Shown here: one piece after another, positions 1-64,000 of the stretch
How positions within the stretch are numbered: position 1 is the stretch's first letter
Layout of the letters: the number at the start of each line of letters is the position of its first letter
Origin: Curtobacterium sp. S6
GTDB taxonomy: Bacteria; Actinomycetota; Actinomycetes; Actinomycetales; Micrococcaceae
Assembly: GCF_000710345.2 (NCBI RefSeq)
Contig: NZ_JHEL01000010.1
Span: forward strand, 1 to 64,000
Direction: 5' to 3'
DNA: 64,000 nucleotides
Made by a program: the position numbers and the translations under genes
Notes under the pieces: model-generated
What the model was told of the DNA's origin: nothing
The model's input: the letters and a program-made list of their open reading frames with translations, nothing else
Databases searched by the model: none

Positions 1-151
1 CATCGGGTCATGTTGAAACCAACAAGAATTTTTCTACAAAAATAATTTGGTACAACACTTCTTATAAACAAAGCACACTATTGAGTTCTCAAACAACGAG
101 CCCGTCGAGAACTCACATCGCTTCTGCGATGATCACTCCCGCGGTCTTGCT
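1..151 (-). promoter_or_regulatory. rRNA operon leader (16S gene just outside window)
   Basis: Read on the minus strand, positions 97-74 give the block GTTGTTTGAGAACTCAATAG followed by TGTG, which is the conserved segment found just upstream of 16S rRNA genes in many high-GC actinobacteria. A short inverted repeat (83-90 with 107-114) sits in it. It lies downstream of a strong promoter and is followed by AT-rich sequence to position 1. No 16S sequence is visible, so the rRNA gene must start beyond the left edge. Recognition of the leader motif is from general knowledge. Confidence 0.7.
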
Positions 152-157
152 CGAACA

Positions 158-186
158 ACCTTACCGGCTGTTCCCCGGCGTGTCAA
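158..186 (-). promoter_or_regulatory. Sigma70-type promoter of the rRNA leader
   Basis: On the minus strand a perfect -35 TTGACA (186-181), a 17-base spacer and a -10 TAAGGT (163-158) are seen, pointing into the rRNA leader. Near-consensus strength fits an rRNA promoter. Confidence 0.7.
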
Positions 187-443
187 CTTGACGTTTCCGC
201 CCTGTTCATCACGCCGACACCCTGGCGAAACCGAAGTTTCACAGAGTCACAATATTCCAGCTTACATCCTCTTTTTCATCGATGCAAATCGTTGATTTCG
301 AGGAACTGAATTTTGTGGAAGCCACTCCCAGGTCTTGGACCCGGTCGCCGTGGCAACTCGCATTACTTTACATACGCTCACGGGCCCTCGCAACTCGAGG
401 GCCCGTGATCTGGGTTACTGCCGTAAGCGAGGGGTCGGGAGAC
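187..443. other. Intergenic, no gene seen
   Basis: Between the rRNA promoter and the end of rlmB nothing gene-like is visible apart from the rlmB terminator hairpin. The 100-codon plus-strand frame at 282-584 runs into rlmB and has no ribosome site. Confidence 0.6.
379..407 (-). terminator. Hairpin terminator after rlmB
   Basis: A 12-bp perfect stem (379-390 with 396-407, CACGGGCCCTCG arm) with a 5-base loop lies 36 bases past the rlmB stop. There is no T run, as is usual in high-GC actinobacteria. Confidence 0.65.
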
Positions 444-1430
444 CTACGCGGTGCCCTGCGAGCGCAGGCGCGAGACCTCGTACAACGCGATGCCAGCGGC
501 CAAAGACGCGTTGAGGGATTCCATCGCCGAATCGATCGGAATGGATACCACCTGATCGCACTTCTCGGAGACGAGACGGGATAGCCCCTTCCCCTCGGAA
601 CCCACGACGATGCAGAGCGGCTCGGTAGCCAGGGTGAGTTCCGGAAGCGCGACGTCGCCATCACCGGCGAGCCCCACCACAAAGACACCCTGGTCCTTCA
701 TCTGGTCGATCACGCGATTCAGGTTGGTGGCCTTGGCGACCGGAACGCGGGATACCGCGCCCGCGCTGGTCTTCCAGGCCGACGCCGTCACGCCTGCCGC
801 GCGGCGTTCCGGCACGATGACCGCATGGCCGGAGAAGGCCGAGACGCTTCGAATGATCGCGCCGAGATTTCGAGGATCGGTGATTCCGTCCAGCGCGACA
901 AACAGCGGCGGCTTGGCGAGTTGTCCCTGGTGCCATTTCTCCAAGATGCTCGCCGTCATGTCGCTGGCATCGGGATACTTATACGGCGGGACCTGCAATG
1001 CGACGCCCTGATGAACGGCGCCTTCGGTCAACCGTTCGATCTCCCCGCGGGTGATCTCCAGGGCAGGAATATTGCGGCGGGTCACGATCGTGAGGATTTC
1101 TCGAATCCGCTCGTCCGGCTCCATGTTGGCCATCACGTAGATGTGTTTGGCGGGGATCTCGGTCCGCAACGCCTCGAGCACGGCATTTCGCCCGGTCACG
1201 AGTTCCTCGCTGACCCGCTTACCGCCGAGACGCTGCTGCCGCGCGGGACCCGCGCTACGTTGCTGCTTCTCGGCGAACTTCTTTGCCTTATGTGCCTTGT
1301 GGTACGGGCGATCTTCGGCCCGAGGGGTCGGCCCCTTGCCCTCCAGCGATCGGCGGCCCTTGCCGCCCGATCCCTTGATCGGTGTCCTCTTCTTCTTCCG
1401 GATTGCTCCGGGACGGTTCGCATCTGCCAT
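444..1430 (-). CDS. rlmB: 23S rRNA (guanosine-2'-O-)-methyltransferase RlmB
   Basis: SPOUT-fold (TrmH/SpoU family) enzyme that would methylate the 2'-O of G2251 in 23S rRNA using S-adenosylmethionine. The 328-residue product has a basic, lysine-rich N-terminal tail (about residues 1-75), a substrate-binding domain starting near EELVTGRNAVLEAL, and the three SPOUT motifs: DGITDPRNLGAIIRS, VVGSEGKGLSRLV and IPIDSAMESLNASLAAGIAL, the last two forming the knotted cofactor site. The basic tail is typical of actinobacterial members. It lies 27 bases after cysS on the same strand, the usual actinobacterial pairing, so the two are probably cotranscribed. G2251 specificity is inferred from the family. 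Confidence 0.93.
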   Translation of the reverse strand: MADANRPGAIRKKKRTPIKGSGGKGRRSLEGKGPTPRAEDRPYHKAHKAKKFAEKQQRSAGPARQQRLGGKRVSEELVTGRNAVLEALRTEIPAKHIYVMANMEPDERIREILTIVTRRNIPALEITRGEIERLTEGAVHQGVALQVPPYKYPDASDMTASILEKWHQGQLAKPPLFVALDGITDPRNLGAIIRSVSAFSGHAVIVPERRAAGVTASAWKTSAGAVSRVPVAKATNLNRVIDQMKDQGVFVVGLAGDGDVALPELTLATEPLCIVVGSEGKGLSRLVSEKCDQVVSIPIDSAMESLNASLAAGIALYEVSRLRSQGTA

Positions 1431-1457
1431 GTTGTGCCTTTCTTCGCCGGACCGGTC

Positions 1458-2876
1458 CTAAACCGACCAGGCCGATCCATCCGCGGAATCCTTGACGGTA
1501 ATTCCTGCGGCGGACAATTCGTCTCGTATGTGGTCCGCACGAGCCCAGTCTTTCGCGGCTCGCGCGTCGGCTCGTTGAGCCAGGAGTGAGCGGATGAGCG
1601 TATCCAGGGCCGTATGCTCGGCCCCCGACGTTCCCCGCGTGCCGAAGTCCATCAACTGCGTGAGTCCCAGGGCATCGGTCATCGCTCGAACGGCGTCCGC
1701 CTCGTCCTCCACGATGGCCCCGTTCCCCGCGGACAGCGCCGAGTTCCCGGAACGGACATGTTCGTGCAATACGGCCAACGCCTGCGGGATGTTGAGGTCG
1801 TCATCCATGGCCCTACCGAATTCTTCCGGCACCTCGGCGAGGCCTGAGCCCCCACCGGCCTGGACCAAGAAGGCTTCCACCCGTTCGACGGCCGCCTGCG
1901 CCTCGGTCAGCGAGGTAGGCCGGTAATCCAAAATCGACCGATAGTGGGCCTGCCCCAAGTAATACCGCACCACCAGGGGCCGCGCCGTGGCCAGCATCTC
2001 TTCCGGGGAAACGGTATTGCCGATGGATTTCGACATTTTGTCGCCCTCGTAGGTGACCAGGCCGTTGTGCAACCAGAAGTTGGCAAAGCCCCGACCGGCC
2101 GCGGTTGACTGAGCCAATTCGTTCTCGTGGTGGGGGAACCTCAGGTCAAGGCCTCCGCCGTGGATATCGAAGCGTTCACCCAGATACTTCCCGGCCATGG
2201 CCGAACACTCGAGGTGCCACCCTGGTCGGCCACGCCCCCACGGCGAGGGCCACGCGGCAGACTCCGGCTCCCCCTCCTTGTGCCCTTTCCACAGAGCGAA
2301 GTCCCGAGGGTCCTTCTTGCCGCGCGGATCCGCATCCGGCGCGGCCTGCATATCCTCGATGCTTTGGCGGGTCAGAGAACCGTAGTCGTCCCACGACCGC
2401 ACGTCGAAGTAGACGTCTCCGGAATCGTCCAGGGCCGGGTACGCGTGCGACTTCTCGATCAGTTCGCCGATCAAAGAGATCATCTCGGGAATATGGCCGG
2501 TCGCCCGCGGCTCATAGGTGGGCGGCGCGATGCCCAGCGCGGCGTAGGCCTGGGCAAAAACCCGCTCGAAGCGATAGGCCAACGCCCACCACGGTTCGCG
2601 AGGGTGGGTTCCCGCATATCCCTGCTCGAAGCTTCGCGCGGAGTTGACCAAGATTTTGTCGTCGATATCGGTCACGTTGCGCACCGTGGTGACCGCGAAT
2701 CCTCGATACGTCAGCCACCTGCTGAGCTGGTCGAAGACCAAAGCGGACCGCACATGCCCGATATGAGGCATGCCCTGAACCGTCGCCCCGCAGTAGTAGA
2801 GCCTGGCTTCCCCAGGGAAGACGGGCTCAAAATCTCGGACGCTGGCCGTATCGGTACTGTAAAAACGCAAACTCAC
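1458..2876 (-). CDS. cysS: Cysteinyl-tRNA synthetase
   Basis: Class I aminoacyl-tRNA synthetase charging tRNA-Cys. The 472-residue protein shows the zinc-site Cys29 in LYYCGATVQG, the HIGH motif (HIGH, residues 38-41), the second zinc motif around WHLECSAMA, the HGGGLDLRFPHHENE block and the KMSKS loop (GDKMSKSIGN), then the C-terminal DALR-like helical domain. Length matches the family. It is followed by rlmB at 27 bases. Upstream lies carD; the isoprenoid genes ispD and ispF that often separate carD and cysS in actinobacteria are not here, and a terminator-like hairpin (2968-2996) separates the two, so cysS-rlmB probably has its own promoter. Confidence 0.96.
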   Translation of the reverse strand: MSLRFYSTDTASVRDFEPVFPGEARLYYCGATVQGMPHIGHVRSALVFDQLSRWLTYRGFAVTTVRNVTDIDDKILVNSARSFEQGYAGTHPREPWWALAYRFERVFAQAYAALGIAPPTYEPRATGHIPEMISLIGELIEKSHAYPALDDSGDVYFDVRSWDDYGSLTRQSIEDMQAAPDADPRGKKDPRDFALWKGHKEGEPESAAWPSPWGRGRPGWHLECSAMAGKYLGERFDIHGGGLDLRFPHHENELAQSTAAGRGFANFWLHNGLVTYEGDKMSKSIGNTVSPEEMLATARPLVVRYYLGQAHYRSILDYRPTSLTEAQAAVERVEAFLVQAGGGSGLAEVPEEFGRAMDDDLNIPQALAVLHEHVRSGNSALSAGNGAIVEDEADAVRAMTDALGLTQLMDFGTRGTSGAEHTALDTLIRSLLAQRADARAAKDWARADHIRDELSAAGITVKDSADGSAWSV

Positions 2877-2963
2877 GATGTCAGTCTAACGAGAACGCGC
2901 CGATTCAGAGACGTGAGCGCCACACCCGGATACCGGGTCCCACAAGGAACGGCCTTAAACGAC

Positions 2964-2996
2964 AAAAGCGCGCCCCTCCTCGATGGAGAAACGCGC
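2964..2996 (-). terminator. Terminator after carD
   Basis: On the minus strand a 12-bp stem with three G-U pairs (2996-2985 with 2979-2968), a 5-base loop and a TTTT run form a near-canonical intrinsic terminator downstream of carD and upstream of cysS. Confidence 0.7.
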
Positions 2997-3023
2997 CGTC
3001 ACCGTGACGCTACCGCGCGAGCC

Positions 3024-3506
3024 TTAAGATTCGAGAATCTTGTCGAGCTCGGTCTCGGCAGCTTCTTCGTCAATATCCTTGGCCAGGGCGACCTCGGAGG
3101 AAAGAATCTGGCGAGCTTTCGACAGCATCCTCTTCTCACCCGCAGAAAGACCCTTGACCTGCTCCCGCCGCCAAAGATCGCGAACGACCTCGGCCACCTT
3201 GAGCACGTCACCGGACGCGAGCTTCTCCGAGTTCGCTTTGAACCGACGAGACCAATTGCTGGCCTCCTCGACGTCCTTCGCCTGCAGCACGCCGATGACC
3301 TCTTGGAGGCCCTTCTCATCGACGACGTCTCGGACGCCCACCATGTCGACGTTGTCCGCCGGAACCTCAATCGTCAGATCACCCTGCGCGACCTGCAGTT
3401 TGAGATACATCTTCTCTTCACCCTTGACGGTGCGAGTCTTGATCTCCTCGATCGTTGCAGCGCCGTGGTGAGGGTATACGACGGTTTCGCCAACCTCAAA
3501 AAGCAT
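3024..3506 (-). CDS. carD: CarD family RNA polymerase-binding regulator
   Basis: Global transcription factor that binds the RNA polymerase beta subunit and stabilises open promoter complexes, especially at rRNA promoters in mycobacteria. The 160-residue product begins [19 protein letters not shown], the start of the Tudor-like RNAP interaction domain (about 1-60), followed by a helical DNA-binding C-terminal domain ([35 protein letters not shown]). Length is the usual one. The start has a good ribosome site (GAAAGGGG on the minus strand). A -10-like TAAACT is at 3538-3533. The neighbouring rRNA leader at the left edge is coincidental as far as the sequence shows. Confidence 0.95.
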
Positions 3507-3809
3507 ATGGATAAACCCCTTTCAGCCAATACAGTTTACCACGGCCGCAATACACCCCCATCGACCGAGTTTCGGACAATGAAGCACATCAAATTCTGAG
3601 GTCTTCGCCACCTTCCGGGTGATCCCCATCCCACCACTGGTGGGGCGAGGCGCCGCGTAGGCCACGACCTCGCGCCTGCCCGCGGCACGCTCCGGGCCCG
3701 GTTACCGACGAAGCGTCCACAAAAGGCGCTAAACTTGCCTGTGAATGACTCTGCGACGTTCTTCTGAGGGCGTCGGCCGATCCTCGCATCACCACACAAG
3801 GAGTGAGAC
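3507..3809. other. Divergent intergenic region carD / lipoprotein
   Basis: 303 bases with no gene. It holds -10-like boxes facing both ways: TAAACT on the minus strand at 3538-3533 for carD and TAAACT on the plus strand at 3730-3735 for the lipoprotein. I see no convincing -35 partner for either, and no riboswitch-like structure. Confidence 0.5.
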
Positions 3810-4334
3810 GTGAAGTCTTTTGCTCGCCAGAACGTCAGGCGCGCCGGCGCAACGATGGCCATCGCCGCGGCCGTTCTGTCCGCAACCGGTTGCGGCTATA
3901 TCCACCAGCAGCCAACCACCATTCACTACAGCGCGTCCGACGGCGTCCAGGCCGATGTCGCCGACGCCAAATTCCGCAACGTCATGGTGATCGCCAAGGA
4001 CAAGAATTCCCCGGGCCGCCTCCTCGGCACCGTGGTTAATTCTTCGGACAAGGAACTCTCGCTGACCATCGACACCGGCGAGGCTCAGGCCGAGGTCAAG
4101 GTTCCCGCGAAGGGCGAGGTCCGCTTCGAGAAGCAGGAAACCCTGCTGAACCCCGTGGGCAAGGCGCCGGGCGAGCTTCTGAAGGACACCAAGATCAGCT
4201 CCGGCTCCCAGAGCACCACCGCGAATATTCCGGTGCTTGACGGCACCCTCGACGAATACCAGCAGTACTTGCCGAACCTGGCCGACTCGAACTCGTCGAC
4301 GAGCGAGCCGTCCAGCTCGGCGAGCCACTCCTAG
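3810..4334 (+). CDS. Secreted lipoprotein, conserved in actinobacteria
   Basis: Starts at GTG with AAGGAG at 3798-3803. The 174-residue product has a twin-basic n-region (RQNVRR), hydrophobic core and a lipobox LSATGC, so it should be lipid-anchored outside the membrane at Cys28. The mature part reads as a beta-rich domain (HYSASDGVQAD, NVMVIAKDK, LLGTVVNSSDKELSLTID) ending in a Ser/Thr-rich tail. Similar lipoproteins are found near phosphate-regulation genes in other actinobacteria; function is unknown. It is convergent with regX3, from which an 18-bp hairpin separates it. Confidence 0.75.
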   Translation: MKSFARQNVRRAGATMAIAAAVLSATGCGYIHQQPTTIHYSASDGVQADVADAKFRNVMVIAKDKNSPGRLLGTVVNSSDKELSLTIDTGEAQAEVKVPAKGEVRFEKQETLLNPVGKAPGELLKDTKISSGSQSTTANIPVLDGTLDEYQQYLPNLADSNSSTSEPSSSASHS

Positions 4335-4366
4335 AGGCTTTTTCTCCCCCACGAGACGGGGATGCA

Positions 4367-4407
4367 CAACGAGGCCCCCGCTCCATGATGGAGCGGGGGC
4401 CTCGTTG
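4367..4407. terminator. Bidirectional terminator lipoprotein / regX3
   Basis: A perfect 18-bp stem (4367-4384 with 4390-4407) with a 5-base loop lies between two convergent genes and can serve both. Confidence 0.85.
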
Positions 4408-4458
4408 TTGCGGAGGCGTTCCGCGCGCTGCCGGGTCGCCTCGATGAGGGTCCTCGGC

Positions 4459-5139
4459 TTACGGCTCGAATTTGTAGCCGAGACCCCGGACCGTCACGAG
4501 GTATCGGGGGTGCGAAGGATCCGGCTCGATCTTCGACCTCAGCCGCTTGATGTGGACGTCCAGGGTTTTGGTGTCACCGACGTAGTCGCTACCCCACACC
4601 CGGTCGATGAGCTGACCGCGCGTCAGCACACGACCGGCGTTGCGCAAGAGCATCTCCAGGAGCTCGAATTCCTTAAGCGGCATGGCCGTTTGTTCGCGAT
4701 TCACGCTGACCACGTGCCGTTCGATGTCCATCCGGACCGGCCCGCCCTCGACGGTCGAGGTCACGAGTTCTTCGGTCTCGGTCTGACGACGCAGCACCGC
4801 ACGGATGCGTGCGACCAGTTCCCGCGAAGAATACGGCTTCGTAACGTAGTCATCCGCCCCCAGCTCCAAACCGACGACCTTGTCGATCTCCGTGTCCTTG
4901 GCCGTCAGCATGATGATCGGGACCTGAGAACGCTGCCGCAACTGCTTGCAGACTTCGGTGCCCGACTGGCCGGGAAGCATCAAGTCGAGCAGAACGAGGT
5001 CAGCCCCGGCACGGTCGAATTCGGCGACGGCGTCGAGACCGTTGTCGATCACCGTCACCTCGAAGCCTTCACGACCCAGGAGAAATGCCAAGGGCTCACT
5101 GAGGGCTTCTTCATCCTCAATTACCAGGATCCGCGTCAT
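4459..5139 (-). CDS. regX3: OmpR-type response regulator RegX3
   Basis: DNA-binding partner of SenX3 that controls phosphate-starvation genes in actinobacteria. The 226-residue protein has an N-terminal receiver domain with the acidic pocket (IEDEE), phospho-acceptor Asp52 in LLDLMLP, the switch Thr (MLTAKD) and Lys in TKPYSSREL, then a C-terminal winged-helix domain (PLKEFELLEMLLRNAGRVLTR, WGSDYVGDTKTLDVHI, RGLGYKFEP). It lies 18 bases downstream of senX3 on the same strand, so the pair is cotranscribed. Divergent phoU strengthens the RegX3 assignment over other OmpR regulators. Confidence 0.93.
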   Translation of the reverse strand: MTRILVIEDEEALSEPLAFLLGREGFEVTVIDNGLDAVAEFDRAGADLVLLDLMLPGQSGTEVCKQLRQRSQVPIIMLTAKDTEIDKVVGLELGADDYVTKPYSSRELVARIRAVLRRQTETEELVTSTVEGGPVRMDIERHVVSVNREQTAMPLKEFELLEMLLRNAGRVLTRGQLIDRVWGSDYVGDTKTLDVHIKRLRSKIEPDPSHPRYLVTVRGLGYKFEP

Positions 5140-5157
5140 GCCTGAGTTTCCTCCTCG

Positions 5158-6423
5158 TCAGCCCCGGTCGCGCCGGGTCTGGGTATTGTCGTTCCCCGCA
5201 TCGGACGCGGGGGCTTGATCCATCCTGACGATGGATACGGGTTCTTGGTCACGGATGGGCGCCGGTTCCGATTCGCTGCTCCGAAGATCTTTCTCGGTCG
5301 CCTCGTCCAGTTCCGGAAGGGTCACGGTGAACGTCGATCCCTGGCCCGGCGTCGACCACAACGTGATTTCGCCACCGTGCTGAGCCATCACGTGCTTGAC
5401 GATCGACAGGCCCAAGCCCGTCCCGCCCGTTTGGCGGGATCGAGCCGCGTCCACTCGGTAGAACCGCTCAAAGATGCGATCCTGTTCTTCCTCGGGAATT
5501 CCCGGCCCTTGGTCTTTGACCGACACCGAGATCATGCCTTCCTTCGAACGGATGCCCACGCCGATGCGGGTGTTGTCCGGCGAATAGCGGATGGCGTTGT
5601 CGATGAGGTTGCGCAGGGCGGTCATCAGCAACTCCGGGTCCCCGAGCACCGGCCGCGTGGCGGTCCCGCCCACGCGAATCGAAATGTTCTTGTTCTCGGC
5701 GGTCAGCTTATTGCGATCGGCCGCCTCGTGAACCAGCTGATTGAGGTCGATGACCTTGCCCTTTTGGACGATGTCCGTCCCCTGCAGCCGGGAAAGCTCG
5801 ATGATGTCGTGCACCAATGCCGTCAGGCGCGTGGTCTCCTTGTGTAACCGCTTGGTGAAATGACGCACGGCCTCGGGATCTTCGGACGAACCTTCGATCG
5901 CCTCGGCCAGCAACCGAACGGCCCCGACCGGCGTCTTGAGCTCGTGGGACACGTTGGCGACGAAGTCCGTGCGGATCGCTTGGGCCCTGGTGATTTCGGT
6001 GCGATCGTCCGCGAGAAGAAGAATGTATTCGTCGGCGACCGGCGCGATGCGCACGTTGAGCACCAACACGCCTTTACCCAAGGGCCCCCGCGAGATCTCC
6101 ACGGTCTTCTCGAGAATCACGCCGTCCCGCCGGACCTGCCGGATGAGGTCCAGGAGCTCGGGCTGAGTCATGCTGTGGCCGCGGACCAGGCCGTAGGCGT
6201 AAGAACCCTGAGAAGCCCTCACCACGCCGTCGACGGCGTCCACGAGGACATAGGCCTGACCCACGACGGCGAGCACCTGGGCCGCGCCGTCGCTGATCGT
6301 CGGCTCGTCCACGACGGCCCAATCGGCACGCTGCCGGTCGCTTTTGCGCAGGGCGAAGTGACTCACCAGGCCGAGGGATAACCCGACCAGGCCCCAGATC
6401 ATGGCGAAGGCGACAGGACTCAC
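5158..6423 (-). CDS. senX3: Sensor histidine kinase SenX3
   Basis: Membrane sensor kinase that phosphorylates RegX3 when phosphate is short. The 421-residue product has one N-terminal membrane segment (AFAMIWGLVGLSLGLVSHFA), a PAS-like sensing domain (about 45-140), the DHp helix with phospho-acceptor His160 (FVANVSHELKTPVG), and the HATPase domain with N box (NLIDNAIRYS), G1 (VKDQGPGIP) and G2 (GTGLGLSIVKHV). A Pro/Glu-rich tail of about 40 residues ends it. Mycobacterial SenX3 usually has two membrane segments; only one is clear here, so the start may be slightly upstream or the topology differs. Confidence 0.92.
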   Translation of the reverse strand: MSPVAFAMIWGLVGLSLGLVSHFALRKSDRQRADWAVVDEPTISDGAAQVLAVVGQAYVLVDAVDGVVRASQGSYAYGLVRGHSMTQPELLDLIRQVRRDGVILEKTVEISRGPLGKGVLVLNVRIAPVADEYILLLADDRTEITRAQAIRTDFVANVSHELKTPVGAVRLLAEAIEGSSEDPEAVRHFTKRLHKETTRLTALVHDIIELSRLQGTDIVQKGKVIDLNQLVHEAADRNKLTAENKNISIRVGGTATRPVLGDPELLMTALRNLIDNAIRYSPDNTRIGVGIRSKEGMISVSVKDQGPGIPEEEQDRIFERFYRVDAARSRQTGGTGLGLSIVKHVMAQHGGEITLWSTPGQGSTFTVTLPELDEATEKDLRSSESEPAPIRDQEPVSIVRMDQAPASDAGNDNTQTRRDRG

Positions 6424-6484
6424 TCCTACAGCTTAGGCATAAGTATCGGTCAATCACCGCCTCGAGGACCGTTCTCGACCGCGG

Positions 6485-6528
6485 GTTCAACTAAGATTCA
6501 CTCAAGACTGCGGTCTCGTTCATACGGG
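6485..6528. promoter_or_regulatory. Pho-box-like direct repeats between senX3 and phoU
   Basis: TTCA-containing units recur at 11-base spacing: GTTCAACTAAG (6485), ATTCACTCAAG (6496), a degenerate unit at 6507, and GTTCATACGGG (6518). This matches the 11-base direct repeat design of actinobacterial PhoP/RegX3 boxes and lies between the divergent senX3-regX3 and phoU genes. Binding is inferred. Confidence 0.55.
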
Positions 6529-6580
6529 ATTGGAATTCTGGAGCGAGTAGTTCCGTGTTGTCAGGAAAGGACCGTTTACC

Positions 6581-7246
6581 GTGCGCAAAGTTTTTCAGGC
6601 CGAGCTCCAACAGGTGGGCGACGACCTCGTCGAGATCGCGACCTTGGTCGAGGCCGCATTCGACCGCGCATCCGATTCGCTGTTGAACGCAGACGTTCAA
6701 GAAGCCGAAGAGGTCATTTCGAATGACGCTCGCATCGACATGCTGCAGAATCAGCTCGACGAGCGGTCCATCGACCTGCTCGCCCTCCAGGGGCCCGTAG
6801 CCTCCGACCTGCGGATGATCGTTGGCGGCCTCCGCATGAGCGCTTCCCTGGAACGCGCGGGAGACCTAGCCCGTCACGTCGCCCAGATTACGCGCCTGCG
6901 TTTCCCGGAGCCCGCGGTTCCCGCGGACCTGGTGCCGACGTTCCAGGAGATCATCGACCTGGACAAGACCATCATCAAGAGCGTGATCCAGTTGCTCGAG
7001 ACGCGAGAGCTCAGCTACGCGGACGAGGTGTACACGGCCAAGGGGCGCATCAATACCCTGCACGAGTCGGTGTTCACCCACATTGCCGAGTCTTCCTGGG
7101 GCAACAACGCTCAGACCACGATCGACATGACGCTGGCCTCCCGCTACATGGAGCGCTTCGGAGATCACGGCGTGTCCGTGGCCCGCAAAGTGACCTACCT
7201 GGTCACGGGCGAGTGGGATTCCCAGCCCATGCCGAATCACTCCTAA
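6581..7246 (+). CDS. phoU: Phosphate signalling complex protein PhoU
   Basis: Cytosolic regulator that links the phosphate transporter to the SenX3-RegX3 system and keeps it off when phosphate is plentiful. GTG start with AGGAAAGGA at 6563-6571. The 221-residue all-helical protein has the two PhoU repeats, each with the metal-binding motif type seen as ISNDARIDMLQNQLDE and MERFGDHGVSVARKVTY, plus LRMIVGGLRMSASLERAGDLARHVA. Length is normal. It is divergent from senX3 with a Pho-box-like repeat between, consistent with RegX3 control, and ends at a 21-bp hairpin. Confidence 0.94.
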   Translation: MRKVFQAELQQVGDDLVEIATLVEAAFDRASDSLLNADVQEAEEVISNDARIDMLQNQLDERSIDLLALQGPVASDLRMIVGGLRMSASLERAGDLARHVAQITRLRFPEPAVPADLVPTFQEIIDLDKTIIKSVIQLLETRELSYADEVYTAKGRINTLHESVFTHIAESSWGNNAQTTIDMTLASRYMERFGDHGVSVARKVTYLVTGEWDSQPMPNHS

Positions 7247-7257
7247 ATACCGCATCA

Positions 7258-7306
7258 CGCGAAAGATCCGCCCGGCACGAGGTCTGTGCCGGGCGGATCT
7301 TTCGCG
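7258..7306. terminator. Strong hairpin between phoU and gpmA
   Basis: A perfect 21-bp stem (7258-7278 with 7286-7306) and 7-base loop lie between the convergent phoU and gpmA genes. Confidence 0.88.
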
Positions 7307-7348
7307 TTCGGTCATCCGTGGCGGGATTCGCCGCGGATCACGGGGTCG

Positions 7349-8095
7349 CTACTTTTTGCCCTGGTTGGCCACGGCCTGGATCGCGTCCGCTGCGGCGTCG
7401 GGGTCGAGGTATTCTCCCGGCTTGGTCGGGGCGAAGTTCTCGTCGAGTTCGTAGTACAGCGGGATGCCGGTCGGAATATTCAGGCCGGAGATCTCGTCGT
7501 CCGCGATGCCGTCCAGGTGCTTGACCAAGGCGCGCAGGGAGTTTCCGTGCGCGGCGACGAGGACGGTCTTTCCGTCGGCGAGATCCGGTTTGATGCCCGA
7601 TTCCCAGTACGGAAGCATCCGCTCCAGGACGTCCTTGAGGCATTCCGTGCGGGGGGCGTCGTCGATATCCGCGTAGCGGGGGTCGTGCGCCTGTGAGTAC
7701 TCGGAGTCATCGTCCAGCGGGGGCGGCGGCACATCGTAGGAGCGACGCCACTGCATGAACTGCTCTTCGCCGTACTGTTCTCGCACGGCGGCCTTGTCCT
7801 TGCCCTGGAGATCCCCGTAGTGACGCTCGTTCAGGCGCCAATCCCGCTTGACCGGGATCCAGAGGCGGTCGGCCTCGTCCAAGGCGATGTTGGCGGTGTT
7901 CATGGCGCGGCGCAACAGCGAGGTGTGCACGACGTCGGGAAGGATGTTCCTCTCCTTGAGCAGTGCACCGCCCTTCGCGGCTTCGGTGCGGCCCTGTTCC
8001 GAAAGCGGAACGTCGACCCAGCCGGTGAACAGATTCTCTTTATTCCATTCGCTCTGCCCGTGACGGAGCAGAACAAGTTTATACGTTTCAGCCAT
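7349..8095 (-). CDS. gpmA: 2,3-bisphosphoglycerate-dependent phosphoglycerate mutase
   Basis: Glycolytic/gluconeogenic enzyme interconverting 3- and 2-phosphoglycerate. The 248-residue product starts at the catalytic strand [12 protein letters not shown] (His12 is the phospho-acceptor), followed by [14 protein letters not shown], the [15 protein letters not shown] block with the catalytic Glu, and the second catalytic His in [19 protein letters not shown]. Length and motifs are those of the cofactor-dependent enzyme, not the broader histidine phosphatases. It runs toward phoU and shares the hairpin there. Confidence 0.96.
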
Positions 8096-8150
8096 GCCCC
8101 CATTGTTTCACTACAAGAGCCAGAATGCGCCGAAAAAGTGCAGGTACGAA

Positions 8151-8178
8151 GCATGCCCCGGGCGAACCCGGGGCATGC
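8151..8178 (-). terminator. Terminator after DUF2516 gene
   Basis: A perfect 12-bp stem (8151-8162 with 8167-8178, arm GCATGCCCCGGG) with a CGAA tetraloop lies 24 bases past the stop of the gene at 8203-8514. Confidence 0.75.
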
Positions 8179-8202
8179 AACAGAGGAATTTAGGCGGAAG
8201 CG

Positions 8203-8514
8203 CTATTTTCTGGTGCGCACGGCCGGGCGCACGTCCGCGAGAAATACCCCGACGGCCGAGGCCACGATCAATTGGATGAACAGGCTAGGGGATCCGCCGC
8301 GGAACGCGCTGAACATCGACAGCACCGCCCCGAGCAGGCAGGCCCCGGTGACCAGGACCCAAAACTTTTTGGTGCGTTTGAACGCCGACTGATAGGCGTA
8401 GTCGCTCGCCCCCAGCGCCGTCACGAACGCCCACAGGGCCAGAGCGAACAGGATGAGGCCCAGCGCGAAGTTGATGAAGTGTTCGGCCATCAGCACGATG
8501 TTCAGGATCTGCAT
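8203..8514 (-). CDS. DUF2516 family small membrane protein
   Basis: 103-residue protein with three predicted membrane segments: INFALGLILFALALWAFVTAL, WVLVTGACLLGAVLSMFSAF and LFIQLIVASAVGVFLADV, with a short basic tail (RPAVRTRK). This pattern matches the actinobacterial DUF2516 family, whose function is unknown. Upstream, on the minus strand, TAGGGT ends 6 bases before the ATG, which suggests a leaderless message; there is no properly spaced ribosome site. It is flanked by its own hairpin, so it is a single-gene unit. Confidence 0.75.
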   Translation of the reverse strand: MQILNIVLMAEHFINFALGLILFALALWAFVTALGASDYAYQSAFKRTKKFWVLVTGACLLGAVLSMFSAFRGGSPSLFIQLIVASAVGVFLADVRPAVRTRK

Positions 8515-8523
8515 GCCCCTACC

Positions 8524-9804
8524 CTATCGTGCGTCGGCGACATCGAGGGCACGTTCCAGATCGGTCCACAGGTCCTCGACGTGCTCGATGCCCACCGAGA
8601 GCCGCAACAGCGATTCGCTGACGCTCGGTGCCTCGTTCGAGTGGCGACGGCGACGTTCGATCAGCGACTCGACGCCGCCGAGCGATGTGGCCGGTGTCCA
8701 CAGGCGTAGGGCCTCGACGACCCGTTCGGCCGTGGAAGCATCCCCGTGGAGCGTGATGGACAGGACCGATCCGAAGGAGTTCATCTGCGTCTTCGCCCGC
8801 TCGTGGCCTCGATCCTCGGGAAGGCCCGGGTATCGAACCTCGGCGACGGCCGGGTGCCCGACCAGACGCTCCGCCAGCGTCTGCGCCGACGCGGAGGACT
8901 GATTGAGCCGCAGAGCCAGGGTCCGCAGGCCTCGCAGCCCGAGCCACGCCTCGAAGGGGCCCGGGATCGCCCCGGAGAGCGACCGTTCGGCCAAAACGGC
9001 CTGGCGCAGATCGGCGTCGCGGGTGACAACGGCGCCGAGAACCACGTCCGAATGGCCCGCAAGGTACTTGGTTGCGGAGTGAACCACATAGTCAGCGCCC
9101 CATTCGAGGGGCCTCTGGACGAGCGGGGTCGCGAAGGTGTTGTCCACCGCGGTGCGGACACCGAGGGTCCGCGATGCCGCGAGGAGCTTCGGGAGGTCGG
9201 CGACCTCGAGCATGGGGTTCGTGGGGCTCTCGAGCCAGAAGAGGACGTAGGGGTCGGCGACGCCGGCGGCCGCCTGGGGCAACGAGCGCACCTGGTCGGT
9301 CAGGGTCTTCATGACCGCTTCCGTGTCTTCGATGGGCACCTCCACGAGGCGGCAGATGCCGCGGTCGGCCATCTGGCGCACGAGGGACATCGAACCGAGG
9401 TACGTGTGCTCGGGCATCACGATGACCGATCCGACCGGAACCTGGCGGATCACGGACGCAACGGCACCCATTCCCGAACTGAAGAGCAGAGCGGGCAGCT
9501 CGGAGCCTTCCAGAGAAGCCAGAACCTGCTCGAATTCCTCCCACGTCGGATTCGTGAATCGACCGTAGGCCCGGTCCGAGGGCTGGATCGCCCCGGAGCC
9601 GTGGAAGGTCGAGGACAACACGATCGGCGGATTGACGGGCTCGTCGTGCTCCCGCGGCGGCCGCCCCGAGGAAACGACCAACGTTTCGCGGGAAAATCCG
9701 GAAGACGCAGCCGTCCCGACGCGTTCGGCGCGGAATTCGGCCGAATCGAGTTCCTCCGGAGCGTGATCAGGAAAATTGTGGGTATCCGACGTGTTCTGGC
9801 GCAT
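8524..9804 (-). CDS. metB: PLP-dependent trans-sulfuration enzyme (cystathionine gamma-synthase type)
   Basis: Fold-type I PLP enzyme of the Cys/Met metabolism family; likely makes or cleaves cystathionine-type thioethers. The 426-residue product shows the family signatures: VNPPIVLSSTFHG, YGRFTNPTWEEFEQVLASLEG, SSGMGAVASVI, FWLESPTNPMLEVADL, DNTFATPLVQRPLEWGADYV and the lysine that binds PLP in SATKYLAGHSDVV. The open frame extends to 10122 but residues there are composition-biased shadow of tmk; ATG 9804 is chosen because TAGCCT ends 7 bases before it and homology begins soon after. The N-terminus (about 1-45) is acidic and unusual. Which of the sister reactions it performs (synthase, lyase, methionine gamma-lyase) cannot be told from motifs alone. 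Confidence 0.82.
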   Translation of the reverse strand: MRQNTSDTHNFPDHAPEELDSAEFRAERVGTAASSGFSRETLVVSSGRPPREHDEPVNPPIVLSSTFHGSGAIQPSDRAYGRFTNPTWEEFEQVLASLEGSELPALLFSSGMGAVASVIRQVPVGSVIVMPEHTYLGSMSLVRQMADRGICRLVEVPIEDTEAVMKTLTDQVRSLPQAAAGVADPYVLFWLESPTNPMLEVADLPKLLAASRTLGVRTAVDNTFATPLVQRPLEWGADYVVHSATKYLAGHSDVVLGAVVTRDADLRQAVLAERSLSGAIPGPFEAWLGLRGLRTLALRLNQSSASAQTLAERLVGHPAVAEVRYPGLPEDRGHERAKTQMNSFGSVLSITLHGDASTAERVVEALRLWTPATSLGGVESLIERRRRHSNEAPSVSESLLRLSVGIEHVEDLWTDLERALDVADAR

Positions 9805-9883
9805 TCTCCACAGGCTACCGGCCTTTGACGGGCAAGAGGAGAAGACTACAGCGTGCGTCGCGGGCGTTCGATAGGCTACAGGG

Positions 9884-10564
9884 GTGACTTCAACCCTGAG
9901 CTTTTCCCGAGACGTGCCGGCGCCGCGGCACCCCGGTACCTTCATCGTCTTCGAAGGCGGCGACGGAAGCGGAAAGACCACCCAGGCTCGGCTCCTGCAG
10001 GAACGGCTCGAAGCGCAAGGCCGGAAGGTCACGCTGACCCGCGAGCCCGGCGGAACGGAGATCGGCGAGAAAATCCGCTCGCTGGTTCTGGACCACGGGC
10101 AGGGCGAGATTGATCCCCACACCGAAGCGCTCCTTTACGCGGCCTCGCGGGCGGCTCACGCGCATCAGCTCATCGCCCCGGCCCTCGACGCCGGTCGGAT
10201 CGTCATCTGCGACCGCTACATCGACTCCTCGGCTGCTTACCAGGGCGCCGGCCGGGGCCTGGGCGAGGCGACCGTCACCGATTTGTCCCGCTGGGCCACG
10301 GAAGATCTTCTGCCCGACCTCACGGTGGTGCTATCGGTCGACGTCGCGGACGCCCGGGGGCGGGTGACCGCCCGGGGCGCCGAGGACCGGCTCGAATCGG
10401 AGCCCGACGATTTCCACGCCCGGGTGCGGGAATCCTTCCGTGCGCTTGCCAGGGACGCCTCCGCGAAGCGCGTGCGGGTCGACGGCATCGGCGCCGTGGA
10501 CGAGGTCGCCGCGCGGGTATGGGACGCGGTTCACCCGCATCTTCCGGAGGAGGGCCCACGATGA
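9884..10564 (+). CDS. tmk: Thymidylate kinase
   Basis: Phosphorylates dTMP to dTDP for DNA synthesis. The 226-residue product has a 17-residue leader and then the P-loop FIVFEGGDGSGKTTQARLL, the LTREPGGTEIGEKIRSLVL dTMP-binding block, the DR(Y/X) motif ICDRYIDSSAAYQGAGRGLG and a LID region near GAEDRLESEPDDFHARV. GTG is the start: a -10-like TAGGCT at 9872-9877 ends 6 bases before it and no ribosome site is present, so the mRNA is probably leaderless. The stop overlaps the start of holB by four bases (ATGA), the common tmk-holB arrangement. Confidence 0.94.
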   Translation: MTSTLSFSRDVPAPRHPGTFIVFEGGDGSGKTTQARLLQERLEAQGRKVTLTREPGGTEIGEKIRSLVLDHGQGEIDPHTEALLYAASRAAHAHQLIAPALDAGRIVICDRYIDSSAAYQGAGRGLGEATVTDLSRWATEDLLPDLTVVLSVDVADARGRVTARGAEDRLESEPDDFHARVRESFRALARDASAKRVRVDGIGAVDEVAARVWDAVHPHLPEEGPR

Positions 10565-11706
10565 GCGTCTGGGATCAGCTCGTGGGACAGTCCCGGGCCG
10601 TCGAGCAACTGCGCAGGGCGGCGTCCGAGTCCGTGCCCCACGCCTGGCTCTTTACCGGCCCGCCCGGTTCGGGACGTTCGGTCGCGGCCCGGGCCCTGGC
10701 CGCGGCGCTGCTGTGCGAGCGCGCCGACCCGAGCGAGCGAGGATGCGGCGAGTGCAAATCCTGCCGAACCGCCATGTCCGGTGCCCACGCGGACGTCACG
10801 AACTTCGCGACCGAAAATGTCAGCATCAAGATCGGGGAAGCGCGCGACCTCGTGGTCAAGGCCCAAGACCGCCCCGCGGTCGGCCGATGGCGAGTCATGA
10901 TTGTCGAAGACGCGGACCGGATGCCGGAACGGACCTCGAACGTCTTGCTGAAGGCGATCGAAGAGCCGCCTCCGCACACCATCTGGCTCTTGTGCGCACC
11001 TAGCCCGATCGACGTCCTGGTCACGATCCGTTCGCGGTGCCGGGCGGTAACCCTCAAGGTCCCCGCGGTGGACGAGGTCGCCGAACTGCTCCAGCGGCGC
11101 GACGGCGTATCCGCCGAGGTCGCCCATCAGGCCGCGCGTCTTGCCCAAGGGCACATCGGGATCGCCCGCCGGTTGGCCCTCTACCCTGAGGCGAAGCAAC
11201 GCCGGGAGGACGTAGTGAGGCTTCCGCTCGGCCTCGATGGCATCAGCTCGGCCGTCGCCGCGGCCGAGCGGCTGATCTCCACGGCCGAGGCCGAAGCCGC
11301 GGCCGACGCCGAGGAACGCAACGACCGGGAGAAGGCCGAACTGCTGATGACGCTGGGCGCACCGGAGTCCGGCCGCGTGCCCCCGACCATCAAGGCCGCG
11401 GTCCGTCGCCTCGAAGAGGACCAGAAACGCCGGGCCCGTCGGGTCCAGGTCGATACCCTCGACCGGTTCCTGATCGACTTGTCGACGTTTTTCCGCGACG
11501 TACTGACCCTTCAGCTGAAGACCGGCTCGACCCTGATCAATCATCACCTCGAGCGGGACTTGGCCGACTACGCCCTCAACTCGAGCGCCGAACGAACCTT
11601 GGAGCAGATCGACACGATCAATCTGACCCGTCGCCGGATCTCGACCAACGTGAGCTCGAGGCTCGCCTTCGAGGCCATGGCCGCGAGCCTGGTCCTCCGC
11701 CACTAA
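10561..11706 (+). CDS. holB: DNA polymerase III delta' subunit
   Basis: Clamp-loader subunit. The 381-residue AAA+ protein starts MSVWDQLVGQSRAVEQLRRA, with a Walker A-like loop (LFTGPPGSGRSVAARAL), a zinc module of four cysteines (C-ERADPSERG-C-GEC-KSC), DVTNFATENVSIKIGEARD, Walker B-like MIVEDADRMPERTSNVLLKAIEEPP and the SRC sensor motif (IRSRCRAVTL), then a helical collar domain. The P-loop keeps GPPGSGR in place of GKT, as delta' need not hydrolyse ATP. ATG at 10561 overlaps the tmk stop, so translation is coupled; the longer frame from 10519 is discarded. Confidence 0.93.
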   Translation: MSVWDQLVGQSRAVEQLRRAASESVPHAWLFTGPPGSGRSVAARALAAALLCERADPSERGCGECKSCRTAMSGAHADVTNFATENVSIKIGEARDLVVKAQDRPAVGRWRVMIVEDADRMPERTSNVLLKAIEEPPPHTIWLLCAPSPIDVLVTIRSRCRAVTLKVPAVDEVAELLQRRDGVSAEVAHQAARLAQGHIGIARRLALYPEAKQRREDVVRLPLGLDGISSAVAAAERLISTAEAEAAADAEERNDREKAELLMTLGAPESGRVPPTIKAAVRRLEEDQKRRARRVQVDTLDRFLIDLSTFFRDVLTLQLKTGSTLINHHLERDLADYALNSSAERTLEQIDTINLTRRRISTNVSSRLAFEAMAASLVLRH

Positions 11707-11729
11707 ATAGCCGGCCCCGGCGTCAGGCA

Positions 11730-11769
11730 GGGACCGCGGGCCGGGCGAGTGAGCCGGGCCCGCGGTCCC
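11730..11769. terminator. Hairpin between holB and UPF0210 gene
   Basis: A 16-bp stem with one mismatch (11730-11745 with 11754-11769, arm starting GGGACCGCGGGCC) lies between two convergent genes. Confidence 0.75.
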
Positions 11770-11774
11770 AGTGG

Positions 11775-13136
11775 CTAGTTCCGGAAGCCGTGCACCGGGG
11801 AAGGTATATGCCCGGCCCTCGAGACGAATGCCTCGGAGGAGCCCTGGTGAACCGGCATGACCGGTGCACGCCCCAGAAGACCGCCAAATTCCACCATGTC
11901 TCCGACGCCCAGGCCGACGGCCGGAATCACGCGCACGGCGGTGGTCTTGTGGTTCATGACGCCGATCGCGGCTTCGTCGGCGATCATGGCCGAGAGCGTC
12001 GAGGCGCTCGTCTCCCCGGGAACGGCCACCATGTCGAGACCAACCGAACAGATGGCCGTCATGGCCTCGAGCTTGTCCAGGGTGATCGCCCCGGCCGCGG
12101 CCGCCTCGATCATTCCGATGTCCTCGGAGATCGGGATGAACGACCCGGACAGCCCGCCGACACGCGAGCACGCCATCAGGCCGCCCTTTTTCATGGCGTC
12201 GTTAAGCAGAGCCAACGCCGCCGTGGTCCCGTGGGTCCCGACGATGTCGAGTCCCATCTCTTCCAGGACGCGCGCGACCGAGTCGCCGACCTCGGCCGTG
12301 GGCGCTAACGAGAGGTCCACGATGCCGAAGTCGACGCCGAGCCTCTGGGCAGCGAGGGAGCCCACGAGCTGACCCACGCGGGTGATCTTGAACGCCGCCT
12401 TCTTGATGATTTCGGCGCAGACGTCCAAGGGTTCGCCGGGGACCTTTTCCAGGGCCCGCTTGACCACGCCCGGCCCGGACACGCCGACGCTGACCACACA
12501 GTCGGCCTCCTGTACGCCGTGAAAAGCGCCGGCCATGAAGGGGTTGTCCGAGACCGCGTTGGCGAATACGACCAGCTTGGCGCAGCCGGCGCCGTGGTTC
12601 TCCGCCGTGAGGTCCGCGGTGCGTCGAATGACCTCGCCCATATGCCGTACCGCCGTCATGTTGATGCCGGCCCGGGACGAGCCGATATCGACCGAAGAGC
12701 ACACGACGTCAGTCTCCGCGAGCGCGCTCGGGATCGACTCCATGAGCGTGCGGTCCGCCGGACTCTGGCCCTTGTCCACCAGCGCGGAGAACCCGCCGAT
12801 GAAATCGATGCCGACCGCCCGGGCCGCCTGGTCGAGGGTCCGCGCGAATTCGGTGTAATCGGTCTCGCCCGAGGCCCCAGCGATCAAGGAGATCGGGGTG
12901 ACGGAGATGCGCTTATTGATGATTGGGATGCCCAGTTCCGCCTCGATGCCACGAGCGACCGAGACCAGGTTCTTGGCGTACCCGGTGATTTTGTCGTAGA
13001 TCTTGCGACGGGCCCGGTCGCCGTCGGCGTCGATGCAGTCGAGCAACGAGATGCCCATGGTGACGGTCCGGATGTCGAGTTTGTCTTCCTCGATCATCTG
13101 GATCGTTTCGAGAATATTCGCGTTCGTATCCATCAT
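11775..13136 (-). CDS. UPF0210 (DUF711/PFL) family protein
   Basis: 453-residue protein of the widespread UPF0210 family, structurally related to pyruvate-formate-lyase-like barrels but lacking a proven activity. Family landmarks seen are [79 protein letters not shown] and [19 protein letters not shown]. Two adjacent Met codons open the frame; the upstream one is used here. It follows the ACT-domain gene by 11 bases, and this pair is conserved across bacteria and archaea, suggesting that the ACT protein senses a small molecule for it. Function remains unknown. Confidence 0.88.
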
Positions 13137-13147
13137 GATGGCGGCCC

Positions 13148-13417
13148 CTACAGCGCGTGCATCGCTTGGAAAATGGACTCGGACTGGATCCGGACACTCA
13201 CCCGAGCCGCCTCGCCGACCGGCTTCATCGCGGCCTGGATCTCCTCGATGGTTTGGGCGTCCTCGTCGAATTCTCCCTGCATGATCATGGTGAAGTAACC
13301 CTCCATGAGAGTCTGGGAGACGTTGAGGATATTCACGTGCTGCTCGGCTAATCCGGTGGACACGGCGGCGATGATGCCTTCGTGATCCAGACCGGTGACG
13401 GTGAGGATGATCTTCAT
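13148..13417 (-). CDS. ACT-domain protein (UPF0237)
   Basis: 89-residue stand-alone ACT domain (betaalphabetabetaalphabeta): [25 protein letters not shown] is the ligand-binding start, then [19 protein letters not shown]. Such domains bind amino acids and regulate partner enzymes; the partner here is presumably the UPF0210 protein encoded 11 bases downstream. Related to the N-terminal half of glycine-cleavage regulators GcvR, but no other GcvR part is present. A ribosome site (AAGGAAAT on the minus strand) precedes the ATG. Confidence 0.88.
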
Positions 13418-13510
13418 GCTATTTCCTTCGTGATCAGAAGTGATAAGTGCCGTGGAACGGCGGTGGGGTTGGGCTTCGGGGATCCAGGATTCGGTGGCGG
13501 GTCCTCGCCC

Positions 13511-14788
13511 TCAGGACCGCGTGGACCCGGTGGACGGAGCCTCGGAGACCTCGGCCGCCCGACGACGCGTCAGGCCGTGAGCCCGCTTCAAGGCTCGTTT
13601 CCGGTTCCGTCGCGCCGCGGCGTCGTCTTCCTGGCCAGGACCGTACGTCTTGCGCAGCGAATACCTGCCGTCGGAGGTCACGGGCTGTTCGCTTCCGGAC
13701 AGGTCGTTGGGCTTTCCGCGGGAATCGAAGGCGATTCCGATCCAGCGGGAGCGGGCGTCCGAGTCGATGAAGATCGCCTTGAAGAACAGGGTCAGCGGGA
13801 CCGCGAGGATCGCTCCCAGCGGCCCGACGATCGCGGACCAGAAAATCAGGGATACAAAAGTCACGGTGGTATTCAGGCCGACGGCGTCGCCGGTGATCTT
13901 CGGCTGGATGACGGCCTGGGCGACGAAGTTGATGACCGAGTACAGCACCACGACCCAGATCGCGGTGGGCGGGCCGCCGGCCAGGAGGCCCAGCAGCGCG
14001 GGTGGAATCAGGCCGATGATGAAGCCGACGTTCGGAATGTAGTTGGTAACGAAAGAAAACACGCCCCACGTGAAGGCGAGCGGCACCCCGAGGATCATGA
14101 GGGCGACCGTATCTAGGATCGCGACGATCGCGCCGAAGACCGTGTTGACGACCCAGTACTTCGAGGTGCGATGCGTGAAATCCTCGAACGCCGCGCCGAG
14201 CCCGGACTTGGACGCGCGCAACTCCGCACGGCGGCCCGTGATGACGGTCGAATCGATGAACAAGAAGGCGATGACCATGACCAGCACGAACAGCTGAGAG
14301 CCCGCCGACGAGAGCCCGCTCAGGATCGTGGTCAGGGCGCTGAGCACGCGCGCCGGTTGCATGAAGTTCAGCACGGACTGCCCGATGTCGGTCTCGTTGA
14401 GACCGAGGTCCGACATCCATGTCTGAGCCTGCTGGTACAGCACACCGAACTTCCCGCTATAGCCGGGCAAGGTGTCCACGAGCTGAGCCACGGAGACGAC
14501 CATGGATCCGATGATCGCCAGGAGGATCGCGTACAGGAACAGCGCGACGGTCAGGGAGGCCAGCCATCGGGGCACCTTGCGGTCCTGGAGCCACAACCGC
14601 ATCGGGCGCACGGCGATCACGAGCGAAAAGGCCAGAAACATCGGCCCGAAGATCTGCGAGATGAACTTCAGACCGCCCATGAAGACCACGAGGGCCGCCA
14701 GTGCCACCAACGCGACGACGCCCAAGGGCAGGCCAGGGCCACGGAGTCTCTTCTCATCGGGGTGCGTCATCGTCGCCGGGGTATCCAT
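13511..14788 (-). CDS. AI-2E family permease
   Basis: Inner-membrane protein of the AI-2E (UPF0118/PerM) family, 425 residues with about seven to eight membrane segments, for example LGVVALVALAALVVFMGGLKF, FGPMFLAFSLVIAV, ASLTVALFLYAILLAIIGSMV, LFVLVMVIAFLFID, VFGAIVAILDTVALMILGVPL, YIPNVGFIIGLIPPALLGLLAG and LGAILAVPLTLFFKAIF. The conserved block TNYIPNVGFIIGLIPP is the family signature. The tail of about 75 residues is hydrophilic and basic. Members export diverse solutes or ions (some Na+/H+, some autoinducer-2); the substrate cannot be read from sequence. Confidence 0.87.
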   Translation of the reverse strand: MDTPATMTHPDEKRLRGPGLPLGVVALVALAALVVFMGGLKFISQIFGPMFLAFSLVIAVRPMRLWLQDRKVPRWLASLTVALFLYAILLAIIGSMVVSVAQLVDTLPGYSGKFGVLYQQAQTWMSDLGLNETDIGQSVLNFMQPARVLSALTTILSGLSSAGSQLFVLVMVIAFLFIDSTVITGRRAELRASKSGLGAAFEDFTHRTSKYWVVNTVFGAIVAILDTVALMILGVPLAFTWGVFSFVTNYIPNVGFIIGLIPPALLGLLAGGPPTAIWVVVLYSVINFVAQAVIQPKITGDAVGLNTTVTFVSLIFWSAIVGPLGAILAVPLTLFFKAIFIDSDARSRWIGIAFDSRGKPNDLSGSEQPVTSDGRYSLRKTYGPGQEDDAAARRNRKRALKRAHGLTRRRAAEVSEAPSTGSTRS

Positions 14789-14833
14789 TTCTTTTGTCAG
14801 GGTTGCGCGTCGGGACCCACCCGACCGCCGGGA

Positions 14834-16057
14834 TTAGTGCGCGGCCGGATTACAGCAGGCTACGAAGAGGCTACCGTGCCCGCTGATCGTGAGATCATCG
14901 GCCGACCCGATGTGGAGGGCGGATCGCGTGCCGCTCAACGATACGCGGTCTTGGCCACCGGCCACCTCGACCTCACCTTCGAGGCACAAGATCGCGGCCA
15001 GCCCCTCGCACGGGAAAATGACGGGACTGCCGTCGGAGACATCAACCCGGAACAGCCGGAGTCGAGGATCCCACAGGTCATAGGAGCGGTAGCCTGACTC
15101 GGTCCGCTGAGGCTCGGTGATCTCCGGGGCGGGTTGCTCCGAGACGACGGTCGCGAGCATCTCCTTGACGTCCACGTGTTTGGGCGTCAGCCCTGCCCGC
15201 ATGACGTTATCCGAGGGGTTCATGATCTCCACGGCCGTGCCTTGGATGTACGCGTGGATATATCCGTCCGGGGTGTGCGCGGACTCCCCCGGCTTGAGAA
15301 ACAGCTGGTTCATCGCGACGGCGACCAGGATGCCCCGATCCCCCGGGTAAGCGTCGTGGAGCAACAGGATGAGGTCGGCGACGGCGTCGACGTCGAATCC
15401 CGGCTGGTCGCGGCGGTCCGCGGCGTCGTCTTCGTCGAAGGGGTGTTGCAGGCTCCAGTCCATGGCCGCGTTGACCGTGGCCTCCACCGCGACCGATGAG
15501 CTCGTCTCGTCCTTGGCGAAGATGCCCTTGACGATGTCCGCCGCGTTGTAATCGGCCAGTTCCGCGAGCCAGGTGAGATTCAGGCGCCGGGCGATCTCTT
15601 TGAGGTCCTCCGCCGGGCGGATGCCCGTCAGGATGCGCAGCGGGGAGTACGCGATCACGGTCTCCGGCTTGGAACGGCGATCTTTGTAATTACGCTCCGC
15701 CGCGTCCAGCGGGATTCCCGCGGCTTCTTCCCGCTCGAATCCGGCGACCGCTTGTTCTTCCGAGGGATGCACCTGGAGGGATAGCGGCGCGTCGATCGCG
15801 AGGATCTTGAGCAGATAGGGGAATTCCTCGAAGCCCTCCGGCAATATGGCGGTGGGGTCCTCGTCGATGATCTCGGCCAGGCGACGCTCGCCGCGATCGG
15901 TCTGGACGGAGGACGACGACCTGGGGTGCGCGCCGACCCATAGTTCCGCCTCCGGCTGCGCGGCCGGTGACTTCTCGCCGCGGAGCCGGGCGAGCGTATC
16001 GCGGGTTCCCCACGCGTAATTCTGGATTGGATTCTCCATGTTCAACAGCTGGCCCAT
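14834..16057 (-). CDS. manA: Mannose-6-phosphate isomerase, type I
   Basis: Zinc enzyme interconverting fructose-6-P and mannose-6-P, feeding GDP-mannose and mannosylated glycan synthesis. The 407-residue cupin protein shows ENPIQNYAWGTRD at its start, AELWVGAHPRSSS, the zinc ligands in LSLQVHPSEEQA and RSKPETVIAYSPL, and the active-site stretch LKPGESAHTPDGYIHAYIQG followed by EIMNPSDNVMRAGLTPKHVD. The open frame extends to 16117 but the family start fits MGQLLNMENPIQNYAWG (ATG 16057). It is divergent from the phosphomannomutase gene, the next enzyme of the same route. Confidence 0.93.
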   Translation of the reverse strand: MGQLLNMENPIQNYAWGTRDTLARLRGEKSPAAQPEAELWVGAHPRSSSSVQTDRGERRLAEIIDEDPTAILPEGFEEFPYLLKILAIDAPLSLQVHPSEEQAVAGFEREEAAGIPLDAAERNYKDRRSKPETVIAYSPLRILTGIRPAEDLKEIARRLNLTWLAELADYNAADIVKGIFAKDETSSSVAVEATVNAAMDWSLQHPFDEDDAADRRDQPGFDVDAVADLILLLHDAYPGDRGILVAVAMNQLFLKPGESAHTPDGYIHAYIQGTAVEIMNPSDNVMRAGLTPKHVDVKEMLATVVSEQPAPEITEPQRTESGYRSYDLWDPRLRLFRVDVSDGSPVIFPCEGLAAILCLEGEVEVAGGQDRVSLSGTRSALHIGSADDLTISGHGSLFVACCNPAAH

Positions 16058-16159
16058 AGTTCTCAATCCAACCACAACCGGGCGAACCGACGCAGGGACA
16101 TGAGGCCCGTCACGCACGCGATCACGCGGATTTCCCGGGCCACGCCGTAGAATCCCAGG

Positions 16160-17563
16160 GTGAGCATTAACTTAGACGAGTCATTTAAGGCATACGACGT
16201 CCGGGGCATCGTGGGCGAGACGATCACCCACGAGACCGTGCGCGCCACCGGGGCCGCATTCACGGACGTCCTCGGTCTGGCCGGGCAGACGGTCCTGGTT
16301 GGCGGAGATATGCGTCCGTCCTCCCCCGAATTCATGGACGAATTCGCCCAGGGAGCGAGAGCGCGCGGGGCCAACGTCGTCAAGGTCGGCCTGATTTCCA
16401 CCGACGAACTGTACTTCGCGTGCGGTGTCTTCGACGCCGCCGGCGTGACCTTTACGGCCTCCCACAATCCCGCGGAATACAACGGCATGAAGATGTCCCA
16501 GGCCGGTGCCGTGCCCGTCTCCTCCGAGACCGGCCTGTACGAGATCCGCAACCTCGCGCAGTCGTACCTCTCCGAGGGAATTCCTTCCGGCGAGGATCAG
16601 GGAAGCGTCGAGGAACGCGACATCCTCACCGACTACGCGAATTACCTGCGCGGTCTCGTGGATCTGACGACCATTCGTCCTCTCAAGGTCGTGGTGGACG
16701 CCGGTAATGGCATGGCCGGCAAAACCACCCCGGCGGTCCTCGGCGACGCCGTCCTGCCCGGGCTTCCGCTGGACATCGTCCCGATGTATTTTGACCTCGA
16801 CGGAACCTTTCCGAACCACCCCGCGAACCCGCTGGAACCGGCGAATCTCCGGGACTTGCAGGCGGCCGTCGTGCGGGAAGGCGCGGACATCGGCCTCGCT
16901 TTCGACGGCGACGCCGACCGGTGCTTCGTCATCGACGAACGCGGCGAACCGGTCACGCCCTCGGCCATCGCCGCCTTGGTCGCCGAGCGCGAGATCGACC
17001 GCGCCCAGGCCGCCGGCGAGAAGGAACCGGCGATCATCTACAACTTGATCACCTCCAAGGCCGTTCCGGAGCTCGTGGTGGCGAAGGGCGGGCGCCCGAT
17101 CAAGACGCGCGTGGGGCACTCCTTCATCAAGGCCGTCATGGCCGAGGAGAGGGGCGTCTTCGGCGGCGAGCACTCCGCCCACTACTACTTCCGCGACTTC
17201 TTCAACGCCGATACCGGCATGTTGGCGGCCATGCACGTGCTCGCGGCCCTCGGCGGCCAAGAACGAAGCCTGTCCGAGGTGGCCGAGAAATACTCGCCGT
17301 ACATCGCTTCGGGCGAGATCAACTCGAGGATCGAAGATAAGCAGGCCGCGGTCCAACGGGTCAAGGACGCGCTGGCCCGGGAGGCCGTCGACGTCGAAGA
17401 CTCCGACGGCACGACGTTCACGCACCGGGAGGAGGGATGGTGGTTCAACCTCCGCCCCTCGAACACCGAGCCGTTCCTGCGCTTGAACGTGGAGGCGCCT
17501 GACGCTCCGACCATGGAACGCGTTCGGGACCTCGCCCTCGGCCTGGTCCGAGAAGGCAACTAG
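16160..17563 (+). CDS. manB: Phosphomannomutase / phosphoglucomutase
   Basis: Alpha-D-phosphohexomutase converting mannose-6-P to mannose-1-P (and possibly the glucose pair). The 467-residue protein has the substrate start FKAYDVRGIVGE, the phosphoserine loop FTASHNPAEYNGMK (Ser101), the Mg2+ loop FDGDADRCFVID, the sugar-binding loop GEHSAHYYFRDF and the phosphate-binding loop RPSNTEPFLRLNVE. Start is GTG: -10-like TAGAAT (16148-16153) ends 6 bases before it and no ribosome site is seen, so the mRNA is likely leaderless. Divergent to manA. Confidence 0.93.
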   Translation: MSINLDESFKAYDVRGIVGETITHETVRATGAAFTDVLGLAGQTVLVGGDMRPSSPEFMDEFAQGARARGANVVKVGLISTDELYFACGVFDAAGVTFTASHNPAEYNGMKMSQAGAVPVSSETGLYEIRNLAQSYLSEGIPSGEDQGSVEERDILTDYANYLRGLVDLTTIRPLKVVVDAGNGMAGKTTPAVLGDAVLPGLPLDIVPMYFDLDGTFPNHPANPLEPANLRDLQAAVVREGADIGLAFDGDADRCFVIDERGEPVTPSAIAALVAEREIDRAQAAGEKEPAIIYNLITSKAVPELVVAKGGRPIKTRVGHSFIKAVMAEERGVFGGEHSAHYYFRDFFNADTGMLAAMHVLAALGGQERSLSEVAEKYSPYIASGEINSRIEDKQAAVQRVKDALAREAVDVEDSDGTTFTHREEGWWFNLRPSNTEPFLRLNVEAPDAPTMERVRDLALGLVREGN

Positions 17564-17575
17564 CCACCTACCACG

Positions 17576-17604
17576 ATGGCCGGGCAGAGGATCTGCCCGG
17601 CCAT
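17576..17604 (+). terminator. Terminator after phosphomannomutase
   Basis: A perfect 12-bp stem (17576-17587 with 17593-17604, arm ATGGCCGGGCAG) followed by CTTTGG lies 13 bases after the stop codon. Confidence 0.75.
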
Positions 17605-17616
17605 CTTTGGGTTAAA

Positions 17617-17650
17617 CCGTGGCCCGGCACCTCACGGTGCCGGGCCACGG
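17617..17650 (-). terminator. Terminator after pckG
   Basis: A perfect 15-bp stem (17617-17631 with 17636-17650) with a 4-base loop; on the minus strand it is followed by TTTAA. It serves pckG, convergent with the gene to the left. Confidence 0.8.
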
Positions 17651-17680
17651 AGGAAAGCTCGCCTTGGCGGCTTCCGCAGT

Positions 17681-19540
17681 TTAGGAGTTGAGGCGCTTCT
17701 CCAACGCGTCACGCTGCTGCTGAATTTCCTCCGGCAGGTGGTCGCCGAGCTTCGCCAACCACTCGTCGATCCCGGGGAGCTCGGCCTTCCACTCATCGTG
17801 ATCGACCGCGATCGCTTCCTTAATGGCCTCCTCGGTGCCTTCGAGGCCCGTCAGGTCCAGGTCCTCCAGGCCCGGGACCACGCCGACGGCCGTCTCGCGG
17901 CCGCCGCCCTCGCCCTGAAGGCGCTCGACGATCCACTTGATCACCCGCGAGTTCTCGCCGAATCCGGGCCACGCGAAGCCACCGTCGGCCGTGCGACGGA
18001 ACCAGTTGACGTAGAAGACCTTGGGCATATTCGACTCGCCGTACTTCTCGGCGACATTGATCCAGTGCTTCAGGTAATCGCCGGCGTTGTAGCCGATGAA
18101 CGGCAACATGGCCATCGGGTCGCGGCGCACGACGCCGACCTCACCCTTGGCCGCGGCGGTGGTCTCGGAGGACAGCGTGGCCCCCTGGAAGACGCCGTGC
18201 TGCCAGTCGTAGGACTGGGAGACCAGAGGAACCGTGGTCTTGCGACGGCCGCCGAAGATGATGGCCGAGAGCGGGACGCCCTCGGGGTCGTCGTATTCCG
18301 GCGCCACGATCTCGACCTGCTTGATCGGAGTGCAGAAACGCGAGTTCGGGTGCGCCGCGGGGCGGCCCGAGTCCGGCGTCCAGTCCTGGCCCTTCCAGTC
18401 GATCAGGTGTGCCGGCTTCTCGTCCGTCATGCCTTCCCACCAGACGCCGCCGTCGTCGGTGAGGGCGACGTTGGTGAAGATCGTATTCCCCTGGGCAATG
18501 CCGCGCATCGCATTCGGGTTGGTCGACCAGCCGGTTCCCGGGGCGACGCCGAAGAGTCCAGCCTCCGGGTTGATGACGCGGGGCTTACCGTCGCCGTCAA
18601 AATTGATCCACGAGATATCGTCGCCAACCATCTCGGCCTTCCAGCCATCGATCGTGGGCTCGATCATCGCGAAGTTCGTCTTGCCGCAGGCCGAAGGGAA
18701 AGCGCCACTGAGGTAGTGGGTATTGCCCTTGGGATCGGTGATCTTGAGGATCAGCATGTGCTCGGCGAGCCAGCCCTCGTCGTGAGCGATCGCCGAAGCG
18801 ATGCGCAACGCGTAACACTTCTTGCCGAGGAGCGCGTTTCCGCCGTAACCGGAGCCAAAGGACCAAATGGCGCGGTCTTCGGGGAACTGGACGATGTACT
18901 TATCCGGGTTGCAGGGCCAGGCGACGTCCTGCTCCCCCTCTTCGAGGGGCGCGCCCACGGAGTGGAGGGCCTGGACGAAAAAGGCGTTCGTGCTCTCCAG
19001 TTTACGGAGCACATCGCTGCCGATCGTTGCCATGATGCGCATGGAGCACACGACGTACGCGGAATCGGTCAGCTCAACGCCGAACTTGGGCTCCTTCGCA
19101 TCCAGGTGGCCCATGACGAACGGGATCACGTAGAGCGTGCGCCCCCGCATGCAACCCCGGTACTTCTCGGTCAGGGTTCCCTTCATCTCCTCCGGATCCA
19201 TCCAGTTATTGGTGGGTCCGGCGCCCTCACGGGTCTTGCTGCAGATGAAGGTCCGTTCCTCGACGCGCGCGACGTCGTCGGGATCCGAGAAAGCGGCAAA
19301 GGAATTCGGGAAGGACTCTTCGTTCAGACGCACGAACGTTCCGGCGTCCACGAGCTCCGTGGTGAGCTGGTCCCACTCTTGACGAGAACCATCGACCCAG
19401 TGAATGGCATCGGGCTGCGTCAGCTCCGCAACCTCACGTACCCAGCTCAGCAAGGGCTGGTGCGTGGTGGGAGCGTTGGACAAGGCTTCAGCAACGGCTG
19501 GCTTCAGAGTGTCGCTGTTTCCGACGGCGGTGTCAGTCAT
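17681..19540 (-). CDS. pckG: Phosphoenolpyruvate carboxykinase (GTP)
   Basis: Converts oxaloacetate and GTP to PEP, the first committed step of gluconeogenesis. The 619-residue product has the GTP-class landmarks: [54 protein letters not shown], the kinase P-loop with its reactive Cys in [32 protein letters not shown] and WVNWFRR-like substrate region ([19 protein letters not shown]). The open frame continues to 19741, but ATG 19540 follows a ribosome site (AAAGGGG on the minus strand) and begins the conserved part; a Ser/Thr-rich N-terminus of about 25 residues precedes homology. Confidence 0.95.
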
Positions 19541-19752
19541 TAATTGTTCCCCTTTAGAGGTTCCGGCCCGAGGTGGGCCATCACTCACGACGTTGTGTGG
19601 GCCGATTCGCAGGCCCCGCGGAACACAGCGCTCAGTGTTGTGAGCTGAATTCACGCGGGAACTACCCTCTGCCCATGTGACAAGACCAGAGTAGCGTAAA
19701 CCGAACAAGCTGTGGCCTGGAACGACTGCGGTACAGATCACAACACCTCAAG

Positions 19753-19781
19753 TTGGCGAACAGGCAACCCGCATGTAAAGT
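19753..19781 (+). promoter_or_regulatory. Promoter of tRNA-Arg
   Basis: TTGGCG (19753-19758), 17-base spacer, TAAAGT (19776-19781), about 38 bases before the mature tRNA. Confidence 0.65.
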
Positions 19782-19819
19782 AGTATCTGGTCTTGCGGCG
19801 GATACCCGCCACGGACCAG

Positions 19820-19895
19820 GCGCCTGTAGCTCAACGGATAGAGCATCTGACTACGGATCAGAAGGTTGGGGGTTCGAATCCCTTCGGGCGCACCA
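19820..19895 (+). tRNA. tRNA-Arg (anticodon ACG)
   Basis: Cloverleaf is complete: acceptor GCGCCTG pairs with CGGGCGC (one G-U), D arm GCTCAACGGATAGAGC, anticodon stem TCTGA/TCAGA with loop CTACGGA (ACG), T arm GGGGGTTCGAATCCCTT-like and encoded CCA (19893-19895). It is the left neighbour of the accessory islet at 20.0-23.8 kb. Confidence 0.95.
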
Positions 19896-19901
19896 TAGCA
19901 G

Positions 19902-19933
19902 AAGGCCCCATCACCGGTCGGTGACGGGGCCTT
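19902..19933 (+). terminator. Terminator after tRNA-Arg
   Basis: 14-bp stem with one A-C mismatch (19902-19915 with 19920-19933, arm starting AAGGCCCC) followed by TTTT. Confidence 0.8.
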
Positions 19934-19943
19934 TTGCGTACCC

Positions 19944-20007
19944 GCACCCCACTCAACGCGCACGGAATTCCCGGGATGAGACCGACGTTCCAGTCCAGCA
20001 CCTCCGC
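19944..20007. repeat. Degenerate copy of the 3' end of the acetoacetyl-CoA synthetase gene
   Basis: This 64-base stretch aligns with 23920-23983, the last codons and stop of the synthetase gene, with about eight substitutions and one single-base indel; CGGAATTCCCGGG and CCAGTCCAGCACCTC are shared blocks. The indel breaks the frame here, so this copy is non-functional. With the intact copy it brackets the four-gene islet and marks the insertion boundary beside tRNA-Arg. Confidence 0.8.
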
Positions 20008-20030
20008 CACGAGATCCCCCGCGGATGCCA

Positions 20031-21404
20031 CTACAGCCGACCTCTCAAGCGCACTTGGCGATGATCACGCATGAGGATTACAGCAACGAGCAAAGCTCCC
20101 CCGCCGAAGACCGCGCCGGCGAGCGCGGCGGCCGTATGGAAGCCTGACAAAAAAGGTCCGCGGGCTACCATTGCACCGAGGACCGCCACCCCGACCAGGC
20201 TGCCGGTCTGGCGAGCGGCATTGATGACTCCTCCCGCGATACCGACGTGTTGTGGCAAAGCTGAAGACACAGCAGCCGTTGTCGCCGCTGGCATCGCAAA
20301 CGCCATCCCGAAGCCGACGGCGAATGTCAGGATCGCTAATAGGACGAACGGGGTCTCCGCGGTTAGCAGCACGAGGCTACCGAAGCCGATCGTACCGATC
20401 ATCAGTCCGATGAGCATGGTCGGGAACGCGCCCCAACGACCGACGGCACGACCTCCCAAAGGGGACCCAATCACCGCGCTACATGCCTGGGGAGCGAGCG
20501 CGAGACCCGCCAGCCACGGTTCATAACCCAGGTACCGCTGAAAAAACAAGGAAAGAACGAACAGCTGACCGAAGAAGCTCAGGTTGAGCGCGAACCCGAC
20601 AACCGCGGCCACAGAGAACCGAACACGCCCAAATAGATCCATCGGTAGCATCGGCGCCGGATGCCGACGTTCGACGTACACGAAAATCGCAAGAAACACG
20701 GCCCCAGCAACGAGGTCAAGGCTCTGCCAGGCCGACCAGCCGTATTCCCCGGCGGTGATGACGGCATAGGTGATCCCACCGAAGCCGAGCACCGACAGCG
20801 CTTGCCCAGGCAGGTCCATCCGTCTTTTACGGCTTCCTGTGATGCCGGGAAGCGCACGCAGAGTCAGCCGACAACCGACAGCAATAACGGGAATGTTGAC
20901 CCAGAACACCGCACGCCAGCCGATCACCGACACAAGTGCTCCGCCCAAGACGGGCCCGATCGCAGCCGCTACTCCGCCGGCCCCGCCCCACAGGCCGATG
21001 GCTCGTGCTCTTTTCTCTGGATCCTCGTAAACGGCTGATAGTAGTGCCAACGAAGCAGGCACGATCGCTGCCGCTCCTAGGCCCTGAAGAACGCGGCCCG
21101 CCACGAGATATCCACCCGTAGGTGCCAGGGCGCATGCGGCGGAGAAGACAGCGAAAACCAACAATCCTGTCACGTAGACCTTGCGTGCCCCGATGCGATC
21201 ACAGGCGGCCCCCGCGGTGAGGAGGAAGGCCGCGAACACGAGGGTGTAGGCGTCGATGACCCATTGCAAGGACGCCACGCTCATGTGAAGATCGAAGCCT
21301 ACCCTGGCGAGGGCTACGTTGACTATGGTCGTATCCAACATAACGATGAAGAATCCAAGCAGGATAGCGATCAATGATCCCTTCGGACGGCAGACTCCAT
21401 TCAT
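20031..21404 (-). CDS. MFS drug-efflux-type transporter (DHA2-like)
   Basis: 457-residue major facilitator with about 13-14 membrane segments, of the drug:H+ antiporter-2 type. Seen are IAILLGFFIVMLDTTIVNVAL (first segment with the DxTIVNVAL motif), QWVIDAYTLVFAAFLLTAGAA, motif A CDRIGARKVYVTG, GRVLQGLGAAAIVPASLALL and motif C GLWGGAGGVAAAIGPVLGG. Its ATG overlaps the stop of the formyltransferase gene by four bases (ATGA), so it is the last gene of a coupled three-gene operon. Probable role is proton-driven export of the operon's product or resistance to it; substrate unknown. Base composition is lower in GC than flanking core genes. Confidence 0.88.
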   Translation of the reverse strand: MNGVCRPKGSLIAILLGFFIVMLDTTIVNVALARVGFDLHMSVASLQWVIDAYTLVFAAFLLTAGAACDRIGARKVYVTGLLVFAVFSAACALAPTGGYLVAGRVLQGLGAAAIVPASLALLSAVYEDPEKRARAIGLWGGAGGVAAAIGPVLGGALVSVIGWRAVFWVNIPVIAVGCRLTLRALPGITGSRKRRMDLPGQALSVLGFGGITYAVITAGEYGWSAWQSLDLVAGAVFLAIFVYVERRHPAPMLPMDLFGRVRFSVAAVVGFALNLSFFGQLFVLSLFFQRYLGYEPWLAGLALAPQACSAVIGSPLGGRAVGRWGAFPTMLIGLMIGTIGFGSLVLLTAETPFVLLAILTFAVGFGMAFAMPAATTAAVSSALPQHVGIAGGVINAARQTGSLVGVAVLGAMVARGPFLSGFHTAAALAGAVFGGGALLVAVILMRDHRQVRLRGRL

Positions 21405-22072
21405 GGGTGGAACTCCATCGCGGCACGCGGGGCGCGGATAGGCGGGTGCCCGAAGTACGTCCGCCGACTCAGATCTTGCTCCCAGGTGCGGTAAGTCCTG
21501 TCGAGTAGCGTCGGCAAGACTAAATCGAACAGAGTCCAGGATGCGGCAAAATGCGAGTCGCGTATTTCCTTTGCCGTTTCGGTACCGGTGAGGGAGAGAC
21601 GTTGCTGCGCCACGAGAGGGCCTTCGCCCAACCCGATCGTCATTCGTACCGCAGACACGCCACCTTCGGTCTCGTGCCTCTCAGCCATCCAGTAGAACGG
21701 GGCCAGCCCGGCGTAACGGGGAAGTGGGCCAGGGTGGAAATTGATGGCGTCGCACCTGGGCGCTTCCAGGAGTCGTCTCCCTAGGCGTAGCTGATAGTTG
21801 GCTACGACGAAGTAGTCAGGAGCCAGATCTTCCACGATACTCACGAACTCTTGAGTATTGACGTCCGAAGGACGCAATACCTGTACACCAAGCTGCGTAG
21901 CTTTCTCCGCAAGGTCCACAGGATCAGGCTCATCCAGGTAGTAGTCGCACAGTACGCCGGGCTCGCGTAGCGTTACCGCCGCCAAGGTCACTTCAGGGTG
22001 GCAAGCCAGACGTGTGAGAAAGTAATCGCCGAAGACTGAGTTCGTCTCGGTGAATAGCACTATCCGAGTCAT
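21401..22072 (-). CDS. Formyltransferase-fold protein
   Basis: 223-residue protein of the formyl transferase N-terminal fold (methionyl-tRNA formyltransferase / GART / ArnA relatives) without the usual C-terminal domain. It has a Rossmann-like start MTRIVLFTETNSVFGDYFLT and the active-site loop DAINFHPGPLPRYAGLAPF, where Asn111 and His113 are the conserved catalytic pair. The third catalytic residue, normally Asp in a GLDxGP motif, reads GLGEGPLV here (Gly149), so the chemistry may differ. ATG 22072 overlaps the stop of the ThiF gene by four bases; the longer frame to 22267 is discarded. The N10-formyl-THF cosubstrate is inferred from the family. Confidence 0.78.
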   Translation of the reverse strand: MTRIVLFTETNSVFGDYFLTRLACHPEVTLAAVTLREPGVLCDYYLDEPDPVDLAEKATQLGVQVLRPSDVNTQEFVSIVEDLAPDYFVVANYQLRLGRRLLEAPRCDAINFHPGPLPRYAGLAPFYWMAERHETEGGVSAVRMTIGLGEGPLVAQQRLSLTGTETAKEIRDSHFAASWTLFDLVLPTLLDRTYRTWEQDLSRRTYFGHPPIRAPRAAMEFHP

Positions 22073-22953
22073 CGTGCCCACCAGGCTTTCTCTACGATCT
22101 TCGCCTCCCAGGTCAGCGTGTCGAAGAGCGCGTACCCAGGCTGGACTGGCAATTTTGTGCGCCCTGGAAGGTCCATGATCTCTTGGGCGAGCCGTTCGAC
22201 AAGGACGCCTTCGGCTAAAGGAGGGCAGGCCCCGAAGATCGGCATTGTCTGATTCTCCACGAACCACTCATTCAGCATGGTTGCTGACGGGAAGTCCTGG
22301 TACTCGGGCATGATGCGTTCCATTAATCGTTGCACCACATCCGGCGTGAACTCGGCGTCCTCAGGCACGCCGTAGACTTCCTCGATGGGCATTGAATCTT
22401 TGGTATAGGTGAACACGAACGTGGAGTGAGCCACTGTAGGAATCTTGAACATGAACTTGCATCGATCTGAGGCACGGAAGGCTCGATGCAGGGCGTATCG
22501 GTTCCTGATCTGGTAGAACTCCATCTGATCCATCACGTAGTCACAGCCATCCATGAACTCTTCGGCGGTGTCTGGAGTGATGCCCTCGGGAAATACATCA
22601 ATGTTGGTGTCGCCGGTTAGTGCGAAGACCTGCTCGGCGACGACTTCAGCCTTATTACGACCAATCGTGTCTCGGCCGGCACCGTATTGTCGTTGCACGT
22701 TCGTTAAATCGAATTGGTCCGGGTCTGCAAGTTTCAGGTTGAGTGCACCCATACGAACCAGGCGTGCTACTACGGCACCACCAATTCCGCCCGTACCGAC
22801 GATGCCGATCACAGCGTCTCGCAGACGTACCTGTCGTTCACGTTGCTCGCTGACGGTATCACCGAGCCATCCAAGATTTCGATGTACTCGTTCCCAGTAG
22901 AAGTCCTCGTCGTATGTGCCGCACAGACGCTGTCGGTTTTCACGCATCGCCAT
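22069..22953 (-). CDS. ThiF/E1-like adenylyltransferase
   Basis: 294-residue member of the ThiF/MoeB/E1 superfamily, which activates a C-terminal or other carboxylate as an acyl-adenylate. Visible residues: nucleotide loop GTGGIG (53-58), DPDQFDLTNVQRQYGAG with Asp77/79, Asn85, Arg88 and Gln89, Lys101 in GRNKAEVVAEQV, and Asp138/Asp142 in GCDYVMDQMEFYQIRNR. A lone Cys243 in IFGACPPLAEG could be a thioester site. No zinc CxxC pairs are seen and no ubiquitin-like partner is nearby. Start ATG 22953 is preceded by AGAGGGA with 8-base spacing; TTG 22974 is the alternative. First gene of the operon. Confidence 0.82.
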   Translation of the reverse strand: MAMRENRQRLCGTYDEDFYWERVHRNLGWLGDTVSEQRERQVRLRDAVIGIVGTGGIGGAVVARLVRMGALNLKLADPDQFDLTNVQRQYGAGRDTIGRNKAEVVAEQVFALTGDTNIDVFPEGITPDTAEEFMDGCDYVMDQMEFYQIRNRYALHRAFRASDRCKFMFKIPTVAHSTFVFTYTKDSMPIEEVYGVPEDAEFTPDVVQRLMERIMPEYQDFPSATMLNEWFVENQTMPIFGACPPLAEGVLVERLAQEIMDLPGRTKLPVQPGYALFDTLTWEAKIVEKAWWAR

Positions 22954-23007
22954 CAGTTCGTCCCTCTCGTGCAAAATTGAATTTTGTGAACTTACCCTGC
23001 GTCATTG

Positions 23008-23031
23008 ACTGTTCGGTCATGACCGAACAGT
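23008..23031. promoter_or_regulatory. Perfect 24-bp palindrome, probable operator
   Basis: ACTGTTCGGTCA followed directly by its reverse complement TGACCGAACAGT. It lies between the divergent HTH regulator and ThiF operon, overlaps a -35-like TTGACT (23005-23010) of the regulator and is upstream of a minus-strand -10-like TAAGTT (22994-22989). The position and symmetry fit autoregulation by a dimeric winged-helix protein. Confidence 0.7.
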
Positions 23032-23057
23032 TCTGGACGCACGCTGGAGGCATGATT

Positions 23058-23786
23058 GTGCGTGTATACCCTGAGTCCGTTCCTGACATCTCGGCTACGG
23101 CGACAGCGCTAGCCGATGCATCGCGAGCGGCAATGTGTGCTGCTCTCATGGACGGGCGAGCGTGGACGGTCGGGGAACTCGGCAACTATGCGGGATTGGC
23201 CCGTTCGACCGCAAGCGAGCACGTCGACGCGCTCGTAGCCCACGGCATCGTTCGCGACATCCGGCAGGGCCGGCATCGCTACATCCGATTGGCCGGAGAA
23301 GACGTCGCCCACGTCATCGAATGCCTCGGCGCCTTGGCGAGCTCAGATTTGCCTACGCCCCACAGCTTGATCGCTTCAAGAGCGAACACAAACCTCCGCG
23401 AAGGCCGAACGTGCTACCAACATCTCGCGGGGAAGCTCGGGGTCAGCTTGGTCGAACAGTTGCAGGATCGCGACTATATCGACAGTCAGTGGCAAGTCAC
23501 GCGACGAGGACGACGCCTCTTTACCCAATGGGGTGTCCCCATCACGATGCTCACCACAGGAACACCTTGCATGGATTCCACCGAACGCCGCTTCCACCTC
23601 GGAGGCCCTTTCGGAACCGGACTGTGCAAGGCTCTGCTGCACAGAGAGTGGGTCGCCCGCATCGGCCGTACGCGAGCCGTGCGCCTCACCGCTACCGGCC
23701 GTGAGGCCCTTATCGATGCCGGGCTAGCTCCTGGCTCACCGGCAACCATCGACGACGATGACCACCGCGACTTGGCAAGCCTCTAG
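23058..23786 (+). CDS. ArsR/MarR-like winged-helix regulator
   Basis: 242-residue protein with an N-terminal winged-helix domain of ArsR type: LADASRAAMCAALMDGRAWTVGELG, recognition helix region YAGLARSTASEHVDALVAHGIV and wing RDIRQGRHRYIRLAG. A C-terminal domain of about 130 residues has a second helix-wing-like pattern (KLGVSLVEQLQDRDYI, WQVTRRGRRLF; REWVARIGRTRAVRLTATGREAL), as in two-domain ArsR-family proteins. GTG 23058 lies 7 bases after GGAGG (23046-23050) and is preferred; ATG 23052 and ATG 23019 (inside the palindrome) are in frame. Divergent from the ThiF operon, which it probably represses. Ligand unknown. Confidence 0.78.
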   Translation: MRVYPESVPDISATATALADASRAAMCAALMDGRAWTVGELGNYAGLARSTASEHVDALVAHGIVRDIRQGRHRYIRLAGEDVAHVIECLGALASSDLPTPHSLIASRANTNLREGRTCYQHLAGKLGVSLVEQLQDRDYIDSQWQVTRRGRRLFTQWGVPITMLTTGTPCMDSTERRFHLGGPFGTGLCKALLHREWVARIGRTRAVRLTATGREALIDAGLAPGSPATIDDDDHRDLASL

Positions 23787-23919
23787 GCCTGCTGAGACAC
23801 GACGCCAAGACCGACGGTCGCGTCCGGCTGCCAAGTCCTCCGTAGGATGCGTCGCTTGGAAAGCCAACTACGCGTTGACTCCGACCTACGTCAATGCAAC
23901 CTTTCCCGTCATTTGTGGC

Positions 23920-23983
23920 GCACCCGACTCAACGCGCTCGGAATTCCCGGGCTGCGTCGACGTACCAGTCCAGCACCTCGGCG
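23920..23983. repeat. Right-hand copy of the islet-flanking repeat
   Basis: Partner of 19944-20007; here it is the true 3' end of the acetoacetyl-CoA synthetase gene with its TGA. The 133 bases between the regulator stop and this point contain no gene. Confidence 0.8.
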
Positions 23984-25929
23984 TCCTCCGCGCTCGCGCG
24001 GTTGAGGCTCTCCGGTCCTGCTCCCTGGAACAGGCGCTTGACGGGCACCTCCAGGAGTTTTCCCGTCCGGGTTCGGGGAACCGCGGGCGCCTCGATGATC
24101 TCGTCCGGAACATACCGCGGCGAGACCTCCGTTCGGATGCTTCGGACGATCTGGTCCTTCAGCTCCTCCGTCAGCCGCGTGCCGGGTTGAGGGACCACGA
24201 ACAGCGGCATGTAATAGTCTCCGCCGGTCAACTCGGCTCCGATGACCATGGACGCGGCGACGCCGTCGACCTGGTCCACCACGTGCGTGATGTCCGACGA
24301 ACCCATCCGGATGCCGCCGCGGTTGATCGTCGAGTCCGACCGACCGTGGATGACGATTCGACCGTCTCGCGACTGGGTCACCCAGTCCCCCTGGCGCCAG
24401 GTGCCGGGGAACAGCTCAAAGTACGCCTCGCGGAGCCGCGAGCCATCCTCGTCGTTCCAGAAATACAGGGGCATGCTGGGCATGGGGGTCGTCAGGACCA
24501 GTTCGCCAACCTCGTCCCAGACCCGCTGGCCCCGAAGGTTCCACGACTGAGCGTCCACGCCGAGATAAGCGCCCATGAGCTCTCCCCGATAGACGTCCAT
24601 GAAGGGATTGCTCCCCACGAAGGCGCTCGTGACATCCGTTCCCCCGGAGTCCGAGCCGAGCCTGACGTCGGGCGTGACGGCCTCGTAGACCCAGTCCCAG
24701 ACCGGGCCCGGAAGAGATGAGCCCGTCACGAGGATGGTTCGTAGCCGGGAGAAGTCGTATCGGGTGTTGGGTCGCACGCCGGCGTGCTCCGCCATGGCCA
24801 GCACCGCCGCGCCGGTTCCAAAGAATGACACCCCGTGCCTGGCCACGAGCTCGAGGGACTTATCAGGACCCCCGAAGGTCGGGGAACCGTCATAGGTCAG
24901 GATCGTCGCCCCGAGCAAAAGATTCCCCATGTGCAGGTTCCACATCATCCACGTGGTGGCCACGGCGGTGTAAACCCGATCTCCCGCGCTCACGTCCCCG
25001 TGAAGTCCCAGGGCCTTGAGGAATTCCACGACGACACCTCCGTGGGAATGGACGATGCCCTTGGGCCGCCCCGTGGTGCCCGAGGAGTACAAGATCCACA
25101 GCGGATGGTCGAAAGGCACCTGTTCGTAGCGCGGCTCAGCCGGGTTCCGAAGGATCTCGGAGTAGCGAAGCACGTCGGACGGCACCTCGCCAACCTCGGC
25201 CGGATCCCGCTGATCCACTAAAATCACCCGTTCGACGGTCGGCAGGACCTCCCGGAGCGGTTGGATGGTTCCGGTCATGTCGCGAAGCCGACCCGCGTAG
25301 TCGTAGCCGTCCACCGTCAGCAAGATTTTCGGTTCGATCTGGGCGAAACGATCCGCCACGCCCTGGGGCCCGAAGTCGGTGTTGACCACCGACCACACCG
25401 CCCCGACCGCCGCGGTGGCCATGAGGGCCACCACGGTCTCCGGGATATTTGGCAAGACGGCGGCCACGCGGTCACCAGGACGCACCCCGAGGTCACGCAG
25501 CTTCTGTGCCAGAGACGCAACGTTGGCCTCGAGTTGCTTCCAGGTCAGCTCGGCGGTCGGGGCGGTCTCGTGGTCACCGATGATCGCGAGGTCGTCGGGC
25601 CTGTCCGCGACGGCAGCCAGGGAATTTTCGGCGTAGTTCAGACTCGCCCCGGTGAACCACCGCGCCCCGGGCATCTCGCGGCTGGAGAGCACCTGTGTTT
25701 CCCTAGCCGAGGAGACGACCCCGAAATAGTCCCAGATGTCCCGCCAGAAGTCTTCGAGACGATCCACCGACCACCGGTGCAGGGCCTCATAGTCGGGGAG
25801 GCTCAGCCCGTGGCGTTCCTCGACCCATCGGGCGAAGTCGTACATCCGGGAGCCCTCGACGTCCTCGGGTTGGGGACCCCAGAGGAAAGTGCGCTCGGAA
25901 TCAGACTGGTCCTCGGGACTCGTTGCCAT
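23929..25929 (-). CDS. Acetoacetyl-CoA synthetase
   Basis: Acyl-adenylate-forming ligase that activates acetoacetate with CoA and ATP. The 666-residue protein contains the N-terminal ACAS region (RDIWDYFGVVSSA, GARWFTGASLNYAEN), the AMP-binding motif LWILYSSGTTGRPKGIVHSHGG, the DSGGTDVTSAFVGSN block specific to acetoacetate ligases, GRSDSTINRGGIRMGSSDI and the C-terminal lysine loop (PRTRTGKLLEVPVKRLF). Start ATG 25929 is chosen because GAGAGG on the minus strand sits 6 bases before it and the conserved region begins soon after; the frame continues open to 26013. Its 3' end carries the repeat that bounds the neighbouring islet. Confidence 0.9.
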   Translation of the reverse strand: MATSPEDQSDSERTFLWGPQPEDVEGSRMYDFARWVEERHGLSLPDYEALHRWSVDRLEDFWRDIWDYFGVVSSARETQVLSSREMPGARWFTGASLNYAENSLAAVADRPDDLAIIGDHETAPTAELTWKQLEANVASLAQKLRDLGVRPGDRVAAVLPNIPETVVALMATAAVGAVWSVVNTDFGPQGVADRFAQIEPKILLTVDGYDYAGRLRDMTGTIQPLREVLPTVERVILVDQRDPAEVGEVPSDVLRYSEILRNPAEPRYEQVPFDHPLWILYSSGTTGRPKGIVHSHGGVVVEFLKALGLHGDVSAGDRVYTAVATTWMMWNLHMGNLLLGATILTYDGSPTFGGPDKSLELVARHGVSFFGTGAAVLAMAEHAGVRPNTRYDFSRLRTILVTGSSLPGPVWDWVYEAVTPDVRLGSDSGGTDVTSAFVGSNPFMDVYRGELMGAYLGVDAQSWNLRGQRVWDEVGELVLTTPMPSMPLYFWNDEDGSRLREAYFELFPGTWRQGDWVTQSRDGRIVIHGRSDSTINRGGIRMGSSDITHVVDQVDGVAASMVIGAELTGGDYYMPLFVVPQPGTRLTEELKDQIVRSIRTEVSPRYVPDEIIEAPAVPRTRTGKLLEVPVKRLFQGAGPESLNRASAEDAEVLDWYVDAAREFRAR

Positions 25930-26153
25930 GGTCGGCCTCTCTTGTCGATGGGATAGGGGGACGTCCTCCGGGCGCCTCGGCATGGCACGCACACTCAGTG
26001 TGATGCAACGCATCTTCGATCCAGGGTAGTCGTAGGTGGCCGGGCCAACATGTTCTCCGGGAGTTCACCCCCGGGTGTCCCGTGACTCATCGACCTGCGG
26101 TTCTAGCGACCTACGGTCAAGATGAACCATCAATCACCGCACCGAGGATCACC

Positions 26154-28154
26154 ATGACATCGCACCCCCATTCCCAGCGTCCCCACCGATACCGGGTCGC
26201 GGCCCTCCTGGCCGCCGGCATGCTCGGCCTGACCGCGGCGCCCGTGTGGGCCGCGCCCGCCACTCAGAAAACGGACAAGCCCACCGCCATCGCCGACATT
26301 CAGGGAACGACGGACATCAGCCCGATGGACCATCGAAAGGTCACGACCAGCGGGATCGTGACCGCCGCCTACCCGCAGGGCGGGTTGAAGGGCTATTACC
26401 TCCAGACGCCCGGGACCGGCGGCGACCAGGGCCCCACACCGGGACGATCCGACGGCCTCTTCGTCTATTCCCCGGACACGGTGGGACAGGTCCGCGTCGG
26501 GGAACAGGTTAAAGTCTTCGGGCAGGTGAGCGAGTATTACGGCCAGACTCAGATCAGCGTCTCCGCGGGGGCGGTCTCGGAAATCCACGACGCCGCCCCG
26601 GCGGTCAAGCCCTTCACGGGCCTCGTGCCGGAGGACCCCGCCGCCCGCGAGGCCCTGGAAGGCATGCTCCTGCAGCCCTCGGGCGAGATCACCGTGACCG
26701 ACAGCTACGCCACGAACCGCTACGGCGAAATCGGACTGGTCAACGGGTCCAAGGCCCTCCCGCAATCCACCGACGTTGCCCGCCCCGGCTCGGAGGCCCA
26801 GGCCGTGGAGGCCGCCAATGCGCGGAAGGAATACCTCCTCGACGACGGGGCGACCGTGGACTACACCCGCGGCGCCAGCGGGACACCGGTCCCCTACCTG
26901 TCGAACGGGAAGCCGGTACGGGCCGGGGAACCGGCTACCTTCACTCAGCCCGTGATCCTCGGCTACGGCTACGACTCCTGGCGCCTCCAACCGACCACCT
27001 GGCTGACCGGAGGGCCCGAGGCCGCAGCGCCCGCGACCTTCGGCAACACGCGGGTGGCGACCCCACAGAAGGTCGGAGGAGACGTGTCCGTCGCGAGCTT
27101 CAACGTCCTGAACTATTTCCCGACGACCGGCGATCAGCTCAGTGGATGCCAGTACTACAAGGACCGCGAGAACAACCCGATCACCGTCAGCGGAGGGTGC
27201 GACGCACGCGGAGCCGCCAATCAGGAGAACCTCGACCGACAGCAACGCAAGATCGTCGAGGCGATCACCTCGCTCGACGCGTCCGTGCTCTCGCTCGAAG
27301 AAATCGAGAACTCCGCGCGCTTCGGCCAGAACCGCGACGCCGCCCTGCACCAGCTCGTGGACGCCCTGAATCAGAAGGCCGGGACCGACAAATGGAAGGC
27401 CGTGGATTCTCCGGCGACGGTGCCCGGATCGGAGGACGTAATCCGCACGGCCTTCATCTATCAACCGGCTAAGGTGACTCCCTCTGGCGACTCCACGATT
27501 CTCGCCGACCCCGCCTTCGACAACGCCCGACGCCCCCTGGCCCAGGCTTTCCAGCCGACCGCATCCGGTAGCGATAAGTTTTTAGCGATCGTGAACCACT
27601 TCAAGTCCAAGGGATCGGGTGAGGGCCCCGGCAACGAGGACGCCGGCGACGGTCAAGGCGCGTCAAACGCGTCGCGCGTGGCCCAGGCCAAGGCGCTGGC
27701 CACCTTCGCGGCAGATCAACAGAGCGCGGCCGCGACGGACAACACGGTTCTGCTCGGTGACTTCAATTCGTACACCCAGGAAGACCCGATGCAGGTGCTG
27801 TACGAGGCGGGCTTCCAAGACATCGGCTCCGCGAAAACCACCAAGCAGACCTACCTCTTCGGTGGTCGCGTGGGCAGCCTGGATCACGTCCTCGCCTCAG
27901 GCCCGATGTTCGACGCCGTGGCCGGCGCCGACGTGTGGAACATCAACTCGGTGGAGTCAGTCGGTCTCGAGTATTCGCGGTTCAACAACAACGTCACGAA
28001 TCTCTACGCGCCGGATGCGTACCGTTCATCGGACCACGATCCGCTGCTGGTCGGCTTCAACACCGTCTCGTCCGACAGCGGTCACCATAACCACGGTCAC
28101 GGCGGACATCATGGGGGCCACGGGCGGCACGGCCACGGCGGCGGGACGTTATAG
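26154..28154 (+). CDS. Secreted ExeM/NucH-type nuclease
   Basis: 666-residue extracellular nuclease. A signal peptide is clear (YRVAALLAAGMLGLTAAPVWA, cut near AAPA). Then comes an OB-fold domain (about 40-150; TTSGIVTAAYPQGGLKGYYLQ, GEQVKVFGQVSEYYGQTQIS) and a C-terminal endonuclease/exonuclease/phosphatase domain: VASFNVLNYFPTTG, LSLEEIENSARFG (metal-binding Glu), AIVNHFKSKGSGEG, LLGDFNSYTQEDP and YRSSDHDPLLVGF (catalytic Asp-His). It ends in a His/Gly-rich tail of about 24 residues that may bind metal. SD-like GAGGA at 26144-26148. Likely role is nutrient or phosphate scavenging from external DNA. Confidence 0.88.
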   Translation: MTSHPHSQRPHRYRVAALLAAGMLGLTAAPVWAAPATQKTDKPTAIADIQGTTDISPMDHRKVTTSGIVTAAYPQGGLKGYYLQTPGTGGDQGPTPGRSDGLFVYSPDTVGQVRVGEQVKVFGQVSEYYGQTQISVSAGAVSEIHDAAPAVKPFTGLVPEDPAAREALEGMLLQPSGEITVTDSYATNRYGEIGLVNGSKALPQSTDVARPGSEAQAVEAANARKEYLLDDGATVDYTRGASGTPVPYLSNGKPVRAGEPATFTQPVILGYGYDSWRLQPTTWLTGGPEAAAPATFGNTRVATPQKVGGDVSVASFNVLNYFPTTGDQLSGCQYYKDRENNPITVSGGCDARGAANQENLDRQQRKIVEAITSLDASVLSLEEIENSARFGQNRDAALHQLVDALNQKAGTDKWKAVDSPATVPGSEDVIRTAFIYQPAKVTPSGDSTILADPAFDNARRPLAQAFQPTASGSDKFLAIVNHFKSKGSGEGPGNEDAGDGQGASNASRVAQAKALATFAADQQSAAATDNTVLLGDFNSYTQEDPMQVLYEAGFQDIGSAKTTKQTYLFGGRVGSLDHVLASGPMFDAVAGADVWNINSVESVGLEYSRFNNNVTNLYAPDAYRSSDHDPLLVGFNTVSSDSGHHNHGHGGHHGGHGRHGHGGGTL

Positions 28155-29276
28155 CGCGAGATCCAGCGGCAGATCTGAAATGTCCTTGAGGCGCCGCCCC
28201 TGGACCATCGTGTGCAACAGATCGGCCCCGGCGGGGTCGGCCTCGGGGTCGATCGCGTCCATGAGCTCATGCAAGGCCACGTGATAGACGCAGTCGATGT
28301 CCCCCGTGCCGAGCGCGACCGCCGCGAGCCGCGAAGGCATCGGTTCCCCGGTCACCAGCACCAGGTGCGGCACACGTCCTCGCCGGTTGCGGATGAGGTG
28401 CCTCGCCTCGGAACGGACCTGTTCCGCGCGGTCGCTGCGCAACGTCCACTTGCAGGCGACGACGGCGTGCAGGAGCGCCTTCGACTGCACCGCCGAACGA
28501 AGCGGGCTCGCCGAGGCGAGCGGTCCCATCGGATCAACGATCCGCGCCGTCGCGTTGAGTTCGGAGTCCGGGACCGGGGCACGGGCCACCACCACGTCCG
28601 GGGCGATGATGGACGAGTCGTGCCCGATCAGCGCCCGCAGGTCCCGGTGTGCCTCGATGGCCTCTCGAAGCCCGCTGACGTGCTCGTACTGCTCGAAGAC
28701 CGTCGAGGCGTCCTGGACCCCTTGACCATCCGCGGCATCGCCGAGGCGGCGCACCGTCCACTCCCCCGGCCGAACGACGTCGAGGGCACGCATGACCGAT
28801 TTCAGGTACGCGGCGACGGCGCGCTCGAAGTTCCGCCGCACCCCGTGCCCCGGCGCCCGCCGGGCCTCGGGGACCCCACCGACGCCGTCGACCACGGCGC
28901 GGGCGTATCGGATGCTCGAGGACGAGTCCTTATCCGCGTTGGAGGGAGCCCCCGTCCCCGGGTCCACCACGAGCACTCGTTCATCCAGGAGCGCGCGGTG
29001 AAAAACACGACGCGCGCGGTCCATGAGGTATTCGGGATCCACGCGGCGGGATGCGGCGATTTCGGCCCGGGTCATCTCCGCCTCGGCGTCACGAAGGTTG
29101 GGTGGTTCCGGCACCGAAGGCCGCGTCGGTACGGCATCGTTGCGGGACGCGGACTTGCCGGGATTCTTGGGTGCGGCACGCGGCGGCGACGCGGGCTGCT
29201 CGTCGGCGAATTCCGTGAGATCCAGGGAAAAGAGGAACTGTTCCTCCGGCTCGTTCTGTGAGCGACGTCGGCTCAT
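28149..29276 (-). CDS. NgoMIV-like type II restriction endonuclease, orphan
   Basis: 375-residue protein whose C-terminal half carries a PD-(D/E)xK-type site arranged as in the NgoMIV family: PD at 226-227 (IIAPDVVVAR), then CKWTLRSDRAEQVRSEARHL with Lys276 and Glu290, a K-x13-E spacing equal to that of NgoMIV, followed by NRRGRVPHLVLVTGEPMPSR. The first 65 residues are Pro/Ser-rich and probably disordered. No methyltransferase gene is visible on either side, so its own DNA must be protected elsewhere or the enzyme is inactive. It overlaps the end of the nuclease gene by six bases, tail to tail. Recognition sequence (GCCGGC in NgoMIV) is not predictable here. Confidence 0.72.
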   Translation of the reverse strand: MSRRRSQNEPEEQFLFSLDLTEFADEQPASPPRAAPKNPGKSASRNDAVPTRPSVPEPPNLRDAEAEMTRAEIAASRRVDPEYLMDRARRVFHRALLDERVLVVDPGTGAPSNADKDSSSSIRYARAVVDGVGGVPEARRAPGHGVRRNFERAVAAYLKSVMRALDVVRPGEWTVRRLGDAADGQGVQDASTVFEQYEHVSGLREAIEAHRDLRALIGHDSSIIAPDVVVARAPVPDSELNATARIVDPMGPLASASPLRSAVQSKALLHAVVACKWTLRSDRAEQVRSEARHLIRNRRGRVPHLVLVTGEPMPSRLAAVALGTGDIDCVYHVALHELMDAIDPEADPAGADLLHTMVQGRRLKDISDLPLDLAL

Positions 29277-29439
29277 GCATCCTCCAGGTCCGTCGGTTCC
29301 CGACCAGATTACTCAAGATGCCGAAACATCACGCGCGACTATGTTTCGCGTCACCTCTCATGACGAGGAGTTAACCTCCGTCCGGGTGGCCTGCCTAGAC
29401 TGTGTGGGCACCTGATTTTCAGCCCACTCCGGGAGAGTA

Positions 29440-29763
29440 ATGAGCATCAACATCACCGTGGTCGACGAGGCCGGCGACTCGCATGAGGTCGAGTGGAAGG
29501 ACAACCAGACCCTTCTGGAATGTCTCCACAAGAATCAGTACCCGGTGCTCGCGACGTGCGGCGGCAACGCCTCGTGCGCCACCTGCCACACCTTCATGGA
29601 CCCGCAGCATTTCGAGGCGGGCGGGGACGACCGCACCGAGGAGGAGGAAGACCTCCTCGAGATGATCGACGACGTCGCCAACGAGTACTCGCGCCTGGCA
29701 TGCCAAACGCAGTACAACGATGAGCTCGACGGCGCCACGGTGACCCTCAAGCCCGGAATGTGA
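29440..29763 (+). CDS. [2Fe-2S] ferredoxin, adrenodoxin/plant type
   Basis: 107-residue electron carrier with the cluster motif CGGNASCATCH (Cys40, Cys46, Cys49) and the fourth ligand Cys87 in RLACQTQY. The Glu/Asp-rich stretch GGDDRTEEEEDLLEMIDD is typical of the acidic partner-docking face. Beta-grasp start MSINITVVDEAGDSHEVEW. A -10-like TAGACT (29396-29401) and GGGAG before the ATG give it its own promoter. The redox partner is not nearby; in actinobacteria such ferredoxins often serve cytochrome P450s or dioxygenases. Confidence 0.92.
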   Translation: MSINITVVDEAGDSHEVEWKDNQTLLECLHKNQYPVLATCGGNASCATCHTFMDPQHFEAGGDDRTEEEEDLLEMIDDVANEYSRLACQTQYNDELDGATVTLKPGM

Positions 29764-29853
29764 CGCCCCGCGGTTCCGGCCGACGCCGCACGGCACTGGC
29801 CGCGCGAGCCTCCCGTGCTGGCACCCGTGCGGAAATCTGCCTACTCTATGCAC

Positions 29854-30654
29854 ATGTACGATCGCACATCTCGACGCATACGTACGGCCTTCACAGGGGC
29901 GGCGCTCGTGGCGCTGTCTTTGGGGGTCAGTGCGTGCGCCTCCGGGAATTCCTCGGACCAGGGAGAACAAGCCTCACCGCAGAGCTCGGGCACGTCGTCG
30001 AGCGCGGAGGCTTCGGCGACGCCATCCCCCTCGGATTCTTCGGCCAGCCCTTCGGCGAGCGCGACGCCGACCCAGCCGGCCCCGAGCCCCACCGTCAGCG
30101 AGGCGGAACCCACCCCGCAACCCAGCGGAACCGTCGAGTCGGCCCCGGCTTCTCCGACCCCCGAGGCCTCGACCGATCCGAGTCACGCGACTCCCAGCGC
30201 CGAGGCCGAACAGCCCTCCCCCGGAGACGCCAAGTCGGGGACCTGCGGTCACGGCAATCTTCACGTGTCGGTCAACGCCTCCAACGGGGCCGCGGGTTCT
30301 TCGTATTACACGTTGACCTTCACGAACTCTGGCTCAGAGCCCTGCAAACTCACCGGGTATCCCTCGGTCAGTTTCATTGACGATTCGGGGCAGACCATCG
30401 GCTCGGCCGCGATGCCCGCGACGGACCTCGGCGGCACCGGGGCCACCCTTCAGCCGGGCCAATCGACCTCGGCCATCTTGCGGAGTACCCAACCCGAACT
30501 GTTCGGCCCCACGTGTCAGAAGACCAATGCCAGCGGGCTACGCATCGCCGCGACGGACGGCGGAGACTCCTTGGACGTTCCGTTCCCGTCGTCGGCCTGC
30601 GCCAACCCCGGAGTCTCCCAGCTATCGGTGAGCAAGGTCGGCGTCCAGGGCTGA
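29854..30654 (+). CDS. DUF4232 lipoprotein
   Basis: 266-residue lipoprotein. The signal peptide RIRTAFTGAALVALSLGVSAC ends in a lipobox (GVSAC), followed by a long Ser/Pro/Thr/Ala-rich spacer (about residues 30-125) and a C-terminal DUF4232 domain of Ig-like type (HLTFTNSGSEPCKLTGYP pattern seen as YYTLTFTNSGSEPCKLTGYP). The domain has paired cysteines likely to form disulfides. Start: TACTCT (29842-29847) ends 6 bases before ATG 29854, pointing to a leaderless message; ATG 29848 is in frame. Function unknown; likely cell-wall associated. Confidence 0.78.
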   Translation: MYDRTSRRIRTAFTGAALVALSLGVSACASGNSSDQGEQASPQSSGTSSSAEASATPSPSDSSASPSASATPTQPAPSPTVSEAEPTPQPSGTVESAPASPTPEASTDPSHATPSAEAEQPSPGDAKSGTCGHGNLHVSVNASNGAAGSSYYTLTFTNSGSEPCKLTGYPSVSFIDDSGQTIGSAAMPATDLGGTGATLQPGQSTSAILRSTQPELFGPTCQKTNASGLRIAATDGGDSLDVPFPSSACANPGVSQLSVSKVGVQG

Positions 30655-30666
30655 CGGCCTGCGCGT

Positions 30667-31269
30667 TTAGAGCGTGGTGGTGGACTCTTCGTAGGAGTAC
30701 CGCGGCGAACGAGAGTATTCCGGTTCGACGCCCCGGCCGATGTTCACGACCACGACCGAGCTGAGGTCCTGGCCGGCCAGGAGGTCCTCGTCGACCCCGG
30801 CGGGATCGAATCCTGTCATCGGTCCCGCGGCCAGTCCCATCGCGCGGACCGCCATGACGAAGTAGCCGACCTGGATAAAGGCATTGTCACGGCCGGTGCT
30901 GGCGGCGAGCTCGGGGTTGTCCAGGTACATCTGTCCCATCTGGGGACGAGCGGGGAGGAACTGCTCGAATTTGTGGTGCCACTTGGTGTCCACAGCCAGG
31001 ATCGCGACCAACGGCGCCGACTGGGTCTTGGGCTGATTGCCCGGCATCATGTGGCTCACGAGGCGATCGCGGGCCTCGCCGCGCTCGACCCACACCACGT
31101 GCAGGGGCTGCGAGTTGAAGGCGGTCGGGCCCATCTTGGTCAGTTCGTAGATCGCGCGCTTCTGCTCTTCCGTCACGTCGACGTCCTCGAAGGCGCTCAC
31201 GGTGCGGGCGTTGAAGAGCAGGTCGGTGTCCTCTTGGGTCAGCTGGGTCTGCGTTGCGATGTCGGTCAT
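30667..31269 (-). CDS. Nitroreductase family protein (RutE/HadB-like)
   Basis: 200-residue FMN-dependent oxidoreductase. Family marks are LLFNARTVSAFEDVDVTEEQ (Arg for FMN phosphate), ELTKMGPTAFNSQPLHVVWV, FIQVGYFVMAVRAMGLAAGPMTGFD and VVVNIGRG. This layout matches the RutE / malonic-semialdehyde reductase subgroup. No pyrimidine catabolic genes surround it, so the substrate is not established. It is convergent with the DUF4232 gene with only 12 bases between stops. Confidence 0.87.
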   Translation of the reverse strand: MTDIATQTQLTQEDTDLLFNARTVSAFEDVDVTEEQKRAIYELTKMGPTAFNSQPLHVVWVERGEARDRLVSHMMPGNQPKTQSAPLVAILAVDTKWHHKFEQFLPARPQMGQMYLDNPELAASTGRDNAFIQVGYFVMAVRAMGLAAGPMTGFDPAGVDEDLLAGQDLSSVVVVNIGRGVEPEYSRSPRYSYEESTTTL

Positions 31270-31468
31270 TCCGCGTCCTTATGTCCGGATTCGGGCACCT
31301 CGCGCCCTGCGCGCGCGTGCCATTGCTTTACGGGTAAACCGAACGGCCCCGAATGTTATTCCTCCGGAGGCCCCGACGCGCCCCTGGATGTGACCAGCAT
31401 CTCGTCGCGGCCCACCGCGTGGTGGCTTCGGGAAACACCGATCTCCGAGAAACGGCACAATGGGTTTC

Positions 31469-34400
31469 ATGTCTTCCGCCCTTGAGCGCTTCGATCCGGC
31501 CACCCGTGAATGGTTCACGGGTGCTTTTCGGCGCGCTACGGCCGCCCAGGAAGGGGCCTGGAACGCGATCGCGGAGGGCCGGCACGCGCTCGTCGTCGCG
31601 CCGACGGGATCGGGTAAGACGCTCGCGGCCTTTCTGTGGGCCCTCGACAGGCTGGTCCTCGGCCCTGAACCCACCGGCGCGGATCCCGAACCGGTCCCCG
31701 CGGACGGCGAGCGCCGGAAACGCGCCCCGAAGCGCACCACCGTCCTCTACATCTCCCCGCTCAAGGCCCTCGGCGTGGACATCGAGCGCAACCTGCGATC
31801 CCCGCTCGTGGGCCTCTCCCAGACGGCCCGCTTTCACGGCCGCGAGCCCCGCGAGATCTCCGTGGGCATTCGTTCCGGTGACACCCCGGCCCGGGAGCGA
31901 CGACGCCTGGTCACCGACCCGCCCGACATCCTCATCACGACCCCCGAGTCGCTGTACCTGATGCTGACCTCCAAGGCCAGGTCCACGCTCTCCGGGGTCG
32001 ATACCGTGATCGTCGACGAGGTTCACGCCGTCGCCGGAACGAAACGCGGCGCGCACCTGGCGGTGTCCCTGGAACGGCTCGACCAGATCCTCCCCTCCCC
32101 CGCGCAGCGCATCGGATTGTCCGCGACCGTCGAGCCCGTGGATGCCGTGGCCCGGTTCCTGGGCGGAACCGCCCCGGTGAGCGTCGTCAAGCCGGCCATC
32201 GAGAAGGACTGGGACCTCACGGTCTCGGTGCCGGTGCCGGATATGTCCAACCTGACCTCGCCGGTGCCTCGCACGGATCTTCCGGCCCACCGGAGCGGTA
32301 TCGACGCGGGGTCGGCCTCTTCCGGGACGGCGACGCTGGAGGACGCCCTGGGCCTGGACCTGGAATCCCCGCTCGCGGGAACCACGCCCGCAGCCTCGCC
32401 TCCGAGAAATCCGCCCACCGGAGAGACCCCGCATACGGTCGTGGCCTCAATCTGGCCGCACGTCGAGGAGCGGATCGTGGACCTCGTCGAGGCCAACCGG
32501 TCCACGATCGTCTTCGCCAATTCGCGTGGCCTCGCCGAACGGCTGACCTCGCGCCTCAACGAGGTCTACGCCTTCCGCGAGGAGCAACGCGGGAGCCTCC
32601 CACCGGAGCAAGCCGAGATGCCTTACTCGCCGCCGGCCCTGAATCACCTGACGAGCGGTACGGCCGCGCCCGAACTGGCCCGCGCGCATCACGGGTCGGT
32701 CTCCAAGGACCAGCGGGCCCTCATCGAGGAAGCGTTGAAGACGGGCCAGCTCCGATGCGTCGTGGCCACGAGTTCCCTGGAACTCGGCATCGACATGGGC
32801 TCCGTGGACCTCGTCATCCAGGTCGAGTCGCCGCCGAGCGTGGCGAGCGGCCTCCAGCGAGTCGGTCGCGCGGGGCACCAGGTCGGGGAAACCTCGCACG
32901 CGGTCATGTACCCCAAACACCGGGGAGATCTGCTCGCCTCGGCGGTCACCGTGGAGCGCATGCGCGCCGGGGCACTGGAGCCTCTTCACGTCCCCGCGAA
33001 CCCCCTCGACGTGCTGGCCCAACAGACGGTGGCCGCGTGCGCGACCGGGCCGATCGACGTCGAGGCCTGGTTCGACGCCGTGCGCCACACGGCACCCTTC
33101 GCCGCGCTTCCCCGATCCGCCTTCGACGCCGTGCTGGATTTGCTCGCCGGCAAGTACCCCTCGGATGAATTCGCCGAGCTTCGGCCCCGGGTGATTTGGG
33201 ATCGCGACGCCGGGACGCTCGAGCCTCGCCCGGGCGCTCAACGCGTGGCGGTTACCTCGGGCGGCACAATCCCGGACCGTGGGCTGTACCCCGTGTTCAT
33301 CGTCGGCTCGGACGAGGAGAATCGCGGCCCCAAGCGGGTCGGGGAGCTCGACGAGGAGATGGTGTACGAATCCAGGAACGGCGACGTCATCGCCCTCGGC
33401 GCGACGAGCTGGCGCATCGAGGAGATCACGCACGACCGGGTCAACGTGACGCCCGCGCCGGGACAGGTCGGAAAGCTACCTTTCTGGCACGGAGACGGCC
33501 CGGGTCGACCCGTGGAGTTGGGCGCGGCCACCGGTCGCTTCACCCGCGAGCTGGCCACGGCCCTATCCGAGGGAGAGGAAGCCCAGGACGCCGCCCGGGA
33601 CCGCCTCCTGGCCGCCGGGCTGGACGCGTGGGCCGCGGATAACCTGTGCGCGTACATCGCCGAGCAACGCGAGGCCACCGGCCAGGTGCCGAGCGAGAAG
33701 ACCGCCGTGATCGAGCGTTTCCGGGACGAACTGGGCGATTGGCGCGTGGTGCTCCATTCCCCGTACGGCATGCCGGTGCACGCCCCGTGGGCGCTGGCCG
33801 TGGGGGCCCGCATCGACGAGCTCTACGGTCTGGATGGTTCCGCGATGGCCGCCGATGACGGCATCGTCTTGCGCATCCCCGCCATGGAGGATCAGCCTCC
33901 GGGCGCCGATCTCTTCCTTTTTGAGCCCGACGAGATCGAGGCCATCGTGACCGAGCAAATCGGTTCCTCGGCGCTGTTCGCCGCCCGTTTCCGCGAGTGT
34001 TCAGCGCGTGCGCTGCTGCTGCCGCGTCGCGACCCCGGGAAACGCACACCGCTGTGGCAGCAACGGCAGCGATCCGCGCAGCTGCTCGACGTCGCACGCC
34101 GCCACCCTCACTTCCCGATCATCCTCGAGACCGTCCGCGAGTGCCTTCAGGACGTCTACGACCTGCCGGCGCTCCGGAAGATCCACGAGGACATCTCGTC
34201 CCGACGCATTTCCGTGCGGGAGATCGAGACCGGCGAGCCGTCGCCCTTCGCCAGGACGCTGCTCTTCGGGTATGTCGGGCAGTTCCTCTACAACACCGAT
34301 GCCCCGTTGGCCGAGCGCAAGGCGGCCGCGCTCTCCCTGGACCCCACGATGCTCTCCGAGCTCCTGGGCAGGGACGAATTGCGGGAGCTGCTGGACCCCG

Positions 34401-36505
34401 AGATCGTCCGCGAAACCGAGCGTCAGGTCCAGCGCCTGGCGGAAGGCCGGCAGTTGCACGGCGCGGAAGGGCTCGCCGACCTGTTGCGCATCCTGGGACC
34501 GCTCACCTCGGAAGAGGCGGCCGAGCGCCTGGAAGACGGCGAGGACGTGCACGAGTTCGTGGCCGATTTGTCCCGGGCATCCAGGGCGTTCACGGTGCGC
34601 GTCGACGGCCGGGAACGGATCGCCGCGGTGGAAGATGCTTCCCGGCTCAGGGACGGGCTGGGCATCCCCCTCCCCATGGGCATTCCTCACGCGTTCATCG
34701 AGCCGGTCGCGGACCCCCTGGGAGACCTGGTCTCTCGCTACGCCCGCACCCACGGGCCCTTCACGACGTCGCGGGCCGCGGCGGCGCTGGGGCTCGGAAC
34801 GGCCGTCGTCGAGACGGTGTTGGCGCGGCTGGTGGCCGACCGCCGAGTCGCGCAGGGGCGATTCCTGCCGCCCGAGCTGCTCGCGGAGTCCCCGGAACCG
34901 GAATCCTCCGTGGAGTGGTGCGACGTGGGGGTCCTGCGAACGATCCGGCGGCGATCCCTGGCGAAGTTGCGCTCCCAGATCGAGCCGGTGGATCCCGCGA
35001 CCTACGGCAGGTTCCTGCCTGCCTGGCAACACATCCGGGCCGAGGGCGCCCGGGAGGATCCGAGGGTCGACGACGCCGACGGCCTTCTGACCGTGGTCGA
35101 CCAGCTCGCGGGGGTTCCGGTTCCCGCATCGGCATTGGAAACCCTGGTGCTCCCGGCACGAATCCGCGGCTATCGCATGTCCATGCTGGACGAGGCGATG
35201 TCCCGCGGCGAGGTGCTGTGGACGGGCGCCGGCACCATCACCGGCCAGGACGGCTGGGTATGCCTGCACCTGGCGGAATCCGCCGACCTCACGATCCCCG
35301 AGCAACCGCCGACGCGACGCGAAGACCTCAGCGAAGACGCGCGCGCGGTCTTCGACGCGATGGGCGACGGCGCGGATTTCCTGCCCCGCATCGCATCCCG
35401 CGCCGGGCTGAGCCTGGGCACCGCCGGGGAGGCCCTGTGGGAACTCGTGTGGGCCGGCCTCGTCACCAACGACACCGCGGGCCCCCTCCGGGCATACCTG
35501 GACGGCGGGTCCTCGGCTCACGCCCGGCCGAAGGCGCCGGGTCGCTCGCGATCCCGCGGGCGGCGAGGGGCCGGACGGATCACGTCCGCGCGGCTCGGGC
35601 GCGCCGCCTCGACCGGGCCGTCGATCGCCTCCGGCCTGGGCCCGGGGATCGGCGAGCCGGCGGATCTGACCGGGGCGATGACGGGCCTGTCCCCTCAACG
35701 AGAGCGCGAATTGAGCGGCCGGTGGTCGAGGGTCAGCTCCTATTTGGACGACGAGGCGCTCGACCCCACCGTTCGGGCCGTGGCCACGGCGCAGCTCATG
35801 CTGGACCGCTACGGCGTGCTGACCAGGGGCGCGGTGGCCCACGAGGAGTCCCCCGGCGGGTTCTCGGCGGTCTATCAGATCCTCACCGCTCAGGAAGACC
35901 AAGGCGAGGCCCGACGCGGCTACTTTGTCGAAGGCTTGGGCGGGGCGCAATTCGCGGCACCGTCGACCGTCGACCTGTTGCGAGCATCGAGCATCGACGA
36001 TCAGCTGGAAGGCTCGGGTTCGGAGCCACGGTCCCCGGAGGTCCTCGTACTCGCGGCGAGCGATCCAGCGAATGCCTACGGTTCCACGCTCGCGTGGCCC
36101 GATCCGGTCGACCCGGAGCGGATACTCTCGGCGGGAGGAGAGGATCGGCGGGGAACCACCCGAGACGAGGCCGCTCCACGGCTCGCCCGCCCTGGTCGCA
36201 AGGCTGGCGCGCTGATCGTCCTCGTGGACGGACGCCCGGTGCTCTACGTGGAACGCGGCGGCAAGACGATGCTGGCCTTCTCCCCCCAAGCCTCGGACCT
36301 GGAGCTCGCGGGCCCCGCCGTGGCTTCGGCGGTCAGGCTGGGAGCGGTGGACAAGCTCGTGGTCGAGAAGGTCAATGGGGTGTCGATTCTCGAGCGGGGA
36401 ACGCCGGACCGGGACGGCCAGCCGTCGCCCGTGAGCGCGCTCCGGGATGCACTCGTCGCGGCGGGCTTCTACACGACGCCGCGCGGGATTCGGATGAGGA
36501 AGTAG
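31469..36505 (+). CDS. lhr: Large helicase Lhr
   Basis: 1678-residue SF2 DNA helicase, the long bacterial Lhr form induced by DNA damage in mycobacteria and acting as a 3'-5' translocase on DNA or RNA:DNA. Motifs in order: Q-like AAQEGAWNAI, Walker A APTGSGKTLAAFLWALD, TVLYISPLKALG, DILITTPESLYLML, Walker B VIVDEVHAVAGTKRG, motif III LSATVEPVDAVARFLGG, motif IV STIVFANSRGLAERL, motif V CVVATSSLELGIDMGSVDLV and motif VI SGLQRVGRAGHQVG. A winged-helix and the Lhr-core domain follow, then a large C-terminal half with HTH-like repeats. MSSALERF (ATG 31469) fits the usual N-terminus better than ATG 31460; CACAAT lies 7 bases before it. An 856-codon antisense open frame inside it is a GC artefact. 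Confidence 0.95.
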   Translation: MSSALERFDPATREWFTGAFRRATAAQEGAWNAIAEGRHALVVAPTGSGKTLAAFLWALDRLVLGPEPTGADPEPVPADGERRKRAPKRTTVLYISPLKALGVDIERNLRSPLVGLSQTARFHGREPREISVGIRSGDTPARERRRLVTDPPDILITTPESLYLMLTSKARSTLSGVDTVIVDEVHAVAGTKRGAHLAVSLERLDQILPSPAQRIGLSATVEPVDAVARFLGGTAPVSVVKPAIEKDWDLTVSVPVPDMSNLTSPVPRTDLPAHRSGIDAGSASSGTATLEDALGLDLESPLAGTTPAASPPRNPPTGETPHTVVASIWPHVEERIVDLVEANRSTIVFANSRGLAERLTSRLNEVYAFREEQRGSLPPEQAEMPYSPPALNHLTSGTAAPELARAHHGSVSKDQRALIEEALKTGQLRCVVATSSLELGIDMGSVDLVIQVESPPSVASGLQRVGRAGHQVGETSHAVMYPKHRGDLLASAVTVERMRAGALEPLHVPANPLDVLAQQTVAACATGPIDVEAWFDAVRHTAPFAALPRSAFDAVLDLLAGKYPSDEFAELRPRVIWDRDAGTLEPRPGAQRVAVTSGGTIPDRGLYPVFIVGSDEENRGPKRVGELDEEMVYESRNGDVIALGATSWRIEEITHDRVNVTPAPGQVGKLPFWHGDGPGRPVELGAATGRFTRELATALSEGEEAQDAARDRLLAAGLDAWAADNLCAYIAEQREATGQVPSEKTAVIERFRDELGDWRVVLHSPYGMPVHAPWALAVGARIDELYGLDGSAMAADDGIVLRIPAMEDQPPGADLFLFEPDEIEAIVTEQIGSSALFAARFRECSARALLLPRRDPGKRTPLWQQRQRSAQLLDVARRHPHFPIILETVRECLQDVYDLPALRKIHEDISSRRISVREIETGEPSPFARTLLFGYVGQFLYNTDAPLAERKAAALSLDPTMLSELLGRDELRELLDPEIVRETERQVQRLAEGRQLHGAEGLADLLRILGPLTSEEAAERLEDGEDVHEFVADLSRASRAFTVRVDGRERIAAVEDASRLRDGLGIPLPMGIPHAFIEPVADPLGDLVSRYARTHGPFTTSRAAAALGLGTAVVETVLARLVADRRVAQGRFLPPELLAESPEPESSVEWCDVGVLRTIRRRSLAKLRSQIEPVDPATYGRFLPAWQHIRAEGAREDPRVDDADGLLTVVDQLAGVPVPASALETLVLPARIRGYRMSMLDEAMSRGEVLWTGAGTITGQDGWVCLHLAESADLTIPEQPPTRREDLSEDARAVFDAMGDGADFLPRIASRAGLSLGTAGEALWELVWAGLVTNDTAGPLRAYLDGGSSAHARPKAPGRSRSRGRRGAGRITSARLGRAASTGPSIASGLGPGIGEPADLTGAMTGLSPQRERELSGRWSRVSSYLDDEALDPTVRAVATAQLMLDRYGVLTRGAVAHEESPGGFSAVYQILTAQEDQGEARRGYFVEGLGGAQFAAPSTVDLLRASSIDDQLEGSGSEPRSPEVLVLAASDPANAYGSTLAWPDPVDPERILSAGGEDRRGTTRDEAAPRLARPGRKAGALIVLVDGRPVLYVERGGKTMLAFSPQASDLELAGPAVASAVRLGAVDKLVVEKVNGVSILERGTPDRDGQPSPVSALRDALVAAGFYTTPRGIRMRK

Positions 36506-36639
36506 CGGCCTTTTCAAAGGCACCACGAATTCCCACCACGGAAGTATCCATATATTGAGATGCGCGTCCACCCAGTGAAAACCGCGGAGTAGCCTCAGAC
36601 ATCATCATTATTGGCAGCACCTTGATCTAAGGACTCACC

Positions 36640-38160
36640 ATGTCTTCTGGACTTTTCCGCACCAAGTCCGTCGAGCAGAGCATCCGGGACACCGAAGAAC
36701 CCGAGCATCAGCTCAAGAAAAACCTCGGCGCGCTGGACCTGATCGTCTTCGGCGTTGGCGTTAGCGTCGGTGCCGGCATCTTCGTCCTGACCGGACACGC
36801 GGCCGCGACGAACGCGGGCCCCGCGATCGTCATCTCCTTCCTGATCGCCGGTCTCGCCTGCGGCCTGGCCGCGGTCTGCTATGCGGAACTCGCCTCGACG
36901 GTGCCGGTCGCCGGATCGGCCTATACCTTCACCTACGCGACGCTCGGCGAGCTGGCCGCTTGGATCATCGGCTGGGACCTGATCCTCGAGTTCACGGTGG
37001 GAGCAGCCGCCTTGGCGACGTCGTTCAGCCAATATCTGGCCGTTCTCCTGGAGAACACGCCTTTTGCGATCCCGCCGGCCATTGCCTCCGTGGAGACCGG
37101 GTGGATCAACCTCCCGGCGCTGTTGTTGGTCGCGGGACTGACCGTCATCCTGATTACCGGAGTCAAGCTCTCCAGCCGCATTAACCAGATCGTCACGGGC
37201 ATCAAGCTCCTCGTGGTCCTCGCGGTGATCGTGGTCGGCCTGTTCTTCGTGAAGGTCTCCAACTGGGTCCCGTTCGTTCCGCCGGCCCAGGGCGCGAGCG
37301 CCGAAACCGGCGGTGCCCTGCACCTGCCCCTCGTGCAGTCCTTATTCGGAATCGCCCCGAGCGTCTTCGGCGTCGGCGGAGTGCTCGCGGCCGCGGCCAT
37401 GGTGTTCTTCGCCTTCATCGGCTTCGACATCGTCGCGACCACCGCCGAGGAGACGAAGAACCCGCAACGCAACCTGCCGATCGGCATCTTTGGTTCCCTC
37501 GCGATCGTGACCGTCCTGTACGCCGGCGTTTCCCTGGTGATCACCGGCATGCAGAGCTATCAGGACATCGATCCCGACGACGGCGCGCCCCTGGCCACCG
37601 CCTTCTCGAATAACGGCCTGCCGGTCATGGGACACATCATCGCGATCGGTGCCTGCATCGGCCTGATCGTCGTGACCATGATCTTGTTCCTCGGCCAGAC
37701 CCGTGTGGGCTTCTCGATGTCGCGCGATAACCTGCTTCCCCCGGGGCTCGGCAAAACGCACCCCAAGTTCAAGACCCCGTACCGGTTCACGATGCTCGCG
37801 GGTCTCGCGATCGCCCTGCTCGCGGCCTTTGTCCCCTTGTCCAAGCTCGCGGACCTGGTCAACATCGGCACGCTGGCCGCGTTCGTTCTGGTCTCGGTGG
37901 GCGTGATCATCCTGCGTAAACGCCGCCCGGATCTCAAGCGCTCCTTCAAGGTGCCGTTCATGCCGGTCCTGCCGATCATCACGGCCATCATGTGCCTGTA
38001 CCTCATGCTGAACCTCAGCCTGGAAACCTGGATCCGCTTTGTGATCTGGTTGGTGGTCGGCGTCGTGGTGTACTTCGCGTATTCCCGCCGGCACAGCCGC
38101 CTCGGCAAGAACGCCCACGAGGTCGAGTCCCGGCCAGCGGAGACGGCCCCCACGCCGTAG
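36640..38160 (+). CDS. Cationic amino acid transporter-type APC permease
   Basis: 506-residue permease of the amino acid-polyamine-organocation superfamily, CAT branch. The start KKNLGALDLIVFGVGVSVGAGIFVLTG contains the substrate-binding GxGxGIF-like bend, and about 12-14 membrane segments follow, for example IVISFLIAGLACGLAAVCYAELAS, YAGVSLVITGMQSY and LYLMLNLSLETWIRFVIWLVV. The AETAEETKNP-like motif TTAEETKNPQRNLP is typical of the CAT group. AAGGA precedes the ATG. Substrate is probably a basic or neutral amino acid; single-gene unit ending at a hairpin. Confidence 0.88.
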   Translation: MSSGLFRTKSVEQSIRDTEEPEHQLKKNLGALDLIVFGVGVSVGAGIFVLTGHAAATNAGPAIVISFLIAGLACGLAAVCYAELASTVPVAGSAYTFTYATLGELAAWIIGWDLILEFTVGAAALATSFSQYLAVLLENTPFAIPPAIASVETGWINLPALLLVAGLTVILITGVKLSSRINQIVTGIKLLVVLAVIVVGLFFVKVSNWVPFVPPAQGASAETGGALHLPLVQSLFGIAPSVFGVGGVLAAAAMVFFAFIGFDIVATTAEETKNPQRNLPIGIFGSLAIVTVLYAGVSLVITGMQSYQDIDPDDGAPLATAFSNNGLPVMGHIIAIGACIGLIVVTMILFLGQTRVGFSMSRDNLLPPGLGKTHPKFKTPYRFTMLAGLAIALLAAFVPLSKLADLVNIGTLAAFVLVSVGVIILRKRRPDLKRSFKVPFMPVLPIITAIMCLYLMLNLSLETWIRFVIWLVVGVVVYFAYSRRHSRLGKNAHEVESRPAETAPTP

Positions 38161-38178
38161 CCCCTCGGCCGCGATCAC

Positions 38179-38217
38179 ACGGCGTGCACCACATCGACGG
38201 ATCGTGGTGCACGCCGT
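38179..38217 (+). terminator. Terminator after the permease gene
   Basis: 14-bp perfect stem (38179-38192 with 38204-38217, arm ACGGCGTGCACCAC) with an 11-base loop, 18 bases after the stop. Confidence 0.78.
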
Positions 38218-38253
38218 TGCCGTTTCCGGCTCGCGAGGGATTAGCGTGGAGCC

Positions 38254-39057
38254 ATGACCGTCGATCAACCGTCCCGGACCGCCCCTACCCGTATCGCCGT
38301 CTGGCAGACCCCCGGAGCGCCGGGCGATGTCGAGGAGAACCTCGCCGAGCTGTCCCGGGCCGCGCAGCGCGCCTCGGAGGGTGGAGCGGAGCTGCTGCTG
38401 ACTCCCGAAATGTTCGTCACCGGTTACAACATCGGCTCGCTCCTCCCCGAGCTCACGGATCTTCCCTTGACGGAGCGGGTCGGCGACGTCGCGCGGCGGC
38501 ACCACATCGCCATCGCGGCCGGGCTCCCCCTGCGTTCCGAGGCCGGCATCACCAACAGCGTGGTGATCCTGGATCGCGACGGCCGCACGGTGAGCCGTTA
38601 CGACAAGACGCACCTCTTCGGCGACCTGGACCGGGCGATGTTCGTCCCCGGCGACCGTCCCTCAGAAGTGATCGACTTCCTCGGGCTCACCATCGGCGCC
38701 CTCATTTGCTACGACGTCGAGTTCCCCGAGACCGTGCGCGACCTCGCGCTGCGGGGAGCGGACCTGATCCTGGTGCCCACCGCGCAGATGGCCCCCTATG
38801 CCTTCATCGCCGAACGCACGATTCCGTCGCGTGCCTGGGAGTCCCAGGTCTACGTGGCCTACGCGAACCACGTCGGCAGCGAATCGGACCTGACCTATGT
38901 GGGCCGGAGCAGCGTGACCGCCCCGGACGGGGAGATCCTGGCGATGGGCGGGGACGCATCCGAACTTCTCTTTGCCGACGTGGACTCCCGGCGGGTCGCC
39001 GCTTCCCGCCGGGACAACCCGTATCTGTCGGACCGACGCCCCGAGCTCTATGACTAA
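38254..39057 (+). CDS. Nitrilase-superfamily carbon-nitrogen hydrolase
   Basis: 267-residue hydrolase with the Glu-Lys-Cys triad of the superfamily: Glu52 (LLTPEMFVTGY), Lys118 (SRYDKTHLFGD) and Cys152 (GALICYDVEFPE). It resembles the aliphatic or R-stereoselective amidase branch rather than true nitrilases. The TVPTAQM-like motif (VPTAQMAPYAF) and NHVG follow. TAGCGT (38242-38247) ends 6 bases before the ATG, so the mRNA may be leaderless. Substrate unknown. Confidence 0.88.
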   Translation: MTVDQPSRTAPTRIAVWQTPGAPGDVEENLAELSRAAQRASEGGAELLLTPEMFVTGYNIGSLLPELTDLPLTERVGDVARRHHIAIAAGLPLRSEAGITNSVVILDRDGRTVSRYDKTHLFGDLDRAMFVPGDRPSEVIDFLGLTIGALICYDVEFPETVRDLALRGADLILVPTAQMAPYAFIAERTIPSRAWESQVYVAYANHVGSESDLTYVGRSSVTAPDGEILAMGGDASELLFADVDSRRVAASRRDNPYLSDRRPELYD

Positions 39058-39117
39058 GCCACGATCGAGAAGCCGCCGCGGGCCCTCGCCCCGCGCGTCG
39101 GTGGTGGAGTCGCCCTG

Positions 39118-40101
39118 ATGCGCCGCCGACGACCAACCTGCCCCGTTCCGCCCCGGGAGGGCGTGGCGCCCACGAGGATTCGCCTGCCCCGGGACGAACG
39201 CCACGAAGACCTCGCCCGATTCCTCACCGACCGCTTTGCGCCGCACGATGCCGCGGCCACCTCCGAGCTCTTGGCCCGCGGCGACGTGTACGGTCCCGAC
39301 GGCCACCCGCTCGATGCCGGCGCCCCCTACGAGCCCGGATCTCACGTGTGGGTCTTCAGGCCCCTTCCCGAGGAACCCGATCTGCCCGACGACCTCCCGA
39401 TTCTGTACGAAGACGAGTACCTGCTCATCGTGGACAAGCCTCACGGCCTGCCGGTCACGCCGCGCGGTGGCTTCGTCCGGCAGACGGCCGTGACCAAGCT
39501 GAGGCTTAGCACCGGAATTCGGCAGCTCTCTCCGGCCCACCGGCTCGACCGGCTCACCGCCGGGGTCCTGCTCTTCGCCAAGACACCCGAGGCCCGGGGA
39601 CCGTTGCAGGGGCTCTTCGAGCTCCAGCAGGTCAAGAAGTCCTACGAGTTGATCGCACCGCTCACCGCCGCCCGGGCAGCGGGTCCCGCCGTACCCGACG
39701 GAATTCCTCGGGCTCCCGAGGAACCGTTGACGGTCCGGTCCCGGATCGTCAAGGACCGGACCTCGCTCCAAGCCCGAGAGGTGCCGGGGGCGCCCAACGC
39801 CGTCACCGGCGTCGTCCTGATCGACGAGATCCCCGGGACCGGTCAGGGCCTCTACGGCGCCTATCCCCTCTCCGGCAAGACCCACCAGATCCGGGTTCAC
39901 ATGGCCGCCCTGGGCCGCCCGATCCTGGGCGATCCGCTGTATCCGGAGATCGACTCTGAGGCGCTGGCCAGTGCGAGCACCCGGTTGCGGCTCCTGGCGC
40001 GGGAGATACTCCTGCGCCACCCGTTCACGGGTGAGCCCCTGTGCGTCCGCTCAGACCGTACCCTGGAGGAGAGCACGAGGAACGACGGCGAACCAGCCTG
40101 A
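39118..40101 (+). CDS. RluA-family pseudouridine synthase
   Basis: 327-residue RNA pseudouridine synthase. Core motifs are ILYEDEYLLIVDKPHGLPVTP, the catalytic loop HRLDRLTAGVLLFAKT with Asp144, and the C-terminal GAYPLSGKTHQIRVHMAALGRPILGD. An N-terminal S4-like part (FLTDRFAPHDAAATSELLARGDV) precedes it. The target (23S rRNA or tRNA) is not deducible. It starts 60 bases after the amidase gene and is followed by the GH76 gene at 23 bases. Confidence 0.9.
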   Translation: MRRRRPTCPVPPREGVAPTRIRLPRDERHEDLARFLTDRFAPHDAAATSELLARGDVYGPDGHPLDAGAPYEPGSHVWVFRPLPEEPDLPDDLPILYEDEYLLIVDKPHGLPVTPRGGFVRQTAVTKLRLSTGIRQLSPAHRLDRLTAGVLLFAKTPEARGPLQGLFELQQVKKSYELIAPLTAARAAGPAVPDGIPRAPEEPLTVRSRIVKDRTSLQAREVPGAPNAVTGVVLIDEIPGTGQGLYGAYPLSGKTHQIRVHMAALGRPILGDPLYPEIDSEALASASTRLRLLAREILLRHPFTGEPLCVRSDRTLEESTRNDGEPA

Positions 40102-40124
40102 CGAACCACCGACAGGGAGAATTC

Positions 40125-41390
40125 ATGAGCAACGACCCGATCGCACCCCAGACAACCCGCAGCGCCCGCCGCCAACAGGCCGCGGGCGGCCGCACCGAGG
40201 CCTATTCATCGGCCCGCCAAGACCGCGCGGAGAAGGCGCTCAGGGCAGAGCGTGCTTCCTTTTCCGTGCACCGGTTGTTCCTCCACCGCGTCGGCGGTAT
40301 CCCCGGAACCCTCATCGGCGAGAGCACTCTTCCCCCGCGCAAAGGTTTCACCAAGCGCCTGACCCAGTGGAACTACTGGTGGCAGGCGCAGCTGCTGGAT
40401 GCCCTGGTGGACGCGGGCGAGCGCTACGTCGCCGACGGCAGGATCTCCGAGGCGGAACGGGTCATGGACCAGAGCCACCGATTGCTCAGGGGCATCCGCA
40501 TCCACAATTTCGGGACCTACGTCAATTCCTTTTACGACGACATGGCCTGGCTAACCCTCGCGGCCGGCCGGCTCAACGATCTCTCCCACGCCGTGCGCGG
40601 CCGCGGGTCCGACCCGGCCCAGGAAGCCGGACGGGCCCTCTACCCCCAGTTGCGCGCGGCCGTGACCGACGAGGCCGGCGGCGGCGCCTTCTGGTCCAAG
40701 GCCGAAGACTTCAAGAATTTGCCGGCATCCGGGCCGATCGCGATCGCGCTGGCCCGCGCCGGAGAGCAGGACCAGGCGGCCGCGTTGACCCGCTGGTTCC
40801 GTGACCGGCTGTGGTCCCCCGAGAAGGGCTACGTCGACGGCATCAAGCTCGAATTGCAACGCAATGGCACCCGGCAAGAGACCCTCGAGGAGAGGGCGTT
40901 CTCCTACAACCAGGGCGTGGCCATCGGCGCTCACCTGGAGACCGTCGGCGGCGACGTCAAGCACCTCGAGGACGTCATCCGACTGGTCAACGAGAGGTTC
41001 ACGCGAACCCACACCGAGGAGGGCACGGAATTCCGTGTCCTCGATACCCGGGGCTCGGGCGACGGCGGGCTCTTCGCCGGGATCCTGGCCCGCTACCTGG
41101 CCCGGGCCGCCTCCGACGCCCGGGTCGAGCCGAAGGCACGGCACCTCGCGAGGGACCTCGTCGTGGCGACCGCCGAGCTGTTGTGGGCCGGGCGTCGTGA
41201 ATTCGACCCGGATCTGCCCCTCAACGAGCCGGGTGTGGACGTCACCGAGATTCGCGGGGAATCGGTGGTTCTGTTCTCCCCCGACGCGACCCGCCACAGC
41301 TCGGAGACGCTCGGCTCGGGCGCCCGCGTCGAGCTGAGCACCCAGATCCAGGCGTGGACGATCCTCGAGGCGGCATACCGCCTCGCCTAG
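40125..41390 (+). CDS. Glycoside hydrolase family 76-like protein
   Basis: 421-residue cytoplasmic-looking protein (no signal peptide) with the alpha/alpha barrel pattern of GH76 alpha-1,6-mannanases. The paired catalytic acids are Asp138-Asp139 in TYVNSFYDDMAWLTLAAGRL. Other marks are WNYWWQAQLLDALVDAGERY, GAFWSKAEDFKNLPASGPIA and FSYNQGVAIGAHLETVGGD. Start ATG 40125 has AGGGAGA at 40114-40120; the longer frame from 40041 overlaps the preceding gene. Role may be trimming of mannan-type cell-envelope glycans, but lack of a secretion signal argues for an intracellular substrate or another export route. Confidence 0.8.
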   Translation: MSNDPIAPQTTRSARRQQAAGGRTEAYSSARQDRAEKALRAERASFSVHRLFLHRVGGIPGTLIGESTLPPRKGFTKRLTQWNYWWQAQLLDALVDAGERYVADGRISEAERVMDQSHRLLRGIRIHNFGTYVNSFYDDMAWLTLAAGRLNDLSHAVRGRGSDPAQEAGRALYPQLRAAVTDEAGGGAFWSKAEDFKNLPASGPIAIALARAGEQDQAAALTRWFRDRLWSPEKGYVDGIKLELQRNGTRQETLEERAFSYNQGVAIGAHLETVGGDVKHLEDVIRLVNERFTRTHTEEGTEFRVLDTRGSGDGGLFAGILARYLARAASDARVEPKARHLARDLVVATAELLWAGRREFDPDLPLNEPGVDVTEIRGESVVLFSPDATRHSSETLGSGARVELSTQIQAWTILEAAYRLA

Positions 41391-41396
41391 CCGATG

Positions 41397-41434
41397 CTCG
41401 GTGGGTGGTGGTTCGTCGGCCTCCACCCGCCGAG
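41397..41434 (+). terminator. Probable terminator after the GH76 gene
   Basis: 12-bp stem with one G-T pair (41397-41408 with 41423-41434) begins 6 bases after the stop codon. Confidence 0.6.
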
Positions 41435-41514
41435 GGTTCAGCGGGTAGCCGAACACGCCCCCGCAAGGACGAAAAGGCTGGGATTTCTGACCCCGGGTGC
41501 GATAGAACCGAGGC

Positions 41515-42060
41515 ATGAGCAGAGTACGCACACCGGATCCCACGCCGGGATGGCTCTCGGACGAAGAGCTTGCCCAGGCCCGCCAGCAGCTACCGATGGT
41601 CTATGTCCAGGCGATCCCCGTGACGCTCGACCCCCTGGGGTGCGTCAGCGAAGTCGGGCTTCTGTTGCGCCCGAATGACGAGGGAAGCATGGTCAGGTCT
41701 TTCGTCTCGGGACGCGTGCACTACCGAGAAACCGTCCGCGCGGCCCTCCTCCGCCACCTGGAGAAAGACCTCGGTCATCTGGCGATGCCTCAAATGCCGG
41801 CGTCGTTGACACCCTTCACGATCGCCGAGTACTTCCCGCATCCCTCCCAATCGGGCTTGACCGACGACCGCCAGCACGCCGTCGCCCTGTGCTACGTGAT
41901 TCCGGTCAATGGCGACTGCGAGCCCCGCGAGGACGCGCTCCAGCTGTCGTGGCTGACCCCGGAGGAGGCGCTGCGCGACGAGGTCCAGGAAGAGTTCGAG
42001 GGTGGAAGCGGCGACCTCGTGCGTCGGGCGCTGGCCTTCGCGGGATGGGGACGCTGCTGA
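41515..42060 (+). CDS. DUF4916 / degenerate Nudix-fold protein
   Basis: 181-residue protein of the actinobacterial DUF4916 family, related to Nudix hydrolases. The fold is recognisable (YVQAIPVTLDPLGCVSEVGLLLR; VALCYVIPVNGD; LSWLTPEEALRD), but the Nudix box reads GRVHYRETVRAALLRHLEKD, with GxxxxxE and RExxEE acidic residues largely replaced, so pyrophosphohydrolase activity is doubtful. TAGAAC ends 6 bases before the ATG. Located immediately upstream of tgt in the same direction, with a separate promoter for tgt. Confidence 0.75.
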   Translation: MSRVRTPDPTPGWLSDEELAQARQQLPMVYVQAIPVTLDPLGCVSEVGLLLRPNDEGSMVRSFVSGRVHYRETVRAALLRHLEKDLGHLAMPQMPASLTPFTIAEYFPHPSQSGLTDDRQHAVALCYVIPVNGDCEPREDALQLSWLTPEEALRDEVQEEFEGGSGDLVRRALAFAGWGRC

Positions 42061-42075
42061 GGCGGACCCGGGTCA

Positions 42076-42104
42076 CTGACCCGCCGAGTCGGAGCAACTA
42101 GTAT
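42076..42104 (+). promoter_or_regulatory. Promoter of tgt
   Basis: CTGACC (42076-42081), 17-base spacer, TAGTAT (42099-42104). The first G of GTG 42112 lies 7 bases after the -10, which makes the mRNA leaderless and decides the start of tgt. Confidence 0.65.
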
Positions 42105-42111
42105 GGGTCGG

Positions 42112-43428
42112 GTGCCCAACACTACTTTTCCCAATCCCCAGTTCGGCTTTAAGGTCGGTTCCCGCCTGACCGAAACGGCAGGAGGCGACTCCTCGCGTGC
42201 CGCGCGCGACCGCAATAACGGCGGGGAGTTCCTCGGCCGCACCGGCGTGATGTCCACGCCGCACGGCGAGATCCAGACGCCCGCGTTCATCCCCGTCGGG
42301 ACCAAGGCGACCGTCAAGGCCGTCCTCCCGGAGGCCATGAAGCAGCTGGGCAGCCAGGCGCTTCTGGCCAACGCCTATCACCTGTACCTTCAGCCCGGCC
42401 CGGACGTTCTCGACGCCGCGGGCGGGCTCGGCCGCTTCATGAACTGGAACGGCCCCACCTTCACGGACTCGGGAGGCTTCCAGGTCATGTCCCTGGGGTC
42501 CGGGTTCAAGAAGGTCATCGATATGGGCACGGTGGCCGGCACGACCGGTGCCGACGGTCGCCCCGTGGGGGACGACGACGTCGCCGCCGGCAAGGAGCGC
42601 ATGGCCCACGTCGACGACGACGGCGTGACCTTCAAATCCCACCTCAACGGGGACCTGCACAGGTTCTCCCCGGAAATCTCCATGGGCGTGCAGCACCGGA
42701 TCGGCGCGGACGTCATGTTCGCCTTCGACGAGCTGACGACCCTCTACAACTCCCGCGGGTATCAGGAAGAGGCGCTCGAGCGCACGCGGTTGTGGGCCCT
42801 TCGATGCATCGCGGAGCATCAGCGGTTGACCGAGGAACGCTCAGACAAGCCGTATCAGGCCCTCTTCGGGGTAATCCAGGGCGCCCAGTACGAGGATCTG
42901 CGGCGTAAGGCGTGCCGGGACCTCGGCGACATGGATTTCGACGGCTTCGGCCTGGGCGGGGCCCTGGAAAAGGAGAATCTCGGGACCATCGTGCGCTGGT
43001 GCAACGAAGAGCTCCCGGAGAATAAGCCTCGCCACCTGCTGGGGATCTCCGAGCCCGACGACATCTTCGTGGCCCTGGAAAACGGCGCGGACACCTTCGA
43101 CTGCGTGTCCCCGACCCGCGTGGCCCGGACCGCCGCGGTCTACTCCCCGGACGGCCGCTTCAACGTCTCGAACGCTCGCTTCAAAACGGACTTCACCCCG
43201 ATCTACGATGGGTGCGACTGCTATACGTGCACGCACTACACCAAGGCTTATCTGCACCACTTGTTCAAGGCGAAGGAACGGCTCGCCGCAACCCTCGCCT
43301 CGATCCACAATGAGCGTTTCATCGTCCGGATGGTCGACACCGCCCGCGAGACGATCGCCTCGGGCGAGTACTTCCAGTATCGGGACGAATTCCTCGGACG
43401 CTACTACGCCGGAAAGGCCAAGAATTGA
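42112..43428 (+). CDS. tgt: tRNA-guanine transglycosylase
   Basis: 438-residue enzyme that swaps guanine 34 in GUN-anticodon tRNAs for queuine or a precursor. It has RTGVMSTPHGEIQTPAFIPV, the catalytic Asp in GPTFTDSGGFQVMSLG, the second Asp region MFAFDELTTLYNSR, GLGGALEKENLGTI and the zinc site CDCYTCTHYTKAYLHHL. No queuosine biosynthesis gene (queA, queC-G) is in the window. GTG 42112 is chosen over ATG 42103 because it follows the -10 box by 7 bases and gives the family-like start MPNTTFPNPQFGF. Its TGA overlaps the TTG start of the next gene. Confidence 0.94.
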   Translation: MPNTTFPNPQFGFKVGSRLTETAGGDSSRAARDRNNGGEFLGRTGVMSTPHGEIQTPAFIPVGTKATVKAVLPEAMKQLGSQALLANAYHLYLQPGPDVLDAAGGLGRFMNWNGPTFTDSGGFQVMSLGSGFKKVIDMGTVAGTTGADGRPVGDDDVAAGKERMAHVDDDGVTFKSHLNGDLHRFSPEISMGVQHRIGADVMFAFDELTTLYNSRGYQEEALERTRLWALRCIAEHQRLTEERSDKPYQALFGVIQGAQYEDLRRKACRDLGDMDFDGFGLGGALEKENLGTIVRWCNEELPENKPRHLLGISEPDDIFVALENGADTFDCVSPTRVARTAAVYSPDGRFNVSNARFKTDFTPIYDGCDCYTCTHYTKAYLHHLFKAKERLAATLASIHNERFIVRMVDTARETIASGEYFQYRDEFLGRYYAGKAKN

Positions 43429-43931
43429 GCATCCTGACCACGGTCCCCGCGGACCAGGTCGTGTCCGTCTCGGGCGACGTGCCCGCGCCGCCGCAAGACG
43501 TCTTCACCGCGTTCACCGATCCCCTCCGCCTGGCCGGATGGTACGGCCCCGAGGGGTGGATCGTGCCTGTTCACACGGTTTCCATCGACCCGACGCCGGG
43601 CGGGATTTTTCGCCTGGCCATGGTCAATCACGCGCAACCGAACGAGGCCGTGCCCTTGTATTCGACGTTCGTGAGCGTCGTCGAGGGCGAGCTCCTGGAG
43701 CATCGCGAATCGCTTCCGGGGCCGAACGGCGAGGCCAGCGATGCGACCGTGCTGCACCGCATCGAGTTCCTCCCCCGCGAGGTAGACGGCGCCGACGGCA
43801 CCCGGGTGGTCGTCAGCCAGGGCCCGCTGCCACGGGAAATCCACGCGACGGTCGTCGACGGATGGCGATCCGCCCTGTCGGAGCTGGCCCGGGCGACCGT
43901 GTCCGAGCAGAGGGTCAGGGCCTCTCGCTGA
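43425..43931 (+). CDS. SRPBCC/AHSA1-like domain protein
   Basis: 168-residue START-fold (SRPBCC) protein, the type that binds hydrophobic ligands in a helix-grip cavity. Marks are VSVSGDVPAPPQDVFTAFTD, LAGWYGPEGWIVP and IDPTPGGIFRLAMVN. It begins at TTG overlapping the tgt stop (TTGA) with GGAAAGG at 43411-43417, so it is translationally coupled to tgt. Its last 17 bases overlap the convergent exporter gene. Function unknown. Confidence 0.78.
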   Translation: MSILTTVPADQVVSVSGDVPAPPQDVFTAFTDPLRLAGWYGPEGWIVPVHTVSIDPTPGGIFRLAMVNHAQPNEAVPLYSTFVSVVEGELLEHRESLPGPNGEASDATVLHRIEFLPREVDGADGTRVVVSQGPLPREIHATVVDGWRSALSELARATVSEQRVRASR

Positions 43932-46269
43932 GGCCCTGACCCCGTCGGGGATCCTGGGCCTCATGCCGTGGGCCGTCGTGTCCTTGACGGCGACGCTTCG
44001 CCTCGATCACGCGGATCTGACGCGTTTCCGGGCTGTCGTTGCCGGTCAGGACGTTGCCCTCAAACTCTCCGGCCTTGCCGTCCTCGTACTGCTCGGCCTC
44101 GGCCTGCTCCTGCTCCGCGTACTTCTTCTGGCGGCTCCGAACCCACAGGTGTCCGGCCGTGTACAGCAGTAGGCCGATGACCAGCCAGACGAACTCCAAG
44201 ATCAGGTCGCCCGTGACGGACGCGTCCGGCAGGTACACCTGCAACCGCATCGCGCCGAGGGCGGCCGAGCTCGGGACCAGGTGGTTCAGCACGGTGAACA
44301 CCTGTGGCGCCATGTCCAGCGGTAACAGCAGGCCCGAGCTGGGGACCCCACACATCACGAACAGCGGCAGGGATATCGTCATGACCGATCCCCTCAGGAA
44401 CAGCGCCCCGCCCAGTGTGAAGAACTGAATGGTCAGCGACGTCAGGAACAAGATTCCCCAGACCGTCCAGGGAGCCCCGGGATCCAAGAAATGCACCACG
44501 TGCACCGAGATCAGGTACTGCAAGAACGTATTGGCCGCGGCGACACCGATGACCCAGATGACGCGTCGTCCCCAGTGCCACGCGCGTCCGACCAGGCCGA
44601 TCATCATGCCGGCCAGATTCGAACCGACGATCCCGCCCATGCCGAGGTACATCAGGGACATGCCGAATTTGTCGTTCTGCGTGGTCGGCGCCAGGTCGAC
44701 CTTTTCCATGGGGGCGCCCTGGGTCAGGGTGCTCACGAGCTTCTGGGCCGCGGTTTCGGCCTGCATGCCATTGCCGGTCGCGACGAAGAGCACCGAGGAC
44801 GAGGGCGACTCACGCTCGGAAATCCCCTCCGCGGCCGACGCCGGGACGTACGCCGCGCGGGCCTTGTTCTCCAGAACGTCTTGGCGGGCGTCGTCCGCGG
44901 TCTTGACGGTCTTGACCTCGTAGGCGTCCTCCGGGAGGCCCTCAAGGGCCTCCGCCAGCTGGGTCGAGGAGGAATCGGCCGCTACCACGTCGATCTTCAT
45001 GTGGTTCGGGGACGGCGCGTGCACGACCCCGATATACATCAACGGCAACGCGATCGTGACGATGATCGGCAGCTTGAAGGCGTGAATGAGCCCGCGACGA
45101 TTCTGCATCTGCTCGTCGTTGACCGACCTTCGGCTACCGAAGAAATGCCGGAAGCCCGGCGAGGAGTAGCCACGGCGTACGTGACGGCCCATCGCATCCG
45201 CCGGGGCAGAGGGGTCGAGATCGGTCTCGAAGGACATCGCGTCCGCGTCCTGGGGCGCCGGGCGCTTGAGGAACGACGCCGCCAGAAGGATCAAGGCCAG
45301 GAAGAACCAGAGCAGCAGCGTGATGAGTGACGCGCTGAGCGGGGCCTCGGGGAAATACAGGATCCGACGCAGCGCCTCCATGAGGGCGGGGGTGGGCAGG
45401 ATCCGGTGCAGGCCCTGGAAGACCGAGGGCACCAGCTCGATCGCCATCCCCGCACCGGAGGCGGGAATTCCGAGAAGGACCAGCAGGAACATCGTCGGTA
45501 ACGCCATGTACAACCCGATGAGTCTCATGCCGCCGGTGTGGAACAGCATCACGGTGAAGGACATGAAGGCCAGTAGGAGGTATACGGGCAAGGCGTGCTC
45601 GGTGAAGGCGCCGTGGATTCCGTAGGCGATGAACGTCGGGATCGTCGCGTAGAACAGCGCCATGACGCCCATGATGGAGATCGCCACCTTGCCGCTGAGC
45701 TTGGCCAGGTTGCTTCTCAGCCCGACGGCCGTCATGAACCCGGCCAAGAGCACCGGCAGCCCCATAAACATCAGGGAGGTCCCCATGCCGTCGTTGGCCG
45801 GGGGCGGCACGAGGTCCTCGACCGTGGGCTTGGGAACCTGATCCGGGTTTTGATACTTCCCGGTCTGCGTGAGGACCTGAGGGGCCACCTTGTCCAGGTA
45901 GCCTTCGGCGAACTGGGAGGCGCTCGTGGACCCCATCGTGGCCACGTATTCCGTATTGGTCTTCGGGTCCCAGGCCGCGCGGATGTTGAGGGATTCGATC
46001 TCGTGCTTGGCGTCGTCCACGGAACCGACGGCCTGGACGTCGTACGCCTCGCCGGCCTTCGCGTCGAGCTTGGTCGCGAGTTGCTGCGTCTGGGTGTCCG
46101 AGCCGACGATCCCGATCTTCATGCCGTGCGGTTCGGGGGAATGCATGCTGAAGCCGTAGATCAGCGGGAACATGATGGTCAGGAACATCGGGAGGACGAT
46201 CGAGAACTTGAGGACCTTGCTGGCCCCGCTCTTAATTCCCGACGCGTTGAATCGAGGGGCACGAGGCAT
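43915..46269 (-). CDS. Fused tandem ABC-2/YhgE-type membrane protein
   Basis: 784-residue membrane protein built from two homologous halves. Each half starts with a membrane segment (FSIVLPMFLTIMFPLIYGF; LPIIVTIALPLMYIGVVHA), then HSPEPHGMKIGIVGSD or HAPSPNHMKIDVVAAD, an extracellular alpha/beta domain (DAKHEIESLNIRAAWDP; DARQDVLENKARAAYVP) and about five more segments with the GMGTSLMFMGLPVL or FGMSLMYLGMGGI block. This is the ABC-2 permease/YhgE-Pip layout, duplicated in one chain with a cytosolic basic linker. No ATPase gene is adjacent. A charged tail (about 60 residues) ends it. TGATG overlap with the FUSC gene shows coupling. Confidence 0.75.
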   Translation of the reverse strand: MPRAPRFNASGIKSGASKVLKFSIVLPMFLTIMFPLIYGFSMHSPEPHGMKIGIVGSDTQTQQLATKLDAKAGEAYDVQAVGSVDDAKHEIESLNIRAAWDPKTNTEYVATMGSTSASQFAEGYLDKVAPQVLTQTGKYQNPDQVPKPTVEDLVPPPANDGMGTSLMFMGLPVLLAGFMTAVGLRSNLAKLSGKVAISIMGVMALFYATIPTFIAYGIHGAFTEHALPVYLLLAFMSFTVMLFHTGGMRLIGLYMALPTMFLLVLLGIPASGAGMAIELVPSVFQGLHRILPTPALMEALRRILYFPEAPLSASLITLLLWFFLALILLAASFLKRPAPQDADAMSFETDLDPSAPADAMGRHVRRGYSSPGFRHFFGSRRSVNDEQMQNRRGLIHAFKLPIIVTIALPLMYIGVVHAPSPNHMKIDVVAADSSSTQLAEALEGLPEDAYEVKTVKTADDARQDVLENKARAAYVPASAAEGISERESPSSSVLFVATGNGMQAETAAQKLVSTLTQGAPMEKVDLAPTTQNDKFGMSLMYLGMGGIVGSNLAGMMIGLVGRAWHWGRRVIWVIGVAAANTFLQYLISVHVVHFLDPGAPWTVWGILFLTSLTIQFFTLGGALFLRGSVMTISLPLFVMCGVPSSGLLLPLDMAPQVFTVLNHLVPSSAALGAMRLQVYLPDASVTGDLILEFVWLVIGLLLYTAGHLWVRSRQKKYAEQEQAEAEQYEDGKAGEFEGNVLTGNDSPETRQIRVIEAKRRRQGHDGPRHEAQDPRRGQGLSERP

Positions 46270-47339
46270 CAGGAGACCTGCTTTCTCTGATGATTGCGGC
46301 GGAGGAGGGGTATGGCTTGGGTATCGGCGTCGCGTTCGGCACGGTTACGGAAGATCAGCACCAGCACAAAGCCCACGGCGGCGCCGATGGCCGTTTCGGC
46401 GAGGCGGGCCGTGAGGATCTGTTCCGGGGCGGATGGTTGCGCGAGTTGCACCATCATGAGCGCCAGCGGGGTCACGAAAAGCATCGCGAAGGCATAGTTG
46501 CGCATCACGAACGCCTCGGCGAGGAACTGGAGGATAACGACCCAGACCGCCATCTGCCACTGGTGCAGGTCCGACGAGAGCAGGAAGGCCGTCACGAAGA
46601 CGCCCCCGAAGGTGCCGACGATGCGCTGAATGCACTTATACAACCGGGCCGTGACGCTCGGTTGGGCGATCGGGGCGACCGCGGCGACCATCGCCCAGTA
46701 GGAATGGCTCAGCCCGGACAGCTGCCCGAGGACACCGGCGATGGTCGCGGCGCCGAAGAACAGCAGGCCGTGGCGGAGGATCTGGGCCCGGGACTGGCCG
46801 TGGTGCGCGGGCACCGGAACGACGTGACCGCGTCGCCCCTCCCCCATGAAGTACCCGAGCATTCCGGCCAGCACGGACCAGATGACCGCTCCCAAACCGG
46901 CGATCATCGCCAGGGCGATCGGTGGAGGAGAATGCATCGAGCCGACCGCCCCGGAGGCGAAGATGAAGAAGAGTCCCCCGGGCGGCCTCAGCGTCAGGAC
47001 GATCGCCAGGGACGCGCCGATTCCACCGACGAGCGCGACCACCGGGATCATGAGCCAGGGACCGGCCTGCAGGTGGGAGAGTGCCAAGCCCACCAGGAGC
47101 GCCATGAGCAACATCAGGCCCGCGGTGCACTGGTGCCGGAAACGATCGGCGAAGGGTTCCTGCCGGGCGTAGATCGAGGTGAAGGCGCCGAAGGACACAA
47201 AAATCGCCAGGTCGGCCCGGCCGAGGAGCAAAACGGTTGCCAAGGGAACGGCCACGCTCGCCGCAATTCGTATCGCCGGGATGTGATCGGACTTCGATGG
47301 GGCGAAAGAAACGATATTGCGGAAATGGCCGTTGGACAC
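46269..47339 (-). CDS. FUSC family exporter-like protein
   Basis: 356-residue membrane protein of the fusaric-acid-resistance (FUSC) superfamily. Ten or more membrane segments occur in two blocks, e.g. AIRIAASVAVPLATVLLLGR, CTAGLMLLMALLVGLALSHL, PPIALAMIAGLGAVIWSVLAGML; then SYWAMVAAVAPIAQPSVTARLYKCIQRIVGTFGGV, the FUSC signature (TxxRxxxRxxGTxxGxxxa). Start is GTG 47339, with AAGGAG on the minus strand about 11 bases upstream; the frame to 47435 is discarded. It is one base overlapped by the fused ABC-2 gene, so both probably act together in efflux of an amphipathic compound. Confidence 0.83.
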   Translation of the reverse strand: MSNGHFRNIVSFAPSKSDHIPAIRIAASVAVPLATVLLLGRADLAIFVSFGAFTSIYARQEPFADRFRHQCTAGLMLLMALLVGLALSHLQAGPWLMIPVVALVGGIGASLAIVLTLRPPGGLFFIFASGAVGSMHSPPPIALAMIAGLGAVIWSVLAGMLGYFMGEGRRGHVVPVPAHHGQSRAQILRHGLLFFGAATIAGVLGQLSGLSHSYWAMVAAVAPIAQPSVTARLYKCIQRIVGTFGGVFVTAFLLSSDLHQWQMAVWVVILQFLAEAFVMRNYAFAMLFVTPLALMMVQLAQPSAPEQILTARLAETAIGAAVGFVLVLIFRNRAERDADTQAIPLLRRNHQRKQVS

Positions 47340-47598
47340 TGTGACGGTGGCTCCTTGGGGTCGCGGGCGGGGTTCACGGTGTGCGCCGACCGCTGGGATC
47401 GTCCCCCTGGGGGAAGGAACGCATCCGCGGACCATCGTGATTTCTGCCGGCCTCGGGGCGGTCGCCGTTGCGTACCAGCGCCCGGCCCTGAGGACGCCGC
47501 GACATTGCGGTTCCCGGCAGGTGGCGGACAGGCCACACCTTGCTTAATAGTAAGCCTACTCCCCGGGACGGGCGGAGGATCCTTGTAACTTGGAACGT
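47340..47598. other. Divergent intergenic region with short inverted repeat
   Basis: 259 bases between the FUSC operon and the helicase-like gene. At 47542-47555 GCTTA and TAAGC face each other across 4 bases, a possible operator near the plus-strand start. No gene seen. Confidence 0.4.
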
Positions 47599-50115
47599 AT
47601 GACCGACCGCACCCGCCTGCATGACGACCCGCTCGAGCTGTGGCGATCCCTGGCACAGCTGAGCCCCCGGGTCCTGCCGCGCCCGCGGCCGGCGGAGCGT
47701 CGCCTTACGGTCAAGGACTACCTGCCCGGGCATGCCCTGCCGTGGGAGCCCTCCTCGGGCCACGTCAGCTACGACCGCACGCGCTCGTGGCGCCACGTCG
47801 TCTATGCCGGGGTGGTCCCCTACGGTCGCCTGATCGCGCACGCGGACCTGGCCCCGCGGGACGCCGCCCCGGGATTGCTCACCGCCCTCTTTGCCGTGCG
47901 CGTCGCCGAGGACGGCCGCGTCATCCCCGACAGCCTGGAGCTGTCTCGCGCCGCCTGGGCGGTCTCCTCTATCGCTCGCCCGGACTCTGTCCCCGGCTCG
48001 TACAGGGCAGCGACCGAACTGTGGCGGCAGGGGCTGTTGGATCTGTGGCGGGCCCGCCGCGTCGACATCCGCGGGGTGAAGTATCCGCGGTTGCCGGGAG
48101 ACGTCGAGCAAGACCACCCCCTGGACCACGACGACCTCGCGGCGGCCGTGGCACACACCCGGGAGGTCTTTGGCCTGGCCGACCTGCTGGCCTCCGGAGC
48201 GCAGGGCGTGCCGACGCGCATCGTGAGCCGCCTGGCGCCGCGTTCGGTTCAGGCCGGCGACGGTTCCCTTCTGAACCATCCGGCCGCGGAAGACCTCGAT
48301 CTGGCCACCGAAACCACCCGCTACCGCCAAGCGGCGGCCGGTCTCCTCGGCATCGATGCGGCCGAGACCTTCGAAGACGTCGGCGAATCGAGGGAAGCGC
48401 TGTACTACGCGCTGGCCCCGCAGATGCTTCCCGAGGGGATTTCTCGACGCGAGCGCTCGACCGTGGCCACCCAGTTTGCGGTCAACGCCGCGATCAACGA
48501 CCTGGCGGGAACCGAGGGGCTCTGGTGTTGCCCGGAGGAGACCTCCGCGGGCGTTCCCGAGCCTCGGTGGGTCGACGACATGCTGGCGGGCCTGGTCACC
48601 CGCCGCGCCGAAGCGTTGGCCTCGATCCCGGATCCCGCGGAAATCTTCGATCCCGAAGCCACAGAATGGTCTCCGACCCGAGAGATTCACCTGCCCCACC
48701 CCGACCTCGAGGACCACGAGGTCATTCGGTCCGCGCCGTTGCGCTCGGGTGGCGTGGGGCCCAGCGGAACCCCCGCATTCGTCCAGTTGCTTCCCGGCAT
48801 GGAGGAATTCGAGCCCTTTCGGGGAATGCCGGCCGGCCAGCCGTTGGACGCCGTCGCGGCGATCGACGCCGTGCTCAACCGGTTGGGGCACGCCCGGTCC
48901 ACCATGACGCCGCAGGACTATGAGCGCTGGGATGCGGCGGCGGAATCGATGCAGGACAGCATCGCTGCCGTCCGGACTCTCGTCGCCGAACGGCAGCGCT
49001 ATCACGAGGCCGTACCCATGCTGTTGCGGACCGAAGGCGTCATCTCGGACCTCGCGGAGGCCTTGGCTGAATCGATGACCGAGATCTCGGACATGGAGGC
49101 CGAGCTCGAGGAGCTATCCCGGGCCAACGACCGGGCGCGGCGTCGTTCCAAGGTGTGGAACGACCGGATCGCCGCCCACCTGCGCGAGGAGCCCCCGATG
49201 CTCTGGAGGTTCGCGACGTTTGGCCGGGCCCGGATGCCGTGGCGGCAGCGGCTCACTCACCTGCGCCGGGAACAGTCCGAGGCGCAGGCGGAGGAGCAGG
49301 GCGCGCAGGCCGCCGTCGATCGCGTGCACCGCGACCTTCGGCAGATGCGCGAGGCCCACGAGTCCCTGCGCGACGACCTCGAGGAGAATAAGGCGACGGT
49401 TGCGTCGTTGCGCGAAGAACTCGCGGCCTATCCCCACCCTGACCACGCGATGGATCAGGACTGGCTGGCCGGCGACTGGCACGACCGCGCCCTGGCACCG
49501 TGGCTGGACGACGAGCTCCAGGATGCCCGGTACCTCGCCTACCGTCATGCGCTGACCATGCATTCCGTGGCAATCAATGGCCTTCCCCGCGAGTTTCGTG
49601 AGGGGCTGCTCGCGGCCCGAGACCTGCTGTGCGGGCATCCCGGCAAGGACCCGCAGGCCGTCCGGGGAGCCTGGCAGATCCTCGGAATGGTGTTCCCGCA
49701 GGTCATGATCGAGGCGGAGCTGCTTCCCGGGATCTGCCGGAGCCTCGGTGAGTCGCGATTGGGGTGGGTAATCTACTCCGACGCCGACCGGCTTCGCGGC
49801 GGCGTCGCCTACGCGGGTTTGCTCCACGCGACCCGCGGTGTGCTCTTCGCCCAGCCCGACGACCTCGTGGCCTCCGCCACGGCGGTTCAGGCGGAGGACG
49901 ACGCGGTGCAGCGCTACGACGCGCCGTACATCCTGCCCCCGACGGCCGTCCAGCGGTCCTTGGCCGAGGCGACCTCGTGCTCTCTTCGGTGGACCCCGGA
50001 CCAGACGACCGCCTACGGTCTGGCATCGCGGGCCTCGAAATACACCCCGACGGCTCCCGCCGAGATCACGCTCGGCCGCGACACCCCGGAGCAACCGCTT
50101 CCCTTCTCCTCCTGA
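47599..50115 (+). CDS. Large protein resembling a helicase with eroded ATPase motifs
   Basis: 838-residue cytosolic protein. I do not recognise it with certainty. The order of blocks resembles actinobacterial DNA2/NAM7-type (AAA_11/AAA_12) helicases: VATQFAVNAAINDLAGTEGL (about 285-303) sits where these read up to Walker A, but the following stretch is WCCPEETSAGVPEPRWVDD instead of a GxPGTGKT loop; a coiled coil spans about 460-620; and AWQILGMVFPQVMIEAELLP plus LGWVIYSDADRLRGGVAYAG (about 690-740) sits where the DEAGQA Walker B is expected. ATPase activity would be lost. TAACTT ends 7 bases before ATG 47599. Conserved length and no stops argue it is a maintained gene, perhaps structural or regulatory. 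Confidence 0.55.
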   Translation: MTDRTRLHDDPLELWRSLAQLSPRVLPRPRPAERRLTVKDYLPGHALPWEPSSGHVSYDRTRSWRHVVYAGVVPYGRLIAHADLAPRDAAPGLLTALFAVRVAEDGRVIPDSLELSRAAWAVSSIARPDSVPGSYRAATELWRQGLLDLWRARRVDIRGVKYPRLPGDVEQDHPLDHDDLAAAVAHTREVFGLADLLASGAQGVPTRIVSRLAPRSVQAGDGSLLNHPAAEDLDLATETTRYRQAAAGLLGIDAAETFEDVGESREALYYALAPQMLPEGISRRERSTVATQFAVNAAINDLAGTEGLWCCPEETSAGVPEPRWVDDMLAGLVTRRAEALASIPDPAEIFDPEATEWSPTREIHLPHPDLEDHEVIRSAPLRSGGVGPSGTPAFVQLLPGMEEFEPFRGMPAGQPLDAVAAIDAVLNRLGHARSTMTPQDYERWDAAAESMQDSIAAVRTLVAERQRYHEAVPMLLRTEGVISDLAEALAESMTEISDMEAELEELSRANDRARRRSKVWNDRIAAHLREEPPMLWRFATFGRARMPWRQRLTHLRREQSEAQAEEQGAQAAVDRVHRDLRQMREAHESLRDDLEENKATVASLREELAAYPHPDHAMDQDWLAGDWHDRALAPWLDDELQDARYLAYRHALTMHSVAINGLPREFREGLLAARDLLCGHPGKDPQAVRGAWQILGMVFPQVMIEAELLPGICRSLGESRLGWVIYSDADRLRGGVAYAGLLHATRGVLFAQPDDLVASATAVQAEDDAVQRYDAPYILPPTAVQRSLAEATSCSLRWTPDQTTAYGLASRASKYTPTAPAEITLGRDTPEQPLPFSS

Positions 50116-50131
50116 CCAGGAGATATGTCGG

Positions 50132-50137
50132 TAAAAT
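50132..50137 (+). promoter_or_regulatory. -10 box of the membrane protein-cls unit
   Basis: TAAAAT, a near-consensus -10, 64 bases before the ATG at 50202. A -35 partner is weak (CTGACC at 50112-50117 with a short 14-base spacer). Confidence 0.4.
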
Positions 50138-50201
50138 CGGTCAAGCGTGCACCGCCTGAGCTGTCACGCGCCGCCCACCCATCTTCGCGCTAAGGAGCTC
50201 C

Positions 50202-51176
50202 ATGGACAGTACCGGTCAGCCGTACCTCCGGGCCCTCAGCGCCGAGGCACCGGGCCCGTGGCGTTCGATCTTGGGCCACTCCCCGTTGTATTGGGCCGGC
50301 CTGTTGGTGATCTGGACCATCGGAATCCTCGGCCGGTTCTCGGGCGCGCAATCGGTGTCCTCGGCAGGGTTGCACGAGGTGGCACCGACCATCACGTTTG
50401 TCACGTGGCTGGTTCTGCTGATCTATACCGGCTTCCTGATCCTCGCCGCCGTCCGCCCCAGCCTGTCCGAAACCCCCGGTCCCGGAATCGCCCAGAGGGT
50501 CCTGCGGGCCATCGCTCCGGCCGGCCTCGCCGTGGTGTTCTGCGCGCTCATTCAGGCGGGCCTGGTGGTGATCGCGGCGGTCGATCGAGGCACGAATCCC
50601 GGCATGTCGCCGTTGTGGAAGGTCGCGCTGTTCTACGCTGCCGAGGCGGCTGCGGGCGTCGCCGCGTTCTGCGCGCTGTTTTCGCTCATCGCGGTCGCTT
50701 TTTCACGGGTCGGAAGCTGGTGGCTGTACGGCCTTTACTCCTGGGTCGCCTACGCCGTCGTCGACCGCATCCAGCGTTACGCCACGTTTGTGCCTTTGCC
50801 GGGAACCGATGGCGCGGAATTCCATTCCGGCCTGGACTTTGGTCGTGCCTCGGCGTCCAACGTGTATATCAACGCCTTCCCGGGCAACGTCGCGGCAGTC
50901 GTGCCGCAGCGGCCGGGCCAGGTGCCACCGTTTGCCAATATCGAGGTCAGCAACGTGTGGATCAATCTCTGGATCCTCCTCTTGTGCACCGTCGTGCTGA
51001 TCGCCGTGGTCGTCGTATCTGCCTCCCGCACACGAGCCCGCGTGCGACGGGGAGAAGAGCCGCCGCGGGCCCGACCAGATGGGCGTTTCCACACGTCCGG
51101 TCCCGATTCCGACGAATCGCTCATTCCCTGGGACAGGCTCGACGATCCCCGGGGCTCCCGTAGACTTGGGCCGTGA
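50202..51176 (+). CDS. Membrane protein of unknown function
   Basis: 324-residue protein with about five membrane segments: SPLYWAGLLVIWTIGILGRF, TFVTWLVLLIYTGFLILAAV, GLAVVFCALIQAGLVVIAAV, ALFYAAEAAAGVAAFCALFSLIAVAF and IEVSNVWINLWILLLCTVVLIAVVVV, with an extracytoplasmic stretch (about 205-250) before the last and a charged cytosolic tail. An AAGGAG ribosome site precedes the ATG. Its TGA overlaps the GTG of cls (GTGA), so it may act with cardiolipin synthase, though cls also has its own -10 box. Not recognised. Confidence 0.7.
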   Translation: MDSTGQPYLRALSAEAPGPWRSILGHSPLYWAGLLVIWTIGILGRFSGAQSVSSAGLHEVAPTITFVTWLVLLIYTGFLILAAVRPSLSETPGPGIAQRVLRAIAPAGLAVVFCALIQAGLVVIAAVDRGTNPGMSPLWKVALFYAAEAAAGVAAFCALFSLIAVAFSRVGSWWLYGLYSWVAYAVVDRIQRYATFVPLPGTDGAEFHSGLDFGRASASNVYINAFPGNVAAVVPQRPGQVPPFANIEVSNVWINLWILLLCTVVLIAVVVVSASRTRARVRRGEEPPRARPDGRFHTSGPDSDESLIPWDRLDDPRGSRRLGP

Positions 51177-52648
51177 ATTATTCGCTCCTGAACATCCCCG
51201 GCGTCCCTCCGTGGGTCGACACCACGCTCGTGGTGATCGACATGCTCATACGCATCGTCGCCCTGTGTTGGATTCCGTATAACCGGAAACCTTCCGTGGC
51301 GTTGGGGTGGCTCATGGCGATCTTCCTGATCCCTTACGTGGGGCTCGTGGCCTTTTTGGTCATTGGTTCGACGTACCTGCCGCGCGGTCGTCGTGAACGC
51401 CAGACGCACATGAACGACCTGATCCGAGAGCAGCTCGGCGATCAGCCGATTCTGGGTGAATGTAAGCACCTCCGCGAGATGGACCTCGCGGCCGCCAAGC
51501 TCAACTACAAGCTCGGTGCCCTGCCCATGGCGGGCGGTAACCAGCTGAAATTCCTGCACGACAATCACGAGGCCATGCGCGTCATGGCCGAGGCCGTGGA
51601 CCAGGCCAAGGAATACGTGCATTTCGAGTTCTACATCGTGGCCTACGACGCATCGAGCGCTCCCCTTCTGGACGCGCTCTTCCGGGCGCACCGCCGCGGC
51701 GTCAAGGTGCACATCATGGTCGACCAGCTCGGCTCGGCCGGATACCCCGGGTACCGCGAGCTCGTGAAGCTCCTGAATTCCTCGGGGGTCTCCTGGCGCA
51801 GGTCCCTGCCGATCCGGCCCTGGCGGGGCGAATACCAGCGGCCCGACCTGCGAAATCACCGCAAGATTCTGGTGATCGACGGCGAGCTCGGCTTCTCCGG
51901 GTCCCAGAACGTCATCGACCGCTCGTATAACAAGCGCGCAAACCTGCGGAAGAAGCTGGCGTGGAAGGACCTCATGCTTCGCGTGGAAGGTCCCCTGGTC
52001 GACGAGCTGAACGCGCTGTTCATCTCCGATTGGTACTCCGAGACCGGCGACCTGCTCCTGGACGAGATCGACCAGGAGCTACCCGCGGTGGACTCCGGAG
52101 TGATGGCCCAGGTGGTTCCCTCCGGTCCGGGGTTCGAGACCGAGAACAATCTGCGATTGATCAACCACCTGATCTACAACGCCGAGCGGCGCATCGTGAT
52201 CTGTAGCCCCTACTTCATCCCGGACGACTCGCTGAAGATGGCGCTGACGACCGCGGCCCAATCGGGAATCGAGATCCACCTGATCGTCTGCGAAAAGGGC
52301 GACCAGTTCATCGCGCATTACGGCCAACGTTCCTATTACGAGAACCTGTTGCTCTCCGGGATCTCGATTCACCTGTACCCCGCGCCGACCGTGCTGCATT
52401 CCAAATTCATGCTGATCGACGACGACGTCGCCTTCATCGGCTCGTCCAACATGGATCAGCGGTCCTTCGCCCTCAATCTTGAGGTGTCACTGCTCTTCCT
52501 GGACAAGTCGGTCGCCGCGGAGCTCGAAGAGGTGGCCGACGCGTACCTCGACGAATGCTTCGAGGTTGAGTACGACGAGTGGTGCCAGCGTCCGCTCCAC
52601 ACGAAGGCCGTGGAGAACGTCTGTCGGCTGACCTCGGGGCTGTTGTAA
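51173..52648 (+). CDS. cls: Cardiolipin synthase, phospholipase D type
   Basis: 491-residue membrane enzyme joining phosphatidyl groups to form cardiolipin. Two N-terminal segments (DTTLVVIDMLIRIVALCWI; VALGWLMAIFLIPYVGLVAFL) precede two PLD domains, each with an HKD motif: NHRKILVIDGELGFSGSQN and HSKFMLIDDDVAFIGSSNMD. The CSPYFIPDDSL block is typical. GTG 51173 follows TAGACT (51161-51166) by 6 bases and overlaps the upstream stop, so it may be made both from a leaderless mRNA and by coupling. Confidence 0.94.
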   Translation: MNYSLLNIPGVPPWVDTTLVVIDMLIRIVALCWIPYNRKPSVALGWLMAIFLIPYVGLVAFLVIGSTYLPRGRRERQTHMNDLIREQLGDQPILGECKHLREMDLAAAKLNYKLGALPMAGGNQLKFLHDNHEAMRVMAEAVDQAKEYVHFEFYIVAYDASSAPLLDALFRAHRRGVKVHIMVDQLGSAGYPGYRELVKLLNSSGVSWRRSLPIRPWRGEYQRPDLRNHRKILVIDGELGFSGSQNVIDRSYNKRANLRKKLAWKDLMLRVEGPLVDELNALFISDWYSETGDLLLDEIDQELPAVDSGVMAQVVPSGPGFETENNLRLINHLIYNAERRIVICSPYFIPDDSLKMALTTAAQSGIEIHLIVCEKGDQFIAHYGQRSYYENLLLSGISIHLYPAPTVLHSKFMLIDDDVAFIGSSNMDQRSFALNLEVSLLFLDKSVAAELEEVADAYLDECFEVEYDEWCQRPLHTKAVENVCRLTSGLL

Positions 52649-52669
52649 TCGAGTGGTCCCGCCGCGGTC

Positions 52670-53371
52670 CTAATCCAGTTGGCCGTGGCGCCAGGCCGAT
52701 GCCGCGGATTCGAGTTCCTCGGCGGTGGTGATGAGTTTTCGGGCGGCCCGGGTGAGGCGGTTGCCCACCGTCGTGGATCCGGGCGTCGACTCGAACTCGC
52801 CGGCGCGGCGTCGGCCTTCCTCTCCGACCGCCTGCACGACGACGTCGGCGTGGTCGGCGGCCACGGCCTGGCCGAGCGCGACGACCCGGCAGAATGCCCC
52901 GAAACGCTCCAGGGCGACATCGAACTCGCCCGTGTAAGCGCCGGTCAAGATCAGGTCGATGGTTCGGCAGAGTTCGTCCGCGCCGGGCGGGTCGGCGACG
53001 CCGGCCACCACTCGGGAGACCTGCGCGTTGTCCTGACCGAGGTGGTAATACCGGCTGATGGTCTCGGGGTTGCGCCGGACCGTGTCCCGCAGCGCGTAGA
53101 TGCGCCAGAGCGCGCCGGGCAAGGAGACGCCCGGGGCTTCGGCCCACATCTCGGCGATCGCGTCCAGACCGTAGTGGTCAGTGAAGTCGACGAGACGCGC
53201 GGTCACGCCGGGGTCGCTATTGGCGCGCCCCTGTGAAAGCAGCGCCCACGCGGAGGAATGCGCGGCCTGGGAGACGACCTCGGGGTCGACACCCCCGTCG
53301 AACTGCTCAAACATCCCCGGTGAGAACTTCACGGGGCTGTGGTGCCGTGCTGGCTGATTCGATCCGGACAT
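52670..53371 (-). CDS. Conserved Micrococcaceae protein of unknown function
   Basis: 233-residue, mostly helical, soluble protein. Segments such as FDGGVDPEVVSQAAHSSAWA, ALWRIYALRDTVRRNPETIS and AGVADPPGADELCRTIDLIL are familiar from a family in this group of actinobacteria that databases often mislabel as an RNA polymerase subunit; no such domain is visible. TAGACT (53383-53378, minus strand) ends 6 bases before the ATG, a leaderless layout. Function unknown. Confidence 0.7.
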   Translation of the reverse strand: MSGSNQPARHHSPVKFSPGMFEQFDGGVDPEVVSQAAHSSAWALLSQGRANSDPGVTARLVDFTDHYGLDAIAEMWAEAPGVSLPGALWRIYALRDTVRRNPETISRYYHLGQDNAQVSRVVAGVADPPGADELCRTIDLILTGAYTGEFDVALERFGAFCRVVALGQAVAADHADVVVQAVGEEGRRRAGEFESTPGSTTVGNRLTRAARKLITTAEELESAASAWRHGQLD

Positions 53372-53578
53372 GCGCCTAGTCTAGGACCCCGCCGATGCGT
53401 CGATCCGTGGGCACCATCACGGGTTCGCCACACGGAAACTCCGGCGATCCCGCTCGGCGGCCTCGGGCACCATGAGTCCCGTCACGGAGCCGTCGATGAG
53501 TTTCTGCCGATCCCGCGGGATGTTGTAAGCTGGACGAGCTTGGGCCACGCGCGAGTTGACAGCGCACGGTTCAAGAAG

Positions 53579-53651
53579 GCGCCTTTAGCTCAGTTGGTAG
53601 AGCATCGGACTTTTAATCCGTGGGTCGTGGGTTCGAGCCCCACAGGGCGCA
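53579..53651 (+). tRNA. tRNA-Lys (anticodon TTT)
   Basis: Acceptor GCGCCTT pairs with AGGGCGC; D arm GCTCAGTTGGTAGAGC; anticodon loop CTTTTAA (TTT) on stem CGGA/TCCG; T arm GTGGGTTCGAGCCCCAC. After the discriminator A the sequence is CCG, so CCA is not fully encoded. An integrase relic follows at once, fitting use of this tRNA as an attachment site. Confidence 0.95.
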
Positions 53652-53710
53652 CCGTATGGGAAGACCCCGTTCCGGCTTCGGCTGGGGCGGGGTTTTCTGC
53701 GTCGTTGGCC

Positions 53711-54078
53711 ATGATCAGTTGCGTCGTCGCGAGATCGCCGCGCTACACACTGATCGCCGGGACGGGGATTGGCTGACGATCACTGGTAATGGCGGGGCCA
53801 CTCGATTGGTGCCGGTTCACCCTATTCTGGTGCCGTATCTAGATTTGAAGGTCACCGGATGGTATCTCCCGGGCCGGCTTGAAAGGCACCGGAGCGCCGA
53901 CTTCGTGGGGAAACGGATCTCGCTACGGCTGGGGCCTGATGATGCGGGGCATCAGCTGCGGCTTCGGTACGTGACGGCGACTTACGCGGCGACCCGGGAT
54001 CTACGGGCAGTGCAGGAGCTCTTGGGGCATGCAGACGTATCGACGACGCAGACGTATGTGGGGGTTGATGAGGACTAG
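53711..54078 (+). pseudogene. Truncated tyrosine recombinase (integrase C-terminus)
   Basis: The frame ending at 54078 holds the C-terminal catalytic domain of a phage-type integrase: QLRRREIAALHT (box around the first Arg), GNGGATRLVPVHPIL, HQLRLRYVTATYAATRDL (His and Arg of box II) and LLGHADVSTTQTYVGVDED with the Tyr nucleophile. The usual HQLRHRY-type box reads HQLRLRY, and the whole N-terminal half is missing: the frame runs back into tRNA-Lys with no real start. It is a relic of an element once integrated at tRNA-Lys. Confidence 0.8.
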
Positions 54079-54305
54079 CTGATCCGCACTGTAGCCGTCC
54101 TCCCATGGCATACGGCTTCTATGGTTAGGGAATAACGATGACATGGAACTAACCAAGAAATCGCGGGCCCTTCCCGGTCAGCTCCGTCACCTTGGCACAT
54201 GTATTGGCCTCTTGAACAACAAATTTGGTGTCCTTCATTACTACAAATCGTCTGGACGATGATATGTTGAGAAGGTCTAACTACGGCCAGGATTGGTGAA
54301 ATAAC
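54079..54305. other. AT-richer intergenic stretch
   Basis: 227 bases of clearly lower GC than the core. It must hold the promoter of the lipoprotein gene (TTGAAC near 54213 is a possible -35), but I cannot assign it. A 39-codon frame at 54143-54262 has no convincing ribosome site. Confidence 0.4.
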
Positions 54306-54731
54306 ATGAACTGGAAAAGCTGTAAGGTCTTACTCGTCGCGGCGACTTTTGCGATGTGTGCATCTGGGTGCTCCGAAAACTCACCCAGCACTCCGCCATC
54401 CCCTTCGAATCAATTGTTCTCCGATCAGAAAACTGAAAATTATTCCATGAGTTTTACAGGGAACTTCCCCACGGAGGCACCAGATGCAACAGCGATTGCA
54501 TCTGATGCCTCCGGCAAGGGACCGTTTTCTGTGGGCATCGCTTGCGACGGCGGCGGCTCCCTGAATTTAAAAATCGATAACTCCACCAATCACAAAATAG
54601 ACTGTGACGGATCAAAGAATAAAATCGATGGGATTCAGAAGGTAGCCTTGGCCGGAGGAGTCAAGCTTAAGATCTCTTCAGACAAGCAAGACGGTGCCTG
54701 GAAGATACAGCTCATTGGAGCCAAACCTTAG
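54306..54731 (+). CDS. Low-GC lipoprotein, unknown function
   Basis: 141-residue lipoprotein: signal KVLLVAATFAMCASGC with lipobox (CASGC), a short Ser/Pro linker and a beta-rich domain (YSMSFTGNFP, FSVGIACDGGGSLNLKID, KIDCDGSKNKIDG) with two cysteines likely paired. Codon use is AT-richer than the core. It ends inside the last codons of the convergent secreted protein gene (4-base overlap). It could be an immunity or surface-binding partner of that protein; no homologue is recognised. Confidence 0.6.
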   Translation: MNWKSCKVLLVAATFAMCASGCSENSPSTPPSPSNQLFSDQKTENYSMSFTGNFPTEAPDATAIASDASGKGPFSVGIACDGGGSLNLKIDNSTNHKIDCDGSKNKIDGIQKVALAGGVKLKISSDKQDGAWKIQLIGAKP

Positions 54732-55309
54732 ACGTTCTCCACCTGACAAGCTACTCCCGTAGGAATAAAGGCTGACCCTGGCTGCCTGCCCGTCTCCACC
54801 CCAGCAACACGAGTTACGTACGTGTACTGGACGAATACACCCGAGGGGTGCATCACGAGCTGGGTGCCTCCAGTGGGGTTCCCATGACAAGTCCAGGTCT
54901 GGTTAACGGACTCGCTATAGCTACCGCCAATGGCTGCATTGATTTCGCCAAAATCTGCGCCGGCTTCACCGCTGATGGTTGCTGAAATTTCTTGCGACAC
55001 CGAGATGTCGCACCCACCGTCGCCTGTATTACTACGACAGGTACCAATCACATCTGGTGATGAAACCCCTTCTTGAGTGTTGACGTCTTCGACAGAGCTT
55101 GGGTCGAATACGTAAGTGTTGGCCTTGGCCTCAGACGGTGTTACTACACGCGCATTCTCAAAGTGCTTTGAAATGGTTTCCTGGGAAATTCCATTGGCCT
55201 CTGGACCATCTTGAGCGGCGTTAGCGGCAGGTCCTGCCAGCAACGGCATTGAGGCTGCAATGCCGACAGCTCCTACAGTAGAAACAATTTTAATGAATTT
55301 GTTGAACAT
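54728..55309 (-). CDS. Low-GC secreted protein, unknown function
   Basis: 193-residue protein with a Sec signal peptide (IVSTVGAVGIAASMPLLAGPAANA, cut after AANA). The mature part has an N-terminal helix-like region, a Cys pair (CRSNTGDGGC), then a Ser/Thr/Ala-rich alternating stretch (SVSQEISATISGEAGADFGE) and YSESVNQTWTCHGNPTGG. Alternating polar/small residues recall beta-hairpin segments of pore-forming proteins, but this is only a resemblance. GGGAGAGGGAA precedes the ATG. Lower GC than the core; on a decayed island after tRNA-Lys. Confidence 0.62.
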   Translation of the reverse strand: MFNKFIKIVSTVGAVGIAASMPLLAGPAANAAQDGPEANGISQETISKHFENARVVTPSEAKANTYVFDPSSVEDVNTQEGVSSPDVIGTCRSNTGDGGCDISVSQEISATISGEAGADFGEINAAIGGSYSESVNQTWTCHGNPTGGTQLVMHPSGVFVQYTYVTRVAGVETGRQPGSAFIPTGVACQVENV

Positions 55310-55618
55310 TTCCCTCTCCCTAACTGGTTCACTTCAGTGACACGAGACACCATATCGAATCGAATCGGTCATGTCGACAACAAAAATCGTTATAATAACT
55401 TAACCAAATGAGCCTTCTCATATGCTATGAGTTACCACTTCGACGCCATCAGGCAGGCACTGTCGCATCAGAGACAGGGGTCCGCATTGCATGTGTTGGG
55501 AGCTATGAGTTATAGCCCCTACGGTAATTCATTTTTTAATTGGTCAGACCTGTGTTTCCGAGCCGCCCTCTCTGTCGTAACCGTCAACAAACTAGCTCAG
55601 GGGTGATTACCTCCTGAA
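55310..55618. other. Low-GC intergenic stretch
   Basis: 309 bases upstream of the secreted protein gene. The minus strand has an AT-rich block (about 55405-55380, GTTATTATAACG) that could be its -10 region. A 59-codon plus-strand frame (55427-55606) lacks a ribosome site. Nothing else is recognised. Confidence 0.4.
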
Positions 55619-56071
55619 TCAATGACGATTGGATGGTACTTCGCTCATAGGTGCGGCTTTAATGACGAGGTTATGGGTGTAGGCGAACCCAAAGATCCTT
55701 TCCCCGGATTCTCCTATGGATCATCCGGCGCAGGCGACAAGCACGAGGTCGGCGGGACTTTCGGTCCGCCAGATGTCTTCGTTGGGGAGGTCTTGGAAGG
55801 GCACGGTGTAGATATCGGTGACCATGTACGTGCGTGTGGCCCCGTCGGCCGTATAGAACCGGATCTGGTCGCATCGTTTAAGCCAGTGCAGTTGCACCGA
55901 CGGGGAGAGCTGGCTGGAGTTTTGGGTGTAGTTGACGTGCCCACCAGCGAGGACGACGCCGTGATCGCCTCCGGGTCTCGCACCGTCGGTGTTCAGTAGG
56001 CCTGCGGGTGCGTCGGAGAGCTGGTCGGGGAACGGCCGGACACCGTTGGCGGGTCTCGGGCCAGAGCTGAC
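55619..56071 (-). pseudogene. Sortase-family relic with internal stop
   Basis: One minus-strand frame from 56071 to 55619 reads as the catalytic core of a sortase (class E/F-like): GVVLAGGHVNYTQNSS with the catalytic His, LHWLKRCDQIRFYTADGATR, TYMVTDIYTVPFQDLPNEDI and LVLVACAG with the catalytic Cys, followed by an in-frame TGA (55723-55721) and then RIFGFAYTHNLVIKAAP, which fits the last strand of a sortase. The frame is closed upstream by TAG, so the membrane anchor and start are missing. 5' truncation plus nonsense codon make it a pseudogene. No frameshift is needed. Confidence 0.65.
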
Positions 56072-56347
56072 CTAGAGTACGGGAATGTCCCGTCCTATTC
56101 ATGCGAGGCCGTGCATCGCCAGGCAATGACAGCCCCCGGGACTTCCCTGAATCCCGGGCTTCCGGGCTCATCGACGGGCAGTCGTGAAACGCGGCTGACC
56201 TGGACATCCTCGATCTTCTGGCTAACGTAGATGAGGTGACCAGAGCGGGTGCGCCAGCTCACGCCCCGCGATGCCTCATCCACAATCGAATATTCGGCTG
56301 CTACAGGAGTGAGCTCCGCGCAGACTGGTGGCCGCAGGAGGAAGATC
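56072..56347. other. Intergenic, possible coding remnant on the minus strand
   Basis: 276 bases before the symporter. On the minus strand a frame ending at 56095 (SGHLIYVSQKIEDVQVSRV, EVPGAVIAWRC) looks protein-like but has no start outside the symporter gene. It may be the 3' remnant of a gene cut by rearrangement. Not assigned. Confidence 0.35.
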
Positions 56348-57829
56348 GTGAAGTCCAACGTCAATACCAACCTCAAGGATGAGTTACCCGACTCCCCGCG
56401 TCGCCTCCGGGCCGATGACTGCGTCGTCGTCGACAAGCCTCGGTTGGTTCGGTCCCAAATCGGGGCCGGTGTCGGTAACTTCATGGAGTGGTACGACGTC
56501 GGGGTCTACGGCTACCTGGCCACCACCATGGCACAGGTCTTCACCGCCGGCATGGGCGAGACCGTGGGTTTGCTGGTGACGCTGTTCGGCTTCGCGGTCT
56601 CCTTCTTGGTGCGGCCGCTGGGCGGGATGATCCTCGGCCCTCTGGGAGACAGGATCGGCCGCCGATCCGTCATGCTGTTCACCATCATGATGATGGCCAC
56701 GGCCACCGTCTTGATCGGTTGCCTGCCCGGAGCCAATTCCATCGGTATCTGGGCAGTTGTGCTGCTGTACGTTCTACGCATGGTCCAGGGGTTCTCGACG
56801 GGCGGCGAGTACGCTGGCGCCGCCACCTATGTGTCGGAATACGCGCCGGACCGCAGTCGTGGCGTGTGGACCTCATTACTGAACAGCGGTTCGCAACTGG
56901 GCTTTGCCGCGGGTGCCGGCGTCGTGGCCGCCACGACCGCGATCTCCACCAACCTGTGGGGCGAGAACGCGATGGTCGACGGGGCATGGCGCATTCCCTT
57001 CCTGTTCGCCCTTGTCCTGGGCATCGCATCGCTGCTGGTACGCAACGGCATCACCGAATCGCCGAGCTTCGAAAAAGCCCGTGAGGTTAAGGAAAAGCCG
57101 GGCACCAGCCGGATCTTCGTCCGCCACAACCTGCGCAACGTGATTCGCTACTACTGGCCGCAGATCGTCATCGGGATCGCGATCATCGGGGCCGACGGCG
57201 CGTGCTCGTACACACTGACAAGCTACATGCCGACGTATCTCGAGACGCAGATCGGAATGGCCACGGTCCATACGGCCACGGCCACCGTGGTGATTCTCTT
57301 GATGCAGGCGGTCTTGTTGCCGATCTCCGCCAAGATCTCGGACAGGATCGGGCGCCGCCCCATGTACTTCTGCGCCGCGATTTCCAACCTCATACTCCTG
57401 ATTCCGGCATTCGTGCTCTTCCATACCGGATCTCTGTGGGGGCTGTACGCGGGCCTGATCCTGATCATGATCCCGGGGACGATGTACCTGTCCATCAACG
57501 CCGCCGTGCAATCGGAACTGTTCCCCACGGCGTCCCGCTATGCGGGCGTGGGCTTGACCCAGAATTTCGCCGTATCGATCATCGGCGGGACCGTGCCGCT
57601 GATCAGTCAGCTTCTCGTGGATATCACGGGCAACAGCTACGTCCCGGCGTTCTACGTGATGTTCTTCTCGGTCCTGGCGATCGTTGCGACGCTGTTTCTC
57701 CGAGAATCCGCGGGACGGCCGCTCATCGGCTCGGTGCCCGTCGTCGCGACGCGACGCGAAGCCGTTCAGCTGGAGAAGGGCCAAGACGAGGACGAATCCA
57801 TCGACACTTCGACGATGCTGCTGAACTAG
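56348..57829 (+). CDS. MFS metabolite:H+ symporter
   Basis: 493-residue major facilitator of the metabolite:H+ symporter family (relatives of citrate, alpha-ketoglutarate, shikimate and proline/betaine carriers). It has 12 membrane segments and the family motifs IGAGVGNFMEWYDVGVYGYLA, GPLGDRIGRRSVML (motif A), LRMVQGFSTGGEYAGAATYV and DRIGRRPMYF (second motif A). A hydrophilic N-terminal tail of about 38 residues precedes it. Start is GTG 56348 with AGGAGG 7-8 bases upstream; the frame to 56249 is discarded. It may take up an organic acid used by the catabolic genes to the right. Confidence 0.86.
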   Translation: MKSNVNTNLKDELPDSPRRLRADDCVVVDKPRLVRSQIGAGVGNFMEWYDVGVYGYLATTMAQVFTAGMGETVGLLVTLFGFAVSFLVRPLGGMILGPLGDRIGRRSVMLFTIMMMATATVLIGCLPGANSIGIWAVVLLYVLRMVQGFSTGGEYAGAATYVSEYAPDRSRGVWTSLLNSGSQLGFAAGAGVVAATTAISTNLWGENAMVDGAWRIPFLFALVLGIASLLVRNGITESPSFEKAREVKEKPGTSRIFVRHNLRNVIRYYWPQIVIGIAIIGADGACSYTLTSYMPTYLETQIGMATVHTATATVVILLMQAVLLPISAKISDRIGRRPMYFCAAISNLILLIPAFVLFHTGSLWGLYAGLILIMIPGTMYLSINAAVQSELFPTASRYAGVGLTQNFAVSIIGGTVPLISQLLVDITGNSYVPAFYVMFFSVLAIVATLFLRESAGRPLIGSVPVVATRREAVQLEKGQDEDESIDTSTMLLN

Positions 57830-58195
57830 CCGGGGCGGGGCAGCGCCAAAGCATCTTAGAGGCTTGGCCTACTGCCCAACCCAGCTGGCCCTAGGGCAGG
57901 CCCATTCGACGGCCGTCCGCCGGATACCGTCACCATGCTCCCCGTCCATCGATGAAAGACAGCAACCGACAAGCGTTCGCTGGGCTTTTGAGGGGAAAGG
58001 CGATTTCTCAGAGTGATTCGTCGACGAGGCCGATAACGCCCGGGAAACAAACGCTCATCAGCGTGATTCGAAAACACGCCGTTTCGGGGAGACAATAAAC
58101 CCTTCCCCGTTGCGCCCTGGATAGATGACAAGCACAAATTCTACTGGGTGACTACACCCGCAGATGGCTCAACGGGATGACGTAGTTTACGCTAG
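57830..58195. other. Intergenic region containing a toxin-antitoxin relic
   Basis: 366 bases between the symporter and lysR stops. It holds no intact gene, only the decayed YefM-YoeB remnant listed separately. Confidence 0.6.
57868..58031 (-). pseudogene. Relic of a YefM-YoeB locus
   Basis: The sequence aligns with 62107-62230 (antitoxin 3' half) and on into the toxin start: shared blocks include CCGGATACCG versus TTGGATACCG, CACCATGCTCC versus CGCCATGCTCC and AGCGTTCGCTGGG versus GGCGTTCGCTGGG. Substitutions and indels destroy the frame. With the intact pair at 62 kb it brackets the lysR-prpF-transporter block. Confidence 0.7.
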
Positions 58196-59128
58196 CTAAG
58201 CGCTGAGATTATCCAGCGACGTATATTCTTTGACGGCCTCAAAGAATATCTTCCTTGCACCCCTGATCGTGGGATTCGAAACTGAAGCAGCGTTCCAACC
58301 TAATAAGATTCTTCTCGGCGAGGGATTGCCCAGCAGGGGAATAATTTTCACGCCAGGCATGGGATGCAAAGTAGCAAGGCGGGGAGCCAGTGCGATGCCA
58401 ACCCCCGCCGCAACCATGCCTTGAAGCTCTTGGTAATCGCTGGTCGTGAGCACGATATTGGGGTCAAAGCCCTTTTGACGGCAAATTTTTATGAGGGCTT
58501 CACGCACCGGATGGGCGTTTCTGGTAATCCAGTTTTCTTCGGCGAGTTCCTCAATCGTCATCGAGTCTCGCTGGGCAAATCTTTCACTATCAGGAAGGAC
58601 CAGCATGCTCTCTTCCTCCAGGAGCGTGGACACCTCTAGGGCACCCGACTCAAAGGGGCTCCAAGAATAGTCCCACAATATTCCCATATCCGCCTCGTGA
58701 CGCTCTAACGCGTCCACGACCCCGTCGAGTCTCGAACTGATGATCCGCACGTCAATGCGAGGGTATTTGTGGTGAAACATCCTCACCACCTTCGGCATGA
58801 CAGACGCCGTGAAGGTGGGAAAGGTGGCTATCGTAATTTTTCCCTTATTAAGGTTTCTGAACTGGTCCATATCTGCCCGGGCCGCGGAAAGCTGTTTTTC
58901 TATCGATTCGGCATGGTGGGCAAGGGCCCTCCCGGCCTCGGTCAGGCGTATGCCTCGAGAGTGCCTCTCCACCAGCGCCAGCCCCACTTCACGCTCGAGT
59001 TTCGCCACCTGTTGCGAGACAGCCGAAACGGTGACGACCAAGTCGGCGGCCGCGGCCGTGACCGACCCGAGCCGCTCGATGGCTCTCAGGGTCAGGAGAC
59101 GGTCGACGTTCAGATATTTTTCCATCAT
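58196..59128 (-). CDS. LysR-type transcriptional regulator
   Basis: 310-residue LTTR. N-terminal HTH: RLLTLRAIERLGSVTAAAADLVVTVSAVSQQVAKLEREVG, then VERHSRGIRLTEAGRALAHHAE and the linker helix; the periplasmic-binding-like effector domain (about 95-310) contains GKITIATFPTFTASVMPKVV and ADMGILWDYSW. Two ATGs (59128, 59125) are possible. It is divergent from the prpF-like gene with a LysR-box-like inverted repeat in between, so it should control that operon in response to a pathway intermediate. Confidence 0.9.
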   Translation of the reverse strand: MMEKYLNVDRLLTLRAIERLGSVTAAAADLVVTVSAVSQQVAKLEREVGLALVERHSRGIRLTEAGRALAHHAESIEKQLSAARADMDQFRNLNKGKITIATFPTFTASVMPKVVRMFHHKYPRIDVRIISSRLDGVVDALERHEADMGILWDYSWSPFESGALEVSTLLEEESMLVLPDSERFAQRDSMTIEELAEENWITRNAHPVREALIKICRQKGFDPNIVLTTSDYQELQGMVAAGVGIALAPRLATLHPMPGVKIIPLLGNPSPRRILLGWNAASVSNPTIRGARKIFFEAVKEYTSLDNLSA

Positions 59129-59139
59129 TGAAGCATAGC

Positions 59140-59157
59140 TTAAGCAACCTTGCTGAA
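59140..59157. promoter_or_regulatory. LysR-type operator candidate
   Basis: TTAAGCAA and TTGCTGAA, inverted across CC, with one mismatch, lie between lysR and the divergent prpF-like gene, close to the lysR start. Confidence 0.5.
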
Positions 59158-59230
59158 TTATAAATTGTGCTGAACCACGACCGCGGGAGAGAGTGATCCG
59201 AGTCGCATTACAACGGAAGGACATCGGATC

Positions 59231-60382
59231 ATGTCACCACTGATAGGTCACTGGTATCGAGGTGGAACCTCGAAATGCTGGCTCTTTACAGCAGACCAGC
59301 TCCCGGGGACACGCGAGCAGATCGGCAGTGTTCTCGCCGAGGCCTTCGGCGCCTCGGACGAACGCCAGCTTGAAGGCATCGGTGGAGGCACCTCGACGAC
59401 GTCGAAAGCCGCGGTTGTCGAGACGTCAGGAACGCCGGGTATTGACGTCAACTACCTGTTCGCCCAAGTGGGAATAGGCGATGGGCAGGTGGAGTTCGCG
59501 TCCAATTGCGGCAACTGCGCCTCGGCCGTCGCCCTCTTTGCCCTCCAACAGGGCATGGTCACCCCCGACGGGGACATGACGGCGGTTCGGCTCTATAGCC
59601 ACAACACCGGCACGGTCATTCGGGCCGTGGTCGCCACGCCACAGGGACAAGTCCCCACCTCCGGAGATGCCCTGATCCCAGGCGTCTCCCTGCCCGGAGT
59701 TGGGGTCGACGTCCTCTTTGAAGACGTCGACGGAACCTCGACCGGCAACGTGCTTCCTACCGGGAAGAGCGTTGAACCGTTTGAGCTGAACGGCGACGCA
59801 CACGAGGCAACATGCATCGACGCGGGTGCACCGAGCTGTTTCGTCTCGGCGACGGGTGCGCTAGCACGAGTTGCCTTCGATAGCTCCGTGTTCCCCGCTG
59901 AACTTGTTGATCAGCTCGTCGATGTGCGGGAACAAGCATCGCACCGCATGGCACTGACACCTCCGGGTACCGCTCCAAGCCCGGCCGTCCCGAAGACTGG
60001 CCTCTTAGGGGAGCCCACCGACTACCGAACGATTTCGGGACAATTGGTGACTGCCGCAGAATACGACGTACGGGTCACGATGCTGTCCATGTACGCACCG
60101 CATCCTGCCATAGGGATCACCTCAGCGGTGGCCCTGGCGCGCAGTGCCGCAATTCAGGGAACCACGGCCCAGAAACTGTGGGATGGTACCCGCGTATCAA
60201 CCGAAGCCGGGGAGTTCTCTCTGCGGCTGGGGACTCCGTCCGGAGTGATCACGGCCGTCTACCGCGAAGGTACGGGGCAACAATCGCCCAGCGTCGGTGT
60301 TTTCCGCAGTGCACGGCATCTAGCTGATGCAAAGATCCTCCTGGATGAGAACTCATCCTTCGTGGAAGGGGCGCAAGCATGA
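59231..60382 (+). CDS. PrpF family isomerase (4-oxalomesaconate tautomerase / methylaconitate isomerase type)
   Basis: 383-residue member of the PrpF/DUF453 family with two diaminopimelate-epimerase-like domains. Marks: HWYRGGTSK (substrate carboxylate loop), GIGGGTSTTSKAAVV, and FASNCGNCASAV with Cys93 and Cys96. The family holds 2-methylaconitate isomerase (PrpF) and 4-oxalomesaconate tautomerase (GalD); no prpBCD or acnD gene is nearby, while a LigK-like aldolase is, so a GalD-like role in protocatechuate/gallate breakdown seems more likely. GGAAGGA precedes the ATG. Its TGA overlaps the ATG of the carrier gene (ATGA). Confidence 0.82.
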   Translation: MSPLIGHWYRGGTSKCWLFTADQLPGTREQIGSVLAEAFGASDERQLEGIGGGTSTTSKAAVVETSGTPGIDVNYLFAQVGIGDGQVEFASNCGNCASAVALFALQQGMVTPDGDMTAVRLYSHNTGTVIRAVVATPQGQVPTSGDALIPGVSLPGVGVDVLFEDVDGTSTGNVLPTGKSVEPFELNGDAHEATCIDAGAPSCFVSATGALARVAFDSSVFPAELVDQLVDVREQASHRMALTPPGTAPSPAVPKTGLLGEPTDYRTISGQLVTAAEYDVRVTMLSMYAPHPAIGITSAVALARSAAIQGTTAQKLWDGTRVSTEAGEFSLRLGTPSGVITAVYREGTGQQSPSVGVFRSARHLADAKILLDENSSFVEGAQA

Positions 60383-61650
60383 CCGGGGTCGACATTGTAT
60401 TAATCGCCGTCCTGATAGCAATGTTCGTCGTCGCTACCAAGTGGCCCGTCAACATCGGGCTCCTCGGGCTCGCCGGAGCTTTCATCATTGGTGAGTTCTT
60501 CCTTGGGATGGACGAGAAAGAGATCCTCAAGGAATTCCCTTCGAGTATTTTGGTGACGATTCTGGGGGTGACGTATTTCTTCTCCCTCGCGCAGAAAAAC
60601 GGAACCATCGACTATCTCGTCCACTCCATGATCAAGAGCGTGGGCGGCCGAACCGCGGTAGTGCCTTGGATATTTTTCCTGGTCGCTTCGGTTCTGACCG
60701 CGCTGGGAACATTCTCACCGGCAGCGGTAGCGCTATTGGCGCCGGCGGCCATGTCCTTTAGCGCACGGACCGGCTTCAGCCCCGTGGTGACAGGCGCCCT
60801 GGTCATCAACGGCGCCCACGCCGGCGGGTTCTCGCCCATCTCCGTCTCGGGAAATATCGTGACGAACATAGCCTCCAAGCATGGTGTTTCCGTTGACGCG
60901 ATCGGTTTATGCCTGGCCTCTTACGCCATCAACTTGATGGTTTCGATACTCACCGTCGTCGTCATGAAACTCATCGGAAGGCTCCACGCCAAGCCTGAAG
61001 GACACGTCCTTGATCCCACCACCCAGATGGGAGTAGTCGTCGGGGAACATCGACTGACGCCGAGGATCATCCTGACCCTGGCGTTGATGGTGGTCATGAT
61101 CATCGCCGCGGTGGTCTTTTCTCTTCCCATCGGGTTCGTCGGAATCGTTGTGGGTGTGATTCTTTCCTTCACGATGATGCAGAAATCGGATTCATTCGTT
61201 TCCGGGATCTCCTGGTCCACTATTCTGCTGGTCAGCGGCATGATGGTCTACGTTTCGTTGATGGTCGAATCGGGCGTTATCGATAATCTTTCGACCGCCG
61301 CCCTGGCCCTCGGCGCACCCCTGGTCGTTGGCATGCTGCTGTGCCTCATCGTGGGTTTCGGCTCAGCTTTCGCATCGTCGACCGCCTTGATCACGGCACT
61401 GATCCCCATGGCCATCCCCCTCATTCAGGAATCCTCCCTGAGCGCCACGGCGGTCCTCAGTGCCATAGCGATCTCCGCGACCATCGTGGACGTCTCGCCC
61501 CTATCGACGGACGGGGCCCTGGTCATCGCGTCGACGCAAGGCAAAGCCAAGGCGACCATCTGGCGGAACCTGGTCATTTACGCCGTCTTTGTGGTGGCCT
61601 TGGCCCCGGTCTTGTCGTGGTTCCTCCTGGTGCCCACGCACATCATCTAG
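60379..61650 (+). CDS. Dicarboxylate carrier, MatC/ion-transporter superfamily
   Basis: 423-residue membrane protein with about 11-12 segments, matching the MatC-type dicarboxylate carriers of the ion transporter superfamily: VLIAMFVVATKWPVNIGLLGLAGAF, GALVINGAHAGGFSPISVSGN (first re-entrant loop), and STALITALIPMAIPLI with VDVSPLSTDGALVIAS (second). Probably imports a di- or tricarboxylate used by the PrpF-like enzyme, with which it is translationally coupled. Exact substrate unknown. Confidence 0.82.
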   Translation: MTGVDIVLIAVLIAMFVVATKWPVNIGLLGLAGAFIIGEFFLGMDEKEILKEFPSSILVTILGVTYFFSLAQKNGTIDYLVHSMIKSVGGRTAVVPWIFFLVASVLTALGTFSPAAVALLAPAAMSFSARTGFSPVVTGALVINGAHAGGFSPISVSGNIVTNIASKHGVSVDAIGLCLASYAINLMVSILTVVVMKLIGRLHAKPEGHVLDPTTQMGVVVGEHRLTPRIILTLALMVVMIIAAVVFSLPIGFVGIVVGVILSFTMMQKSDSFVSGISWSTILLVSGMMVYVSLMVESGVIDNLSTAALALGAPLVVGMLLCLIVGFGSAFASSTALITALIPMAIPLIQESSLSATAVLSAIAISATIVDVSPLSTDGALVIASTQGKAKATIWRNLVIYAVFVVALAPVLSWFLLVPTHII

Positions 61651-61840
61651 AGCCAACCGACTCGTGGTTTTATCTCCGGCAGTGTTCATCACCAGTCATC
61701 GAAAACGGATGATCCGAGCCTCTACCCGCGGGAGCAGTAAGGCAAGAAAATCGAGAGGAATAGTGCGACACTCAGCTCACGGGGTTGCCTACCCTCGCCG
61801 AGGACCTTGACCAAATACTCTTCCAAAGGTCAGCACAAGA

Positions 61841-62101
61841 TCAGTCTTCATAGTGGTAGCGGCAGGCCGCGATCTTCACGACGTCGTCACCGATCTTGTA
61901 GATGAGCCGGTGTTCGTCGCTGATCCGGCGGGACCAGTAACCAGAGAAACCGTGCTTAAGCGGCTCGGGTTTTCCGATGCCTTCGTTGCCGTTACGTTGG
62001 ATATCCCTCAGGAGGGAGTTGATTCTCTTCAGGATTCTGCGATCTTGGGTTTGCCACCAGAGATAATCCGCCCAAGCGCACTCGCTCCAGAGCAGTTTCA
62101 T
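61841..62101 (-). CDS. yoeB: YoeB/Txe family toxin
   Basis: 86-residue ribosome-dependent mRNA interferase. Catalytic residues of YoeB line up exactly by number: Glu46 (KPEPLK), Arg65 (DEHRLIYKI) and His83-Tyr84 in CRYHYED. Typical segments are WADYLWWQTQDRRILKRINSL and GYWSRRISDEHRLIYKI. ATG overlaps the antitoxin stop by four bases. A decayed copy of this locus lies at 57.9 kb. Confidence 0.93.
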   Translation of the reverse strand: MKLLWSECAWADYLWWQTQDRRILKRINSLLRDIQRNGNEGIGKPEPLKHGFSGYWSRRISDEHRLIYKIGDDVVKIAACRYHYED

Positions 62102-62349
62102 TCGAGGGCATCCCGTTGGATACCGCCGCCATGCTCCAATTGATCGATGGAGGAGAGTAACCGGCGGGCGTTCGCTGGGTTTCGGAGGAGGTAAGCGGTT
62201 TCCTTGAGCGACTCGTAGTCGTCGAGGGCCACCATCACCACCGGCTCGTGGCCCGCACGCGAGATGATGACTTCTTCGCGATCATCGACCACCGCATCCA
62301 ACGTCTCGGCATAACGAGCCCGTGATTCCGTGTACGTCATGGTTCTCAT
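62098..62349 (-). CDS. yefM: YefM/Phd family antitoxin
   Basis: 83-residue antitoxin. N-terminal DNA-binding Phd/YefM domain: TMTYTESRARYAETLDAVVDDREEVIISRAG and EPVVMVALDDYESLKETAYLL; the C-terminal tail (NPANARRLLSSIDQLEHGG) wraps the toxin. ATG 62349 has AAAGG on the minus strand 9 bases upstream; the longer frame to 62466 is discarded. It should repress its own promoter, where GTAC-containing half-sites occur. Confidence 0.92.
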   Translation of the reverse strand: MRTMTYTESRARYAETLDAVVDDREEVIISRAGHEPVVMVALDDYESLKETAYLLRNPANARRLLSSIDQLEHGGGIQRDALE

Positions 62350-62366
62350 CAGTCCACACCTTTCAT

Positions 62367-62386
62367 ACGTACAGGATATTGTACGT
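62367..62386 (-). promoter_or_regulatory. Toxin-antitoxin operator/promoter
   Basis: ACGTAC (62367-62372) and GTACGT (62381-62386) are inverted across 8 bases and overlap a minus-strand -10 TACAAT (62383-62378). YefM operators are built on TGTACA-like palindromes, so this fits autorepression. Confidence 0.55.
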
Positions 62387-62465
62387 CGCGGGGTCGCGAA
62401 CCTGTGGCCGCACCGCTTGCCCGCTTCCATCGGAGGTGCATGGGTTCCGGCCTTCCTCGGATACA

Positions 62466-63491
62466 TCAGTCGGTATAAACCTCTCTCACCGCCGCGCGCT
62501 TGATACCTTGCATCGCCTCGCGGTCGATGCGCTCCTGGTCCTTCACGTAGGGGGTCCCGTGAGTATGGAAGGTGGGAACGGTCTTCATGCCCCAGGCTTG
62601 ACCTTTACCCCGTTCCGCTTCGGACCATTCGATCACCGGCCAGTCCGGGTCAAGAATCAAACGGGCACCGGCGTTGGCCAGTTCGATGCGATTTCCGCCG
62701 GGCTCCCACACGTACAAGAAGAACGTCTGATTGATCGCGTGTTTATAGGGTCCGTATTCGATATACACCCCGTTTTCCAAAAAGATATCCGCGGCCTTGA
62801 GAATGTCCTCGCGCGTGTCCGGGGCGAACGCGAGGTGATGAAAACGGCCGCGCTCCCCGCTCCAGTCTTCGGAGTAAACGACGTCGTACGACTTCTGTTG
62901 AAACCTGAACCACCACGCGCCGTATCCGCCGTTATCGAGCCTCACCCGTTCCGATTCCCGGGCCTTGAGCACGTCCCGCCAAAACTCTCCGGCGGCATTG
63001 ACGTCGTCGGCGAGGTAATTGATGTGGTCCAGGCGCCGTGCATTGACCCCTCGCCCGGGATACGCGGCGGCCTGATTCTTCAGCGCCGGGGTGTCCTCGC
63101 CGTCTGGTTCGTAGCGCTGCGTCTCATAGTAAATGGCCATGAGGTGGCCGTCCGGGTCCTCGAATTCGTAGGCGGGCCCAACCCCAACCTCCGGTTCCCT
63201 CCATCCGTGTCCCAACCCGGTCGCCTCGATCGCGGCGACCCGTCGTTCAAGGGCCTCGGCGCTGGACGCACGGTACAGCGTCCGTCCCACGCCGTTCGTT
63301 TCAGCAGCGGTGAGTTTGATCGTGTAGTTCTCGTATTCATCCCAGCACCGAAGATATGCGGAATTCCCGATACGAGCGATTTCCCTCATCGCGAGCAAAT
63401 CCCTGAAGAACCAGAGGCTCTTGTCAAAAGCCGGGGTGTACAACTCGACGGCTCCCACGTGGGATAGGTCGAAATTCTCTGTCTCTGCCAT
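62466..63491 (-). CDS. Two-domain extradiol ring-cleavage dioxygenase (VOC family)
   Basis: 341-residue type I extradiol dioxygenase. The C-terminal domain carries the Fe/Mn ligands His156 (LDHINYLADDV), His218 or His219 (RFHHLAFAPD) and Glu270 (GGNRIELANAG), spacing close to homoprotocatechuate 2,3-dioxygenase (His155, His214, Glu267). The N-terminal domain (HVGAVELYTPAFDKSLWFF) is the non-catalytic repeat. The tail beyond 300 is polar. Substrate is some catechol; homoprotocatechuate, catechol or protocatechuate cannot be told apart. It follows the aldolase gene by 25 bases on the same strand, with a TCCTTTCGTG-region ribosome site (GAAAGGA on the minus strand). Confidence 0.85.
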   Translation of the reverse strand: MAETENFDLSHVGAVELYTPAFDKSLWFFRDLLAMREIARIGNSAYLRCWDEYENYTIKLTAAETNGVGRTLYRASSAEALERRVAAIEATGLGHGWREPEVGVGPAYEFEDPDGHLMAIYYETQRYEPDGEDTPALKNQAAAYPGRGVNARRLDHINYLADDVNAAGEFWRDVLKARESERVRLDNGGYGAWWFRFQQKSYDVVYSEDWSGERGRFHHLAFAPDTREDILKAADIFLENGVYIEYGPYKHAINQTFFLYVWEPGGNRIELANAGARLILDPDWPVIEWSEAERGKGQAWGMKTVPTFHTHGTPYVKDQERIDREAMQGIKRAAVREVYTD

Positions 63492-63516
63492 GTCGTGTCC
63501 TTTCGTGAGCGTCGAT

Positions 63517-64000
63517 TTAGTCGACGTAAGTCAGCCCGGCCTGTTCCAACGGTTGCCGCATGGAATAGAGGTCCAGCCCCAAAGTTCCCGCGCGGAATTT
63601 CTCTCGTTTGTCCCGTTCCCGGTCTTCACGCTCTTGGGCGGCCTGGGCCACCTGAGCCACACGATCCTTCGGAACCACCACGACGCCGTCGTGGTCCGCG
63701 ATCACCACATCCCCCGGATGAATCAGGGCGTTGGCGCAGACCACCGGCACGTTCACCGAGCCGAGCGTCGCCTTGATCGTCCCCTTGGAATTGATCGCCC
63801 GGGAAAAGACCGGAAAATCCATCTCCTCGAGCTGTCGGATATCCCGGCACCCGCCATCGATGACCAGTCCCCGGGCGCCCTGCGCGCGCATTGAGGTCGC
63901 AAGAAGTTCCCCAAAGAAGCCGTCTTCACATTCGGTGGTACAGCCAGCGACAACGACGTCGCCCGGCCTCACCTGCTCCGCCGCAACGTGCAGCATCCAG
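63517..64000 (-). CDS. LigK/RraA-type aldolase (cut by window edge)
   Basis: C-terminal about 160 residues of a class II aldolase of the RraA-like family, as in 4-carboxy-4-hydroxy-2-oxoadipate (CHA) aldolase/oxaloacetate decarboxylase (LigK, GalC, ProA). Marks: [56 protein letters not shown] (Arg and Asp of the active site) and [23 protein letters not shown], ending [19 protein letters not shown]. The family is about 230 residues, so the N-terminus lies beyond position 64000 and the Met at 63996 is internal. It is upstream of the dioxygenase and probably cotranscribed. Confidence 0.87.

Follow-up and report, generated by a model that had tools for sequence, protein, structure and literature searches.

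What is made, or resisted, by a compact set of four genes lying between a tRNA-Arg gene and an acetoacetyl-CoA synthetase (AACS) gene in Curtobacterium sp. S6? The window, which is the whole stretch of 64,000 nucleotides analyzed here (contig NZ_JHEL01000010.1, forward strand), carries in this islet the genes of a regulator, a ThiF/E1-like enzyme, a formyltransferase-fold protein and an MFS exporter. The original prediction described them as a small cassette that combines modifying enzymes with an exporter, and the gene content agrees with this.

Layout and flanks of the islet

The features discussed below are as follows.

20031–21404, minus strand: DHA2/EmrB-type MFS exporter, 457 aa (PF07690, TIGR00711)
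21401–22072, minus strand: formyltransferase-fold protein, 223 aa (PF00551, alignment to ArnA/Fmt)
22069–22974, minus strand: ThiF/E1-like adenylating enzyme, 294–301 aa (PF00899, conserved nucleotide-site residues)
23019–23786 (start may be 23052), plus strand: ArsR-like winged-helix regulator (HTH_20; related regulator parts adjoin ThiF in relatives)
23011–23028, no strand: exact palindrome GTTCGGT-N4-ACCGAAC, a candidate operator within the divergent promoter
19943–20007, no strand: direct repeat on the left side, a leftover of an AACS gene end (64 bp, 88%, E 4.6e-15)
23919–23982, no strand: right direct repeat, including the 3' end of the AACS gene (64 bp, 88%, E 4.6e-15)
23929–26013, minus strand: AACS gene
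19820–19895: tRNA-Arg

The ATGA overlaps pointed out earlier between the ThiF, formyltransferase and MFS genes were found at 22069–22072 and 21401–21404, and the regulator is indeed divergent, lying on the plus strand with the other three genes on the minus strand. GC content in 500-base windows was lower in the islet than on both sides, as had been noted (0.53–0.64 versus 0.59–0.72), and the drop was clear over the ThiF and formyltransferase genes and scarcely present over the MFS gene. Third-position GC, listed for all islet genes but that of the formyltransferase, was 0.64–0.67 (MFS, ThiF and regulator), compared with 0.82–0.90 in the genes at 11775–19741 and 23929–29763. The islet of four genes is foreign DNA, probably moved horizontally. 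Since the same arrangement recurs in another phylum, it is beyond chance.

The islet does lie between the tRNA-Arg and AACS genes in the window, as originally described; the notion of a simple insertion at this place has to be corrected. The tRNA-Arg gene comes after that of PEPCK in 4/4 of the nearest relatives compared, and likewise in many more relatives in a wider listing. The AACS gene end was located about 12–16 kb beyond tRNA-Arg in all three relatives where it was found (G224, G118 and G280), indicating that the stretch was replaced or rearranged here. In addition, a direct repeat of 64 bp that matches the end of the AACS gene flanks the islet on both sides; it had been overlooked.

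The encoded proteins

The ThiF gene starts in the window with TTG at 22974 or alternatively with ATG at 22953 or 22947. Its product matched PF00899 at 92 bits, and the adenylation residues were invariant in 18 aligned rows (Gly loop, Asp77, Arg88, Lys101 and Asp142, whose roles we assume by analogy to MoeB). A housekeeping identity as ThiF or MoeB was unsupported (68.4 bits against a cut-off of 275.25 for TIGR02356, and 38.3 bits against 376.55 for TIGR02355). Within the bacterium's own family, 275/295 sampled genomes matched ThiF at E 1e-5, the best match, the islet's own gene aside, being partial with 36% identity, as expected from housekeeping ThiF/MoeB proteins. In a tree of 53 rows, left from 56 after three duplicate rows were removed, the window ThiF fell in a group of its own (support 98/96); this tree separates three groups but has long branches and, being unrooted, does not show that ThiF is nearer to the oxazolone cyclases than to MoeB. 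Among sequences used for the tree only, those of the Rv1355c type had matches in 15/118 genomes of the class, and those of the PRK14851 type in 8/198 genomes of the phylum. Regarding CBASS-type or E1–E2 defence, no E2, JAB or CD-NTase partner was present among the four islet genes; defence profiles gave only partial E1 matches for ThiF and helix-turn-helix matches (Csa3) for the regulator, and PADLOC gave no match for the formyltransferase or MFS protein.

The formyltransferase reading frame listed by the program is 288 aa long and starts further upstream, the likely start being the ATG at 22072; its product has the formyltransferase superfamily fold (PF00551, 71.1 bits against a cut-off of 26.1). 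The MFS protein matched PF07690 at 209.4 bits and passed the cut-off of TIGR00711 efflux_EmrB (237.6 versus 230.2 bits), indicating a DHA2/EmrB exporter, and is proposed to be both exporter and immunity factor. Between the window and lactobacilli its identity was 25–27%, whereas that of ThiF was 57–58% over the same comparison; therefore, the enzyme pair is the conserved core.

The regulator starts either at the ATG at 23019, which lies inside the palindrome, or at that at 23052. It passed the cut-offs of HTH_20 (32.8 bits against 27) and of Pfam HTH_IclR, stayed under that of the ArsR/SmtB family NF033788 (50.1 bits against 55), and carries RTCYQHLAG in its C-terminal part. The palindrome arms GTTCGGT/ACCGAAC were found with a different spacer directly upstream of ThiF in 4 cassette-bearing Corynebacterium genomes; a backward control pattern gave one match, with 3 mismatches allowed, in 3/4 of these genomes, and none in the bacterium's own genome.

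Recurrence, enzyme loss and repair genes

Whether the trio recurs together with a regulator of this kind had been put forward originally as the check to be made; both plasmids and a genome scan showed that it does, the regulator being of ArsR type. The divergent regulator with the order ThiF-formyltransferase-MFS is plasmid-borne in C. tuberculostearicum, L. plantarum and L. gastricus; staphylococcal plasmids carry a carbamoyltransferase-family protein in the formyltransferase's place. Plasmid pCYLB47-6 of the food isolate L. plantarum CYLB47 carries thiF, and the ThiF-formyltransferase pair is intact in Brevibacterium linens and Bacillus sp. WMMC1349. The scan yielded 17 loci, in which ThiF adjoins the formyltransferase in 12 (including L026, where the formyltransferase frame breaks near the contig end), 4 are deletion alleles, and a GNAT protein replaces the formyltransferase in 1. 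GNAT partners of ThiF were confined to L035, L044, L045, L101 and L102; in the genus of genome G409, matches occurred in 2/8 genomes as two clusters, both of the GNAT type. Consistent with the original prediction, no ubiquitin-like protein, peptide synthetase or common precursor peptide was seen. Phage carriage was considered and rejected: no relative was found among viral contigs, and phage records gave two weak partial matches.

The enzymes are repeatedly deleted or broken with the exporter frame left open, in corynebacteria, lactobacilli and staphylococci, and a broken exporter with intact enzymes was never seen among the compact cassettes examined. All six distinct ThiF-formyltransferase deletions retain the regulator and MFS, and MFS frames were open in 9/9 tested. 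Five of the six junctions run from the ThiF frame into the formyltransferase frame, which would keep the coupling to MFS. The repeated enzyme loss looks like immunity outlasting production; it would also fit a resistance cassette whose exporter suffices. One S. pasteuri copy, which speaks against a production-and-immunity role, retains ThiF and MFS, with both carbamoyltransferase and regulator broken.

A DNA-3-methyladenine glycosylase (Tag) gene, broken in one case, was present in 9/9 plasmid records bearing the lactobacillar DUF5937 regulator, a count that comes from a search with the regulator and not from selection by Tag. The glycosylases are of two types, about 41% identical, at different places in the module. 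Mere lactobacillar background was rejected as the source of this linkage: of 12 lactobacillar Tag records examined, 9 lie inside the module and 3, on plasmids of L. crispatus, L. amylolyticus and L. intestinalis, do not adjoin the cassette. The Streptococcus Tag record L094 is too sparsely annotated to judge linkage. Ada and Ogt genes adjoin a distant Salmonella GNAT-ThiF pair (35% identity). Queries with Tag, Ada and Ogt found nothing in the searched flanks of the corynebacterial, staphylococcal, Streptomyces, Bacillus, window and Lentilactobacillus (L034) copies. Because of the 9/9 glycosylase linkage and the Salmonella Ada and Ogt neighbours, these gene neighbourhoods suggest a DNA-damaging product. 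Formyl or carbamoyl transfer does not obviously yield a methyl-like DNA adduct, and the compact cassettes contain no methyltransferase.

Possible functions of the cassette

We give about an even chance to the reading that the islet, moved horizontally, is a cassette for producing a small exported metabolite and for immunity to it, and we infer its substrate, its product and toxicity, and the ligand and mode of the regulator as follows. The formyltransferase would N-formylate an amine, most likely that of an amino acid or amino-acid-like metabolite, and ThiF would adenylate the carboxylate and drive either a transfer or a ring closure, of the oxazolone type or another, the outcome being a reactive, toxic product. 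MFS would export it and confer immunity, its presence would make the ArsR-like regulator, sited on the divergent palindrome, open the promoter, and in relatives the glycosylase, or Ada and Ogt, would complete immunity. Given this role of the repair proteins, DNA damage through alkylation is the probable action of the product. Against this reading, some Streptomyces loci hold the enzymes, and no related pump turned up close to them.

As to the chemistry, N-formylation followed by ATP-driven activation or cyclisation seems likeliest by analogy, because oxazolones are published to arise from N-acyl amino acids through cyclisation by ThiF enzymes that work with an acyltransferase; ThiF is proposed to be an N-acyl amino acid cyclase. 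In the oxazolone pathways TyzACB, OxzAB and TrzAS, N-acylation of an amino acid is followed by ATP-dependent ThiF-type cyclisation, a two-part logic of acyl-type transferase and ThiF-type enzyme shared by the islet (PMC10404671, PMC12856293). The islet differs in that the partner is a PF00551 formyltransferase (a carbamoyltransferase-family or GNAT protein in relatives) instead of an OxzA/TyzA-type N-acyltransferase, no flavin desaturase (nitroreductase), fused or adjacent, is among its four genes, an exporter and an ArsR-like regulator are built in, and ThiF forms its own tree group. LitM of lipothrenin, also ThiF-family, acts on an N-acyl amino acid, being needed to change an N-acyl-threonine, and its deletion leaves the L-Thr form only; that cluster makes a siderophore with a long acyl chain and holds many further genes, and LitM is likened here by its described function (PMC10616846). 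The best solved-structure match to the ThiF core was TcdA (E 4.4e-14), whose NCBIfam cut-off ThiF does not reach (54.3 versus 304 bits). TcdA, the tRNA threonylcarbamoyladenosine dehydratase, cyclises a carbamoyl amino acid, as a carbamoyltransferase and ThiF pair could.

The proposed cassette could be a two-enzyme genotoxin system, which we regard as possible but rather unlikely: a C1-/acyl-transferase and an E1-like cyclase, encoded by small plasmids that skin and gut commensals carry, would make a minimal DNA-alkylating antibiotic. Immunity would come from the exporter together with repair by base excision or alkyl transfer, and immunity-only cheater alleles would be widespread. The exchangeable partner (formyl, carbamoyl or acyl) would then tune the chemistry of one scaffold. 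If true, a very small, easily cloned biosynthetic system would join the human skin and gut plasmid pool, its product might be mutagenic to bacteria nearby and perhaps to cells of the host, and ThiF-type cyclisation, so far of lipid-like N-acyl amino acids, would now include amino acids with a C1 acyl group; a natural producer and immunity-only alleles would offer a ready test of genotoxin warfare on commensal plasmids.

The same genes could serve detoxification, a reading that we consider unlikely. A toxic compound from outside, perhaps one that alkylates DNA, would act through the ArsR-like regulator to induce the operon; ThiF and the formyl- or carbamoyltransferase would modify the compound, MFS would expel it, and the glycosylase or Ada/Ogt would mend residual damage. 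Resistance modules typically feature DHA2 efflux pumps, regulators of the ArsR type and small mobilisable plasmids, PLSDB marks the Firmicute pumps as mdeA-like, and exporter-plus-glycosylase modules without the enzymes exist. However, repeated enzyme loss, with enzymes beside a broken pump never seen in the compact cassettes, argues against it, two-step modification via adenylation would be unusual for resistance, and in Streptomyces and Actinokineospora the surroundings of the ThiF relatives are larger and resemble biosynthesis clusters. It is less probable still that the pair makes a harmless N-formyl or cyclised amino acid as a signal or store, exported by MFS, with the repair linkage incidental: what oxazolones and N-acyl amino acids do is unclear, and most copies outside lactobacilli had no repair gene found next to them, but the exporter kept after enzyme loss in three lineages and the 9/9 glycosylase linkage both need a selective reason.

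A parallel with microcin C, raised originally because both systems have an E1-like enzyme and an MFS exporter, would make ThiF an MccB acting on a short peptide and MFS an MccC, yielding a peptide-nucleotide. The ThiF core is indeed weakly similar to MccB (E 2.6e-7), with MccB residues 111–190 aligning to ThiF residues 45–124, but TcdA outscores MccB, and most of the N-terminal part of MccB, which we take to be the peptide clamp, has no counterpart in ThiF. Moreover, the stretch upstream of ThiF at 12 loci held no common micro-ORF, near-identical copies and operator-spanning ORFs aside (the alike ORFs of actinobacterial copies run over the operator). The published functional relatives being N-acyl amino acid cyclases, the parallel is weak and this reading highly improbable. 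The small antimicrobial cluster of Pantoea PNP-1 has a formyltransferase-fold protein and an MFS/LysE-type exporter, together with an aminotransferase-family gene and others, and no ThiF is named in the part of the description available (PMC4010436). As the identity of the staphylococcal variant, 6-HAP production by S. epidermidis was rejected, the papers found being general and giving no link.

The window copy looks partly broken at the sequence level. Its formyltransferase keeps Asn111 and His113 of what we take to be the catalytic Asn-His-Asp triad, and has glycine at the Asp position, 149, as an alignment to ArnA/Fmt shows; in a further alignment of 13 rows the other 12 have Asp, so that the window alone deviates. 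Because of this replacement the copy may no longer produce, which would be a shift toward immunity only.

Structure of the islet and its junction

Four genes with ATGA overlaps, a divergent regulator and a drop in GC content had been described in the original prediction, and all of these features were confirmed on the window sequence; the islet is real and also recurrent, having counterparts on plasmids and in genome-scan loci. Islet DNA was present in 1 of 35 genomes of the genus, namely its own, and a ThiF of the window kind, at an E no higher than 1e-40, in 4 of the 394 genomes sampled from the class, its own counted. A 64-bp imperfect direct repeat of the end of the acetoacetyl-CoA synthetase (AACS) gene lies on both sides of the islet (window 19943–20007 and 23919–23982). 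Regarding the proposed insertion between tRNA-Arg and AACS, tRNA-Arg does follow PEPCK in all four nearest relatives compared, but the end of the AACS gene lies approximately 12–16 kb further on in all three relatives where it was found, indicating that the junction also records replacement of a stretch. No integrase or transposase was found among the four genes. One relative carries the AACS gene end a second time, elsewhere in its genome (G118:C1:288297-289119, locus L051).

The divergent promoter contains the palindrome GTTCGGT-N4-ACCGAAC, whose exact 18-mer occurs once in its own genome, with one more site at three mismatches. In four Corynebacterium genomes bearing the cassette or a deletion allele, the candidate operator recurs with another spacer, approximately 75 bases ahead of the ThiF match; a backward control pattern had no match in the window's own genome and matched once in each of three of these Corynebacterium genomes. 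Since the Brevibacterium (G296) matches lie away from its cassette and the Bacillus genome had none, the candidate operator does not extend beyond the window and these corynebacteria.

Recurrence of the cassette and partners of ThiF

The original prediction had proposed a search for the trio of ThiF, formyltransferase (FT) and MFS exporter in other genomes, and the trio does recur. The order regulator/ThiF-FT-MFS was found on plasmids (C. tuberculostearicum CTNIH20, L. plantarum pCYLB47-6 and L. gastricus LG045), and scanning a single genome from each species yielded 17 loci, 12 of which have ThiF adjoining FT (L025–L034, L036 and L038; L033 and the L. gastricus plasmid come from one species, and L029 and L036 nearly duplicate one another). 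All three genes stand together in 7 of the 17 (L025, L027, L031–L034 and L038). The MFS gene of L028 lies some kilobases off, the FT frame of L026 is broken near the contig end and the contig stops before MFS, and searches with three query pumps gave no related MFS next to L029, L030, L035 or L036. GNAT replaces FT in L035, and four loci (L037, L039, L040 and L041) are deletion alleles. An ArsR-type regulator is nearby in 16 of 17 loci, the exception being the gammaproteobacterial L032. Between the window and lactobacilli, identity is 57–58% for ThiF and 25–27% for MFS, and the regulators differ; by this comparison, ThiF and FT form the core, and exporter and regulator are exchangeable. No description of the ThiF-FT-MFS cassette was recognised in searches of the open-access literature, whose matches included a paper on nisin J from an S. 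capitis skin isolate (PMC6964739).

FT is not the only partner. On staphylococcal plasmids an aspartate/ornithine carbamoyltransferase family protein stands in for it, scoring just under the aspartate carbamoyltransferase cut-off (230.3 vs 236.95 bits), and ThiF with a carbamoyltransferase also occurs in L103, a second Actinokineospora locus (30% identity to the staphylococcal protein). GNAT partners were found in L035, L101, L102 and distant Salmonella and Rhizobium loci. ThiF thus goes with enzymes that, judging by their families, would formylate, carbamoylate or acylate an amine. Three Streptomyces loci add an AMP-ligase, two RidA-like proteins, an O-methyltransferase, a PGA_cap protein and an FAD-NAD(P)-binding protein (families assigned from L029 only, other loci by similarity), a neighbourhood like a biosynthetic cluster; the PGA_cap protein (L029 11374–12585) is related to the lasso-peptide epimerase MslH at 128 bits against a cut-off of 700. 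L103 (1622–15643) holds MFS, ArsR, a PEP-mutase-family gene, ThiF with carbamoyltransferase, GNAT, formyltetrahydrofolate deformylase PurU (over cut-off) and an FAD-NAD(P)-binding relative.

The cassette had been likened to microcin C; the adenylation residues are kept in the alignment of the window ThiF, and most of the N-terminal part of MccB has no counterpart in it. The window ThiF fell under every NCBIfam cut-off shown (best PRK08223, 130.6 of 266 bits). In a tree of 53 rows, the 18 relatives formed one group (98/96) apart from the MoeB-like and Trz/PRK14851-like groups; as the tree is unrooted, which of these is nearer cannot be read from it. TyzACB, OxzAB and TrzAS combine an acyltransferase and a ThiF-type cyclase, with a desaturase, to convert N-acyl amino acids into 5(4H)-oxazolones with ATP (PMC10404671, PMC12856293, PMC12479983), and the ThiF-family LitM is required for conversion of L-Thr to D-allo-Thr within N-acyl-threonine (PMC10616846).

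Loss of the enzymes and retention of the exporter

Four corynebacterial copies carry differing deletions, each of which joins the beginning of ThiF directly to the last part of FT:

C. aurimucosum pET44827 (plus a later frameshift)
Corynebacterium sp. KPL1814
C. gottingense
C. minutissimum

One deletion is common to L. oris, L. gasseri and L. plantarum MWLp-12, L. portuensis carries another, and the Lactobacillus sp. 3B plasmid has the same deletion arrangement by annotation. The MFS frames are open in all nine deletion copies (3B counted). At five of six distinct junctions the ThiF frame runs into the FT frame, the sixth stopping just inside the MFS gene; at least five in-frame junctions out of six would have a probability of approximately 0.02 if each were one-in-three, a figure that microhomology may bias. 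Three lactobacillar plasmids (L091, L092 and L093) carry the exporter, two regulators and a DNA-3-methyladenine glycosylase I (Tag) as a free-standing module with no enzyme match. Among 15 staphylococcal records with the carbamoyltransferase, six regions were examined. S. capitis pJOS_01, a 50-kb skin plasmid (L126, 2056–5082), keeps MFS and ArsR with short ThiF and carbamoyltransferase remnants. In S. epidermidis pSE45A5-4 the carbamoyltransferase is split and ThiF intact by annotation, and in S. pasteuri FDAARGOS_1151 carbamoyltransferase and regulator are broken and the annotation shows ThiF and MFS as intact. Intact enzymes with a broken MFS were never seen among the compact cassettes examined.

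The window FT was aligned to ArnA and Fmt and to 12 relatives (rows L021 and L025 being near-copies). Asn111 and His113 are kept, but Gly stands at the position of the catalytic Asp, which all 12 other rows of the 13 retain. Because of this Gly, the window copy may be a non-producer that retains regulator and pump, or may have a different chemistry; a sequencing error is also possible, and the reading frames are otherwise open.

Proposed production and immunity, and linkage to DNA repair genes

Enzyme loss with MFS kept is the pattern to be expected where immunity persists after production has gone, though a detoxification module whose pump suffices would leave a similar one. We favour production plus immunity, at about even confidence. 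As to the product, a Tag gene is present in the module in all nine plasmid records with a DUF5937 regulator (split over two frames in L023). Two glycosylase types, approximately 41% identical, occupy different positions, one following MFS and the other following the second regulator, which points to two separate recruitments; among scan loci, L033 and L039 have the gene and the Lentilactobacillus L034 does not. In a Salmonella plasmid relative, the DNA-alkylation repair proteins Ada and Ogt are encoded directly upstream of GNAT-ThiF. No relatives of the Tag, Ada and Ogt queries were found in the examined flanks of the corynebacterial, staphylococcal, Streptomyces and Bacillus copies or of the window. 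Read plainly, this linkage means that at least some members of the cassette family make a DNA-alkylating product, and a modified base analogue is possible as well; the full genotoxin reading of the cassette we consider less likely than not. On the Salmonella plasmid p28NP2 (L044 5477–10605), Ada, Ogt, GNAT, ThiF, an LCM-type methyltransferase and a PEP-mutase-family gene form one run, which looks like a separate cluster.
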